From NCBI GenBank assembly GCA_032622095.1, contig CP136066.1, forward strand, positions 169,580,664-169,644,663: a stretch of DNA of 64,000 nucleotides, read 5' to 3'. A model generated the notes under the pieces. It was not told the origin of the DNA. It saw only the letters and a list, made by a program, of their open reading frames with translations, and did no database searches. The position numbers and the translations under genes are program-made. This DNA is from Siphonodentalium dalli. Taxonomy: Eukaryota; Mollusca; Scaphopoda; Gadilida; Siphonodentaliidae. Shown in pieces: positions 1 to 64,000 of the stretch (position 1 is the first letter of the stretch; each line of letters begins with the position of its first letter).

Positions 1-1
1 G

Positions 2-316
2 CACCAACAAAGTGTGAATATATTCATTCATTCCCTTCGTTCAAGCGGGGTAACTCTAGTCTATATAAAGAATATTCAGTGTTCTGACAACTTTATCAAA
101 GAATCAGACATAATTAGATCATTAGAGTCAATTAGTTCTGCTTACCAAATGCGTTATATTGATGTTTTCACTGAACATCCGGGACATTTCTATCATCCCT
201 CCTCTGCCGATGTGATTTCCAGAAAGATCAAGGTCGGTGACAGAGTTATTCGTCTGAAAAAAAAACAAACAAAGAGGTTATTATTATACAAGACTAACAG
301 GTCAGGCACATTTTGA
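2..316 (+). other. Unrecognised open frame at window edge
   Basis: A frame open from the first bases of the window for about 105 codons, ending at TGA. There is no ATG near its beginning, so if it is coding it is the end of a gene or exon that starts before the window. The translation is mixed and not low-complexity, with a Lys-rich C-terminus, but I recognise no domain. It could be chance. No splice signal was identified. Confidence 0.2.
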
Positions 317-335
317 ATTCAAATATTATAGTGAT

Positions 336-575
336 ATTTAACTATAATAGTTGAATGTGGATATGGTCGTTTTGTGAATTCGATAAAATAGGGATAATCC
401 GAAATCATATTTCACAAAAAACAATTCAAAATCAGTGCCCCTCTAATTCGGTACCATGTTTGTTTTTGTGATGAAATAACATGACTTGACCCACGTGAAT
501 GATTAATCTTCATCGCACAAGCTCGTCCAGACAATCAACATTCAATTGGTATATATATTGTAATGACGGAGCGAT
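336..575 (+). repeat. Dispersed repeat, inverted partner of 53386-53640
   Basis: This stretch matches the reverse complement of 53386-53640 along most of its length. Shared islands include GGTACCATGTTTGTTTTTGTG, the block around TTGTGAATTCGATAAAA, and ACTATAATAGTTGAATGTGG. The distant copy continues into a palindromic element at 53636; this one does not, so it may resemble the site before that insertion. No coding capacity is seen. Confidence 0.75.
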
Positions 576-1993
576 TGAGTTGCATGCTAATGTAATTTAA
601 ACGGCACAAGTGTAGCTTTATGTATGGAAATAAGCTGGCGCAAAAGGTTACAGAACCCATTTGATTTGCTCATTTAATGTAATGCTCTTAAGAGAGCAAT
701 TTGGCTGTGTACTGGCATGCGAGATGACACGTTTCATCCAAAACATGGCAAATGTAGATTTAGCACTGTCAGATTCAACGATAATAGTTAAATTTACGAT
801 GTGCCTGACATGACTAATTGTCTGAGATACTGTTGTATAATTGAAAGTCACATTCAATGTTCGAGGCTCCAATTATTTCTTTTCCGAGCAACGCTTCTAT
901 TAGTTAGCTATTCAAGAAGAGTACAATGGGTGTTTCATTAATGGGAGCAGTTCACGGTTGCTAGGAGACAAAGCATCTGTAACAATAGTTTCACACCGCC
1001 TGTAAATATGCTGTGTTATAACTCACTAATGATTTTCCAACGTCACTACGAAAATTCAGTACATTACGGTTTGACAACAACAATTAATAAAAAATGCGAT
1101 TTAACACTGAAAGTATGCGCCGATAAACAATTTAGATTGAACAACGAATTTTCCACGGAGCAAGCGACCTGCTCAGTCGCTGATTGGTAGAAAATATCTG
1201 CTAACAATTATTCGATTAACTGCTGTGGAAAGGTCTATTCGCTGCCTCGATGTTATGCTGCTATCTGCAAAACGCGAGGGTTTAAAATATAAAACGGAAT
1301 ATTACAATATATATTTAGAAGGCATGCAACAAAAAGGTGTGGAAGTCGAGGAGACGGGATTCGTGTAATATGATTATATACCATGCACAATCATGTATAT
1401 GCATGGTAATGTACTGTATATGCCCATATAAAAAGAATCACCTTTATTCTACACAATCATGCAAACTTACTGTGAGTGCATATGCAATTGGCTTTATCTC
1501 TGTCGGTTCCAACAGTTTATTTTGTAAGGAGAGACATGACGTTGGAAGCGTTTTGATAACATCTCGGCACGGAACGACGTCAAACTGCTGACAAGCTTTC
1601 ACGTAGACCTGCTGTGTCACTTCCGTGATCTCGTAACGCGCCGGCGTTTTCTTACCAGTGTCTGTCTGACCTGAAATTTTAGTTCGAAACGTTCTTCAAT
1701 TAACGACATAGACACATGTACATCAAAGATCCACAGTCCTATTAGATACCACCCTGTGGTTACCATGCTCTGCCACGTACCAAATTTGCCAACTCTTCTA
1801 TTTTGTTTATATGTGTCATCTGTATATTATGTTATTTTTTGGATTTGGAAATAAAATATGTTTACACTAGATTTGCCAATGGCAAAAATAATTCACATTT
1901 GCCTGTGAGCTCCCGAAGGAGGGATGAGCTCATCGCAGGGAGCTCCATGTGATCTCCTCCATTATCCCTATGCCTTGCTCTTCATATATCTAC
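576..1993. other. No gene seen
   Basis: AT-rich sequence with only short chance frames. The last 100 bases contain a GAGCTCC-rich stretch (about 1905-1965) resembling the interior of the element that follows. Nothing else is supported. Confidence 0.6.
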
Positions 1994-2918
1994 TTAAAGA
2001 CATATCATGGACTTGTTCGGTGCGTGAAATTGATAAGTTAATACTCAGGTGCTATGCCAACATGGGGAATGTAGCATTCTACTAACATCACCGAAAATTC
2101 TATCAGAAATCGATCATACCACTGCATATAACACATCATCTGAACTATACGCCTAACTGTAAATATTTACATCTCGATTCGGGACGCAACTATCGGCGAT
2201 AATCTAACACAATTGATTTCGCCATCGCCAGTCATTGCATTTAATTAATATATCAGAATGATTATGACGGTGTGTATCGTCATTTTGAATTAATATTCAT
2301 AACAAATAACAACTTTGAGCAGGATTATTCTCAATTTCTATATCTGATCATCCTGTTAACATGTTTCAAAACATGTTTTAATGTACTCTACAATTGGAAA
2401 TTACTCACATCGTCAGTGTTAGTTGCAGAGGTCTGGTGGATACAATTAATATGTCACTGGGATGGGAGGAGGATGAAGAGGGAGGAGCTCCATGTGGGAG
2501 CTCCCTGTGAGGGGAGGAGAGGCAGGATCTCCCTGGGAGGTGCTCACAAGAAGGACGAGGAGCGCGTTCAGGAGGAGTTCCATGGGAGGGGAGTGAGGAA
2601 CTCCTCGTAAAGACGTTATCCAGCTTGCAATCCTCACACTTTAAAACGCATGTTGATAGTATTAAACGCTACTGATTGGTCAGTCTTGCTCACAGTACCC
2701 TCGATGGAGAAATCGTTTTCGTTAATTTATCGCCGATAGTTGCGTCCCGAATCGAGACGTAAATATTTACAATTGAGCGTAGTTCCGACGATGTTTTCTA
2801 TGGAGTGGTCTATTTGTTTGACATTTTCGGCGATGTTAATATAATCATACATTCCCCAAGCACCTGAATATTAACTTATCAGTTTCACGCACCCGAACAA
2901 GTGCATATATGTCTTTAT
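1994..2918. mobile_element. Long-TIR non-autonomous element
   Basis: The two ends are inverted copies of each other over roughly 250 bp. The left arm, from TTAAAGACATATCATGGACT, is mirrored by the right arm ending near GCATATATGTCTTTA. Both arms share CATTCCCC-type blocks, a TAAATATTTAC block, and the segment CGGGACGCAACTATCGGCGA in opposite orientations. The loop carries a GGAGCTCC-rich stretch (2455-2600) and no gene. The left edge starts with TTAA; the right edge is mutated (TTATTA), so TTAA targeting is only suggested. A partial direct copy lies at 5874-6235. Confidence 0.75.
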
Positions 2919-3171
2919 TATGATGTACAATTTGATATTAAAATTACTCAACTCCTCAGTGTTAGTTGCAGGGGTAGGATGTGTAAAATTAGTTGTACCC
3001 ATGCACTGTGACCAAACATTTAGCAGTGCATACAATTTGACAAGATATTGTGAAACTGTAACAGAGATCCGACTCTTGGCTGAGCCAGGATCACCACGAG
3101 GTCCATTTACTTCATACAAAATATAGCTGCGTCGTTATTCCAGTTACTTTCAGTTTAGCTACCCGTTCACC
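2919..3171. repeat. Flank sharing a block with the 1994-2918 loop
   Basis: Bases 2940-2985 repeat the block at about 2398-2440 (both contain CAGTGTTAGTTGCAG after an AAATTACTCA start). No gene is seen. Confidence 0.45.
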
Positions 3172-3366
3172 ATGATTGTCTCGGAGCCAACGATTTCAGG
3201 AAAACCATATTTCGCCATGAATTTACAGCAGAAGAATGCTAGTATAATAAATCCACCAGCCCAAGGAATCTTTTGGGTATACAACATATGGCAAAAGTTG
3301 TATGACATTATTAGAGCTACTTTGGCACATAATGTTGAGTTTATTCAAGGAATTCCAATGGATTAA
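3172..3366 (+). pseudogene. Relic of virus-like packaging ATPase
   Basis: The 64 codons align without gaps to residues about 101-164 of the ATPase at 30710-31612, from the strand before Walker A to the G-I-P motif; about half the residues are identical by eye. The P-loop is damaged: the first glycine is replaced by Glu and the final Thr by Pro (EPTISGKP against GPTSSGKT). The aromatic W-x-Y-x-x-W segment and the following LYD are kept. The frame then stops, and Walker B and everything after it are missing. It is an old, non-functional fragment of the same family, too diverged to be a recent copy of the 30-kb genes. Confidence 0.75.
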
Positions 3367-3418
3367 AAAAAACACATTCTTCTATTTGAGATTAAGGAGT
3401 ACTACTGTGTTGGGTGAT

Positions 3419-3720
3419 TTAACCCTTTCATGACGGGAGATGCGGTGCCAATATATTCTCTTATATATGCGAGTCTACCATAGGTCGCCTCGCAATTATT
3501 AGAGAATGCATTGGCCTAACAATTTTTTATAAATTTTTTTATATCAATTTTTTCATATTATTCTTTAACAATTTTTATCATTTTTTTCTTACAATCTTTA
3601 ACAATTTTATCATTTTTTTTATAATTTGTTATTACATTATTTATCAATTTTTATATTTTTTTTACATTCTTTATAAAAATTTTATAATTTTTTATCATTA
3701 TTTCATACATTCTGGAAAAA
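3419..3720. mobile_element. Left half of TTAA palindromic element
   Basis: It begins with TTAACCCTTTCATGACGGG, then a 67-bp palindrome at 3448-3514 (arms ending GCATTGG), then a long AT-rich stretch of T-rich blocks. The same order is seen in 8338-9308 and 61189-61421. No right end is found, so this copy is truncated. Confidence 0.7.
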
Positions 3721-5329
3721 TTTGTCAAAGAACACCCACAATGATAATTGTCTCACAACAAATTGATAACTTAGTGGCCATCCGCCCGCCGAACCCACAC
3801 CCGTTCGCCTCCCGCTCAATAACTAGGCGTGCGTTTTAAAGTTCAGCCGAATGGCATCTGAAACCAGTTATTAATATCTACCACGTTATCGTAGCTACAA
3901 GTGCTTATAAATATTATATCGGGCTGACTTAATGTTCTGTGTGTGCTAACCGCAAATTCTCGGAAGATTTATTAAAAATAAATAATACACTCAGCTTTTT
4001 TTGTTATAAAAAACTATGTATCTCTAATAAATGAATGCAGTGGGTGTTTATTGGAGGGTTGTGGGATACGGTGCTGGTGTCGTTGGGGAATATTTAATGA
4101 GAACAGCTTTGTTGTTCACATATGTGCCCCAACTACCACAGCGCTCCCATTAACACACACACCCACACCCACCATCATTCCTTTCTTAAATAATCTTTGC
4201 ATCTACAGACAGGGACGATTAAGAACAGACAGTGCCACCGTATGTACATGTAGTGTGCTTTGATGGAAAGTCTTTTGTCAGTTTAGAATTCGCGCACCAA
4301 GGAAAATTTAAATCTAAGCGCAAAAATAGTATACTGCTGCGCCAAGTTAAATAGGAGAAAGGTATAACAAGTCTCGTAAACATGACATAGTTGTGTGTTT
4401 ACCGTGGACAGTTCACATGTAAAATTCAATCTAATTCTCACCTGGATTCCTCGTGTGAGAAAACATCATCGAACTAATTACGCACAGGACCTTAATACAT
4501 CACTGGACCGTTATAAATTCGAAAAGGAACTATATATATGGCGCCCCTGTGTATCAACAATGTAAAGACTCCTCGCTGAGAAATGTCTATATTAAAATCG
4601 ATCAGTACTACAAAAGCGGTACCTCGCGATTAATGAATAATTAATTATCATTCCACTTAATTAGTGGTCACATGATTAATTATCCTGTTCTGATCGCATG
4701 CATTTGTCGATAAAAATACAAGACACCATTTGTTTGTAAATTATGTAACGTCATACTATGTCGTTCGCATGTGCATGGCAAGGGAGATAACTCTATTTCA
4801 TACGCGAAATGTCTGTTTCATAGACAGGACCACCAAACCATGTGGTTTTATGCGTTGGCTGGAACTTCACGTTTTCCACCAGATGTTAAATTCCGTCATC
4901 TTGGGTCACCTTTCGGCCCAAGCCTTTTTGCACTTTCCATATTGCATTCCATACTACATGTAACCAACTTTTAGTATCGGCTGACATCGGCTGACAATAT
5001 CCCATCACAATCTCCAGGCGTTCACTTTGGACACATATCACCCACATTTCTACATGACAATTGTATTTATTGTGTTTGTGAATTTATTTGAAAGGCGTCA
5101 GAAATTTGTTAATCGTATTTGTGAAACACTGTAAAACCAATGGAACGCAACTCTACATATTTAGTTCCTTGACACCGGCAATGTACTGCCCGCCAAAGGT
5201 CGCAACAGCATAAAGCTTTACAATATTTTCCGGACCTGGACTGATAATATCGGGTTATCCCAGATTATGCGGTCGGGATGTTAGGGACGTGGGCAGTGGT
5301 GGTTGGTGATCTGTCATATTACATACAGC
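3721..5329. other. No gene seen
   Basis: AT-rich sequence with a short CA/ACCC-rich stretch near 4140-4175. The overlapping short frames at 4730-4974 are not recognisable. Nothing else is supported. Confidence 0.55.
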
Positions 5330-5710
5330 CTACTCTCGTGAACATAAGCACATAAACGGCTTATTTTTCTGAGCGAAATAAGCTCATATTGGTATTATTT
5401 AACTTCAATATACGCTCTATATGGACCTACAAAAAGCGTTTTTTTAAAAGCCCAACATGGGACTATCTCCATATAAAAAAAACCCAAATTGGCATTATTT
5501 AATCTACATTTTGTCATCAACACGACTTTCATGTTATCAGATTTACGCTCTTTATAATGTTTTTTCACTGAGATCTGAGCCATTTAACGGAATTACGGGT
5601 ATATAAGCACACTATGGGCTATTTCGTAATAAAATTAGTCCGATATGAACCTATGTGAATATATAGGTCCAATATGAACCTATTTGCACGAGGATAGTAT
5701 GCATATTAAC
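5330..5710. repeat. Dispersed AT-rich repeat family (ATAAGCTCATAT type)
   Basis: Contains AAATAAGCTCATATTGG, a CTCTTTATAATG block, a CATTTAACGGAAT block and TTTGCACGAGGATAG. The same blocks recur in the same order at 37365-37670 and 52100-52400, and inverted at 52850-53040, 49870-50110 and 51540-51780. It is a degenerate multi-copy family with no coding capacity; its class is unknown. Confidence 0.65.
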
Positions 5711-5873
5711 AACTGCAGCCCACCATTGAAGGTAAAAATTTCAAAATCCAGAAAACATCATTTGTGATCGAATTGTCCAACAGATACTTCAAACATAATA
5801 CCCGGCCCTCAATATTTATATACTGTGAATTTAAACAATCCACCCTTGGTAAAAAAAACCATCATAGTTTACA

Positions 5874-6235
5874 TTAAAGACATATTATTTACCTGTTCGG
5901 GTGGGTGAAACTTAATAATTAGTACTCAGGCGATATGCCAATCTGGGGAATGTAGCATTCTGCTAACATCGCCAAAAACTAAAAAGAAATCGACAATACC
6001 AATCCATGGAAAACATCGTGTGAACTATACGTAGCTCAATTGTAAATATTTACATCAGATTCGGGACGCAACTATTGGCGACAAACTAACGCAAATGATT
6101 TTGCCATCGAGATTCATTGCATTGAATAATGAATATATATGAATGACGATGTGTGTTGTCAATTTGGATTAATATTCGTAAAAATAAAAACTTTGATCAA
6201 GATTATTCCCCATTTATAGTTTATCACCCTACCGG
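5874..6235 (+). repeat. Partial copy of the 1994-2918 element end
   Basis: It starts TTAAAGACATATTATTTACC and follows the left arm of the 1994-2918 element block by block, including GGGGAATGTAGCATTCTGCT and TCGGGACGCAACTATTGGCG, then continues into its internal sequence. No right arm is present. Confidence 0.7.
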
Positions 6236-6411
6236 AGTGTGTTTCACGTCAGAGAAATACATTAGCCAAACAAACTCAACCTACTTCCGGTTTGGAGTTA
6301 CTAAATGAGACACACATCCGCCTGTCGCCACATCTATATGGGTTGTCTTTGTATGTTCTGAACCATTTGTTTCCCGATCAAGGCGTCCTTGGTCGCCGTT
6401 TGTAACTTTAA

Positions 6412-6747
6412 TTATAGCAGGACCAACTTAACGAGCATAACGAAGCCGGGAATATTGCTACTAAAGTTGAAGTTCAACTTACTTTTGGCGACAGCTGGTT
6501 GTTCGTCCTCATGAAATTTGGATTCGTCGTACGTGAATTCGAGATCAAGAAAGGACTCTTTCCTGTTACCAGTCGATATTTCCTCAGTATGATTGCTCGT
6601 TTTCTTCTTAAATCGACGCAAACTCTCCGGACCTGTTATTTCTTCTTGATCCGCCTTTCTGATTATTTTCTTCCTATCCTTCGCCTGGATCTTATGAGAT
6701 ATGGGCATGCGTTCTCTGAAATTCGTTACATCGAAGTTAAGTGACAT
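6412..6747 (-). CDS. Unrecognised 111-codon frame
   Basis: An ATG-started frame on the minus strand. The product is hydrophilic and charged (many Lys, Arg and Glu in residues 15-90), ends in a short hydrophobic tail, and has no motif I recognise. Composition is less biased than most chance frames nearby, so a host exon is possible. No convincing splice donor or homologous copy was seen. It may be chance. Confidence 0.25.
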   Translation of the reverse strand: MSLNFDVTNFRERMPISHKIQAKDRKKIIRKADQEEITGPESLRRFKKKTSNHTEEISTGNRKESFLDLEFTYDESKFHEDEQPAVAKSKLNFNFSSNIPGFVMLVKLVLL

Positions 6748-7356
6748 ACAAATTCCACATGAATGCGATATTAATGATAGGAAATGGTTAAAGCCTGTGT
6801 GAAGACTGTTGTCTCTTCTTAGTCATCTGTTCCGGTCATCTTCCTGTTCTTCGTCTGGTTCCTACACTCTTAGAAAAAATTCTACACAATATGTTTTCAT
6901 TTTGATCTTAAACAACTTAGTGTAGAAATGACACATGATACATGTGTCGGTGGAATTTTCTCAACATTGACTATGAGTGAATATGTGAATATATTATAGT
7001 TAGTAGATTAGATATGTTCTATTTGAGACACACACCTCTTAAAGGCACATGATGCCTTAATTGTCGAAAATATTCATATTTGTTCCACACACCGTAAACA
7101 GAAAAACATTAAAACGCTATTGAACATTTTGACCAACGTTTGTGGTGTAAATACCTACCCCCAACCCCAGCCCCCCCCATGCACATGTCGCCTCGTCGTT
7201 CCTGCTTAGAGTCAGTTGTTTTATGGGGATCGGTGTTTACTACGTGTAGTGGTGTACCCGGTAACTTGAACCATATGCGCGGTCTGTTCTCCACCATTAA
7301 ACTGAAAACGTCCATACATCCCAATAAACCATGCTAAACACCAGTGATGGTAAGTA
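6748..7356. other. No gene seen
   Basis: AT-rich sequence with a C-rich patch near 7157-7180. The overlapping opposite frames at 7109-7337 are unrecognised. Confidence 0.5.
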
Positions 7357-7569
7357 CTGTAATGCCCTAAATAATCGAATCCTTAACCAAAGCAGAATTA
7401 TGGGTATTGTTTTTAGGATTTAGTCGGAAATATGGCTTGTTGCCATTCATCGGAAAGCTCTCACTGAGAGCTTTCCGATGAATGACAACAAGCCATATTT
7501 CCGTCTAAATCCTGAAATATTACCCATAATTCTTCTGTGGTTAGGGAGTAGATTATTAGGGCATTACTG
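7357..7569. mobile_element. Fold-back (palindromic) miniature element
   Basis: A single palindrome of about 213 bp. The left half runs from CTGTAATGCCCTA through GGAAATATGGCTTGTTGCC to GGAAAGCTCTC; the right half is its reverse complement back to TAGGGCATTACTG. The arms are over 90% matched by eye and meet with almost no loop at about 7462. Half of the same element is present at 23449-23551, fused to another element. No coding capacity. Confidence 0.85.
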
Positions 7570-8337
7570 CATACAAAGAGAAACATTAGTTCATATTCGA
7601 GTACTTACTTCATCTGGACGTACATTATTCCGGTATTAATACCGTGTCATATGTATGCGTGGTACGCCAGAAATACTTCCTTTCATATATTCCAGATATA
7701 GATAGCACAATGTCAATCCACCTGTGGCACTATTGAAATCTTCAACACAATTTCCAGTATGTAATACTAAGCGATGCGAGTGGAATTAGCTTCACAATTT
7801 AATGACACCATGCGCGACGCACTGACAGAAAAGAGACCTCATCGCGTGTTCATCGAGGTAATTACGAATTCAATCAGAGCAAGTAGTTTTACATTGATTT
7901 TAATTTTAAATCAATCAATAATTTAACAATGGGGGCTACCAAGTATACATACACCACAATATGATCAGATACATGGTGTGCCGGTAACACACTGCACACA
8001 GAGAAATTGGTTTGAAGTGACTCATAATCTTAGTTCACTGGGGTTAAGCGAAGCCGTCACTTTACAATCGTGTGCGATTTCAGGGTCCTCACTCAAAACT
8101 TACAAAAGTCAGCGAAATTTATCAATAATAAGAATCGAAGTGGTAACTGCCACTTAAATTGTTCAAGTGGCAGCAAATGTCGAGTTGTTGCCACATAAAA
8201 TCTTTTTGCCGAGTTCAACCAGGAAATGATGCGATGGTGTCCGTCAGTTTCAATATTTTAGTATTGTTATGCGCGAAATTCAAAAGCGTAATTGCAAAAG
8301 TTATTACCGTCGGCATTGATACATTATATTTATCTGT
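7570..8337. other. No gene seen
   Basis: AT-rich sequence with no recognisable repeat or gene. Confidence 0.5.
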
Positions 8338-9308
8338 TTAACCCTGTAATGATTGGAGCTTCATGATTTGTTGCGAAAACCCTGTGCCAATGCATTTTCT
8401 TATATATGTGAGTCGACCATAGGTCGCCTCGCAAATATGAGAGAATGCATTGGCCTAACAAATTTTATATTATTTTTTATAATTGTTAAAAAATGTAAGA
8501 AAAAGAAAAAAAAGGATAAAATTGTCAAAGAATGTAAGAAAACTTCATAACAGAATGATAAAAATTGTTAACAAATGTAAGAAAAAATGATAACAATTGA
8601 TAAAGAATGTAAGAAAAATGATAATTGTTTTGTTATCAAATTGTTAAAGATACGGGCGTGTTGGCGGTGGGTATGCTGTTAAAATATCCAGCTCCGTCAA
8701 AAACCGCCATAAACAGAGAGAATAGTAAAATATAGACATACTGTGTTCTTATACCTATCATAATTATGGCATAAATAGTACGTTATTGTTAAATGTTTTT
8801 CCTTTGTTATGTAAACAAAAGCACAAAACGTTACAGAACCTGGCTTTTGTTCAGTTCCGGGTATGGTAAACATAAAGAGCGTTATTTGTTACTGTTTTCC
8901 TGATATGGAAATAATAAAGAGGGTTTATATCATTTGTGTGTGATTAACCAATATAATTGCGCTGTGTTATGTACACAGAAGCAAAACTTCTGTAACACGA
9001 GTAGGTTCTTGTTTACGTGTACGTACGTCTTGACGACAATATACTATTTACGCGCTGATTATGAACAAAACTATATATATTGTAATATTCCTTCTGTTGT
9101 TGGCGATTTGAACAAATATTTCTGCAACGAACGCCGCCCGTGCCTTTAAAGAGTGTAAGAAAAATGATAACAAATGATAAAATTGTTAAAGAATATAAGA
9201 AAAAATGATAAAAAAAATGTTATAGACTGTAAGAAAAAAAATAAAAAATTGGCAAAGTATGTAAGAGAAAATGATATATAAGATAATGCATTGGCACATG
9301 GTCTTTAA
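8338..9308. mobile_element. TTAA-flanked palindromic element with nested insert
   Basis: Bounded by TTAA at 8338-8341 (TTAACCCTGTAATGATTGG) and 9305-9308. It has a 67-bp palindrome at 8387-8453 and the matching half-palindrome end GATAATGCATTGGCACATGG near 9275-9298. The interior is a degenerate array of about 30-bp units like TTGTTAAAGAATGTAAGAAA. Another TTAA element (8644-9149) is inserted into this loop. TTAA targets and CCCT-type ends recall piggyBac-class elements, but no transposase is present. Confidence 0.7.
8644..9149. mobile_element. TTAA miniature element, copy A
   Basis: Flanked by TTAA on both sides, with short imperfect inverted ends: AAGATACGGGCG on the left and CGCCGCCCGTGCCTT on the right. 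It is 506 bp, non-coding, and contains repeated ATAAAGAG-type blocks. Copies B (17560-18060) and C (38812-39331) have the same ends and the same internal order. Confidence 0.8.
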
Positions 9309-9581
9309 CGTTACGTCAGCGCAGATCCCAATACCTAATTATTTTTTTTTCTTCATCAAAAACTGACAAAAATGAATCGGACAGCTCAATATAATTTCAC
9401 CTTGGAATTTCGCACGATACTAAAATATTGAAACTTATCGGTTTTCGTAGTCATATTTATAAATTGACAATTTATATGATTACGAATAGTAACGAGTGAC
9501 AAGCCATTCGCCATATAATATCGGTCGCAAATTCACTTTACTCCGAAAGACAGTTTTACCACGAACATGTTTTAGATCATG
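9309..9581. other. No gene seen
   Basis: AT-rich sequence between two mobile elements. Confidence 0.5.
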
Positions 9582-10062
9582 CATTTTATATCCTAGATCA
9601 TGCCATGAACTCTATTCTGGCTAACGCCGGTAGAGATCTTATTACACCAGCACAGCACCTTGGATCTGTTTGAAGTTTTGACAGGGAACCCTATAAAGTC
9701 GAAAAAACAACAACCCAACTCAAAGTTGCATGCTTTTCTCTGACTTTTGTGAGCCGATCTCGCAATAAACATCAAATTAGTTACCCAGGAAAAATGCGAT
9801 AATTGTATGCGACGCGAAGCGAAATCACTCACAAATTCAATTAAATCGTGAAATTTCGAGTTTGGACGTTCAACTACAGTGAAGTACATTATATATTAAG
9901 AAACATATAATAACTAAGAAATATATTCTCCGAGTTATTTTTTCGAATTTATAAGGTTCCCTGTCAAAACTACAAAAAGTTCCAAGGGTTCGTACTGGTG
10001 GAATATGATCTCCACGGGCGTTAGCCAGAGTAGAGAATCATGGCATGATCTATTTATATCCC
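9582..10062. repeat. Fold-back repeat with 225-bp loop
   Basis: About 125 bp at 9582-9705 (GATCATGCCATGAACTC, then CTGGCTAACGCC, then TTGACAGGGAACC) reappears as the reverse complement at 9931-10062. The loop between has no gene. Part of the arm and loop is also present at 25982-26205. It is a dispersed family, class unknown. Confidence 0.65.
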
Positions 10063-11179
10063 AGAGTGGAATATATGAGAAAACGACCATAACGTAAATA
10101 AAGACACATATCTTAAAGTCACATGGAGTTGTGCGCACCAAAATACACTTAATAATGGTCGGTTTATAATTTGTCCTGGTGTCGGTCGATATACATACAT
10201 GAACTAACTTTCTATGTGAATTATTATGTCACAGAGAGACGCATGTATTCATTGAAAATCTGGAATCGGAATTGGAATAAGGCGCGACTGGCGGTAAAGT
10301 TATATTGCTATATCCCACCATTAAAGACCCACTTAATTTTCGAACCCCCAGATCACATAAATAAAATATGTGCCATATTATATACCTTTGAAAGATGAAG
10401 CTCCAATACATCATATTATCAACTTATCCGGTGTAATAAATTGTGAACATGTTGTTTTTGTTGAGTTACTGGATTGTAGTTCAAATTGTATTATTTTCAA
10501 TGGAGGGGTAATAACTCTAAATCTTAAAGATAGAGTTGTTCCACTTCCATTGAAAACACATTTTTAGATTGAATTATGTTGCATTCTGGGAGCCAAAGCG
10601 GGTGTAATCTTTGTATGATTTCAGCTGTTTTCTATTTCTCTATGGGCATCTTCTGAGACACAGACGTTTCAAATGGTGATGAGTTATAGTATTTTACTAA
10701 TATTTTATGGTATAATTTTGTTACTAAAACCGTATATCAAGGCACAGTGACTCGAAAATTAAGTGGGCCTTTAAATAACTTTAAAAACTTCACGCACTGC
10801 TTTCTCTTCGTTTTAACCGTCAACATGTAGTCCCATAAACGTTTTAGAGCGAAGACAGCTGTAGATATTCTGCCCATGGTCTACATGTAAAAAAAAAATT
10901 ATGGGACCGATAATTAAAAAATTGAACCGACATAAACGAAATTATCTCAAATTTATCGAAAAATAAAAGAAAGAAAACATGTATTTTCAACACTATATCG
11001 ACGAATTTGTTCGGAAATATTTCGCGTATGTATGTTTTGAAATAGCTCTTACCAAATTATGTATTCATTTTTTACTGAACAAAATCATATTGGTGCTCTA
11101 ATCTGTTCGCATGATATAATAATAATGCGTGGATATCAAGATGAGGATTACACCAAAATAGTATATCGTTAACAGCATT
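10063..11179. other. No gene seen
   Basis: AT-rich sequence. Several short frames at 10171-10567 are unrecognised, and GAAAATTAAGTGGGCC near 10752 mirrors CCCACTTAATTTTCG near 10327. Nothing else is supported. Confidence 0.45.
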
Positions 11180-11289
11180 CAGCTTGAACAGTTGGATTGA
11201 AAGGCTCTGTGTTAGCTGAGATACGAAAATTGTGCTTACCAGAGCCAACTTCACTGACAGGGTAAACGACAATAGTGATACTTGTCTGC

Positions 11290-11640
11290 ATAACTTTACT
11301 GTATAAAAGCCAATGATGGGATATGATCGAAAGCTTAAAAATATTCAACTGGTACGATCCGGAATTATCGAATATATTAACAAATGTCACCACCAAATCT
11401 CGAACCCGAGGCTACAAGTATGAACTCTGCAAAGCAAGATCCAACTATGATGTGAGGAAATATACATTCAGCCAAAGAGTGGCCAGTACTGGGAACAATC
11501 TCCCAAACGAAGTGATATATGGTGTAAACGTAACCAAATTCATAAATAGACTGGATAGCCATTAAAGTAGTTATTTGGAGGTGCTAACCCAGGGATGGTC
11601 GAATAGACAATAGGTCTATTCCTTCACCACTCATTTTTTA
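11290..11640 (+). pseudogene. LINE ORF2 C-terminal fragment and 3' tail
   Basis: Codons 11323-11565 give the conserved tail of a non-LTR retrotransposon ORF2 of the jockey/CR1-like kind: D-M-I-E-x-x-K-I, then T-R-G-Y-K, then the FSQRV motif, N-x-L-P and an F-x-x-x-L-D ending. Upstream of the ATG the frame continues in degraded form. The stop is followed by a tail (CTAACCCAGGGATGGTCGAA) that resembles the one at 18545-18600. The catalytic RT and endonuclease domains are absent: this is a 5'-truncated dead copy. Confidence 0.75.
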
Positions 11641-12829
11641 GTTTTATTTGAAATTCACTTCACAAAATAAAAGAACATTTTTGTTTACAGCGTGGCTATC
11701 TCCAGAAGATGGGGTAGACGTATATTTTGTGTGTCTCATATGTTGTTTTTTTTACGCTGTTCCACCTATTGATCATGCTCTTCCTGTCCTTTGTTGTGTT
11801 TTTTCTGCATATCTTCCAGGGGGGGGGGGGTCGTGAGAAAATTTACACATACAGGGCCCAAACAAAAATGTACAGCCCTTTTGCTACCCACCCACCCTTT
11901 TTGTGCAAAAAAAATATTTTGTTCCGCCTGATTTTTTGGACCCACCCCCTAAAATAAGAAAAAAATCATTTTAAATCTATTCAAGACCAAATCAAACAGA
12001 ATCGAAGGTAAGTTTTAAATTGGTCCGTTTCTGGCAGATTCCAAGGGTTCAACAATTGAAAAACTATCAACGGTTATGATGTTGTTTTCGACATTGAAAA
12101 AATACATTTTGAATAAAAAGTGTTTTATTCTACAGTATGCACATATATTGTGAGGTAATATGTATAGTGCCAATAAGCCAACATTGTGTTTAATTTTTAC
12201 ATAAATAGTCCAGTTACTAATTAATGACTTCTTCACCGTTGTTCCCAAAAAGGTGCCACCAACCATCATACCAGAACACCTTATAGCCATACCTGCAATG
12301 ACAGTTATATAGTATACTAGCAGTGTTACCTGGCGTTGCCCAGGTTAAGGTGATGTGAAACCCTCTGTGGATATTGTTGGTGGGAATAGAGAATACTCTT
12401 GCTCTCAAAGTGTTACACGTATTCTCATAAATTGTATATCCAAATGGCATCACAAAACATGATTCTTACACATGGAATATAAGTAGTGGCTCAACTTGTC
12501 AGATCTGAGCGATTATCATTTTGTTTATCGCATTTAATCCGTCCCACCAATAAAGAAGTATTTATTTATTTACAACTGCGTATACTTCAGACGTTATATC
12601 ATAGAACATGAAGATCGTAAACACATTAGTTCGAAAAAATAAAAGACGAAAATTGTGTTTTACATAGAGCTGTATCAATCAATCAGTCAATCAATCTAGT
12701 TTATCATATATCTTCATGAAGATACAGATGTTTTAAAGATATGTCCAGGTGCTCCTCTGTTCTGGTGTTATATACTGGCTAATCATTTTCAGTTTAAATG
12801 AAATGATGTTATGCACGTATAGCAGCTAA
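11641..12829. other. No gene seen; G-run and short dispersed motifs
   Basis: Contains a run of G at 11820-11831 and a C-rich stretch near 11890. Near 12325-12350 lies CTGGCGTTGCCCAGG, a hairpin-forming motif found in dispersed animal repeats. Nothing coding is recognised. Confidence 0.45.
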
Positions 12830-13132
12830 ATGTGCCCGACACAGCGAGATTTTGAGTTGTTTATGTTAGGCGATGAGTCTGTTCTAAAAAATGAAATAAA
12901 TCCTCTGCATCTGGCAGATATACCATTGTCAGATGTCAAAATTGTGATTGTGAAATTGGAATACCAAAAACACCTTAGAACGACATGGATATGGCCTGGG
13001 AGATTACTATATATAACTTTGTTGGATATCGGCGAATTGAACAATGATAGTGAATCTCCTCTCGTCATCCATGACCCAAACGACCCCAAATGTGATTTAG
13101 TTCATCAAATCATTAGAGAAGAACGTGCATGA
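12830..13132 (+). CDS. Unrecognised 100-codon frame
   Basis: An ATG-started frame with a balanced composition and no low-complexity bias. It ends where the satellite array begins. I recognise no domain. It may be an exon or chance; the opposite strand is open over most of the same interval. Confidence 0.2.
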   Translation: MCPTQRDFELFMLGDESVLKNEINPLHLADIPLSDVKIVIVKLEYQKHLRTTWIWPGRLLYITLLDIGELNNDSESPLVIHDPNDPKCDLVHQIIREERA

Positions 13133-14575
13133 ATTTGGTGAAATTAGTGCTAAATATATTTGTATCAACTTTGGTGCAACTCCCCTCATGCATGACTTGA
13201 ACCGCGCCACTTTTGTCATATTTAAACCACGTCTATTAGACTCATGCATGCATTATATAATGGAGATGATTATATATAAGTTTGGTGGTAATCGGCAACT
13301 AAACAAATTCTTATCATAGTTATTACCCCCCCCCCACATCTCTCACCCAAACGGCACCAATTTCGCGTCTTTGTTTGGTCACCAATTTCGCGTCTTTAAA
13401 TCACACGTTTATATTCCTCGTATCATGGAGAAGAAGAATATATCAATTTGGTCGAAATCTGTGCAAAAAATAGCCCCTCCCCTGACACCAACAACGTCAC
13501 TTTAGAAAATTTTAACCCACACCATTATCTTACTCATAAAAAGTTACCCCTGTTAGACCGCATTGGTGCCATCTCGATTGTACCCTTAAAGTTATATATA
13601 GAACACAGACAGATATTCGCAAATATTTGATTCATTGTATCATTTGAGAAGAACGTGTATGGGTTTGATGGTAATTGGCACTAAACATGCATATTTTTTA
13701 AAGATTTTGATGACCCTCCCGTCCCTATTTCGGACTCAAGCGGTGCCACCTTTGACATCATTAAACCACGCACTTAGACTCATTATAGAGATGAATATAT
13801 ATACAATTTATGTATACAAATTCGTATCAAATTTAGGGCCACCATTGTATATCTCTCACCCAAAAGAACCAAATTGGCGCATTTAAACCACACGATTAGA
13901 TTATTCATATCACGGAGAAGAATATGTATCAATCAGGTGGAAATCGGCGCTAAACATATTGTTTATCAATGTTTGTGTCCCTCTCACCCTCTAGGCACCC
14001 CTGACTCGGATGACCCCACTTCTTTAAACCACGCAATTAGACTCCTGATATCATGGAGATTATTATTTGTAAGTTTGGTGCTAATCCGCGACTAAACAAA
14101 TTTTTATCAAATTTAGTGCCCACCCCACCCCACCCATCTCACACCAAAGCAGCACCAATATGACGTCTTTAAATCACACGATTAGATTCCTCATATCATG
14201 GATAATAATGTGTATCAATTTGGTGGAAATTGGCGCTAAAAATATTGTGTATCAATTTTTGTGCCCCTCTCCCTTTTAGTGCACCCCTGACTCGAATGAC
14301 GCCACTTTTGACAGTTTTAAGCCACGCCATTAGACACCTCATACCATGGGGATGAATTTGTATAAGTTTGGTGGCAATCGCCGACTAAACCAATTCTTAT
14401 CAGATTTAGTACCCACACACCGCCCCCCCCCCCAAAAAAAATATCTCATCACAACGACACCAATTTGGCGTCTTTAAATCACACAATAAGATTCCTTGTA
14501 TCATGGAGAAGATCTCAGAAGAATGTGCATCAATTTGGTGGAATTCGGCGCTAAAATTATTTTTGATCAATTACA
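13120..14575 (+). repeat. Satellite array, unit about 310 bp
   Basis: About five diverged units in tandem. Each has TATCAATTTGGTGGAAATCGG-like, CACGCAATTAGACTC-like and CACCAATTTGGCGTCTTTAA-like blocks, with C-rich stretches (13325-13336, 14424-14432) in the same place in the unit. Each unit also seems to contain two related half-units of about 150 bp that share ATCATGGAGAAG. No coding capacity. Confidence 0.8.
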
Positions 14576-15493
14576 GCGGCATACCACCAGCGTCCACATA
14601 CGTCCACAGACGTAAGGTAACGTAACGTGAGGAACATTATGTGCGCCATGAAGAAGTCACTGGAGCATTGAAAACTATGATAGCGCTTACGATATAAGCA
14701 ATCATTGATTATGTCATTCTAAAGCATCCCGCTTTATGCACAAGGCCCCACCTAAATCCTGAAATTCGGGGTAATGGTCTGTGATGTGTCGATCCTAATC
14801 TCGCACATCAGCACGCGTCGACCATTAAATCCACCAGTAAACAATTACTTGAGTAAACCATTGTATTCTGTCCAAGTGTTCCAGTTGTCAGTGGTATTGA
14901 TGGGGGAAAGATCGTACAACGGTTAGTTTCATTTGGGAAATCACCCCTCTTCGTACATGTATTAGATATACGATTACATGCGAACAACTGAACAAATTGT
15001 CCAGATACGCAAAACAAGCAGCATGTACTTCGATTTCAGTGAATTACAAATCTGGGCTATTCGGGAATCGAACCCACTGCGCCATCGCTATGACACTATG
15101 AACGTAACCTGTTGAGTTATAGAACACTATGTGGGCGTTTAATAGTTTGTTGTGAAAATAAGCTGTTATGTGCGATGTCAGTGCACGTAGCTGATATAAG
15201 CTACAATGTGTGATGTACGTATTTCGTATCGATTCTGAATGCATGTCGCAGCTTTGGGCGGAAGGCCCCACTTAAATCCTGAAATTCGGGGTAATGGTCT
15301 GTGATGTACCGCTCCTGGTCTCACCCAGCGGACATGCGTCGCCCATTAGATCCACCAGAAAACGAAGCAATTACCTGAGCAGGCCATTGTAGTCTGTCAA
15401 AGTGCTCAAACCATTCTCGTTAAGTGGCGCGCTTGTGACACTTCGCGGCCTGTAATTATCGCATTTGATCGGTATCAAGTGTATGTCATTATC
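14576..15493. repeat. Diverged direct duplication of about 150 bp
   Basis: 14741-14890 and 15263-15410 share AAATCCTGAAATTCGGGG, GGTCTGTGATGT, a CGTCG-CCATTA block and CCACCAG. The rest is unremarkable. A minus-strand GGCGCAGTGGGTTCGATTCC near 15060-15095 resembles RNA polymerase III promoter boxes but lacks their normal spacing. Confidence 0.55.
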
Positions 15494-15668
15494 ACTAGGA
15501 ACGCCCCGCCCGGTATGTACCGACATAGGTATATTGTAGAGCTTTATTCTATAGCCAGCGGCCATCGCGTCAATAGTGTCGTCCTAACGTGAACTTTGCT
15601 ATTTTAGAAGTGTGATTACGACTGTGTTGAGTAAAAGACTAACCAAGCACATTGGCGACATTGCCGAG
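15494..15668 (+). repeat. Direct repeat, partner of 17098-17275
   Basis: The block from about AGGAACGCC through GGTATATTGTAGAG and AGTGTGATTACGA to ATTGGCGACATTG recurs at 17098-17275 in the same order with roughly 75-80% identity by eye. The two copies enclose the TIR element at 15716-16644. Confidence 0.65.
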
Positions 15669-15715
15669 CAAACAATTAGGCAATTGTCACATAATAGTAT
15701 ATCACACTTTTGAGC

Positions 15716-16644
15716 GGTGTGACTAAACACCACCGGACCAGCCCGGTACAGCCCGGACCCACCCGGACCCCCCATATGGATTATATGAGTGATTTTAAGG
15801 CCAATATAAGTGCAGGGGTGTCATGGAAACCCACTCAGGGTCGCTATTAACCATCAAAATGTCGGCATCGGCGAAAATGTTCGCCGCGAAATGAAGCTAA
15901 CAGCCCGGACCGACCCTGCTGCATCCAGGTGAGATTTTAGTATTCATATCTGTGCGAGGGTGTTAACGAAACCCAAATACGCACGGAGAGTGGTCAAGGT
16001 CAAACGGAAGTGCCGCTTATTAACCCCTAAACTTCCCAGATTCAGCCAGAATTACAAAATTGCGCCCCCAATAAACAAACTCACAGCCCGGACCCCCTTA
16101 ATGTCCTCGTACTTCTAATAACTCCTTACATATGTGTTGTGGAACTACCCTCGATTACACTCACGAAGATACAAGGGCGAGTCGCCCACAAATGCCTGGC
16201 AATTGACCCCCTAAATACCGCCATCGACTATTATGTTTACCCATAACGACGCTGACAGCCCGGACCAGCCCGGACCATCCCGATCCAGCCCGGATCCCCC
16301 ATATGGACTATATGAGTGATTTTAAGGCCAATATAAGTGCAGAGGTGTCATGGAAACCCACTCAGGGTCGCTATTAACCCTCAAAATGCCGGCATCGGCG
16401 AAAATGTTCGCCTGAAATGAAGCTAACAGCCCGGACAGCCCCTGCTGCGTCCAGGTGTGATTTTAGTATTCATATCTGTGCGAGGGTGTTAATGAAAACC
16501 AAATACGCACGGAGAGTGGTCAAGGTCAAACGGACTAAAATCACATGACACCCCTGCACTTATATTGCCCTTAAAATCACTCATATAGTCCATATGGGGG
16601 GTCCGGGCTGGTCCGGGCTGGTCCGGGCGGTGTTTAGTCACACC
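15716..16644. mobile_element. TIR element with GC-rich repeated interior
   Basis: Ends GGTGTGACTAAACACC and GGTGTTTAGTCACACC are inverted copies, and the inverted match continues about 110 bp inward through CAGCCCGGAC-type repeats, CCCCCATATGGA and TTATATTG-type blocks. TTTGAG lies just outside both ends, one or two bases from the TIR, and may be the target duplication. The interior holds a direct repeat (15765-15910 against 16300-16440), so the element looks built from two half-units. It is non-coding and distinctly more GC-rich than its flanks. Confidence 0.7.
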
Positions 16645-17097
16645 CCTTTGAGTGATGGACTTGGGTGATTGACTTTAGAATTACAAAGTGTCTTAGGTTA
16701 TATGCGATTTTAGCTACCAAATGCGACAATTTATCGCACCGTTGACTCTTGCTAGATATTTGACATTTAACACATACACCATGGCTCCTATTCACCAGCG
16801 GAATGTATACATAGTCCAGGATGTTTACACCGGATGACCAGATGAGATGACCACCCATTGTATGAATGGTCGCTACTCTCGTTACGAGAGAAGCGTTCAG
16901 CTTATCGGATCAAGGCCATTTAATAACACCGGCGATCATGCGCGTCACAACCTCACCCACCGAAGACCACATATACCGTCATTACTCTGTGAAATAAACC
17001 ACCTAAAATAAACCAGCCTGGTGAATATGACCCCAGGTCAGAGGTGTGCACATACATCAGGATTTACAGTGATCATACTATCCATGTAGTATTATCA
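16645..17097. other. No gene seen
   Basis: No recognisable gene or repeat. The minus-strand frame at 16634-16858 is unrecognised. Confidence 0.45.
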
Positions 17098-17275
17098 CCA
17101 AGAACGCCCGCCCCGTATAAATATGTACCAACATACTGAATATAGGTATATTGTAGAGTTTAATAATAAACCCAGCGGGCACCATGTCAATAGAATCGTC
17201 CGAACTTGAACTTCGCTATTTTAGTAGTGTGATTACGAATGTGCTACATAAAAGACTGACATATTGGCGACATTG
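17098..17275 (+). repeat. Direct repeat, partner of 15494-15668
   Basis: Second copy of the block described at 15494-15668. The remainder up to 17559 holds nothing recognisable. Confidence 0.6.
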
Positions 17276-17559
17276 TATATAATAGCAAAGATTTTGTGAC
17301 TCTCACATATAGCTATCCGTTGTAGTTAACGACAAATCCATCATAGTCACAATCGTTCCACTGAAGATGAACTGACTCCTTCTATAACTATTTATGATTA
17401 GGATAGTTACAAACTCTTTAAAATTATTCCCACTTGACTTTGAGACAATTTATTAATATCTAGATACAGGTTCACGTATATCCCAAATACTGTCAGTCGA
17501 CGGTATCCAGAACAATAGATATAGCAAGTTTCACATATATAACTAAAACAGCCAACATG

Positions 17560-18060
17560 TTAAAGGTACGGGAGGCCTTGGCAGTGGGTATCCTGTGAAT
17601 ATATTTTCACCCGTCAAAAACCGCCACAAACAGAAAGAATATTAAAATGTAGATAGACTTTGTTCCTATACAAATAATAAATATCACGTAAACAGTATGT
17701 TATTGTCACATGTTTGACCATTGTTATGTAAACAAAAGCATAAAAAGTAACTTTCCTGGTGTTTGTTTATATTGTGATGGTAAACATAAAGAGCGTTCTT
17801 TGTTGCTGCATTCCTTATATGGAACTAATAAAGAGCGTTTATATAATTTATGTGTGTTTAGCCAATAGCATAGTGCTGTCGTCTGTAACACAATCAGACT
17901 CTTGCTTATGTAAATATAGTAGGTCTTTGTGATAGCATGCTGTTTACGCGATGGTCATGGTATATATGATCGAAACTTTATACGTTTTAATGTTTTTCTG
18001 TTTGTGACGATTGGAACAAATATGAATATTTTCGACAACTAAGCCCTCCTGTGCCTTTAA
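17560..18060. mobile_element. TTAA miniature element, copy B
   Basis: Same structure as copies A and C. The TTAA-flanked ends, AAGGTACGGGAGGCC on the left and CCCTCCTGTGCCTT on the right, are somewhat diverged. It is 501 bp and non-coding. Confidence 0.8.
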
Positions 18061-18269
18061 CTGAAGTAAAATGCGGTTCATGGCACGTGACACACATGCG
18101 TTAGGTGGTGCCAAGTAACTAAGCCAACGAGATCACCCGTGCTAATTCACGTTTCACTTTACTATATGTTGTTGTTGTTTTGTAATCAGGTTGCACACTC
18201 ACACACGAATGTTCGAGTGAACTTCCGTTATTCGGGCCTTATAACGAATTTTCCGATTTTTGTATCAAC

Positions 18270-18440
18270 CCATATACCCTGTGCCAATGCATTCTCTTAT
18301 ATATGCGAGTCGACCATAGGTCGCCTCGCATATATAAGAGAATGCATTGGCCTAACAGTTTTTCATCATTTGTTATTATTTTTTTTACAATTTTTTACAA
18401 TTTTAATAATTTTTTCTGATATTCCTTAACAGACTTATTT
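18270..18440. mobile_element. 67-bp palindrome with AT-rich tail
   Basis: A near-perfect 67-bp palindrome occupies 18284-18350. The arms run CCAATGCATTCTCTTATATA, then TGCGAG, around a centre with CGACC-ATA-GGTCG. It is preceded by ACCCTGT and followed by the T-rich filler of this family. Only the left half of an element is present. Confidence 0.75.
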
Positions 18441-18529
18441 TGTTGGGATAAAAATTTAGTTTTTGTATACATGAGTTGCTCTACTCTCCGACCGCGTTTG
18501 ACTAAATAGTTTGTTTTGTTTTTGTAGTT

Positions 18530-18625
18530 TTGGGGGGGGGGGGGGGCTAACCCCGGGATCTTCGAAAGGGTCGAGTGACCCTTTCCTTAACCCCTCATTT
18601 TCAGCTTTATTATGAAAAACATGAA
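18530..18625 (+). repeat. G-run and LINE-like 3' tail
   Basis: A run of about 15 G (18533-18547) is followed by CTAACCCCGGGATCTTCGAA and CCTTAACCCCTCATTTT, closely resembling the LINE tail at 11590-11640. It is probably the truncated 3' end of a related LINE. Downstream to 18775 the sequence is open but low-complexity. Confidence 0.45.
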
Positions 18626-20425
18626 GACAAAAAGAAAAAAAGCAAGCAATTTTTAGTTCATCTTTTCTTTGTCCTTTTCTTCCTATGCCTCTTCGCCGGT
18701 GGTGGTGCTGACGACGAGGCATCCGAGGGAGGTGTGCTGGTGTCAGTGTCGTGGATTGTGACATCAACTGACTAAATAGTAAGCGACATCTCCACTTTTT
18801 ATGACACAACAGAGTTCTAATTTCCAATTACGCGTTCCAATACAGACCACAAACGCCACTTCCGTGGTGGATATTGGGCAACGTACCATAGGAGAGAGCA
18901 ACATCACTACTATTCGTTGTGAGTGACAGACGTTGGCATTAAGCCACACATAGGTCACAGGAGCTCGACCAGTAAGGTGTATAGCTAATTACAACGGCGC
19001 ATTGGAGCAGATATTCGGACTAGCCACCGGAGCATTCTCATGTGTAAATAGCATATATACTTTTTATCATGTTCCATAAATAATGACTGACAATAAAGCA
19101 TTACTTACTTGGAAGCTGGTTCCAATTCCGGATAATACTGAATGAAAGTGAATTGGAGGAATTGTAAATTAGCTTGACGCAGCTTTTGACAAATTAGAAT
19201 ACTTTGTGTCCACTGATAATGACTTGGCAAAATTGACAAACAAGCGACAGTAAACCATTCGAATGAAGTCATTACAACTCGTCCATAAATTGTGTAGCAA
19301 CATGAACAGAACAGAACATGGCTGTTTGGAGATCACAATCGCAGTGAAGTATAGTGTTTGCGCTAGACCGAAATTTGTTTTACCAAATGTTTGGCCAAAA
19401 TGAAAATTTTATTGGCCAAATTAAAAAAAACTTTGGCCAAATTAAATCCTGATTTTCTGGGCGGTTCACAGTGACTAAAAAAAAATATCTTTATTTATCC
19501 TCAACATATAAATGAAGATACAATGTATATAAGTTTATAAATACATAGTACAAATAATGCAAACACGCATAGGAAACATCACTGCACATAATAAGTACAA
19601 GGTTTAACGGAATTATTTACTCTCTCGAATCCAGGCCCGTTTATGGTGAATAGCATGTATATTGGAAACGACCTTACTCAACCTAGGCCTGGATACACCA
19701 TTAATTTTGCGTGGTCAATCGTGTGAATCCGAACTCCACTGAATTAACATAATGTTCTCATATCGGCATTACCCAAGAAAATTATAAAATTCAGCCAATC
19801 TTTCAGATCAGATATCTCATAAAATGAGAAATACATACTACACTCTAGCAGGAAAGCCAATGACTTGATCTTGTTCTTGGTTTAAACAATATTTTATTTC
19901 TTCCCAAAATTATATAATTATAAAACATGACACATGTATGAATAGAAGACTAGAAGGGAGGAAGAGGATTTGACAACAAGCATCAGATGCTTATATAGAG
20001 CCATCTCCTCAGAGGAGAATAGATTACATATATTATAGTGTTCAGTGAGAAGTGGAAGTCAAGATTAAGTGAGAGGAAGAGATACAGAGCATGATAAGAA
20101 GATTAATGAACAGTTGGGTGAGAACAGAGGGGAAAAAAGCAATTAACACATATATTTACAATGATCACTACCCTTATGCATGTTATTGTTTTACATAGGA
20201 AAATTTTAAACTATTTGTGTCGAGTGGAGTCAATAGTTTGCCAGTACCTTAATATGTTTTTTTGTTTTTTAGTTTTTTGTTTTTGGATCGAGTTATTGAA
20301 ATTATTGCTACATTGTTAGCTATATACATGTATATGATTTATTGCTATATCATTTTTTTTTTGTGTCTCTGAAGACTATCAAATTCGAGCAGCTACTTAT
20401 TGTGAATATCAGAAATACAATTGGC
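18626..20425. other. No gene seen; possible retroposed 3' end
   Basis: On the minus strand, AATAAAGATATTTTTTTT ends at about 19480: a polyadenylation-like signal followed by an A-tract on that strand, suggesting a retroposed 3' end extending to the right. At 19389-19445 the motif TTGGCCAAA recurs several times. No coding sequence is recognised. Confidence 0.4.
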
Positions 20426-20900
20426 GACTAACGAAATCGATTGCTTGTTAGTATAAATGTTTGAGTTGCCTCAAATATGGCCTTATTGAGTCTTTTGGGA
20501 AATGAAATAGATCCCTTAAGTAAAATATCAGATCTCCACAAAGTTTGTGCTAATACTGAGACAATTTCAAGTCTCGACTTCCCCACATGAGCATTTATCA
20601 GATTCGTTTAAATGGTTGCGACTGAGATCATCATTGAGGTTACTGCATCCTAGTCGAAGTTGCGTGTGAATTAACTGGGCTTTGCGGCATTTGCTATAGC
20701 TATAACGGCGAACATTCTTTTGTCTTAGGCGCAGATTTGTATTCAATTTGTATTTGAAATTTTCTAGAGTTTCTGAGTTTTTCAGGTCATCAGATAATTT
20801 ATTCCACTGGCGTGTTGTCGCGGACAAGAATGATCGTTGATATGATGATGTGTCCGGAAAACGGGGTATTGTTCTTCATCCGTAATGGCAAAGTTACTGG
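20426..20900 (-). pseudogene. LINE ORF2 C-terminal fragment
   Basis: The minus strand encodes the tail of a non-LTR retrotransposon ORF2: a frame with SATTRQWNKL, then F-K-Y-K-L, then an R-L-G-C-S motif and a C-S-C-G-x-x-E-T zinc-knuckle-like motif (ending 20567). After a frameshift it continues to a TAG at about 20428, closing with a T-x-R-F-like end. The preceding IPRFPDTSSYQRSF segment continues the frame upstream beyond the first in-frame start. RT and endonuclease domains are missing. Confidence 0.8.
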
Positions 20901-21641
20901 AATGCGTTGTTCTCCCCCAATGCGCCATACTGGAGCGAATTGCTTCCCTTAGGCAGCAGATCTAATTTGACCAATTTAAAGGTCATTTTGTTTATGCGCG
21001 AAACACATGCAATCTGTTCCAACCAGGTCACCAACAACTGTGTCGCTTAGTCTCCTGGGATTGCTTCCAGTCGAGGTGGAACCTCGTACACATGCCGGTG
21101 GGCCACCAGTTCAAACGAAAATAAATGGCGAAGCTGCTTTGAATCCCAATTAACTCATGTTTGACACCCACGCTCGCGACCGGGGGTAATACTTGTCTGT
21201 TGTTTGAGTGCCTGCAAACTCCATGCAGGATTGATTTCCCTTGATGACTATATAAGACCGCTGTTAGCGGTGACATTTTACTCACATCGTGGGGATCTCT
21301 GCGATATTAATATATATACTAATCGAACATAACCACATGTTTCACTCCATCAAGGACACAAAATATCGAACATAGTTTGTTTTTGTAAATTCTTACATAA
21401 AGTTTGGTCAGTCCCACCAGAACCAACGAACTATATCGCGGATGGGTGTGGTTTGGTTCTCCGATTATTTTATCAACACTATTATCGAAATGTACATGGG
21501 CAGCAATGTACATGGCAAACACCAGTAAAGTCAAGCGCAAGCATTCCAATTTGCTGTCATTTTGATGAGTATCATGCTAAAATTGTCAAAAAGGCTGCCG
21601 CTCTAAATCTCCGTTCTGTCAATATTTTTGTTAATGAGGAA
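20901..21641. other. No gene seen
   Basis: Some of the first 100 bases may belong to the LINE fragment on the minus strand. The rest is unrecognised. Confidence 0.45.
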
Positions 21642-21989
21642 ATTGTTCTCAAGCACAGTAGGAAATTTGACTTTGTGTGATCGGTTTCGCCATTTTGGCT
21701 GGAAAATGCACGCTAAATATAGAAAACCACATACTAGTAACCAGAGTCAGAAAGGAAGTATGACAGGTGCGCTCTGGTAAAGATTGGAGTGCCTGTGGTG
21801 AACTGGAGTGATTTTGCCCAGTGCAATGCCAATCTCTATTAGAGCGCACCAGTCATACTTCCTTTCTGACTCTGTCACCGGCTGGGTACCAGTCTGTGGT
21901 GTTCTATATTTAGCGCGGGTTTTTCCAGACAAGATATCGAAACCGCGATCGACCAAAGTAAAATTTCCTATGTGCTTTGAGAACAATTC
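21642..21989. mobile_element. Fold-back element, about 348 bp
   Basis: The arms from ATTGTTCTCAAGCAC (left) and GTGCTTTGAGAACAAT (right) pair along nearly the whole element. Further paired blocks are CAGAAAGGAAGTATGAC with its complement, and GCTAAATATAGAA with TTCTATATTTAGC. The centre is near 21811. Arms of about 150 bp with several mismatches indicate an old insertion. No coding capacity. Confidence 0.7.
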
Positions 21990-23446
21990 CCCCACTAAAT
22001 GTTATTGGAAAATTATAGAGCGGTAGTTTTTCTGACGCTCCTTAGCAAAATGGCAGCAAATTAGAACTCTTGTGTGTGACTTGGCATGACTGCTATCGTC
22101 CATGCATGTGCGTTTAAACTTTTATGTTATGTTGATAAAATAATCCGTGAACCAAGTCACACCGCTTCGCAATATAGTTCTTTTTGTTCTAGCTGGACTT
22201 TCTAAACTTAAGGTATACGAAATTACACACATTTTGTTAAATATTATGTGTGCTTAATAAGGGCAACAATCTGATCTGTTCGCTTAGTATATATCTTAAT
22301 ATTGCGGAAGTTCACCAAATGTAAAATGTCGCCAACCACAGTGATCTTATACCGAGTCATTAAGGAAGGTAAACCCTGCATGCATGGAGTTTGTGAACCC
22401 TCGCCGATAAAACTGACAACAATTTAATTTGGCGATAAACCACAAGAAACCTAACAAATGCAGTCAAGTGACACACAACTTAATGATCAGAACATACAAT
22501 AAACTGTGTTTGTCATGTTCGAAGTGTGAACACTGTTGTTTGCGTCGTTGTGTACCTAGTCGCGTACTTCATATCGTAAATCGGTGCACAATATTCCGAT
22601 ATATTATAAACATTATCGCATGCATTGTTAGGATAGACAAGGGTACACAGCACACACTACGGATACCATTGGTTTTGTTTGGGCAATAGTTTAGCTAATA
22701 CAATATAATTTCGCACATCGATAGTCAAATCCGGAATCATTGTTCGGATGTGTTTTTAGTTTAGTCTGGACTGAATTATAGTCTACAAATGAGTAGTGAC
22801 ACTGTTTTTATCAGGACTGTTATTAACGAACAACAAGGCTCAACGAAAAAAACATTTTAGAAATCCATTCTCATTTTGTACGACACAGACGTTGCGATAT
22901 TCCCCGACAGCATCCGTCAATTTATGTTAAGGACCAAGGGACCTCACTGGACGTAACCAGAACACAATGTTTACCATGAGAATAGACAACTTGAAAGTAT
23001 TTGCTGCAAAATATGTATTAATTTTTTTGGAGACAAATATATTTTATTTGGATTCACTTACCCTATTACTTTTATTTGCCGAATGGGTAATAATTTTAAG
23101 AAATTAAGGCAAGTACAGCAAAGTTGATAATTATTTGAAAAGCACATATTTACAGTGAATCAGGAAACAAGAATTTTTGCAGGAAAATTTTCAAGGTAAA
23201 TTACTTCTTTTTGTTTTACAGTTGCCATCTGCAATGTTTTTCTGCATCCTTTACAGACGGGTCAACCTGTGTGCAATTATTTGTAAATTTTGTATGAACA
23301 CACATTATTTTCCAGTTTGATACCAACTGTCAACTGAGGTCCCCTGACCCTTAGCAACTAGTAAAAACGATCAGTATTGAGAGCTCTCTTTGTTATATAC
23401 TGCGTATTGTGTGGCACCGTGCATTGACGCGCCTTATCAGATAATA
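21990..23446. other. No gene seen
   Basis: AT-rich sequence, no recognisable gene or repeat. Confidence 0.5.
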
Positions 23447-23627
23447 CAGTAATGCCCTACATAATCGACTCCTTAACAACAGCAGAATTATGAGTAATTT
23501 TTCAGGATTTAGTCGGAAATATGGCTTGTTGCCATTCATCGGAAAGCTCTAAATTGTAAGAGAATGCATTGACACATGGTTTTCGCAAAATTTCAGGAAG
23601 CTCTGAGACAGTCATGGAAGGGTCAAA
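23447..23627. mobile_element. Chimera of two miniature elements
   Basis: Bases 23449-23551 equal the left half of the fold-back element at 7357-7569, up to GGAAAGCTCT at its apex. There the sequence switches to AGAGAATGCATTG, the right arm of the 67-bp palindrome family, and continues with GTTTTCGCAAAATTTCAGG, which also follows the palindrome at 61378. The join falls at the apex of both palindromes. Confidence 0.7.
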
Positions 23628-23953
23628 TGATAAGGTATTAATTTGATAAGATAATAAAAATAACAAGTTTGAGACTTTCAGTGCCAAAATATCTGCATAT
23701 ATTAATTCTCAGAAGTTGTTATCATAATCAGAGGCATTATTCAATTGTTCATCGAAGGAGTGGACCCAATCATAATTTCGTTGTATTTAGGTTAATCGTA
23801 ATCACGTGGTTTCGAGTTGATGAGTATCACGCATTCAATATGACCGCCAGAAACGAGGACAATGTAATAAACTAGGATAATGATATAGTACATAGTATTT
23901 TGGTAGCTACGAGCATATGCTACACTATTTTTCAAAACAGTTGTGTCCAAACT

Positions 23954-24043
23954 CACATTCTGACCAAAGTTGTCAGTCGAAGGCACATTCTGACCAAAGT
24001 TGTCAGTCGAAGGCACATTCTGACCAAAGTTGTCAGTCGAAGG
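23954..24043 (-). repeat. 30-bp unit repeated three times
   Basis: Three exact or near-exact copies of a 30-bp unit (CACATTCTGACC, then AAAGTTGTCAG, then TCGAAGG). Because 30 is a multiple of three the minus strand stays open (decapeptide PSTDNFGQNV), but there is no other sign of coding. Confidence 0.8.
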
Positions 24044-24599
24044 ATTCTCCTAGATGTACGCATGGACTGATATATTTCAACTGACAACTGGGGTCATAAT
24101 GTTATAGAACAAATAAGGCATCAACTTGTTTTCAAAATAAACTAGCATATGCTCGCAACAGCCAAATGCTATGTTTTGTGTCAATCCCTCATATATTATG
24201 ATTTTGTGGGTTTGCACTCGCCTTCGCCATTTTGAATGCGTGGTACTCACTAAAATCGAAACCTCGTGATTCCCCATCGTGGTGCTTATGGAACAAGATT
24301 TATAGTTTGCTTCTGAATGCTGCATGAGAACATAACCGAGTTAATAGTGGATACACAGTTCATGCAGTGTAATGGTATTTGATTGTATTATACGTTTCAG
24401 GTTTGTGGCCTTGTCCATATAATCCCACCAATGTCGTTCAGTGCATGTCATAGCTGTTATATTCAGATAACACACATAATTACCACCGAGCTGCAAATAT
24501 GCGACATGTTAATTGGAATGTGATCAATAAGTCATGCAATTTATTTTTATCTTAATGATGCGCACGACGCGATAAACAAATATTACATTTAAGCAGTTA
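24044..24599. other. No gene seen
   Basis: No recognisable gene or repeat. Confidence 0.45.
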
Positions 24600-24835
24600 A
24601 AGTATGGCTCTGGAGGCAGGGACGCGGCTGGAGGGTCTCCATTTGGGGATTCACACATTGAAATTTCCAACTGCGCATGTCCACCCCTGAACCAAATCTA
24701 AATCCAAGTTTCACGAAAATCCATTTGCACATCACCCTTGGGTTGAAAATGTCCAACTGTTGGACATTTCCAATCTGACACCCCCTAATGTTAGGTTGGA
24801 AAATGTCCATGCAACTGATAGCAATTACAGACTTA
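24600..24835 (-). repeat. Old dispersed repeat, inverted partner of 62118-62320
   Basis: The reverse complement aligns with 62118-62320 at roughly 60-65% by eye. Both contain AATTGCTATCAGTTG, GGAAAT-CAACAG-TGGA blocks and GGAGACCCTC. Short frames are open in both copies, which could be coincidence or a degraded coding relic. Confidence 0.55.
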
Positions 24836-25619
24836 AATTAGGACTAAACAGAAGAATATGATGTTTGTCTAAAAATAACAATTTCCCCAAAATCATAGCA
24901 ATTTTGAATGAAATTTGGTATGGAGGTACGTCATCGTGACTGCTTTAAAAATGAGCTTGTTCGCATTTTTTTCCTGCGTTTTCGTTCGTCACTTATCTTT
25001 GCTTTATTTCCGTCCGGCTTGGTAATTGCAAAAAATATGAATGGATTTCAATAATATTTGTTATACAAGTTGATTGCCACACTCTCTCACACAAGCGCGT
25101 AAGTCATGTTTATCCAGATTTGTTTACCTGCGCTATGGCCCTTAGTTTGTTAATTTTTCACGATGATTGTCTCTCCTGCTCTTGTCCTGATGTTTTTTTT
25201 ATGTGAATGACTGATTTTACGGAGAAAAAAATTGCAGAGGTTCTCAGTATTGGGTTCCTACCTGCCCAAATTTTACTTTTCACCGTGGGGGTACACGCCA
25301 GCATGACCTACCGGTGCAATCTCGTGTTATCTCAATGATGAGCATGACTCGAACAAACAAGTGCCATGGAACATTTAAGCATCTCAATCATGGCTACCTT
25401 ATTTTGAAGGAGGATGTGATATATCGATAAATACATGAAACGTCTATGCACGGACTTTATGTACTCTGAAACATAAACTCGACAAACCCATAGCAAATTC
25501 CAGATTGTTTCCATTTTTCATACATAACCCATTTTGATCCACGGAGCCTGTCCGTAACGTGACATAAGCGATCAATACTACGTATACTTTGGTACTACAA
25601 ACCGACATTTTTTTTTTTT
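24836..25619. other. No gene seen
   Basis: No recognisable gene or repeat; a run of T at 25609-25620 leads into the next LINE fragment. Confidence 0.45.
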
Positions 25620-25960
25620 TAGTTTTAGATAATGCCATGCATCTCTTCACTGGCTATGACCGTATTTTATTACACTGCCCTAAGTACCACAATCCTAGGC
25701 AAGTCTTTAGCAGTTACGCGAAGAATGTGATATCAAATTACGATGTGTTAGACGAGCTCCAAAAGCTTCAAGAAATATTCAAATCTAATGATAAACAACT
25801 GAGCAGAGCTCTAAGTAAATATTTAATTGAAGCCGAAATATTACGACAATAACACTGTAATCACTCATATATTTTTGTTTTTCTTTCTTTGCCATATCCT
25901 GTATCCGTATAGCGATTGCGCAATAAAGTATCTATCTATCTATCTATCTATCAAAAGAGA
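25620..25960 (+). pseudogene. LINE 3' end with TATC microsatellite tail
   Basis: Codons 25640-25852 give the last part of a LINE ORF2: L-L-H-C-P-K-Y (the HFLL-CP-Y zinc motif), followed by a helical tail ending at TAA. An AATAAAG lies at 25922-25928, then (TATC) repeats at 25929-25952. A short tandem repeat directly after the 3' UTR is typical of some LINE clades. It is heavily 5'-truncated. The fragment at 20426-20900 may be a relative but the overlap is too short to be sure. Confidence 0.7.
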
Positions 25961-25981
25961 TCATACTTCACTAGTACAAAA

Positions 25982-26205
25982 CCTGGGAACTGTTTGATGT
26001 TGCGACCAGTTCTGACAGGGAACGTTATAACATTGAACACACAAGACAGGGAATATATTTCGTTGTGAATTCTTGTTCCTCAATAATCAACTTCACAGTA
26101 GGGGTGGTCCCTGTTGGAGATTGCATGCTGTTTGGTGACCTTTGTGAGCCGATATCTCAAAAGATTTTGAATTTAATTAACCGAGAAAAGGTCCACGGTA
26201 TTAAG
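25982..26205 (+). repeat. Dispersed repeat related to 9582-9830
   Basis: Shares CTGACAGGGAAC, GCATGCT-TTT, CCTTTGTGAGCCGAT and TCTCAA-like blocks in the same order with 9640-9830. It adjoins the LINE microsatellite. Non-coding. Confidence 0.55.
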
Positions 26206-26344
26206 CAACGCACACAACTAAAGCTAACAAATTCGAAGTGATAATATACGGAAGTATAATTAAATACACACTTAGCTGGGAAAGCTGCACTGGTACTATT
26301 CTCACGTACAGGAGGGTGTGCATGTAGAATCAATTTAAACCAAT

Positions 26345-27190
26345 TTAAATGACTGCTTTGGTAACTATTTCCGATGCGAGTCTGGCTAGTTTGTTTGTTT
26401 TATTTCCGTCAATAAAAAGAATTTTAAGTTTTTCGTAAGTCGGATTACTTTGATAGTATGTTTTCAGATAGGGTCTTCGGAAGGACGAATATTCGTTGCA
26501 TATGAACAGATAATGGTATTCGTTGTCCAGAGTATTCTCGCCGCAAAGTTGGCAACGTGAACAGGGAACTTCTGAGTTCTTCCAACTGGAAACTTAAACA
26601 GGGAGCCGATTATTTCTAGTTCTCAATTTGATCAAGTATGAATTGAATTTTGGCGGCAGTTCTAAAAGATATTTCTCTATGCCAAAAGATACTTTAAAAA
26701 GGTATATAGAGTACGTTTTGTGCTCTGGGATAAAGTTTCGTTCCATGATTGCAAGTATTGGTCCTTTAACGACTGTTCAACATATCGAGCAAGGTATTCA
26801 CCATCACCAACCGACTGAGCATTTATTGAGTATATTTTTACTCTATTAAGCCAGGGGTTTTTAATCCCAGAACGAAGTGGATGTGAGTACAAATATCGAT
26901 ATAGAACAATCGACAGCTTATATGAATCTCGGTTGACAAGTGTCCCCCATAAGCGTATCATGATAGACGTTTCAATATAGATACATATCCACTTTCTCCA
27001 CAAAACATACAACTAGGCGTACTTGGTTACATTTTAAATATTATTTTCAATTTTTTTAGCTGCACCTATTCAAAGCAATCAATTTGCCCAAACCCATACA
27101 CATCACACTCGTATAGCATCACTGGGAGGACCATTTTATTAAAGAGGTCAATCAAGTGGTTCTCCCTGTGATGTTATACAAATCGGGATG
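26345..27190 (-). pseudogene. RTE-like LINE fragment
   Basis: The minus strand carries degraded C-terminal parts of a LINE reverse transcriptase in order. First is LFNKMVLPVMLYECDVYGFG (about 27090-27165), the conserved K-M-V-x-P-x-x-L-Y-x-C-x-x-x-G segment. Next is a 111-codon frame (26677-27012) with W-N-E-T-L. Last is a tail with RTRNNRLPV, C-S-R-C-Q-L-C and a D-N-E-Y-H-Y-L-F-x-C motif, ending near 26345. Stops and frameshifts separate the pieces. The catalytic core is absent. Confidence 0.8.
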
Positions 27191-27799
27191 TACGTGAATT
27201 CGACTGGCGTTAGACAACTAGATGTTAGGAATTTGCAATTTTCAGGTTAAGATCTCAAAATGCAAACGCAATTACGAATTGTGTTTAGTTTCAGTTTGGT
27301 GTGGCTCAATGGGAGGGAGGAAGCAGTTGGAAATTCCAATGTGGACACCGCCAACGGAGACTCCCTGTGTGTGTGGATACATTATATAGCTACTTACAGA
27401 TTCCGTATTTTTATGCCATCGGATATCCAAAACCATTCCGGGGACTCCATCGTTGACAATGCTCTGAATTACGAAGCACACACTATTTAAACATATTACT
27501 CCAAGGAACATAGTACGCACTAGTAAGTTCAACGTAACTGCTCATTTGAAAGCATGCGACACCCACAGACAAGCATGAAAGTGCACGACACTTCATAAAC
27601 ATTACGGCTATACCATTTGTTTGAAGTACGTCGTCTTGTCGGTAGCAGAACAATGTGTTGACTTTTCATATTTTGTGTACGAATCTGGGCCGAACAATCT
27701 GGCTATTGACAAAACCTATTAATTCGAAAGGATCAATTGGTTCGATATCCGTGCCTTATCGAGCAGCAATGGTTTAACATCGAGAATGTAATCATTAGC
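27191..27799. other. No gene seen
   Basis: Two mutually antisense frames (27260-27532) are unrecognised. Nothing else is supported. Confidence 0.45.
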
Positions 27800-28330
27800 T
27801 TCATGTATAGCATGAATCCTATCAGAGATATCGGTTTTCGTAACATATCTTTTCACTTTCGTAATATTGAAGTTCTATTATACTCCTGGAGCCATGTATG
27901 TCGCGTCGATTTAAATGTTTAAATTCAATATCAAGTATTATATGTGACAGAATGTTCAATGGGGTCTGGATCTGAGGAAAATTGATATGAATCTGATCAG
28001 AGATATCGGTTTTCGTAACATATCTTTTCACTTTCGTAATATTGAAGTTCTTGTATACACCTGGAGCCCCGTATGTCGCGTCGATATACAAATGTGTTTT
28101 ATCGGTCCATCGATTTAAATTTTTAAATTCAATATCAAGTATTTGTATGTGACAGAATGTTCAATGGTGTCTGGATCTGATGAAAATTGATATGATTCTT
28201 ATCAGAGATATCGCGTTTCGTAAAAGATCTTTTTACTTTCGTAATATTGAAGCTCTGGAGCCATGATTGTCGTGCCGATCTCTAGACGCGTCTTTGATTT
28301 AAGTATATTTAATTTTCAATATGTAGTATA
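27800..28330 (+). repeat. Tandem repeat, about 2.7 units of 180-205 bp
   Basis: Units begin at about 27809, 27987 and 28190 with TCAGAGATATCGG-type starts, followed by CACTTTCGTAATATTGAAG and AATATCAAGTATT. The third unit is interrupted at its AATATGTAGTATA block by the element at 28331. On the far side of that element, 37023-37060 continues with AGTATACATGACAGAATG, the next block of the same unit. The array is therefore the insertion target. Confidence 0.8.
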
Positions 28331-30085
28331 AGTAGTATCTGTGGCTCGTTAGGTCCACATCTAAAAATAGATTTTATGGGGGTAAAATTGTTTGTACTAA
28401 AATATTCCCAAAATATTTTTTCAAAACCCAAATTTTTTTTTCTCAAAATTTTCAAAAAAAAAAATTTTAATCTCAAAAATTTCTAACGAGTTTTCGGTCT
28501 CTTACCCAAATATCGGGCCGACTATTAAATGTCGAATGTTAAATTATTTGCGTGTAATATCTTTCGTTATTTTTGTTCAAACAAATTTTAAATATTTTTC
28601 ATGAAACTCTGTTAATTTTATTAATCGATGTATAGAAATAGCTTTATACCAATTATATGTGTATGGACAGGTCCGAGTCACGGTAATTTTGGACATTGTG
28701 ACCATCGGTATGAATGCATACATTCCAGTGTTTATCAATCAGACACAACCCATACATCATATAATTGTCATACCTGAAATAATTTGACACCATTACTCTT
28801 ACATGAATAATAAAGAGCGTTTATTCTTTACTTCTCTATCACGATGAAGTTATTGAGTATATGACAGGTGTGCATTATCGCGAATTATTGGAAGTATTGA
28901 GATGTTGTACTATTTTGAAAGCAGTCACGATATTTGAGCGTGTCCAAAAAAATTCAAAAACTTCCAAAAATTTCAAAAATTTCAAAAACTTCAAAAACTT
29001 TCAAAAATTTCAAAAATTTCAAAAACTTCAAAAATTTCAAAAACTTCAAAAACTTTCAAAAATTTCAAAAACTTCCAAAATTAAAAAAACTTCCAAAATT
29101 TCCAAAAACTTCAAAAATTTCAATATATAATGAAGATGACGAGCAACCAATTTTCGACTGGCCTGAGACATTACGTTATGGAATGAATAACGACAGCGGA
29201 TCAGAATGTGATCATACACGCAATAATAGAAGTTACTTTGATGTTGTTATGAATATAATTTTATCAACCTTACGTATTAACAGTTTATTGAGTTATGCAT
29301 ACATATAGTACGTCACTTGGACATTTTATCAGTTTATCACGTGATCACTAAATGTGGCAATCGGGTATCCACCGATGCCTGCAATGTATTATTTATTATA
29401 ATTGGACTCATTGATCTCACGTAAATAATACTCTTAGTTGTTCCAATAAAATAGTTATCAAATTCGATCACCAATAGATTTGACTGTGGAATATAATGAC
29501 CTTTAACTTATTTATCGATCTATGTTAGAACATGGTTTTAACAAAAAACTTGACCATAACAAAAATTACCTTACATTTATGCATGAATCTAATTAGACCA
29601 TGCGTAAATATTGTCAGCTTATCGTCTGATGAGCAAATCCGATGTTTATCAAAAATAGTACAACTTCCAGTTGGTAATAACTCTTACGAATGAAGAGCGT
29701 TGAACATATACGAAATTACTACACGAATGAACTGAAATTTATATTTCACATCTTACCAACAACAGATACAGACATAGTCATAGTGTTATACTGTATTACA
29801 TGTACCCATGCTATGACATCATTAGAAGGGGCAATACACTCAATGAGTTAAAGTGACACGAAACAAGGGACGTGATGTAATATTGGTGTTTGAATCTTAA
29901 AGGAACACAAGACACTCTAAAGGGACACTCATTATGAATGAATGTTAACAATACAAGCGCACGAATGAAGAGCGTTGAACATATACGAAATTACTACACG
30001 AATGAATTGAACCTTGAAATTTATAATTCACATCTTACCAACAACAGCTACAGACATAATCATAGTGTTATACTGTCTTGCATGA
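28331..30085 (+). repeat. Left terminal inverted repeat
   Basis: It is matched by the reverse complement of 34165-37022. In order from the outside it has the terminal block, an AT-rich block with T and A runs (28425-28470), a unique-looking block, a minisatellite of TTCAAAAAC/TTCAAAAAT units (28950-29130), and a block around GTTATCAAATTCGATCACC. Innermost are two sub-repeats starting CGAATGAAGAGCGTTGAAC (29689 and 29961). Left and right arms differ by few substitutions by eye, suggesting a fairly recent insertion or ongoing homogenisation. Confidence 0.85.
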
Positions 30086-30099
30086 CATCATTTTACATG

Positions 30100-30491
30100 A
30101 CATCAAACGAGTCTGGGCACGCATATCTGTCAAAAGATACAATAGCCGTCATTGGTCAATCTATCCTCGGTATCACTTTTCGATTTACAAAATCAATTTC
30201 ACCGAGAGGTTCCCTCGTCATTTGTAGTGACGTAATTGCGGCGTTTTGCGGTATTTTACTGCGGCGGCGCCGGCAACAACGGCGGCAACAACGTTGTTGG
30301 CGGCGGCGGCGGCGGCGGCGCCGCCGCCGCAGTAAAATACCGCAAAACGCCACAATTACGTCACTACAAATGACGAGGGAACCTCTCGGTGAAATTGATT
30401 TTGTAAATCGAAAAGTGATACCGAGGATAGATTGACCAATGACGGCTATTGTATCTTTTGACAGATATGCGTGCCCAGACTCGTTTGATGT
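30100..30491. repeat. 392-bp palindrome with GC-rich apex
   Basis: Positions n and 60591-n are complementary from 30100/30491 inward with almost no mismatch and no indel (one visible mismatch near 30230/30361). The arms contain GTCTGGGCACGCATATCTGT and GCGTTTTGCGGTATTTTACT. The central 70 bases are GCC/GGC repeats with a CAACAACGTTGTTG dyad placed off-centre, so the apex is asymmetric. Such a sequence would fold into a hairpin with a 170-bp stem and small internal arms. It separates the left TIR from the ATPase gene. Hairpin ends are known from parvoviruses and some other linear replicons; that role here is inference. Confidence 0.9.
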
Positions 30492-30649
30492 TCGCTATCG
30501 CATTACTATGTTTTATTAGCCGAGACTTCACTTCTCGTCTGACTCTCTTACCGACAAGACCTGTTGATTCCCCGTCTACACAGTGCTTCTCCGGCAGACT
30601 ATTTCATCTACATAAAGTTATCAAACATACGGACAGGACATATTTTTAG
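30467..30649 (+). CDS. Small upstream ORF, uncertain
   Basis: An ATG frame of 60 codons between the palindrome and the ATPase gene, with a short hydrophobic stretch near its N-terminus (MFAIALLCFIS). In the duplicated copy (from 31811) the same frame is stopped by TGA after 14 codons. It is not clearly coding and may just be leader sequence. Confidence 0.2.
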   Translation: MRAQTRLMFAIALLCFISRDFTSRLTLLPTRPVDSPSTQCFSGRLFHLHKVIKHTDRTYF

Positions 30650-30666
30650 GTTATAATGAACATTTG

Positions 30667-30672
30667 TATAAA
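30667..30672 (+). promoter_or_regulatory. TATA box candidate for ATPase gene
   Basis: TATAAA followed by GG, 38 bases before the ATG at 30710, in AT-rich leader. The duplicate gene has the same sequence at 32011-32016 with identical spacing. The short distance would leave almost no 5' UTR, so this is a candidate only. A second TATAAAT overlaps the ATG itself. Confidence 0.35.
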
Positions 30673-30709
30673 GGAAATCCATATACCGAGACATTTTAGT
30701 CAAGTATAA

Positions 30710-31612
30710 ATGAAGCACCAGTGTTCAATTTGCTCTAGTGAGTATGTGCGGAACCATGATTTGATAAGACATGTACAATCTAAGCACACTGAGTTTGTTA
30801 ACCGACACCCACAACAGCAGCACCAAGCAGCAGCAACAAACAGTAGCAGCAACAGGCAGCAGCATCATCAGCCACAACAACAGCCATTACAGCAACACCA
30901 GATACTACAACACCAGCAGGGGAAACAGCAACAAAGCGACATAACATCCTGCTTTGATGATCCAATGGCCAATGTCCAAGAAGATTTTATTTTCAAGCAT
31001 CCATTCATGGCATGTGTAAGTGGACCGACATCTAGTGGTAAGACATACTTCGTGAAAACCTTGCTACAAAAGTCTGCCTCAAAAATATCACCCGCACCTG
31101 ACAGAATAATATGGTTTTATAAATATTGGCAGCCCCTATATGACGAAATAAAGTATACCGTCACCCCTCAGGTCAACTTTATACGAGGAATACCAGCAAA
31201 CTTGGATTCTCTTATCAACCCCCGGTATAAAAATCTAGTTATACTCGATGACTTGATGCAAACTTCATCAAAAGACCAGAGAGTTAATGATTTGCATTCC
31301 GAAGGAAGTCACCATTTGAACTTATCTTTGATAAGTTTGAACCAGAATTTCTACTACAACAAAGATCCAACGCAACGACGAAATTGTCAATATTTGGTAT
31401 TGTTCAATAACCCAATCGACAAGGGATTAATTTCAACATTATCAAGACAGATGTATCCTGAATGTCCTCAGCGTATGGTTCGAGAGTTTTCGGAAGCGAC
31501 GAGTGAACCGTACGGTTACCTACTGGTGGATTTAAAAGCCGCAACACCGGACACATTACGTCTGCGACAGAATGTACTAAAAGAGGACACGAACCAACAT
31601 ATGGGTGAATGA
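30710..31612 (+). CDS. C2H2 finger-packaging ATPase fusion, intact copy
   Basis: 300 residues. Residues 5-26 are a C2H2 zinc finger (C5, C8, H21, H26). Residues 33-77 are a Gln/His-rich linker. Residues about 92-285 are a P-loop ATPase: Walker A GPTSSGKT at 105-112, Walker B NLVILDD ending in D180-D181, a downstream polar motif with Q212, and an arginine-rich R-R-N-C segment at 223-226. The paired acidic Walker B and the S-x-x-x-x-Q-N stretch match the A32 branch of FtsK/HerA ATPases, which pump DNA into virus capsids. Relatives occur as uncharacterised proteins in many invertebrate genomes, from memory. It has no introns and starts at the first ATG after a TATA box. It is the only complete virus-type gene in the element. 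A DNA-binding role for the finger is inference. Confidence 0.85.
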   Translation: MKHQCSICSSEYVRNHDLIRHVQSKHTEFVNRHPQQQHQAAATNSSSNRQQHHQPQQQPLQQHQILQHQQGKQQQSDITSCFDDPMANVQEDFIFKHPFMACVSGPTSSGKTYFVKTLLQKSASKISPAPDRIIWFYKYWQPLYDEIKYTVTPQVNFIRGIPANLDSLINPRYKNLVILDDLMQTSSKDQRVNDLHSEGSHHLNLSLISLNQNFYYNKDPTQRRNCQYLVLFNNPIDKGLISTLSRQMYPECPQRMVREFSEATSEPYGYLLVDLKAATPDTLRLRQNVLKEDTNQHMGE

Positions 31613-31617
31613 AATGG

Positions 31618-31835
31618 CACCGCCGCCGCCGCCGCCAACAACGTTGTTGCCGCCGTTGTTGCCGGCGCCGCCGCAGTAAAATACCGCAAAACGCCGCAAT
31701 TACCCCACTACAAATGACGAGGGAACCTCTCGGTGAAATTGATTTTGTAAATCGAAAAGTGATACCGAGGATAGATTGACCAATGACGGCTATTGTATCT
31801 TTTGACAGATATGCGTGCCCAGACTAGTTTTATGT
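31618..31835. repeat. Half palindrome with apex in opposite orientation
   Basis: This is the right arm of the 30100-30491 palindrome preceding the second ATPase copy. Its apical 55 bases (31618-31675) equal the reverse complement of the apical bases 30258-30315 of the first copy. Relative to the same arm, the asymmetric CAACAACGTTGTTG region is therefore inverted. The left arm is missing. Two orientations of one apex relative to one arm is the flip/flop pattern known from hairpin-transfer replication; an inversion during duplication could also give it. Confidence 0.75.
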
Positions 31836-32053
31836 TCGCTATCGCATTACTATGATTTAATAGCCGAGACTTCACTTCTCGTCTGACTCTCTTACCGACA
31901 AGACCTGTTGATTCCCCGTCTACACGGTGCTTCTCCGGCAGACTATTTCATCTACATAAAGTTATCAAACATACGGACAGGACATATTTTTAGGTTATAA
32001 TGAACATTTGTATAAAGGAAATCCATATACCGAGACATTTTAGTCAAGTATAA

Positions 32054-32956
32054 ATGAAGCACCAGTGTTCAATTTGCTCTAGTGAGTATGTGCGGAACCA
32101 TGATTTGATAAGACATGTACAATCTAAGCACACTGAGTTTGTTAACCGACACCCCCAACAGCAGCACCAAGCAGCAGCAACAAACAGTAGCAGCAACAGG
32201 CAGCAGCATCATCAGCCACAACAACAGCCATTACAGCAACACCAGATACTACAACACTAGCAGGGGAAACAGCAACAAAGCGACATAACATCCTGCTTTG
32301 ATGATCCAATGGCCAATGTCCAAGAAGATTTTATTTTCAAGCATCCATTCATGGCATGTGTAAGTGGACCGACATCTAGTGGTAAGACATACTTCGTGAA
32401 AACCTTGCTACAAAAGTCTGCCTCAAAAATATCACCCGCACCTGACAGAATAATATGGTTTTATAAATATTGGCAGCCCCTATATGACGAAATAAAGTAT
32501 ACCGTCACCCCTCAGGTCAACTTTATACGAGGAATACCAGCAAACTTGGATTCTCTTATCAACCCCCGGTATAAAAATCTAGTTATACTCGATGACTTGA
32601 TGCAAACTTCATCAAAAGACCAGAGAGTTAATGATTTGCATTCCGAAGGAAGTCACCATTTGAACTTATCTTTGATAAGTTTGAACCAGAATTTCTACTA
32701 CAACAAAGATCCAACGCAACGACGAAATTGTCAATATTTGGTATTGTTCAATAACCCAATCGACAAGGGATTAATTTCAACATTATCAAGACAGATGTAT
32801 CCTGAATGTCCTCAGCGTATGGTTCGAGAGTTTTCGGAAGCGACGAGTGAACCGTACGGTTACCTACTGGTGGATTTAAAAGCCGCAACACCGGACACAT
32901 TACGTCTGCGACAGAATGTACTAAAAGAGGACACGAACCAACATATGGGTGAATGA
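32054..32956 (+). pseudogene. Second ATPase copy split by amber codon
   Basis: The gene is the same length as 30710-31612 and nearly identical. A C-to-T change makes the codon at 32258-32260 TAG in the Gln-rich linker, after residue 68. The zinc finger is thus cut off as a 68-residue frame. The ATPase domain stays open from Met at 32309 for 215 codons, with Walker A, Walker B and downstream motifs intact, so an ATPase-only protein from an internal start is conceivable. The gene lies directly upstream of the C2HC-finger gene, with its stop 6 bases before the next ATG. Downstream gene order suggests that this was the original position and 30710 the new copy. Confidence 0.8.
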
Positions 32957-32962
32957 AATGGC

Positions 32963-33755
32963 ATGAAATATAATCTCCAAAAAGACAGAGAACACCCAGA
33001 TGAACAGAATGGGATGAAAAAACATACAAAAGACACTGAGACCCAGGGTCAGCAGAATGCGATGAAATACGATGACAGAGAACTCCCTGGTCAACAGAAG
33101 GGCATAACATATAATTATATTGTGCCCCAGGGTCAACATAATGACTATACTAACGACATAAGGCCAGCTGGTGAGCTCGATGAAATTAATAAGAAGAACC
33201 GTCAAAACATAGGCATTCGAGAAGACATGTCGTACCCTTGTAATGACTGCGGGCTTTTGTTCGAAGATCATTATGATGTTCAGAGACACGTAAAAAAACT
33301 GGTGTCAAGAAAATAAGTTAAAACGAAAATTAACTGAGGACACGGATGATAGTCAGAATAAGAAAATTAAATTGAATGAAGATGAATACTTCAAAAGTTT
33401 GTGTGCTGAGAGTAGAGATAAAACACATGAGGAATGGAGTGATAAAGTGGACACGTATAAGGAAAATGGTTCGAAAGAAACAGAAGCAAAAGAACAAGCT
33501 GACAAGGACCTTAAAAGTAAAGATATGATGCACTTTATGAATGGTTATGCTTGGACAATAGTATCGTATCTGCAGCTGCGCAATGGGACTCTGCACAACA
33601 GAGTCATGGATAAAGTCGACAAATATTTGAATAATGGTTATGGAGAATATGATGCAGTGAAAATGTCAATATTAAAGTACAAACCGATGCTAGAAAAATT
33701 CATGGACGAAATAAATGACACTTCTGACGAAAGTGATGACAATTCGGACGATTAA
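32963..33755 (+). pseudogene. C2HC-finger gene, frameshifted
   Basis: The first frame (32963-33316, 117 codons) is hydrophilic and Gln/Asp/Lys-rich, then has the start of a zinc finger (C93, C96, H109). It ends after a run of seven A (33292-33298). A second frame, open from 33294 to 33755, begins with a Cys codon (TGT at 33303-33305) spaced to complete a C2HC finger. It continues with a basic stretch, a long charged, probably helical region and an acidic tail ending DDNSDD. It has no good ATG of its own before the conserved-looking part. The simplest reading is one gene broken by a one-base change at the A-run. Programmed frameshifting or a sequencing error cannot be excluded. I recall similar finger-plus-helical proteins beside such ATPases in invertebrate genomes; their function is unknown. 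Confidence 0.65.
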
Positions 33756-33760
33756 ATTTC

Positions 33761-33766
33761 AATAAA
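33761..33766 (+). terminator. Polyadenylation signal candidate
   Basis: AATAAA six bases after the stop of the downstream frame, with a T-rich stretch about 20-40 bases later. It is the only well-placed signal after the gene pair, which suggests a compact viral-type transcript ending here. Confidence 0.45.
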
Positions 33767-33779
33767 CTTCATTAACATG

Positions 33780-34164
33780 ATATTCTCGTTTTCGTTATAT
33801 ATCTATAAGCGGGGAGAGAGTGAGTGGATTATTGGGAATTGTAGAGTGAGAAACGATACGTAATGATAAAAGGCGCATTAAGTGCCCGAAAATTTGAACT
33901 TTAAATATTGTTCTGTGTCATTTTAACTTTCAACCACTGCGCTTGTATTGTTAACATTCATTCATAATGAGTGTATTGTGTTCCTTTAATATTCAAACAC
34001 CGGTGCGTTTATTGTTAACATTCATTCATAATGAGTGTCTTGTGTTCCTTTAATGATGTCATAGCGTGTGCACATGCAAGACAGTATAACACTATGCCTA
34101 TGTCTGTATCTGTTGTCACACCGTGAGTGGATTGTCCGCCTTTAATGATGTCATAGCGTGTGTG
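33780..34164. repeat. Inner spacer with repeated TIR modules
   Basis: Contains extra partial copies of the innermost TIR module (TGTTAACATTCATTCATAAT at 33950, 34013 and again at 34300). The right TIR boundary is therefore fuzzy. No gene. Confidence 0.65.
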
Positions 34165-37022
34165 CATGCAAGACAGTATAACACTATGATTATGTCTGTA
34201 GCTGTTGTTGGTAAGATGTGAAATATAAATTTCAAGGTTCAATTCATTCGTGTAGTAATTTCGTATACGTTCAACGCTCTTCATTCGTGCGCTTGTATTG
34301 TTAACATTCATTCATAATGAGTGTCCCTTTAGAGTGTCTTGTGTTCCTTTAAGATTCAAACACCAATATTACATCACGTCCCTTGTTTCGTGTCACTTTA
34401 ACTCCTTGAGTGTATTGCCCCTTCTAATGATGTCATAGCATGGGTACATGTAATACAGTATAACACTATGACTATGTCTGTATCTGTTGTTGGTAAGATG
34501 TGAAATATAAATTTCAGTTCATTCGTGTAGTAATTTCGTATATGTTCAACGCTCTTCATTCGTAAGAGTTATTACCAACTGGAAGTTGTACTATTTTTGA
34601 TAAACATCGGATTTGCTCATCAGACGATAAGCTGACAATATTTACGCATGGTCTAATTATATTCATGCATAAATGTAAGGTAATTTTTGTTATGGTCAAG
34701 TTTTTTGTTAAGACCATGTTCTAACATAGATCGATAAATAAGTTAAAGGTCATTATATTCCACAGTCAAATCTATTGGTGATCGAATTTGATAACTATTT
34801 TATTGGAACAACTAAGAGTATTATTTACGTGAGATCAATGAGTCCAATTATTATAAATAATACATTGCAGGCATCGGTGGATACCCGATTGCCACATTTA
34901 GTGATCACGTGATAAACTGATAAAATGTCCAAGTGACGTACTATATGTATGCATAACTCAATAAACTGTTAATACGTAAGGTTGATAAAATTCTATTCAT
35001 AACAACATCAAAGTAACTTCTATTATTGCGTGTATGATCACATTCTGATCCGCTGTCGTTATTCATTCCATAACGTAATGTCTCAGGCCAGTCTAAAATT
35101 GGTTGCTCGTCATCTTCATTATATATTGAAATTTTTGAAGTTTTTGGAAATTTTGGAAGTTTTTTTAATTTTGGAAGTTTTTGAAGTTTTTGAAATTTTT
35201 GAAATTTTTGAAAGTTTTTGAAGTTTTTGAAATTTTTGAAGTTTTTGAAATTTTTGAAATTTTTGAAAGTTTTTGAAGTTTTTGAAATTTTTGAAATTTT
35301 TGAAGTTTTTGAAGTTTTTGAAATTTTTGAAATTTTTGAAAGTTTTGAAAGTTTTGAAAGTTTTGGAAGTTTTTGAAATTTTTTGGACACGCTCAAATAT
35401 CGTGACTGCTTTCAAAATAGTACAACATCTCAATACTTCCAATAATTCGCGATAATATATATATCTTTAATCCTCCGATAACGAAGAGTGGATAAACATA
35501 CATATTAGTTTTTTTTTACAAAGAACTCAAGAACAAAAAACAATAGGACAGAAAGACAAGTTTGATCAACAACAAAGACTACCCTCATGTTAATAACATA
35601 TTTACATAGACCTAAGTGCACACATTCGGGCCATCATGCACGTATTACATACTTACATATTTGCAACATGTATGCATCCATTCATGCACGTAGCAACATT
35701 AACCCCTTACATACTGACGAACACACGCAACGGAACGCACAAGTACACCTGTCGTACATATATACTTACATGTGCATCAATCCATACATCCATACATACA
35801 AGCCTATTACATACCTACTTTCCTGGGTCCTGATATACAGCCACACAGACTCACGTACGTATACATGTATACGTGCATACGCACAGTCACCCATACCCAC
35901 ATATACTCGTTACACATATACATACATATGCACATACTCAAGTACACGGTGACACAACAGTACCCTCGCACATTCATTCAACAACAAAAAATCAATAAGT
36001 CAATATAGAGGCCATATATGGACCAATAGCTTGCAGCGAGTATATGAATTATAGGATGTAAGAGAATTATTATTCTGATCCGCTGTCGTTATTCATTCCA
36101 TAACGTAATGTCTCAGGCCAGTCTAAAATTGGTTGCTCGTCATCTTCATTATATATTGAAATTTTTGAAGTTTTTGGAAATTTTGGAAGTTTTTTTAATT
36201 TTGGAAGTTTTTGAAGTTTTTGAAATTTTTGAATTTTTTGAAAGTTTTTGAAGTTTTTGAAATTTTTGAAGTTTTTGAAATTTTTGAAATTTTTGAAAGT
36301 TTTTGAAGTTTTTGAAATTTTTGAAATTTTTGAAGTTTTTGAAGTTTTTGAAATTTTTGAAATTTTTGAAAGTTTTGAAAGTTTTGAAAGTTTTGGAAGT
36401 TTTTGAAATTTTTTGGACACGCTCAAATATCGTGACTGCTTTCAAAATAGTACAACATCTCAATACTTCCAATAATTCGCGATAATGCACACCTGTCATA
36501 TACTCAATAACTTCATCGTGATAGAGAAGTAAAGAATAAACGCTCTTTATTATTCATGTAAGAGTAATGGTGTCAAATTATTTCAGGTATGACAATTATA
36601 TGATGTATGGGTTGTGTCTGATTGATAAACACTGGAATGTATGCATTCATACCGATGGTCACAATGTCCAAAATTACCGTGACTCGGACCTGTCCATACA
36701 CATATAATTGGTATAAAGCTATTTCTAAACATCGATTAATAAAATTAACAGAGTTTCATGAAAAATATTTAAAATTTGTTTGAACAAAAATAACGAAAGA
36801 TATTACACGCAAATAATTTAACATTTAATAGTCGGCCCGATATTTGGGTAAGAGACCGAAAACTCGTTAGAAATTTTTGAGATTAAAAATTTTTTTGTTG
36901 AAAATTTTGAGAAAAAAAAATTGGGGTTTTGAAAAAATATTTTGGGAATATTTTAGTACAAACAATTTTACCCCCATAAAATCTATTTTTAGATGTGGAC
37001 CTAACGAGCCACAGATACTACT
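34165..37022 (-). repeat. Right terminal inverted repeat, expanded
   Basis: Reverse complement of the left TIR, with one large difference: a segment of about 412 bp containing the GAA-type minisatellite is present twice (35045-35456 and 36075-36487), separated by about 615 bp not found on the left. Otherwise the order of blocks is the same and identity is high. The outer end is intact. Confidence 0.85.
35457..36070. other. Insert inside right TIR
   Basis: About 615 bp absent from the left TIR, flanked on both sides by the duplicated TIR segment. It is rich in short CATA/TACA-type motifs (ACATACATA-like, 35640-35960), with long but low-complexity frames. No TIRs of its own, target duplication or recognisable gene was found. 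A gene-conversion, recombination or assembly origin is as likely as transposition. Confidence 0.6.
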
Positions 37023-37364
37023 AGTATACATGACAGAATGTGCAATGGACATAGATGGGGGCGGTCAGTGGATAGTAGCAGGTACAAATGCGTTCGTATA
37101 ACAGCTCGTTTCGCTAATTTAATGTCCAAGCTCACCTATAACTGTCGCGCACCTTTTGGGACCCGTATACATAACATGTCAATAAATAACGGTCAATAAA
37201 CTTTGATACACAGGTATGTTTTGTTTGCAATATTCAAACATTTGCGTCGTGCACCGTATAAATAGTACACGTGGACACGGCAGCATTGTTCAAACTGCTT
37301 GCCTTGAATAGAATATCCGGGATCTTCATCACGTTGAATCAACCTGTTCTCCCGTAAATAAGCT
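37023..37364. other. Target repeat remnant, then no gene
   Basis: The first 40 bases continue the tandem repeat of 27800-28330 across the insertion (see that entry). The rest is unrecognised. Confidence 0.55.
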
Positions 37365-37660
37365 CAGCTAGAACTTATTATAAACACACGAAATAAGCCC
37401 ATATAGGGATTATTTGAAGCTGAATTAAGCTCTATGAACCTAAATGGGACACGATAAAAATAGTCGTATATGAGCTTATTTCAATACGAAATACTTTGTC
37501 ATTGCCACGACGTACCAGATGGATTCTCTTTATAATGTGTCCACTGCGACCCGCGCCATTCAACAAAATAAAGGATATAAGTCCTATGTGAGCTTATTGT
37601 AGAATCAGATAAGTTTCATACGTGATTACTTAGATTCTATATGAACCTATTTGTACGAGG
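37365..37660. repeat. Dispersed AT-rich repeat family (ATAAGCTCATAT type)
   Basis: Shares AATAAGC-CATAT, CTCTTTATAATGTG, CGCGCCATTCAACA and ATTTGTACGAGGATG blocks, in order, with 5330-5710 and 52100-52400. It runs directly into the 30-bp array. Confidence 0.6.
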
Positions 37661-38464
37661 ATGTGTTGGTTGATTAGAATACTCCGGATCTTTAAACCGT
37701 TGATTATAATACCCAGGATGTTCACACCGTTGATTATAATACCCAGGATGTTCACACCGTTTATTATAATACCCAGGATTTTCACACCGTTTATTAAAAT
37801 ACCCAGTATTTTAACACCGTTGATTAGAATACCCAGGATTTTCACACGGTTGATTAGAATACCCAGGATTTTCACACTGTTGATTATAATACCCAGGATT
37901 TTCACACCGTTGATTATAATACCCAGGATTATCACACGGTTGATTATAATACCCAGGATTTTCACACCGTTGATTAAAATACCCAGGATTTTCACACCGT
38001 TGATTATAATACCCAGGATTTTCACACTGTTGATTATAATACCCAGGATTTTCACACTGTTGATTATAATACCCAGGATTTTCACACGGTTGATTAGAAT
38101 ACCCAGGATTTTCACACCGTTGATTATAATACTCAGGATTTTCACACCGTTGATTATAATACTCAGGATTTTCACACCATTGATTAAAATACCCAGGATG
38201 TTCACACCATTGATTAGAATACCCTTGATTTTCACACCGTTGATTAGAATACCCATGATTTTCACACCATTGATTAGAATATCTAGGATTTTCACACCGT
38301 TGATTAAAATATCTAGGATTTTCACACGGTTGATAAGAATACCCAGGATATTCACACCGTTGGTTAGAATACTTAGGATGTTCACACCGTTGAGTATAGT
38401 AATCAGGATCTTCAAAACTTTGATTCGAAAACATTTCAATATCTGGAAAGCTTGTTGGTTTCAA
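37661..38464 (-). CDS. Decapeptide-repeat exon candidate in 30-bp array
   Basis: About 25 tandem 30-bp units (plus strand CCAGGATTTTCACACC, then GTTGATTATAAT). On the minus strand each unit encodes N-Q-[RPWQ]-C-E-N-P-G-Y-[YFS], one Cys every ten residues and rich in Tyr, Asn, Gly and Pro. The open stretch of 217 codons starts just after TTTTTCTTAATAG at 38465-38480, a strong-looking splice acceptor, with a non-repeat lead-in of about 17 codons. It ends at a TAA (about 37811) where a unit's GAA became TAA; about five further units follow in frame. Differences between units are mostly amino-acid-changing. Tyr/Pro decapeptide repeats are known in secreted adhesive proteins, but that role is only a guess. 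All frames are nearly stop-free, so this may be a non-coding minisatellite. Confidence 0.4.
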
Positions 38465-38811
38465 CTATTAAGAAAAACACAGCACTTAGTGAAAACAGTT
38501 TTCAGAAATTTACCAACTTAAACCATTAATTCAATGACGAGAGCAATATGTGTGTAAGCACCCAAGTGGAAGAAAGTCAAGCAAAATACATTAAATATGA
38601 GCGAATGTGACAATTGTTTCACACAAGACACATAATTTATATTACACATAGCATAAACATACAAGTGGGAGATCTTACTCGTATTTATATTTACGTACTA
38701 TTATTTTTAATTTAAAAGACAGAGTGAAAATATATTACGACTCTTGAGTTTGTACCAAACCACAATGAAAATAAGAGTGTTATAATTCCACATTTAATGA
38801 GTTAAAGATAC
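38465..38811. other. No gene seen
   Basis: AT-rich sequence. On the minus strand this would be the intron upstream of the decapeptide exon candidate; no preceding exon was recognised. Confidence 0.4.
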
Positions 38812-39331
38812 GGGCGGCGTTGGCGGTGGGTATGCTGTTAAACTATTCACCTCTGTCAAAAACCGCCATAAATAGAAATAATAGTAAAATATAGACAGAC
38901 TTTGTTCTTATACCAATCAGAAATATGGCATAAAAAGTATGTTATTGTCCAATGTTTTTCCTTTGTTATGTAAACAAAAGCAAAAAACGTTACAGAACCT
39001 GGCGTTTGTTTAGATCCGGATATGGTAACCATAAAGAGCGTTATTTGTTACTGTTTTCCTGATATGGAAATCATAAAGAGTGTTTATATCATGTGTGTGT
39101 GATTAACCAACAGAATTACGCTGTGTTATATAAGCAGAAGCAAAATTTATGTAACACGAGCGGGCTCTTGTTTACGTACACCATCGTACGTCTTGACGAC
39201 AATATACTATTTACTCGCTGATTAGGTTTGGCATATGAACAAAACTATATATATTTTTTAGTATTCCTTCTGTTGATGGCGATTTAAAGAAATATGAATA
39301 TTTCTGCAACGAACGCCGCCCGTGCCTTTAA
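38812..39331. mobile_element. TTAA miniature element, copy C
   Basis: Bounded by TTAA at 38812-38815 and 39328-39331. Ends AAGATACGGGCGGCGTTGG and CGAACGCCGCCCGTGCCTT pair over about 14 bases. It is 520 bp, very close to copy A in sequence, and the best preserved of the three. Confidence 0.85.
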
Positions 39332-39354
39332 GTCATAAAAATACCACTTTGAGC

Positions 39355-39418
39355 AGGGGGGGGGGGAATTTTTTTTTACGAGACATGAGGTGGGGGTGGG
39401 GGGGGGGGGGGGGGGGGT
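39355..39418 (+). repeat. Long G-runs
   Basis: Two G-rich tracts (39355-39366 and 39390-39417) separated by a T-run. They could form G-quadruplex structures. Homopolymers of this length are also prone to sequencing error. Confidence 0.7.
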
Positions 39419-41014
39419 ACCCGAGACAGGAAACAGTTTTTGACCACTTTTTTGCATTTTTTTTTCATTGACATATTTTCAACTGTTTTAAACATATTTG
39501 TTTATATGTTGTGGCTTGTTGCAATATGAGAAGCACTAATACATTCAATATTGTTATAATTAACCCCATAAGTTGATATAAAATGGAGAAATAGTGAATA
39601 TTGTGGGGGTGGGTCCCAAAATTTTCATTGATTATTTTTGCGCGCATTTTTTTTTTATTGTATCTGTTTCAGCTTGCTTGGCAGTTTTTATATTAAAAAT
39701 TGTCTAGTTCACGGTGTAGTTCAATACAAAAAATACTTCAGATAGCTCTAGGGTATGCTGAACTTAATGCAGTCTGACAATATCAGCTAACAACTCATGA
39801 CAGAATATTACAATAATTATTATACTTCTTGACAGTCTCTTTACTCATACAGTTAGTTGATGCATGAGTGCAATGTATGACATAAGTATTTGTATCAGTG
39901 TTTGTATACTAAAATTGATTATTCTCATAATGTATCAAAATAATGTATAGTTAATACTATATAGTAGACACAGGTAGACATATAATAGTAAATCAAGAGT
40001 ACAGCCGGTATACTGTAAACAGAAGACCAAATTGGAGTTATCTTCCCTACACCAACACAATGACGTTACGCTTACTGTGACCTCGTCTCCACGGTCACAT
40101 GTCACTAAAGTGCACATCCGTGTATATGGATTTGGCACTAAATTGACCATCCGCGTTCAAACTCAAAGGGTTAAACATTATTTTAGACCTAGTCCTAAGT
40201 CGTAATGCGAGGTCGGGTCGGTGGTCATGCAGGCATACATAAAAGCTAATTCGTACACTGGTTCATATGCACATTTTCCTTTTTGGTATTACTATAGGCT
40301 CTAGGCCTACTAGTTGATGCTGGTTGATGTCTGAACAAAAGATAAATTTAATTTTGTGCAATTTTCCATTCTATTATAGGCCCTAACACTGGCCCTAGTT
40401 ATTTGTTGTTGTCATTCCAGGGGATTCAACATATATTTCATCTATTCACACAGATGAATAGGCTGGGTTATAAATTTACCAATATAATCACATCATATTC
40501 TACCTTTGTTGATTGCTTAGAGTTCAATTTAGTTGAGATTATCGCTGATTACTGCTGATTATCGCATAATTATCAGCCAAGAAAACATTTGTCTTGCACA
40601 TGTTTGTAAACAGGAAGTAACATTTAATTTGGTCTTCCAAAGAAGGGACCAATATAGAGCGGTTGGTCGTTTTTACAGAGGGGACCAACATAAAGCTTTC
40701 TGGTTTTGGGGTGGGTGTCTAAAGTTTTATGAAAACAAAAATGCAAGAAAGGGTGGGTGGGTGTACAACAATGGCAATGTAAAAAACACACCCCCACGTC
40801 TCGCATCTTTTTTACGCCCCCCCCCCTGCTTTGGGCACGATGTTTGTATCCCCAACAAAATACAAACATTTGCGCGGCATGGAACAGAAAACAGCGTTCC
40901 ATTTTAGTCTGTTCCTGATTTGGTAGAAATAAAGAGCGTTTATTTCACATCTGTGGCAAAAATTGAAATCAGCTTGAAAATGGCTGCTACCATGGACAGT
41001 GTTCATCAGAGCCT
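39419..41014. other. No gene seen
   Basis: AT-rich sequence with a C-run near 40817-40827. A frame pair at 40533-40907 is unrecognised. Confidence 0.45.
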
Positions 41015-41542
41015 ATGAATGAGCCATGTCCGTTTAAATATCATAATAATTACTCACAACAAAATGATGATGCAGTCACAGCCTGTACTGGTTGCCATAT
41101 TAGGGGAATCTTGCCCACCGCAGTGGGGCGTGGGACTACAATGCATTATATACCGGTACCGGACCCACATGGTATCTGTTGGAAATGGGCGGTAGATATA
41201 TACATTGCATTCTATACCCGGGGCACACACGATGTAGTTTGTAAAGCCTGCCGATATGTGCTTCCTTGTTTATCAACCTATTACCCGTCGTATGGAGCCC
41301 CAAATAGAGAGAACGGTGCACTGATGACTGTCACGTCGTCTGTGTTTGTGTCAGCTAATGTGAGGCTCCATGCGGGAATGTTATACAAAGGAACCATTTC
41401 TATACTGAATCGATTCTCACAGTCAGTTATAACGCGTACATCGAAATGGTTTGTTATTGATTTGGAGGGGTCTATATTTAATATAAGCAAACGACAAATA
41501 AAACAGACGAAGCCCAATTTATTGAGGCAACTGTTTAGATAA
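41015..41542 (+). CDS. Unrecognised 175-residue protein
   Basis: One of the longest single-exon ATG frames outside repeats. The product has balanced composition, nine Cys including two C-x-x-C pairs (near residues 29-32 and 77-80), and no low-complexity stretch. The C-terminus is basic. A 12-codon upstream frame with a good start context (ATGGCTGC at about 40979) overlaps its ATG. I recognise no family. Two C-x-x-C pairs could bind a metal, but there is no standard motif. It may be a single-exon host gene, a mobile-element gene or chance. Confidence 0.35.
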   Translation: MNEPCPFKYHNNYSQQNDDAVTACTGCHIRGILPTAVGRGTTMHYIPVPDPHGICWKWAVDIYIAFYTRGTHDVVCKACRYVLPCLSTYYPSYGAPNRENGALMTVTSSVFVSANVRLHAGMLYKGTISILNRFSQSVITRTSKWFVIDLEGSIFNISKRQIKQTKPNLLRQLFR

Positions 41543-43719
41543 TAAGTTCAAGAAATGACTTACACTCTTAGATAAAAACAACCTCTTAGATAAAACAATA
41601 TATTTAGGCACTCTAGCGTATCTGTAGAGTATGGGGTGCTCATGTAGATATGGTAGTGGCCTCGGCACATGAATGCCTATTGGCACTCCCCAGCTACCCA
41701 GGTGTTGGCCCAATCTGATTGGATGCGGCGATCACGTGATGTACGCAAAAGTATCAAAATGGAACAAAAAGAAGAAAAAAGATGGCCGCCTCGAATTGTA
41801 TTCCTTTTAAGTTTTAGTTTTACAGTATACATATACCGTATAACAACGGAGAAAACACGATTTAACACCCGCTAACACATTTTATTTGTAGACTGCTTCG
41901 TCATCGGAGTACTAGCACACATTGTGTGTGCTCCTAATTGGTATTTCAGCATTAACCAATTTAACGAACTGAGAACTCTTATTTTTATTAATTTATTTTG
42001 CACAAAATACACAAATATTTGCCTCTATAGCGCTGGATTATGTTAAAATTGTCTGTTTTTGTGTTTGTTTGGGATAGGGACAAGATGTAAATGTGCGAAA
42101 ACCGGCCTATAAGACTATTATTAGCATAGATATTTTCATGTGTTCGAATTTGTTTGTTTGTGTTCACTGTCATCAAAAGTTGACTAAACTCTAAAAGACA
42201 CTAAAGTCTCAGGTACTTTGCGTCTCTGGTTCTGTATGCACATGTACATTTCCCAGTGGATAAGTGATTCAACTTACAATACAAGGTTGTTGAAGTGTTA
42301 CACTAGTCTTCGCCACGTGAGTCTCGACACTGTAACATATCGTAGCAGAATAGGACATGTGTACATACCCATTCATATTCAGATATTAAATGAACTGACC
42401 GAAAATAAAGGCGAAAAAATATCCAGGGTTTTAAGTCAACAAACATCGTGGAACAAGTTGAGTGTATGAACTCAAACTTACTCAAACGGTTTAGAATCAA
42501 CACCTCAAAATACGGACACGCATTCTTTATATACAATTGTATAGTACGTGCAGCAGCCTGGATAACATCACATGCGGAGAAACATCATAATATAACATCA
42601 TACAGTGGGAATGAGTGAAGGAGGTTAACTTACAACTCAATATATTTATAAGGATTTAATTTTGGCCTAATATGTAACTACGTATACACATTACATAAAG
42701 AATTAACCTGAAAAGCATACAATACTGTATAACAATACACATGTATATAACAAGATATATAATACTCATAAGCCGCCTATTGCATGATCAATATTACTGT
42801 ATACATGTAACTTGTAAGTATTACAGCCACATATCTCCAACTTACAATTCCCCATATTCCTAAAAAACTACAATGCAATTAAATGTATATATAATTGCTA
42901 ATATACTGAATAATCGTGTATTCTAATGCAGACATATTACGCTATATAAACTATAAGGGTGTGTGGGTTGTGATTATCCCGATGCCCTCGGCTGTTGAAA
43001 TATAACTGATATGGGTCCGCTCTCAGCGCACGCAATTTTATTGTCACGCTTATGCGTCCAATCAGATGCCTGATAGCGGCATACCGGTGAATGAATGGAT
43101 AAACATTCAAACACTATTATTAAGGTCATCAATAACAAATATAATTAGGTGTGAATTGCTATCCATGTATTCCAGTGTACTATGACCATAAGGCATACCC
43201 AATTATGTTTTAATTTGTTTGTTTTCCCCCACACTATGCAAAGACTCCCAATATGTTTTTGGCCACCAACGGTAACCTCCCATACTCATTAACCATTTTG
43301 ACAGTGTCGTAACACCGCCAAAACATACAAAGGCTCCAGCGCAAGAACAGATACAGATACAGGACCTTGACGTGTGTTCATAATAAGTCACTCGTGATGC
43401 ACCCTATTCATCAATGTTCAGCGAACATGTGTGGCGATGAGTTGAGAACCATGTCACGATATCTGACTGTGTGCACTAGAACTGCAGCTATGGTCTAATC
43501 AATCGACCCCTTTAACACGGTTGTATGCCGTTAATCACCGTTGTTGTACCGCCATTCAATCACGGTCAATTGGTATCACAGCGATTTCCAGCAGTTGACA
43601 TGCGGTATCCGCGGGTAATCTTACTGCGGTACTAGTAATATTTTATAACCGTGGTAACCAAGTACATTACCGCCGTGTTACATGTAATAATCAGTTTTGT
43701 CAAATATGTGTTATATATA
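41543..43719. other. No gene seen
   Basis: AT-rich sequence. Around 43500-43680 short variants of ACCGTTG and GGTAACC recur without a clear unit. Nothing else is supported. Confidence 0.45.
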
Positions 43720-44686
43720 TGTTACAGTAAATCAGTGAAATTAGTAATTACGCGAAATCCCTAGGGATTACATGGTGTATCAAGACCATCTCACCAAATT
43801 CTGTATACTGAGACCGTTAAAAAGCAAAAGAGCAACGGAGGTAGCCTTCCAGCTTCTGGATATCTTCCTTATGTTCGGAGCACCAGCCATTCTGCAGAGT
43901 GACAATGGATCCGAGTTCACGGCTAATGTCATCAAAGATCTGAAGGATATGTGGCCAGAGTGGAACTCAAAACAGCGGAAGTTAATGACAATGTTGCCAT
44001 TCCAATACCACAGGTCGATCGTGGGAGAGGTGACTCGAGAAACCTTTTAGGAGTTGTTGTCGACAGGAACCTCGACAGAGACAGAGACTTTTGACTACCG
44101 ATCACATCTGCCAAACAAAGATTCTCCCTCTACGCTCTGCAGTCAGGGAGCAATCTGCAACAGGTGGTCAAGGATTTAAGAAATGTAATTGTAAGGGGAC
44201 ATGCATGACTGCCAAATGTAAATGTTTCAAGGCTCAATTGGAATGTAATTCACGATGTCACAACAGCCTAACATGTAAAAACAAGTAGATGATGACTTTG
44301 TATTGAGCTAAGTGAAAATCATCCGTGCTTCTGTTTTGTCTACAAAAAAGTGCAACTAAATTTGTAACTGGTATATTTCCATTTAAAAAATCGAGAAAAA
44401 CAGGAACATTGATGATGATTTAAACATCTTATTGTATAAATGTTTGTAATATGACTATAATTTCTATGTATTCCATAACTTGTTTGCAATAAAAGAATTT
44501 AAACTTTAACTTGGTTGTCCTTCAGTAATTTCATGAAATCCCTGGTGCCTAAAATCAGTAATTACGCGAAATCCCTGAATTTTCTAGTAATTTCATGAAA
44601 TCCCTACTCAGATCAGGGATTTCATGAATTTACTAAACGATTCAGGGATTTCGCGTAATTACTAATTTCACTGATTTACTGTAACA
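43720..44686 (+). mobile_element. Ginger/GIN-like DNA transposon, deleted
   Basis: 967 bp. The ends are inverted copies over about 45 bases, beginning TGTTACAGTAAATCAGTGAA and ending in its complement, with TATA directly outside both ends (43716-43719 and 44687-44690), a 4-bp target duplication. TGT...ACA ends and a 4-bp duplication fit Ginger-type elements, which use a retroviral-like integrase, and the interior encodes pieces of one. The right end also contains extra inverted copies of the GAAATCCCT block. It is a non-autonomous deletion derivative. Confidence 0.8.
43772..44288 (+). pseudogene. KRBA2-like integrase remnant
   Basis: The first piece (43772-43950) covers an integrase catalytic core: VYQDHLTKF with the first Asp, then GAPAILQSDNGSEF with the second Asp. 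An internal deletion follows directly after a W-P-E, removing the region with the catalytic Glu. The second piece, in another frame (about 43980-44095), has an IPQVDRGRGD segment followed by GVVVDRNLD. The third (44100-44288) has the Cys-rich tail G-G-Q-G-F-K-K-C-N-C-K-G-T-C, then CKCFKA. This order matches integrase proteins annotated as KRBA2-like in animals. Loss of the catalytic Glu and the frame breaks make it dead. Confidence 0.8.
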
Positions 44687-47141
44687 TATATACCGGTAGT
44701 TCATATATTTTACAGTGATGAGATTAACTTAGTGCAGATTGATCTAGACATTTCGAAACATGTGAGCGTTCGATGTTTGGCGCCATTTTCAATCACTAAG
44801 TATTCAACTGATAAATTCCATATCTATACCATCAGGGGCATCATCATTTTCAAGTTAACCAACCCTTGAAACTTACATTTGTTTCTATGGCATTTGTTTA
44901 GAATTGCATGGCGTTCTTGTCAAATACTATTAAGGCTACTTCCTAATGTCGTTTCTGGCATGCTCCGAAAGCGACATTATTCGCGCACTGAAAGCGACAA
45001 AATATGCAACCTACATGTGCCCTGTATTGTCGCCTGTTTTGTCGTTTTAGGCGGACGCCAAACACGCCATTAGGAAGTGACCCTAATAGTCTTCCTTTTG
45101 CCGTAGCTAATTTTGAGGGCCGAGTTAACTATACATGGCCCACAATGTAAATCTGTACCGCCGATAACAGCAACATAACAGTAGGTTCCGCGCGACTACG
45201 GGATATGAACTTATGCTTGATGTATAAAGCATGTAACGATTTTGGGGTTTCATGCGAGTCTTTATATTGTGTTCATTAGTAAAGTGAGTCGCTATGATAT
45301 AATAATTCAATCAACGTGGACATAATTTGGAGGTTCAATGGGAATTTGTCTAGATCGCTATCTTGTGAAATATTATCAGACCCATGTCGAACTAACATGC
45401 GATTTGAATTTTAAACCAAAACTCCGATGCCCCTGATGTAAATACACCACTGGCTATCACCACCCCTGTATCAGTATATGTCTATAGCAATGGGAAGGCG
45501 ACTGTTCTTGGTTGGTTCCTAATTTGTCTGAAGAAAATAGGGCAATGGTGGTCATCTGCACGCTAACGCCATCTGAAGGGACGATAATTTGTTAATATAT
45601 ACATAGATTATCTTTGAATTTGAGTGTAGATGAGTGCCATTTATATTGAAATATATAGCAATAATTGTTACCAAAAGTCAAGTTATTTTATAGATCGGGA
45701 TTTGTTGTGGTGACTGCATATGGGGTACCCTTGCGATGGATGGGCGTTTATCCCATTTAAACCCCCGTAATCCTTGAAAATTGAAATATGCTTTCGGGTT
45801 TATGAAACTGATATTTTCAATAAATTCGTGAGATACGAGGCCGTCATGAGGCGCGATTTGTTTTGGTGGGTCAGTAAACAATTCCGCTTCTAACGATGTA
45901 TGATATATGTATATTCTTCTTACCTTTGAGTGTGTTTTTAAAGCGCAAGTCGGTGTAAAAAACCGACTCTTTGACCCAGTTTAACGGACATCAAGTCAAA
46001 CGAGTAGAAAATACAGCCGGTCTGCGTCAGACCTGTGCTTATAACCGGAGTTCTTCTAAACCAATTTTTACACGGGATATATCAAATTGAAGAGCAATCA
46101 GATATATTTCTACCTATATATGACGAATTGATGTACCAACTATTTGTGTTTGTTTATTTAAAACCAGTTTGTGAACAAATAATAAAAAATTAGGCCCGGC
46201 CAAGTTGAATACTTTTCAATAGGATTAAGTATTATTGCGGTGGGGTCAATTTTTTTTCTGGGTGGGCACCTGTGCTGTTAAGTGTCGCTGTTCATCGATG
46301 TGCGCATTTCGCTACAGGTTAACCAAGACCACCTAACCAGGTATGAATGGTGCTTGTTTGTTTGTAAGACATATAACCATAGTACATATTTACACAGGCG
46401 GTATGGTTATTCCGGTTTATGCGCTATTAGTGATAATGTGGGGGCGAGAAAATAAAATGTTTTTCTGTTGGCAGACCCAACAGTTCGATATCAAGAATTT
46501 ATTGACCACATGAGACCATTAATAGTTTATCGTTAGATATTCCAAGAAATGATTATATCGTCCACATTGTACGATACACTAAGTGTCTGTTCCAGTATTT
46601 ACATCATCTTTGTTGAGTCCAAGGACACGGTATTAATCTATATAACGTATTGAGTAGGATCTGTCTGTCCGTCCGTCTATCTGTTCGCCATTGTTCTCCC
46701 AGACCCCTGGACCGATTTCAGCCAAATTTGGAATAGTGACTCGCTGTACCCCGGCAGGTGTTATAACGGCGTTAGTATTTAAAACATTGGTTGAACAAAA
46801 ACTAGATATGTATTTAGACAAAAACAATTATTTTAAAATTACTTAATAATTTGTTTTTTAAATAATCAAACTGTTTGAAAGATCAACTAATTCCTCACTT
46901 ATGCATGTGGATGTGGAAGTTATTATACTCTATATCTCATGTGGGATGAAAAACGTTTATTCGTTCATTGTCTCATATTTGTGGGTGTCATTTGCGCCAT
47001 CTGAACAATGCAAAATGTGTGTCGTGTGAAAGAACGCATTATATCACGAGACTCATGGCGCCTGTGGATGTCTATGAGCGCACAACTTTAAATGACATCG
47101 GCTTGTAACTAACATGTAATAGAAGTATAATGTTTCATATT
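44687..47141. other. No gene seen
   Basis: Bases 46655-46780 contain a CTGTCCGTCCGTCTATCTG run followed by GACCGATTTCAGCCAAATTTGG, a motif pair seen in dispersed repeats of many invertebrates. Nothing coding is recognised. Confidence 0.5.
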
Positions 47142-47830
47142 AATTCACGCTACTGCCCAGCGGCGATAACCACGCCTGCCATAAATTGCCAGACTGAATT
47201 ATAGCAGGTTAGACATCACACGCCGATATGTCTGACAACAAGGAACGACGTGTTTCAAATTTGGTGTACTTAACACCAGATTTCGCTGGATTGTTCTTTA
47301 ATTCGACTGGCACTTCATTGAAATCGCGACAGCAAGGATACAAGTACTTTAGTGAAGGCTACATACATTTAGTTTCAATGTTTATTTGCGACGACAAGCT
47401 CTTTATTGGGGCAAATTACCACCGATGTATGATGAAAAATGAACCTGCACATGGCGTCGATTTTGAGATAAATTGTTCGATAATTTCGGATATTCACTGT
47501 TCTTGTCCAGCTGGATATGTAACACATAATAAATATTCAATGTTATTATAATATATTTCTTCACAATAGACGCACGATCGATTAATTTATCGATGGTGTA
47601 CCATACAATTTCCCTATTTCGATAAAAATTCGAGGACTTGTATGTTTTCATTCGTTGTAGTCAGTTTTTTGTACTTTTTCGAAGATGCGCCATACTGGTA
47701 TCAAAAAGTGTTCCATGTCATAATTGATTGTTTTTTTCTGGATAACTGATTGTTTTTTTCTGGATAATGATACATATTCTAATAGATGGGCAATATTGGA
47801 TCCTATACTGGACTTATGAACGTGAACAGC
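47142..47830 (+). repeat. Inverted repeat, partner of 60165-60810
   Basis: The whole segment matches the reverse complement of 60165-60810 at well over 90% by eye, from ATTCACGCTACTGCCCAGCG to ACTTATG-AACGTGAAC. It includes the SWIM-finger frame. The copies lie 13 kb apart and face opposite ways. No TIRs or target duplications were found at the edges. Confidence 0.85.
47228..47551 (+). pseudogene. SWIM-finger fragment
   Basis: 107 codons from an ATG. The region around residues 45-97 looks like the start of a SWIM zinc-binding domain: G-Y-I-H before a beta-rich stretch, then HCSCPAGY with the C-x-C pair. The expected following C-x-H pair is missing because the frame diverges and stops. SWIM domains of this type often sit beside YqaJ-like exonuclease domains in mobile-element genes of invertebrates, from memory. 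It is a fragment or a single exon whose remaining part was not found. Confidence 0.5.
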
Positions 47831-48467
47831 TAATTGCGGTAGGGTCAATTACGCTATTCCATTAACATATATGTAGTTTGGTCAGGGAAGTGTTCTATTG
47901 TAACCAAGCGAAATTCCATGACGATTTCGCTATGAATGTTATTATACACCCGTAAGTGCAAACAACGCGATGCCTCGATCGAGCATAAATGCACATTTGT
48001 GTGTGTATATGTATGTATGTCTGTAGATATATGTGTATATATACATACAATCGAGCGCATACGGCAATAATATACATGTGTACATATAATTGTATTTACT
48101 ATATGTTGTACATAATATCCTCATTCATTGGATGAATAAACAATTAAACAACAGCTAAATAAAGGCTCCAGAATTGAGCCTGTTTCAGCTGTAGTAAGTA
48201 ACAAGGCATGAAATTGTTTATCATTTTTCTGGACTTAATGACGAAAAGAGTTGTAGGCTTTAGTGTCGGGCATTATCACATTTGCGTTATTCCCGAAAGA
48301 GGCACAGGGCAGGTTTTAAATAATGTAAGTTTAAAAGTAATGAAACCGCAATTTAACATCATGCATGTTATGCATAAACGGAAAAAATTCAAGTTACTTT
48401 CCATTACTTGAGAACAAATAATGTTACCATTACACCCTGTAATTTGGACTTCTTTGGTTTCAATTCG
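47831..48467. other. No gene seen
   Basis: Contains a TGTGTATATGTATG-like simple stretch (48001-48050). No gene. Confidence 0.5.
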
Positions 48468-50118
48468 GATGGGACAATTCTATATACGACTACTATATAA
48501 CTACTGACATTTGTCACGTGAATATTTGGTGTATTCATCAACCTATATTTTGGCATGCAGAGCATGACAAAGGCGTCAAATCACTATGTTTAATTTAAGT
48601 ATAGGTGCCGATTTAAATGTTCGATACGAGAAATTGATTAACAACATACGAGTATTAATTTTGAAACTTTTGACCGGGGTTGTACATAGAAGAAGGGAAT
48701 GTGTCCCATTCATTTCGTTCATTTATTCCGAGGCATATTTATCAGTACATAACTATATAGTGTGTTTAGTTTGGTCTCCAAAACGCGACAAAAGCGTGGA
48801 ATCACTATAAATTTAATTTGAGACTTTAAAATAATGCAGATTTAAATGTTCTATAAAACAAATCGATTTGCGGCATACGGCTATTAATTATGATCGTTAG
48901 ATATTTAATGAAATGATTACGTCGTCCTGGGTTGTACAGCTTCACCTGGATGCACATCGATTTTGTACTGATGGGAACAATAAATGATTGTTGCAGATCT
49001 AACCCTGTCAGAAGCTACCGGCATATCGACAACTAACGTACACATCCACTAAATGGGATAGAGTACGCCGTTGGATTTCAATCAGTTTCCATGATTATTT
49101 TGTGTGATGTTATGAGATTACTCACCCGGATTTTCTAATGATGAATGGTATTCAGTCAGTCGTGTTGTTTGTATGTGTTTCGTGTTATATGGTGGAATGT
49201 ATCAAGAAACAATTCAAAATCGGTAAGTCCATATTCCTTGTGTTCAATCAATCATTTTTGCAAAAAACATGCAGACAACAATGCGCGCATCATGCAAACA
49301 GAACATAATACATGGGGTATACAATATAGATATAAATAAATAGTTATACCAGCTGGTTATACGGTACATTATTCCATTACGCGTAACATATTTTCTATGT
49401 CAGGACATCTTATATGTAGTTATAATTGCCCACGTCAGCCCCTAAATGAGAGTTGAACAGTCTGTGTTGGCTTATCCATGTGATACATACATGTAGGAGA
49501 CATGACGTCAATGGAATACGAGGAATTGTGGCATCCATTTATGTAATGATTGTATTTAAACTCTCTAAATTCATTATTTTAGAATGAAAAACATATTTTA
49601 GTGATTCTTATATTATTAACTGGTATCAACTTACATAACTTATTTAAATTGGGGACACGCCAATAATATTCAGCTATGAATTTCTTGCGGAGTGGGATTA
49701 ACGTCTCGCATGTTATAACTACGTTATATTCGTCACCAACGTCTTTATGACTAAGAATACTGGTTTCCATTAATTACTATTTCCATCTTCCGTTTTCGAT
49801 GGTACTCTATGGTTTGATGTTCTTATCATTACAATGTATTCGGCTAGATGGAAAGAAATTTCCCAACATATCCTCGCGGAAATATGCACATAATCGACCT
49901 ATAATGTGAAATAGGTACATGGTGTGATTATATGGTTCTAAAATAAGCAGATAATGGACTCTTACCCGTTATTTCGTGTTATGGCGCGGGCCACAGTGAA
50001 AACACTTGTTAAAGAGTTTACGCATGAAAAGTCACGAGCTGGCGTATTTGTGTCATTGTCGGCACATAATCTGCTTAGAACCGCCTCATCGGGAGTCGAT
50101 AAATTAACTAAAATGTTG
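48468..50118 (+). repeat. Tandem duplication, unit 1
   Basis: 1,651-bp unit starting GATGGGACAATTCTATATAC and repeated at 50119-51783 with a few percent differences. It has no recognisable gene; the 74-76-codon frames in both copies (48586, 50237) are unrecognised. The last 240 bases are an inverted copy of the AT-rich dispersed family, so the duplication boundary falls in or beside that repeat. Confidence 0.9.
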
Positions 50119-51783
50119 GATGGGACAATTCTATATACGACTACTATATAACTACTGACATTTGTCACGTGAATATTTGGTGTATTCATCAACCTATATT
50201 TTGGCATGCAGAGCATGACAAAGGCGTCAAATCACTATGTTTAATTTAAGTATAGGTGCCGATTTAAATGTTCGATACGAGAAATTGATTAACAACATAC
50301 GAGTATTAATTTTGAAACTTTTGACCGGGGTTGTACATAGAAGAAGGGAATGTGTCCCATTCATTTCGTTCAGTGATTCAGAGGCATATTTATCAGTACA
50401 TACATGTAACTATATAGTGCGTTTAGTTTGGTTTCCAAAACGCGACAAAACCGTGGAATCACTATAAATTTAATTTGAGACTTTAAAATAATGTAGATTT
50501 AAATGTTCTATAAAACAAATCGATTTGCGGCATACGGCTATTAATTATGATCGTTAGATATTTAATGAAATGATTACGTCGTCCTGGGTTGTACAGCTTC
50601 ACCTGGTTGCACATCGATTTTGTACTGACGGGAACAATAAATGATTGTTGCAGATCTAACCCTGTCAGAATGACCGCAAGCAACAGGCATATCGATAACT
50701 AACGTACACATCCACTAAATGGGATAGAGTACGCCGTTGGATTTCAATCAGTTTCCATGATTATTTTGTGTGATGTTATGAGATTACTCACCCGGATTTT
50801 CTAATGATGAATGGTATTCAGTCAGTCGTGTTGTTTGTATGTGTTTCGTGTTATATGGTGGAATGTATCAAGAAACAATTCAAAATCGGTAAGTCCATAT
50901 TCCTTGTGTTCAATCAATCATTTTTGCAAAAAAACATGCAGACAACAATGCGCGCATCATGCAAACAGAACATAATACATGGGGTATACAATATAGATAT
51001 AAATAAATAGTTATACCAGCTGGTTATACGGTACATTATTCCATTACGCGTAACATATTTTCTATGTCAGGACATCTTATATGTAGTTATAATTGCCCAC
51101 GTCAGCCCCTAAATGAGAGTTGAACAGTCTGTGTTGGCTTATCCATGTGATACATACATGTAGGAGACATGACATCAATGGGATACGAGGAATTGTGGCA
51201 TCCATTTATGTAATGATTGTATTTAAACTCTCTAAATTCATTATTTTAGAATGAAGAAAATATTTTAGTGATTCTTATATTATTAACTGGTATCAACTTA
51301 CATAACTTATTTCTATTGGGGACACGCCAATAATATTCAGCTATGAATTTCTTGCGGAGTGGGATTAACGTCTCGCATGTTATAACTACGTTATATTCGT
51401 CACCAACGTCTTTATGACTAAGAATACTGGTTTCCATTAATTACTATTTCCATCTTCCGTTTTCGATGGTACTCTATGGTTTGATGTTCTTATCATTACA
51501 ATGTATTCGGCTAGATGGAAAGAAATTTCCCAACATATCCTCGCGGAAATATGCACATAAATCGACCTATAATGTGAAATAGGTACATGGTGTGATTATA
51601 TGGTTCTAAAATAAGCAGATAATGGACTCTTACCCGTTATTTCGTGTTATGGCGCGGGCCACAGTGAAAACACTTGTTAAAGAGTTTACGCATGAAAAGT
51701 CACGAGCGCGTATTTGTGTCATTGTCGGCACACAATCTGCTTAGAACCGCCTCATCGGGAGTCGATAAATTGACTAAAATGTT
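50119..51783 (+). repeat. Tandem duplication, unit 2
   Basis: Second copy of the unit above. It differs by scattered substitutions and short indels (for example a 4-base insertion near 50404 and a gained GACCGCAA near 50671). It ends at TGACTAAAATGTT. Confidence 0.9.
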
Positions 51784-52099
51784 CTCATTTTCAGCACATT
51801 ATAAACTCAAAATTAGGCAATTATAAGCAGATTATCTACCTAAAATATGTTAAATTATAAGCAGATAATGTGAGAACAGGCTGAGTTTCAATAAGGTTAA
51901 CGGGTCAATTCTGTTAAACGACTTAATTGATGCGTAACAGGAGCCCCTGGTTGATGTCACTGAGCTATTCAAATCTTGGAAAATAGTACCTATTACCGTC
52001 TGTTTCATTGATTTGATTTCAAATTATGACAAAGGCTGCTGATATAACCACTTAAAATTAATTAATTAATTCCAACTTCTTGTAAGGGGTAACGATGTC
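51784..52099. other. No gene seen
   Basis: AT-rich sequence; begins with GTTCTCATTTTCAGCACATT after the duplication ends. Confidence 0.45.
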
Positions 52100-53120
52100 A
52101 GCATGTTACCCGGGATCATCATAAGCTCAAGATAAACATATTTTGACTCTTGGAGGTCAAACAACAAATATGAACGTATTTCAAAACTACACAATGTAAA
52201 TAAGTCCAATATGGCAATATTTGATCAATATATTAGATGCAAGCCTATTTACCGTGGTAATGTGATTTCACTGTGGCCCGCGTCATTCAACGGAATAATG
52301 GGAGTAAGTTCAATATGAGCTATTAAGAATAAAATAAGTCCAATTATGTGAATAATTAGGTATAATATGAAAATAAATTTACCTAAAAAGCACCAACAAA
52401 TACAATTTTATGAAGAAAAATAATAGAATTCCAATTTTAGAAATTGATACACCAGGGAAGTAGGCATAGAACGGCCAATGCATGTAGTGTTCGATCAGTT
52501 GCAAGTTGCTGGTAAGGTGTACAGAGTAACTATTCAATGTCGGTACGTCTACATTCCAAACATAACCTCGCGCAAATGCATGTAGGTTCACAATCGAGTT
52601 GGTTTATTCGTGTTATTGTCAGTCCATAATTTACTTATAATAAGTTATTATGAGTCTATTATGGCACTAAAACACTCACATTTTAAGTTAGTTATGGACG
52701 CTGAATGAGGCGATTATGAACCAAAAAACAAATCCCATTTTAATTCGATAATGTGCTGATTGATATTCAGAAGAACAGGCTGACATTCCATGTCCTACAG
52801 TGGTCGTCCTGAGGATGCAAATTTATTCTCGTGTGCCAAGTAGATATATCAATGTAACATATCCTCGTGCAAATAGGTTGATATAGGACCTAAATATTAA
52901 CATACGTTCATATTGGACCTTTTTGATGCTGGAATAACCCCATAGTGGACTTATACCCGTTATTCTGTGTTATGACGCGGGCCACAGTGAAAACAAATTA
53001 TAAAGAGCGTACGACTGGTACGTCGATTTAGGTTCACATTGAGCATACATGTAATTCAGATTCAAATTTATGCCGACATGAGCTTATCTGCGTTTTTTAA
53101 ATAAGTTCAATAGGAGCTTA
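52100..53120. repeat. Two opposed copies of the AT-rich dispersed family
   Basis: 52100-52400 is a forward copy (CACTGTGGCCCGCGTCATTC, AATAAGTCCAAT) and 52850-53040 an inverted one (CCTCGTGCAAATAGG, GGGCCACAGTGAAAAC, ATAAAGAGCGTACG). The stretch between them, and the frame at 52379-52591, is unrecognised. Confidence 0.6.
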
Positions 53121-53385
53121 TTTCCCAGGTCAGGCACAGAATTCAACTAGTACATGTATTGTTATATTAAACTATTATAATTGAATTCGACAATGCTAAA
53201 TCCAGATTTTCCCTGTTTTTGAGGAAACATTGGGGTTGCTTATCACATTGTACATTCAAATGGCACTCTTAACAACATTACATCAAATGAACAGTCTGCA
53301 GATTATTGTTGTGTAATCTTTTGTGTCAGCTTATTTCCTTGAATAATGCCCCATGTATGCCTTTCTAAATGACAGATACTTGCGA

Positions 53386-53640
53386 GTCAATCGCTCATAA
53401 CGGCTCCTTCATTACAATATGTATACCAATTTAATGTTAATTGTCTGGACGAGTATCTGCCATCAAGATTAATCATTCATATGGTTCAAGAATGTAACTT
53501 CATCACAAAAACAAACATGGTACCGAGTGGGGTACTGATTTTGAATACTTGTTTGTGAAATATGATTTTGGATTATCCCTCTTTTATCGAATTCACAAAA
53601 CCACAATATCCATATTCAACTATTATAGTAAATATGTGAC
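53386..53640 (-). repeat. Dispersed repeat, inverted partner of 336-575
   Basis: Reverse-complement match to 336-575. It merges on its right with the palindromic element at 53636, whose flanks share ACTATTATAGT with it. Confidence 0.75.
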
Positions 53641-54088
53641 CCGCCATATCAAATTCAGTCGTAAGTCGGGATTTTTTTTAACGTGTGCCAATGGATTCTC
53701 TTATATATGCGAGTCGACCATAGGTCGCCTCGCATATATAAGAGAATGCATTGGCCTAACAATATTTTATCATTTTTTTAAAATAAATGTTTCTTACAAT
53801 TTTTAGGACATAAAAAAACATCCATTACCCTGCAGGGATCCCCACACATATATAGAAGTATATAGAAAAGTGTCATCTGCTCATTTTCGTCTGGGGCTCT
53901 GTATGGGCGAAATTATAAAATTGTTAAAGAATACAAGAAAAAATTATTAAAATTGTAAAAAATTGTTAGGCCAATGCATTCTCTTATATATGCGAGGCGA
54001 AATATGGTCGACTCGCATATATAAGAGAATGCATTCGCACAGGGTAAAAAAATCCCGACTTACGACTGGATTTGATGTGGCGGGTCAC
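53636..54088. mobile_element. Nested palindromic element, GTGACCC ends
   Basis: Outer inverted ends of about 43 bases run GTGACCCGCCATATCAAATT, then CAGTCGTAAGTCGGG; just inside each is a complete 67-bp palindrome (53688-53754 and 53971-54037). Between them is the usual TTGTTAAAGAAT filler plus about 110 bp of unrelated sequence with GGATCC. Flanking ACTATTATAGT blocks are themselves inverted, so the true outer edge may lie further out. Confidence 0.75.
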
Positions 54089-54746
54089 ATTTCACTATAA
54101 TAGTTGAGGAATGTGCCTGACCTGTTTCCAGAAGAACAGCAGCCTAAGTAATGAATTATCTTCTCCGGTAATATTACCCAGATCTCGGTCATGGGAATCC
54201 ATTCTCGTATCTCAAAATAGTCAAACGTATACCTGTATTTAATGTATTGTATTTCCCAGTATGTTCTCCCGAAAATCAGCACTTATGGGCTTATAATAGG
54301 ATTTGGTTTAGGTTCATAATCGGCGTAGAATTGCTTCATTTTGAGTCATTAACGAACTGGAATGAGAGTGTTTTAGTGGCATTATACCGACACATAATGA
54401 CTTATGTATAACAACACGAATAAACCAGCTCATGACTTAGCGGATGTTCGCGCCCAGAATCAAATAATCCAATATAAACATTCAAGAACATATATTTTTT
54501 GAAAAATTAAAAAATAGCTGCGCTGGTGTTTAAAAAAGGACATGGATAGCTATCTTCAGTATAGTCGATTTTCAACAGATAATACAACCCAGTATTGAAA
54601 TATTTCGCAATATTTATGTTTTCGAATGTTTGATACACATAATGGCTTTTCCTGGATATGTTCATATTATCCAAACACCGCGAAAATGACAACTTTAGAA
54701 ACAATAACGGTACCTTCTATTACATAGTTTGTCGGAATAATCTGAG

Positions 54747-55210
54747 TTAAGCCTTTACCCAACAGAACGGCTCTGTGCCAATGCATTCTCTTATATATGC
54801 GAGTCGACCATAGGTCGCGTCGCATATATAAGAGAATGCATTGGTTTAACACATATTAAAAATGATAAAATTGTCAAAGAATGTAGAAAAATATTATAAA
54901 AATTGTTAAAAAATGTAAGAAAAAATTATAAAATTGTTAAAGAATGTAAGAAAAAATGGTAAAAAGTGTTAAAAAAAGAATTTTTTAGGCCAATGCATTC
55001 TCTTATATATGCGAGGCGACCTATGGTCGACTCGCATATATAAGAGAATGCATTGGCACAGAGCATAACTGTAGCCATCACAATGTGGTCAATGAACCGG
55101 TTCCAATGATATCCATATTTGTATGGTGTTATTGAGACAGACCTAAGATATTTTAGGCTGTTGAAGCTTTATTTGGGCATTTTTTGCCGTTTTGTTGGGT
55201 AAAGGGTTAA
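54747..55210. mobile_element. Nested palindromic element, TTAA/CCTTTACCC ends
   Basis: The left end TTAAGCCTTTACCCAACAGA and right end, with complement TTAACCCTTTACCCAACAAA, are inverted copies bounded by TTAA. Inside are two 67-bp palindromes (54778-54844 and 54990-55056) that enclose filler of TTAAAGAATGTAAG units. The left palindrome directly follows the end, while about 120 bp separate the right palindrome from its end. No coding capacity. Confidence 0.75.
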
Positions 55211-55629
55211 GCCATGCACCAGATTCCGATTGTCGGCATTCCATTATGTTACGGTGATGTTGAGGATGAGATAGACTTGCAAAAGGGGTCGATGATGGAT
55301 GTGTCAAATCGATATATCCATGGTTTGTCTTCTAGGCTAATATTACCTTATCTGGTTTCTGGGATTTTTGCTCATCTCAAAATCTCCCCCATAATATAAA
55401 ATCAATGATATTGTATGTCATTTATCAATTTTCATCATCTTCGACCCAATTTGGTATGTCATGCTATTTCCGTCGGTCATGATAAAATCAGCAGTAGGAT
55501 TTAATAAATAAAATCGACCTGAACTGAAACAACTTTCTATTTAGGAGATAAAAGTATACTTTGTTTAGTCGGATATTCGGGGGGGGGGGTTCTAGTATAA
55601 AACAGTTTGTGAACGAGCTTGCTATGTTC
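55211..55629. other. No gene seen
   Basis: A 61-codon frame at 55214 is unrecognised. A G-run lies at 55579-55588. Confidence 0.45.
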
Positions 55630-56790
55630 TATGTTCGACGTGTAGAGTGGACGACATAACCTTACAAAGCCAGTGTCTAATCAAAACCAAATCCTGTGGC
55701 GTGTAGAGTGAACCGACGTAACCTCACAATACCAGTGTCTAGTCGAAACCAGATATTGTGGTGTGCAGAGTGGAACGACGTAACCTCACATAGCCAGTGT
55801 CTAGTCAGAACCATACCATGTGGTGTGCATACGGGTTCTACATAACCTCACATAGCCGGCATCTAGTCAAATCCAGGCCATGTGGTGTGCATACTGGATT
55901 ACGTAACCTCACAGAGCCAATTGATAGTTAAAACCAGACCACGTGGTGTGCAGAGTGGATCGACGTAACACCACAGAGCCATTGTCTAATCAAAATCAGA
56001 TCAAGTGGCGTGAACAGTGGGAAGACGTAACCTCGCAGAGCCAGTGTCTTGTAAACAAAACCCAGATAATGCGGTGTGTAAATTGGATCGACGTAACATA
56101 AGAGCCAGTGTCAAGTCAAAACCAAAGCATGTGGTGAGCAGAGGGTTACGATATAACCTCACAGAGCCGGTGTCTAGTCAAAATCAGATCACGTATTATG
56201 CAGAGTGGATCGACGTAACCCACAGAGGCAGTGTCTAGTAAGGATATATAATTATATTCTGGATATTCGGTTAAAACAGTTTGTGAACGAGACTTATGTT
56301 CTGCTATGTTTGGCGTCATGAGACGGCGTGCAGAGTGGAACAACACAGATCCAGCGTCTTGTAAAAAACAGATCCTGTGGTACACATAGTGTAAACATAG
56401 TGTAACGACGTAACATCGCAGAGCCAGTATCTAGTCAAAACCAGATCATGCGGCGTGCACAGTGGGACGACGTAACCTCGCAGAGCCAGTATCTAGTCAA
56501 AACCAGATCATGTGGTGTGTAGGTTTGATCGACGTAACCACACAGAGCCAGTGTCTAGTCACAATTGTAGTCTTGTATTAGTAAGTGTTATACTAGGAGC
56601 AGCAGGAAGACGAATAGCTATGTCCATGCTGCTCCTGTGCAATAACTGTTATTTTATGTCATTTGTCAAATTTATTTGTTATTCTACAAATGAAATCTAA
56701 TCTGATCAAAACCAGATAATGTGGTGTGTAGATTAGAACGACGTAACCTCACAGAGCCAGTATCTAGTCAAAACCAGATCTTGTGGTTTA
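55630..56790 (+). repeat. Minisatellite, unit about 60-62 bp
   Basis: Around eighteen diverged units, each with GCAGAGTGGAACGACGTAAC, then CTCACAGAGCCAGTGTCTAG, then TCAAAACCAGATCATGTGGT. The array is interrupted near 56570-56700 by unrelated sequence and near 56240-56290 by a copy of the pre-array sequence (GGATATTCGG, AACAGTTTGTGAACGAG also at 55600). Non-coding. Confidence 0.85.
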
Positions 56791-58798
56791 AAGATCAGCG
56801 GTCAGATTAGGCGTGGTTCCAGGATGTCAAATCGGGCAGGATGTTATTAAATTTGAGATGAAGAATCGGACCACAGAAGTAGATCATAGAGGTGTTTGTT
56901 CTACAAAGGGTTAATGGGTGAGCTACTCGTAAAGTAGATGGTCGAGGTCGTAGGCAATTGTCCAGTTGTGAGTTCATTTACCGACTTAAGTTTTATAATA
57001 TACAAGGAGAAATTAAATTTATACGGATGAACAATTCCGATAAATAAGATGTTCTAGACAAAAATGTTCCTTGGCTGGCAACAAAACCACGCTCTTTGAC
57101 ACGGCTCGGTGAGTGGAAATTACGCGTGGAGTCTGTCGTGAACGCAGTAGCCACAATACCAAGCGGTACAACTGTCGAAAATAAACGTCGATGTGCGCAA
57201 ATACAATACAATATTTGTTTTGGATTGAACATAGCGTAGTATATATACGTAATATATACTGTCGACGCAATTGAATCTGCACATGTTTTGTTTTGTCACA
57301 TATGCTTATAAATATATCATTGACCCGAACAATCGATTTTCATATTGCCATGTGCCCAGAAGAAGAACAGTAATTCCATTTCTGCTGAAGCTAGGTTTCA
57401 ATGTGATATTTACCCCTGGTATGCAAATTAGCAGCACGCCTCTTGGCACAATTAATTGAATTACGTGGGGGGTTATAAGCACTGTGCATATCTCCAGTCT
57501 TGTGGGCGTATGTCACAGAGAGCTATTTCTCGATTAGATATATTCGTGCATACTATTGGAGACATATACGAATGAACGTTCTATTTTACGAATGGTATAC
57601 AGCATGGTACAAAGTGCCCATTCGGGAAAATAGAAGGCCGATGTGGAGCAAAGTAGCTGTGTTTTAATTTACATCCTAGGCTGAATCCGATCGAAGAAGT
57701 GAATCCTTATGCATACGATACTGAGACATTAATCAGACATGATCCGCGTTCGTATTTTATAACACACTTTTATAAGGGGTACAAATTGATTTATCTACAA
57801 AGCTGCATTCTGAAGTAATAAATACTACAGAGACAAACAAAAGATGCGAGACCACGCCGACATCTAGCGCCTCACCGCTGACAGTGGATGTTAATTATTA
57901 ATGGAAAACCACCATGTTATGAATTATTTGCTATATGTCTATTAATTACGCCGACTACCCTTCTGGGTTGGGTCTGGATTCATTGGGATTCATCGTCCTT
58001 TTAATAGCTATGTTGTGTAACAAGGCAGCTTTGCGGATTAAAGAAAGCCGCACAGATGGCCACTTTACCGGACAATTATTCTGATGCACGTAATAACTAC
58101 ATACCCCAAGCTAGATTTCAGAATGTTTTGGCAAATGTATGTCGCTTTTGAGATGAAATCACCTACAATAAACAAAATATCAGTCATGGTTTAATATTCA
58201 TCCATGTTCAGCTATCAGAACTGGAATTCTTTCAATCAAATGTCAGTGATCTCAAACAAAAAGCCAATTGTTTCAAACTATTATAGTTCATAATTCACTA
58301 GATGAAAATAACCATCCATAGCACATTCTGATAAAAGTGTACATCGTGAAGTTTGCAAATGGTCTGTGGTGAAAGCCATCTAAAATGACAGTTAACATAG
58401 TGAAAGCTAACAGTTTGACCTATTAAGAATCTTTAATCATGATTCATCGTTTATGTAGCTGCATTACTATTTTATCCCACTTTTGTGCATTCATTTATTC
58501 TTTTAAACAATCCCAAACGCTAACGTTAAGTATATATGATAACTAATGTTGTCTAAGTGTCATTCTCATGATGTAATGGACAATAAACTTAATTGATAAA
58601 GTAAATATGACCCAATATCGAGGCGAGAGGTTTTGGTGATACGTCGCTAAGAGGTGAATATTAACGCTGTGCATATATATCTCTTGATTGCCTCTTGTGT
58701 GGAGAGTATAATACATTGTAATTCAATTGAGTATTTTTCACTAAAAACAAGCATTCTGATTGGCCGAGAGCGGCTAACTTTCGTTTTCGATTCACCGA
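56791..58798. other. No gene seen
   Basis: AT-rich sequence. Overlapping minus-strand frames at 56993-57282 and a plus frame at 57271-57459 are unrecognised. Confidence 0.45.
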
Positions 58799-59003
58799 CA
58801 TCGGCCGCTTCAGCGTGCATCAAATCTGAATGTAGCACGGTCAAATTTCATCGGCACAGAACGAGTAGCGAAACGAGCACACCCGCGCGTTGTTGTCTAT
58901 AGATATATACCGTTCATCGGCCGCTTCAGCGTGCATCAATCTGAATGTGGCACGGTACAATTTCATCTACACAGAACGGAGTAGCGAAACGAGCCAACCC
59001 GCC
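58799..59003 (+). repeat. Tandem duplication of about 90 bp
   Basis: CATCGGCCGCTTCAGCGTGC through GAGTAGCGAAACGAGC occurs at 58799-58885 and again at 58915-59003 with small differences. It is more GC-rich than its surroundings. Function unknown. Confidence 0.75.
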
Positions 59004-60164
59004 CCACAGGAAATGCTTACGGAGCAGTGTTCCGAGTAACGCTATGAACAAACCCAATGATTTGTGCACGGTGACAACGGCGAAATAAAAGTCTCGATTC
59101 GTGTCGGCTTACTCGATTTCGCTTTTATTTTGTTTTGTATAAAAGAGTATTGGTTTCATGTAAGTTGACTAAATTTAGCTCCCAAAAACACAAACCCTGC
59201 TGAAAGTTGATACAATATAATAATATAACAGTAACAGTATGCGAAAGCTTCGCCCTATGGCCTTTTTGGATTAGTAAATTATGAAAGTTGGAATGTCACA
59301 CTGAGCCAGAGAGGTGACAAATTGAAATATGATGAGGGGATTAGGAAGTGCTAGATAAGCTAATTAGTTAACACTATCAAATCAAACTATTTACACATTT
59401 GAGATAATGGACCACATATTGTTATAATCTCCACGGGATGATTTGTTGGGGACCGAGGGACACTAAAATGGCCAAAGTATATGACAGCACCTGTTAAATT
59501 CACCTGTTGTCGATTAATACAGGCTGATTAGGGCGCCTCTTCCTGATAGCTTTCGGATTTGTGATGGTTACATTTGGTACATTATACAGCATTTATTGGT
59601 ATATTTTGTGAATAAATGGTATTCATGGCATTTATACGTGGACTTACATCACAAACATTATGACAGACCAATGGAATACTAGGGAACTGTGATATGAAAA
59701 ATAATTTCTCAATATACTGAAACATGTTTGTTCTATTATGAAGATTATTAATTGTTATTATTATTTATTTTTTAAATTTAGATGTCTTTATTAATTCCAT
59801 AGAGATATAAGCCACAAGCCACGTTTTTATATAGCCCATACACACCCACGTGGCAGGAATAAGGGTGTTCTTTTTGTCTGAAATAAAAGGATTATTATAT
59901 ATTGTACATATGTTGTTCCATAACGCCCTTCTTGGTAATAGGGTGGTCTGCTCTACGTCATTTTGGGAAAATTATTACAAGATACAACATACAGAGGCTC
60001 CATACACACGGCAGACAGTCCCTATATTCTAGGACATATATAAACACTATATTGCAATATATGCCGTATGTATTGGAACCTATGTGTATGGCATTGCCCC
60101 CACTTTCTGTATAGGCGTGGTATTTTCAAATTCTAAATTAGTGACTAAGGAGTTAATGATCAAT
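59004..60164. other. No gene seen
   Basis: AT-rich sequence, no recognisable gene or repeat. Confidence 0.45.
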
Positions 60165-60810
60165 ACGTTCACGAACATAAGTCCAGTATAGGATTCAATA
60201 TTGCCCATCTATTAGAATATGTATCATTATCCAGAAAAAAAAATCAATTATAACATGGAACACTTTTTTATATCATTATGGTGCATCTTCGAAAAAGTAC
60301 AAAAAACTTACTACAACGGATGAAAACATACAAGTCCTCGAATTTTTATCGAAATAGGGAAATTGTATGGCACACCATCGATAAATTGATAGATCGTGTG
60401 TCTATTGTGAAGAGATATATTATAATAACATTGAATATTTATTATGTGTTACATATCCAGCTTGACAAGAACAGTGAATATCCGAAATTATCGAACAATT
60501 TATCTCAAAATCGACGCCATGTGCAGGTTCATTTTTCATCATGCTTCGATGTAATTTGCCGGTGGTAATACATTGAAACTGAATGTATGTAGCCTTCACT
60601 AAAGTACTTGTATCCTTGCTGTCGCGATTTCAATGAAGTACCAGTCGAATTGAAGAACAATCCAGCGAAATCTGGTGGTAAGTCCACCAAATTTGAAACA
60701 CGTCGTTCCTTGTTGTCAGACATATAGGCGTGTGATGTCTAACCTGCTATAATTCAGTCTGGCAATTTATGGCAGGCGTGGTTATCGCCGCTGGGCAGTA
60801 GCGTGAATTC
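60165..60810 (-). repeat. Inverted repeat, partner of 47142-47830
   Basis: Second copy of the SWIM-fragment segment. On the minus strand the ATG frame starts at 60723 and is cut short by a deletion of about 29 bp near 60570 relative to the first copy, which shifts the frame before the SWIM cysteines. This copy is therefore more degraded. Confidence 0.85.
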
Positions 60811-61188
60811 TAGGCAGACTCCGGGAGTTGTGTTGATTCCTATTAATCCGCACCACGCAAGTTCACTGCAGGTGGATCACCCGATCAAAATCACCGTGCA
60901 TTCTGCTGGCCCACAGTGGGGTGCGTGGGTTCCAACCGATGTCAGGTGTTTTGCTTAAAGCACTGTTTGCGTACTATTTCTAAACAATCTGTATAAATGT
61001 CACTTCCATTGAATTGTGCTTCTGGGCACCAGAACTTGAGATACGCAGCTGACATTCAGTCTGAGTATTGATTCTCTTTACCATTCATGTTGACAGAGAT
61101 AGTATTGCTTATTGCGCAGTGCAGACAAAACACCACCAGTTCAGTCGTAACATAGCTCACCCTTAAAGCAGCACACAATGTTCGGGCG
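60811..61188. other. No gene seen; diverged repeat
   Basis: Bases 60990-61140 (CACTTCCATTGAATTG, ATTGCTTATTGCGCAGTGCA) resemble 61665-61790 and 62330-62455, so a diverged repeat of roughly 670-bp spacing may be present. Confidence 0.4.
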
Positions 61189-61421
61189 TTAACCCTTTCA
61201 TGGTGGGAGCACCGCTGGTGCAGCTTTAAATATCGTGTGCCACTGCATTATTTAATATATGCGAGACTCATATAGGGAACCTCGCATATATGAGAGAATG
61301 CAATGGCTTCCAATGTCAAGGTAAATATTGTTTAGGCCAATGGGAGACTCGTATGTAACGAGTGTGCATTGTTACAGGGTTTTCGCAAACTTTCAGGAAA
61401 CTCCAGTTATGGAAGAGTTAA
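61189..61421. mobile_element. TTAA palindromic element, short
   Basis: Bounded by TTAA (61189-61192, 61418-61421). The left end TTAACCCTTTCATGGTGGG and right end GTTATGGAAGAGTTAA are imperfect inverted copies. It has one 67-bp palindrome (61240-61306), diverged, and a collapsed second one (about 61337-61375). The right side has GGGTTTTCGCAAACTTTCAG, as at 23578. It is the smallest complete-looking member of the family. Confidence 0.75.
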
Positions 61422-62117
61422 ATGAGACACAGGATTATGTGTGATTTTGTTGGACGCAAATATGATAACACGATTTACTTGGCAATAATAACCGAATTGA
61501 GTATCTTAGCCACTATTGCCCATGCCCCACTGAGCAGCCATATTCACCAACCAACCAATTCAAAAGACACCGTATCTACCCTTTCTAGCTATCGACTCAA
61601 TGAACAAAGTTGTTACGTAGTTGTATTAAACGGTATGTATGAGAAAACATAAAGGTTTTTTTTGTATATGTCACTTCCATTGACTTCTGTCCCTGTACAT
61701 CATGAAATGCCGCTGAGATTCACAGTCCGAATATCGATTCCGTTTATCATTCTTGGTGATCGACAGACATTATTGCTTATTGTTATTGCTTTTAGTAGCG
61801 CACAAAGTTCTGACATCTTATTAGATACAGGGATTGTGTTAGCATTTGCAATGCTTGATAGTGATGATGATGATATTTTCACACGCCGGACCCCGGGAAG
61901 AGATTTGCGAATATCTAAGCAATTTATCTAAATGTCAAGTACATGGACGTGGCAACAGGGGGTTGGTGAAAACTACCCCAAGCTTTCGTCAAAATATTCA
62001 AAAGTTGTAAATGTTATGCCTCACACAACATTGTTGGACAGTTTACACAACATACTGGTTGAAATTGTTTTCACTGCTTGATTGTCCAACCAATTTTTTT
62101 TCTAAATTTAGTCAAAA
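61422..62117. other. No gene seen
   Basis: Frames at 61422-61652 and 61662-61931 are unrecognised. See the diverged repeat noted at 60811-61188. Confidence 0.4.
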
Positions 62118-62320
62118 TTGTTGTCTGAAATTGCTATCAGTTGGAAATGTGTGCAACCTTTGTGGGTGTGATGTTGGAAATTTCCAACAGCTGGAACATC
62201 CCAATAGTGGGTGAAAATGGATTTGTGTGAACATTAGATTCAGATCGGGTTCAATGAGGGTTACATTTTGGAACTTTCGACTTTGACACTCCATCCATCG
62301 GAGACCCTCTATAGTCGCGT
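62118..62320 (+). repeat. Old dispersed repeat, inverted partner of 24600-24835
   Basis: See the entry at 24600. The copies are diverged, and TTGGAAATTTCCAACAG near 62173 forms a small palindrome. Confidence 0.55.
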
Positions 62321-62680
62321 ACCTGATTACTTTCATTGACTTCTGCTTATAGGTACATGTATCCTTACTTGAGAAAGGCCGTGTATATTAGTTTCAGCAG
62401 TCTTGTCGAGGGATCAACAGTATTGTTTATTGCGCCGTGCATACAAAACCCAGAGGCCGTCAAGTCAGAATTATTGTACACACGATGATAATACAATATT
62501 GGTAATATCTTGCAATAGATGGCTTTGCAAATCGTCATAGATAAAAGGTTTAAGAATGCTTCGATTTGAAAACAAACAACTCCACTCGTCACTAAGCCCA
62601 GATAATTCAAGTTTAAAATGTTGTCAACAAACGCACTGTGCTTTGTACACAACATTTACTGTTTCGCTTGTTCTTCGCAA

Positions 62681-63037
62681 CTAACTAGTATCGATGCCTC
62701 CTCGTGTTGGCACGGGGTAGGACACGTTCACCGCCCCATTGTGAGGGCTAAGAGTCCCAACATGTCGCACATTGTCTACCGTAAGTAGGATTCCTAGTGC
62801 ATGGTACAAGGGCTGTCGTATAGCGCGAGGCATCAGCTGGACGACACTCGGGTACGACTTTGCTGACGGCCCACGTCGGCCCTCGATCGCTTTCAGACGG
62901 TCGGTTGAGATGACCCGGTTGAATCGCAGTGTTTCATAATAAATTACTGTTAGCTGGTGTATGTTGTTCTGGTGTTTGCAGTTGTGTTTCTGTTTATTCA
63001 TGTTTATGCATACAAACAATATTTTGTGTCGTCTCAT
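62681..63037 (-). CDS. Unrecognised 118-codon frame in GC-rich patch
   Basis: An ATG frame on the minus strand. Its C-terminal two thirds coincide with a clearly more GC-rich patch (about 62695-62930) than the surrounding DNA. That part reads as mixed protein sequence without low complexity, while the N-terminal part looks like non-coding AT-rich translation. It could be a degraded mobile-element or host coding remnant. No domain is recognised. Confidence 0.25.
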   Translation of the reverse strand: MRRHKILFVCINMNKQKHNCKHQNNIHQLTVIYYETLRFNRVISTDRLKAIEGRRGPSAKSYPSVVQLMPRAIRQPLYHALGILLTVDNVRHVGTLSPHNGAVNVSYPVPTRGGIDTS

Positions 63038-63376
63038 GATTCTTTCGAATTTCGTTTTAATGACGGTGATTGATCTAATATAGTTCTGTTCACGCTTGTC
63101 AAAATGTGAAGATGTACAGTTGGTCCGACCATAAGTAGAAGGGTAGCCTAAAGCGACTGTTGTGCTAGTTGCCGACTATGGGCTTGTCATACTTGGGCAA
63201 CTCAAATAATAAACACCATGATGATTAGCCAAGTTCCAGAGATGTATATCATCAGTACTTGGTCCTTAGCTTCGATTCAATAGTCCAGAAACCTTACCTT
63301 TGTTATTAACAAAACGCTGCAAAGTATAGCTGAACAGTCTAAATATGTCAAGCCAACCGAGAGTTTTTCAGTAATT

Positions 63377-63438
<62 letters not shown>

Positions 63439-64000
63439 CTTGACTGTTCGAAGATAGTTCAATATGACGCTGTTCGCCAGTCAACAATCCCTTGCACAAA
63501 CACATGTGCTGGTTACCAATCACAATATCTTGACTAGTAGCAGGACTGTGTTGAGAACCTGCGATATCGTTTATTCGTCTGGGTCTGGGAAAGGCTGCAC
63601 TGGCTCCACTTGGAGATACACATATACACAGAATGTCCAGAACCAATTGATCGTACATGTAAATGGTGATATTATGAAGCTACGTTCTAGCCTTCAATCA
63701 GTCTCAAAACGCGCCGGAGTTTTTTTTTGAAGGTGGGATGCATGGAACTACAAATGATTACATTACTTGCTCACAACATAATAAGTGATCACACTGGCTT
63801 GTGAACACTTGGCAATGGATAATTCATGTCCCATTTGGGAGTATGAATTAAAGAAAATCACACTAAGGCCGAGAAACAACTTCGTATACACACGCTCGGA
63901 CAATTGCTGGACATTAATCGTCATCTGGACATCTCATATTGTCTGCGGTTGTATACAATGTATATCCACAAGTAAACGCGTTGATGCCAGCACTCAGGCG
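63038..64000. other. CT microsatellite, otherwise no gene seen
   Basis: A CT/AG dinucleotide run occupies 63379-63428, with imperfect continuation to about 63440. The remainder, including frames at 63368-63730, is unrecognised. Confidence 0.7.

What the first reader, a model, noticed from the sequence alone, without database searches (positions are those of the whole stretch)
28331..37022. Small Polinton-like element carrying only an ATPase and a finger protein
The element has perfect ends, a 6-bp target duplication and long TIRs as in Polintons/Mavericks, yet its 4-kb core holds no polymerase, integrase, protease or capsid gene. It could be a new non-autonomous class that keeps a packaging ATPase, possibly to use a helper's capsid, or a minimal virus type. 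Ends and duplication are seen; Polinton hallmarks are established; the satellite idea is inference.
Basis: partly seen in the sequence, partly recalled or inferred. Interest (0 to 1): 0.88.

Follow-up and report, generated by a model that had tools for sequence, protein, structure and literature searches.

The report
Damaged, shrunken Polinton-type transposon
This is a small, partly broken relative of the virus-like Polinton (Maverick) transposons that keeps their typical ends and one DNA-packaging gene, most likely a defective copy that had to borrow enzymes from a complete element, so it is fairly ordinary.

Summary
In detail: 28331-37022 is an 8,692-bp element with terminal inverted repeats (TIRs), a 6-bp target duplication (AGTATA) and ends AGTAGT//ACTACT, the commonest end type reported for vertebrate Mavericks/Polintons (PMC8097293). 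The core encodes one recognisable gene, present twice in tandem: a zinc finger joined to a packaging ATPase of the double-jelly-roll-virus type. ATPase and finger are one protein: longer relatives, the named ones from bivalves, run finger-ATPase-finger-helical tail, and some Mytilus proteins continue into an adenovirus-type protease. Here the gene is damaged: both copies stop before the second finger, one has an earlier nonsense codon, and the tail is out of frame. No polymerase, integrase or protease was detected; capsid genes were poorly testable. Best reading: a defective, internally deleted Polinton derivative. Whether it moved as a short element or shrank after insertion is open: the host genome could not be searched. 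A satellite keeping the ATPase for a helper's capsid is unsupported, not excluded.

The parts
28325..28330 (.). left copy of the 6-bp target site duplication AGTATA
37023..37028 (.). right copy of the target site duplication AGTATA
28331..30084 (+). left terminal inverted repeat, 1,754 bp, starts AGTAGT; holds a 9-bp minisatellite (28947-29123)
34165..37022 (-). right terminal inverted repeat, 2,858 bp, ends ACTACT; substitutions against the left arm without the minisatellite 4 of 563 (outer part) and 8 of 960 (inner part), with it 25 of 785 and 14 of 1,137
35042..36486 (.). rearrangement inside the right TIR: 415-bp direct repeat (35042-35456 and 36072-36486, 414 of 415 identical) around 615 bp of other sequence
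30100..30491 (.). near-perfect palindrome next to the inner edge of the left TIR (arms 30100-30272 and 30319-30491, 171 of 173 identical), lying upstream of ATPase copy 1
30280..32963 (+). tandem duplication, 30280-31619 and 31630-32963 (98.1% identical), holding the two copies of the ATPase gene
30710..31612 (+). ATPase gene, copy 1: 300-aa ORF, N-terminal C2H2 finger + packaging ATPase; ends before the second finger and tail present in longer relatives
32054..32956 (+). ATPase gene, copy 2: 901 of 903 nt identical to copy 1, with a nonsense codon (difference at 32258)
32957..33755 (+). remnant of the rest of the gene: second C2H2 finger (end of ORF 32957-33313; below Pfam cutoffs) and C-terminal domain (ORF 33294-33755) in another frame
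3004..3365 (+). outside the element: decayed fragment of the same finger-ATPase gene family (51% identical to the element's ATPase over 70 residues; internal stop)

Best explanation
A defective, internally deleted Polinton/Maverick derivative. Shown: Maverick end motif, 6-bp target duplication, long TIRs, one recognisable gene (finger-ATPase-finger-tail), duplicated and broken, and no detected polymerase, integrase or protease. Inferred mechanism: an autonomous Polinton that recognises these ends supplied in trans a protein-primed PolB, which copies from the TIRs, and a retroviral-type integrase, which made the 6-bp staggered cut; the ATPase is a leftover of the capsid module and is not needed for this. 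The palindrome and tandem duplication look like template-switch scars of the deletion (inference). Alternatively the element inserted at full length and lost its core afterwards; I cannot separate the two. My weights: Polinton-derived 0.95; defective rather than functionally streamlined 0.8; already short when it moved 0.55.
Against: Copy 1 is an open 300-aa frame with 0 of 19 invariant positions changed, so a shortened ATPase could still work. It deviates at 10 of 80 near-invariant positions, rank 3 of the 60 rows of A2 (59 of the 120 listed relatives plus the window), but two relatives equal or exceed that, so it is weak evidence of decay. No second copy or full-length partner was seen. Remnants under 45 aa were not scanned, and Pfam may not cover capsids of this lineage, so those absences are less firm. 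With the minisatellite counted the arms differ at up to 3.2%.
Confidence: 0.78

Rival explanations
1. Satellite or 'pirate' element: a short family that keeps a packaging ATPase on purpose, to get its DNA into the capsids of a helper Polinton.
For: Only the ATPase gene is recognisable; its first copy is an open frame with a confident predicted fold and no change at 19 invariant positions; the gene is doubled.
Against: Second finger and tail are cut off in both copies, copy 2 has a nonsense codon, and the tail is out of frame. A helper would bring its own ATPase (inference). No second copy was seen, but the host genome could not be searched.
Confidence: 0.07
2. Variant within the best explanation: a full-length Polinton inserted here and lost its core after insertion (ordinary fossil), so it never moved as a short element.
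For: The same ends and target duplication would result; rearrangements inside the element (right-arm repeat 414 of 415 identical, palindrome, tandem duplication) show it is prone to internal change.
Against: Both TIRs are kept to the last base and what is left of the core is one gene region; a random deletion need not leave that (inference).
Confidence: 0.35
3. Not a Polinton but another DNA transposon (for instance Ginger2, which also prefers 6-bp AT-rich targets) that captured an ATPase gene.
For: No Polinton integrase or polymerase is present to prove the link; Ginger2 prefers 6-bp RTATAY targets (PMC2836005 passages).
Against: Ginger ends are TGTNR and the target is RTATAY; here the ends are AGTAGT, the Maverick motif, and the duplication AGTATA does not fit RTATAY. 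The ATPase is of the packaging type that Polintons carry.
Confidence: 0.03

Closest known systems
Polinton/Maverick (polintovirus), (AGT)2//(ACT)2 end type
   Same: end motif, 6-bp target duplication, TIRs, packaging ATPase of the double-jelly-roll-virus type
   Different: 8.7 kb instead of 12.7-24.6 kb for intact vertebrate ones, TIRs 1.75 and 2.86 kb against 46-1,447 bp there; no PolB, integrase or protease detected; ATPase carries C2H2 fingers and is broken. In one survey the elements lacking capsid, protease and ATPase had lost them together (nine elements; PMC4028283 passages); here the ATPase alone remains
Finger-ATPase-finger protein family (unnamed; named members from the bivalves Pecten, Solemya, Mytilus, Mercenaria, Mya, Ruditapes)
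   Same: same domain order piece by piece; 43-67% identity over the aligned part among the 120 listed hits
   Different: longer relatives are one continuous protein of about 410-525 aa; here in pieces
Adintoviruses and the clam adomavirus of Tegillarca
   Same: passages of PMC11071296 mention zinc-finger genes in some adintoviruses and an FtsK/HerA-like packaging ATPase in a Tegillarca clam adomavirus; that adintoviruses in general carry a packaging ATPase and adenovirus-type protease is recalled
   Different: no PolB, integrase or protease found here; no adintovirus or adomavirus sequence was compared directly
Non-autonomous derivatives of DNA transposons (Ds, MITE type)
   Same: intact ends around a core without transposition enzymes (recalled; Ds abstract start in the listing)
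   Different: much larger, very long TIRs, retains a viral morphogenesis gene

Membership tests
Polinton/Maverick | 6-bp target site duplication | tested here: met
   AGTATA on both sides
Polinton/Maverick | terminal motif (AGT)2//(ACT)2 or (AG)3//(CT)3 | tested here: met
   AGTAGT//ACTACT; motif from PMC8097293
Polinton/Maverick | terminal inverted repeats | tested here: met
Polinton/Maverick | packaging ATPase of the double-jelly-roll-virus type | tested here: met
   gene damaged
Polinton/Maverick | protein-primed PolB | tested here: not met
   no Pfam match among 85 ORFs of 45 aa or more in the element
Polinton/Maverick | retroviral-type (rve) integrase | tested here: not met
   no Pfam match among the same 85 ORFs
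Polinton/Maverick | adenovirus-type cysteine protease | tested here: not met
   no Peptidase_C5 match; the protease part of P0057 gave no tblastn match in the window and that of P0042 only two chance-level ones outside the element (E 0.27 and 0.81)
Polinton/Maverick | major and minor capsid proteins | tested here: inconclusive
   no match, but I did not check whether Pfam covers Polinton capsids of this lineage
Polinton/Maverick | length 15-25 kb (12.7-24.6 kb for intact vertebrate ones) | tested here: not met
   8,692 bp; lengths
Non-autonomous Polinton family mobilised in trans | several copies sharing these ends and this core | not tested
   The genome search did not answer in 18 attempts; the element's DNA has no other match in the window
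Adintovirus | PolB and integrase genes (recalled as defining) | tested here: not met
   no Pfam match; capsid genes inconclusive
Ginger2 | TGTNR termini | tested here: not met
   ends are AGTAG; motif from PMC2836005

The most novel reading that the evidence does not exclude
A non-autonomous Polinton lineage that moves as an 8-9 kb unit and keeps only a shortened finger-ATPase, the finger binding its own TIR DNA so that the ATPase directs that DNA into a helper's capsid: a metazoan packaging satellite.
Probability: 0.05. Interest if true: 0.8.

Novelty: new member of a known kind. Interest (0 to 1): 0.3.

Why it matters
It gives a clean, base-precise example of a Polinton-type element that has shrunk while keeping the ends an integrase needs. 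It also points to a family of packaging ATPases, the named members from bivalves, that carry C2H2 fingers on both sides and in some Mytilus proteins are followed by an adenovirus-type protease. If short copies with the same junctions turn out to be common, Polintons can be mobilised in trans, which bears on how these virus-transposons lose their viral half.

Tried and rejected
Two separate genes (ATPase, finger protein): rejected, longer relatives carry both fingers and the ATPase in one protein. Ginger2 or another transposon with 6-bp duplications: rejected on end motif. Chance inverted repeat: rejected.

Led nowhere: the search for related loci with the ATPase and with alignment A1 in viral contigs and with A1 in genome contigs (2, 395 and 50 pattern matches, 0 confirmed); phages by tblastn (none); TIR-end patterns in viral contigs and genome contigs (none); tRNA and Rfam scans of the window (none). 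PDB by sequence gave 4 matches at E 0.16-0.93, two of them zinc-finger chains, none a packaging ATPase. PHROGs gave nothing below E 0.02. A search for proteins like the stretch before the ATPase in P0121 found itself and one other Mytilus protein. The long relative P0012 was modelled (mean pLDDT 74.9; ten-residue blocks from 381 to 490 in its helical tail average 86-98); I did not search its fold.

Literature: ten searches. The phrase search for non-autonomous Polinton or Maverick returned 0 papers. In the other listings I saw no report of such an element, judged from titles, abstract starts and the passages read in nine papers (PMC4028283, PMC6431247, PMC2836005, PMC8097293, PMC12220804, PMC11071308, PMC11071296, PMC10294476, PMC8905726) and two more on non-autonomous elements (PMC2871265, PMC5718144); whole sections were read only in PMC6431247 and PMC8097293. 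This is not proof that none is in print.

Full report
WHAT IS THERE. The element runs from 28331 to 37022 (8,692 bp). The six bases before it and after it are both AGTATA; it begins AGTAGTATCTGTGG and ends with the inverse of that, CCACAGATACTACT. Self-comparison gives a left terminal inverted repeat 28331-30084 and a right one 34165-37022; the right one is longer because a 415-bp stretch occurs twice (414 of 415 identical) around 615 bp of other DNA. Away from a 9-bp minisatellite the two arms differ at 4 of 563 and 8 of 960 aligned positions; with it, at 25 of 785 and 14 of 1,137, gaps apart (minisatellite). Control: of 27 inverted pairs of at least 100 bp in the window, 1 has AGTAGT//ACTACT within 12 bases of its ends, this one, and it has the duplication; several of the 27 are sub-alignments of it.

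THE CORE. Between the arms lie 4,080 bp. They hold a palindrome (30100-30491) and then a tandem duplication (30280-31619 and 31630-32963, 98.1% identical) that carries the same gene twice. Copy 1 is an open frame of 300 residues (30710-31612). Copy 2 differs at 2 of 903 positions, one of them making a nonsense codon (32258). After copy 2 come the remains of the gene's second half: a C2H2 finger in one frame and a tail in another. 85 stop-free ORFs of 45 aa or more, from the whole element, were scanned against Pfam at E 0.05: 19 families matched, none of them a polymerase, integrase or C5 protease; besides ATPase and finger families they are scattered matches such as Med31 (E 0.0002) and Spem1 (E 0.002), which I take for chance or repeats.

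WHY POLINTON. The end motif (AGT)2//(ACT)2 is the commonest in vertebrate Mavericks, whose intact copies also have 6-bp duplications (PMC8097293, sections 6 and 7 and passages). Adenovirus-like protease and packaging ATPase are called the most conserved of the ORFs Polintons accumulate (PMC6431247, section 10). Seven proteins, six named Mytilus and one unnamed, share a stretch that in P0042 follows the ATPase part (query included). Scanned with Pfam, 3 of 7 pass the curated cutoff for the adenovirus protease (P0042, P0057, P0124), 2 of 7 match it below the cutoff (P0035, P0121) and 2 of 7 do not at E 0.05 (P0122, P0123). Gene predictions may fuse neighbours, so this shows adjacency rather than a real fusion.

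HOW IT MOST LIKELY WORKED. Inference: an autonomous Polinton sharing these ends supplied PolB and integrase; the ATPase is then a passenger. Its state fits: cut short in both copies, tail out of frame, one nonsense codon. Against decay: copy 1 is open and unchanged at 19 of 19 invariant positions, although it deviates at 10 of 80 near-invariant ones, rank 3 of 60, with two relatives at or above it (59 of the 120 listed relatives were used). The arms' low divergence suggests that the insertion is young (no clock was applied). What cannot be told is whether the core was lost before the last move or after it.

SURROUNDINGS. A fragment of the same gene family lies at 3004-3365, 51% identical to the element's ATPase over 70 residues, with an internal stop; I take it for an older insertion. 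The element's DNA has no other match in the window at E 1e-5 with the low-complexity filter on. A table passage for the clam Mercenaria lists 7,091 and 6,453 Maverick pieces, 1.69% and 1.93%, in two columns whose headings I did not see (PMC8905726), and 96% of loci in the vertebrate Maverick survey are eroded, so a broken, short copy is expected.

LIMITS. Absence of other Polinton genes rests on Pfam and on ORFs of 45 aa or more; capsid genes are the least certain.

VERDICT. Observation confirmed; Polinton origin very likely; a purposeful ATPase-keeping satellite unsupported. By the membership rule it is not filed as a Polinton proper (polymerase, integrase, protease and size not met) but as a non-autonomous Polinton derivative.

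Noticed in passing
window 3004-3365: Second, decayed copy of the finger-ATPase gene family, without a match to the element at DNA level.
   Followed up: partly
window 48467-51783: Head-to-tail duplication of a 1.65-kb unit (48467-50117 and 50118-51783, 97.7% identical).
   Followed up: no
window 37669-38425: 30-bp minisatellite, about 25 copies, just right of the element; open in several frames but looks non-coding.
   Followed up: no
window 8643-9149, 17559-18060, 38801-39331: Dispersed repeat family with three copies in the window, 71-87% alike.
   Followed up: no
window 21215-22393 and 53616-54107: Palindromic (fold-back) stretches, 70% and 78% identical to their own reverse complement.
   Followed up: no
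window 47142-47827 and 60167-60809: Inverted pair of a 0.65-kb repeat, 90% identical, about 12 kb apart.
   Followed up: no
protein P0121 (Mytilus galloprovincialis): Gene model with about 150 residues before the ATPase part that remind me, from memory only, of a Polinton/adintovirus virion-associated protein; a search found only one other Mytilus protein.
   Followed up: partly
protein P0073 (named Sedimenticola sp. MAG): A finger-ATPase filed under a bacterial bin; probably host DNA misbinned (inference).
   Followed up: no
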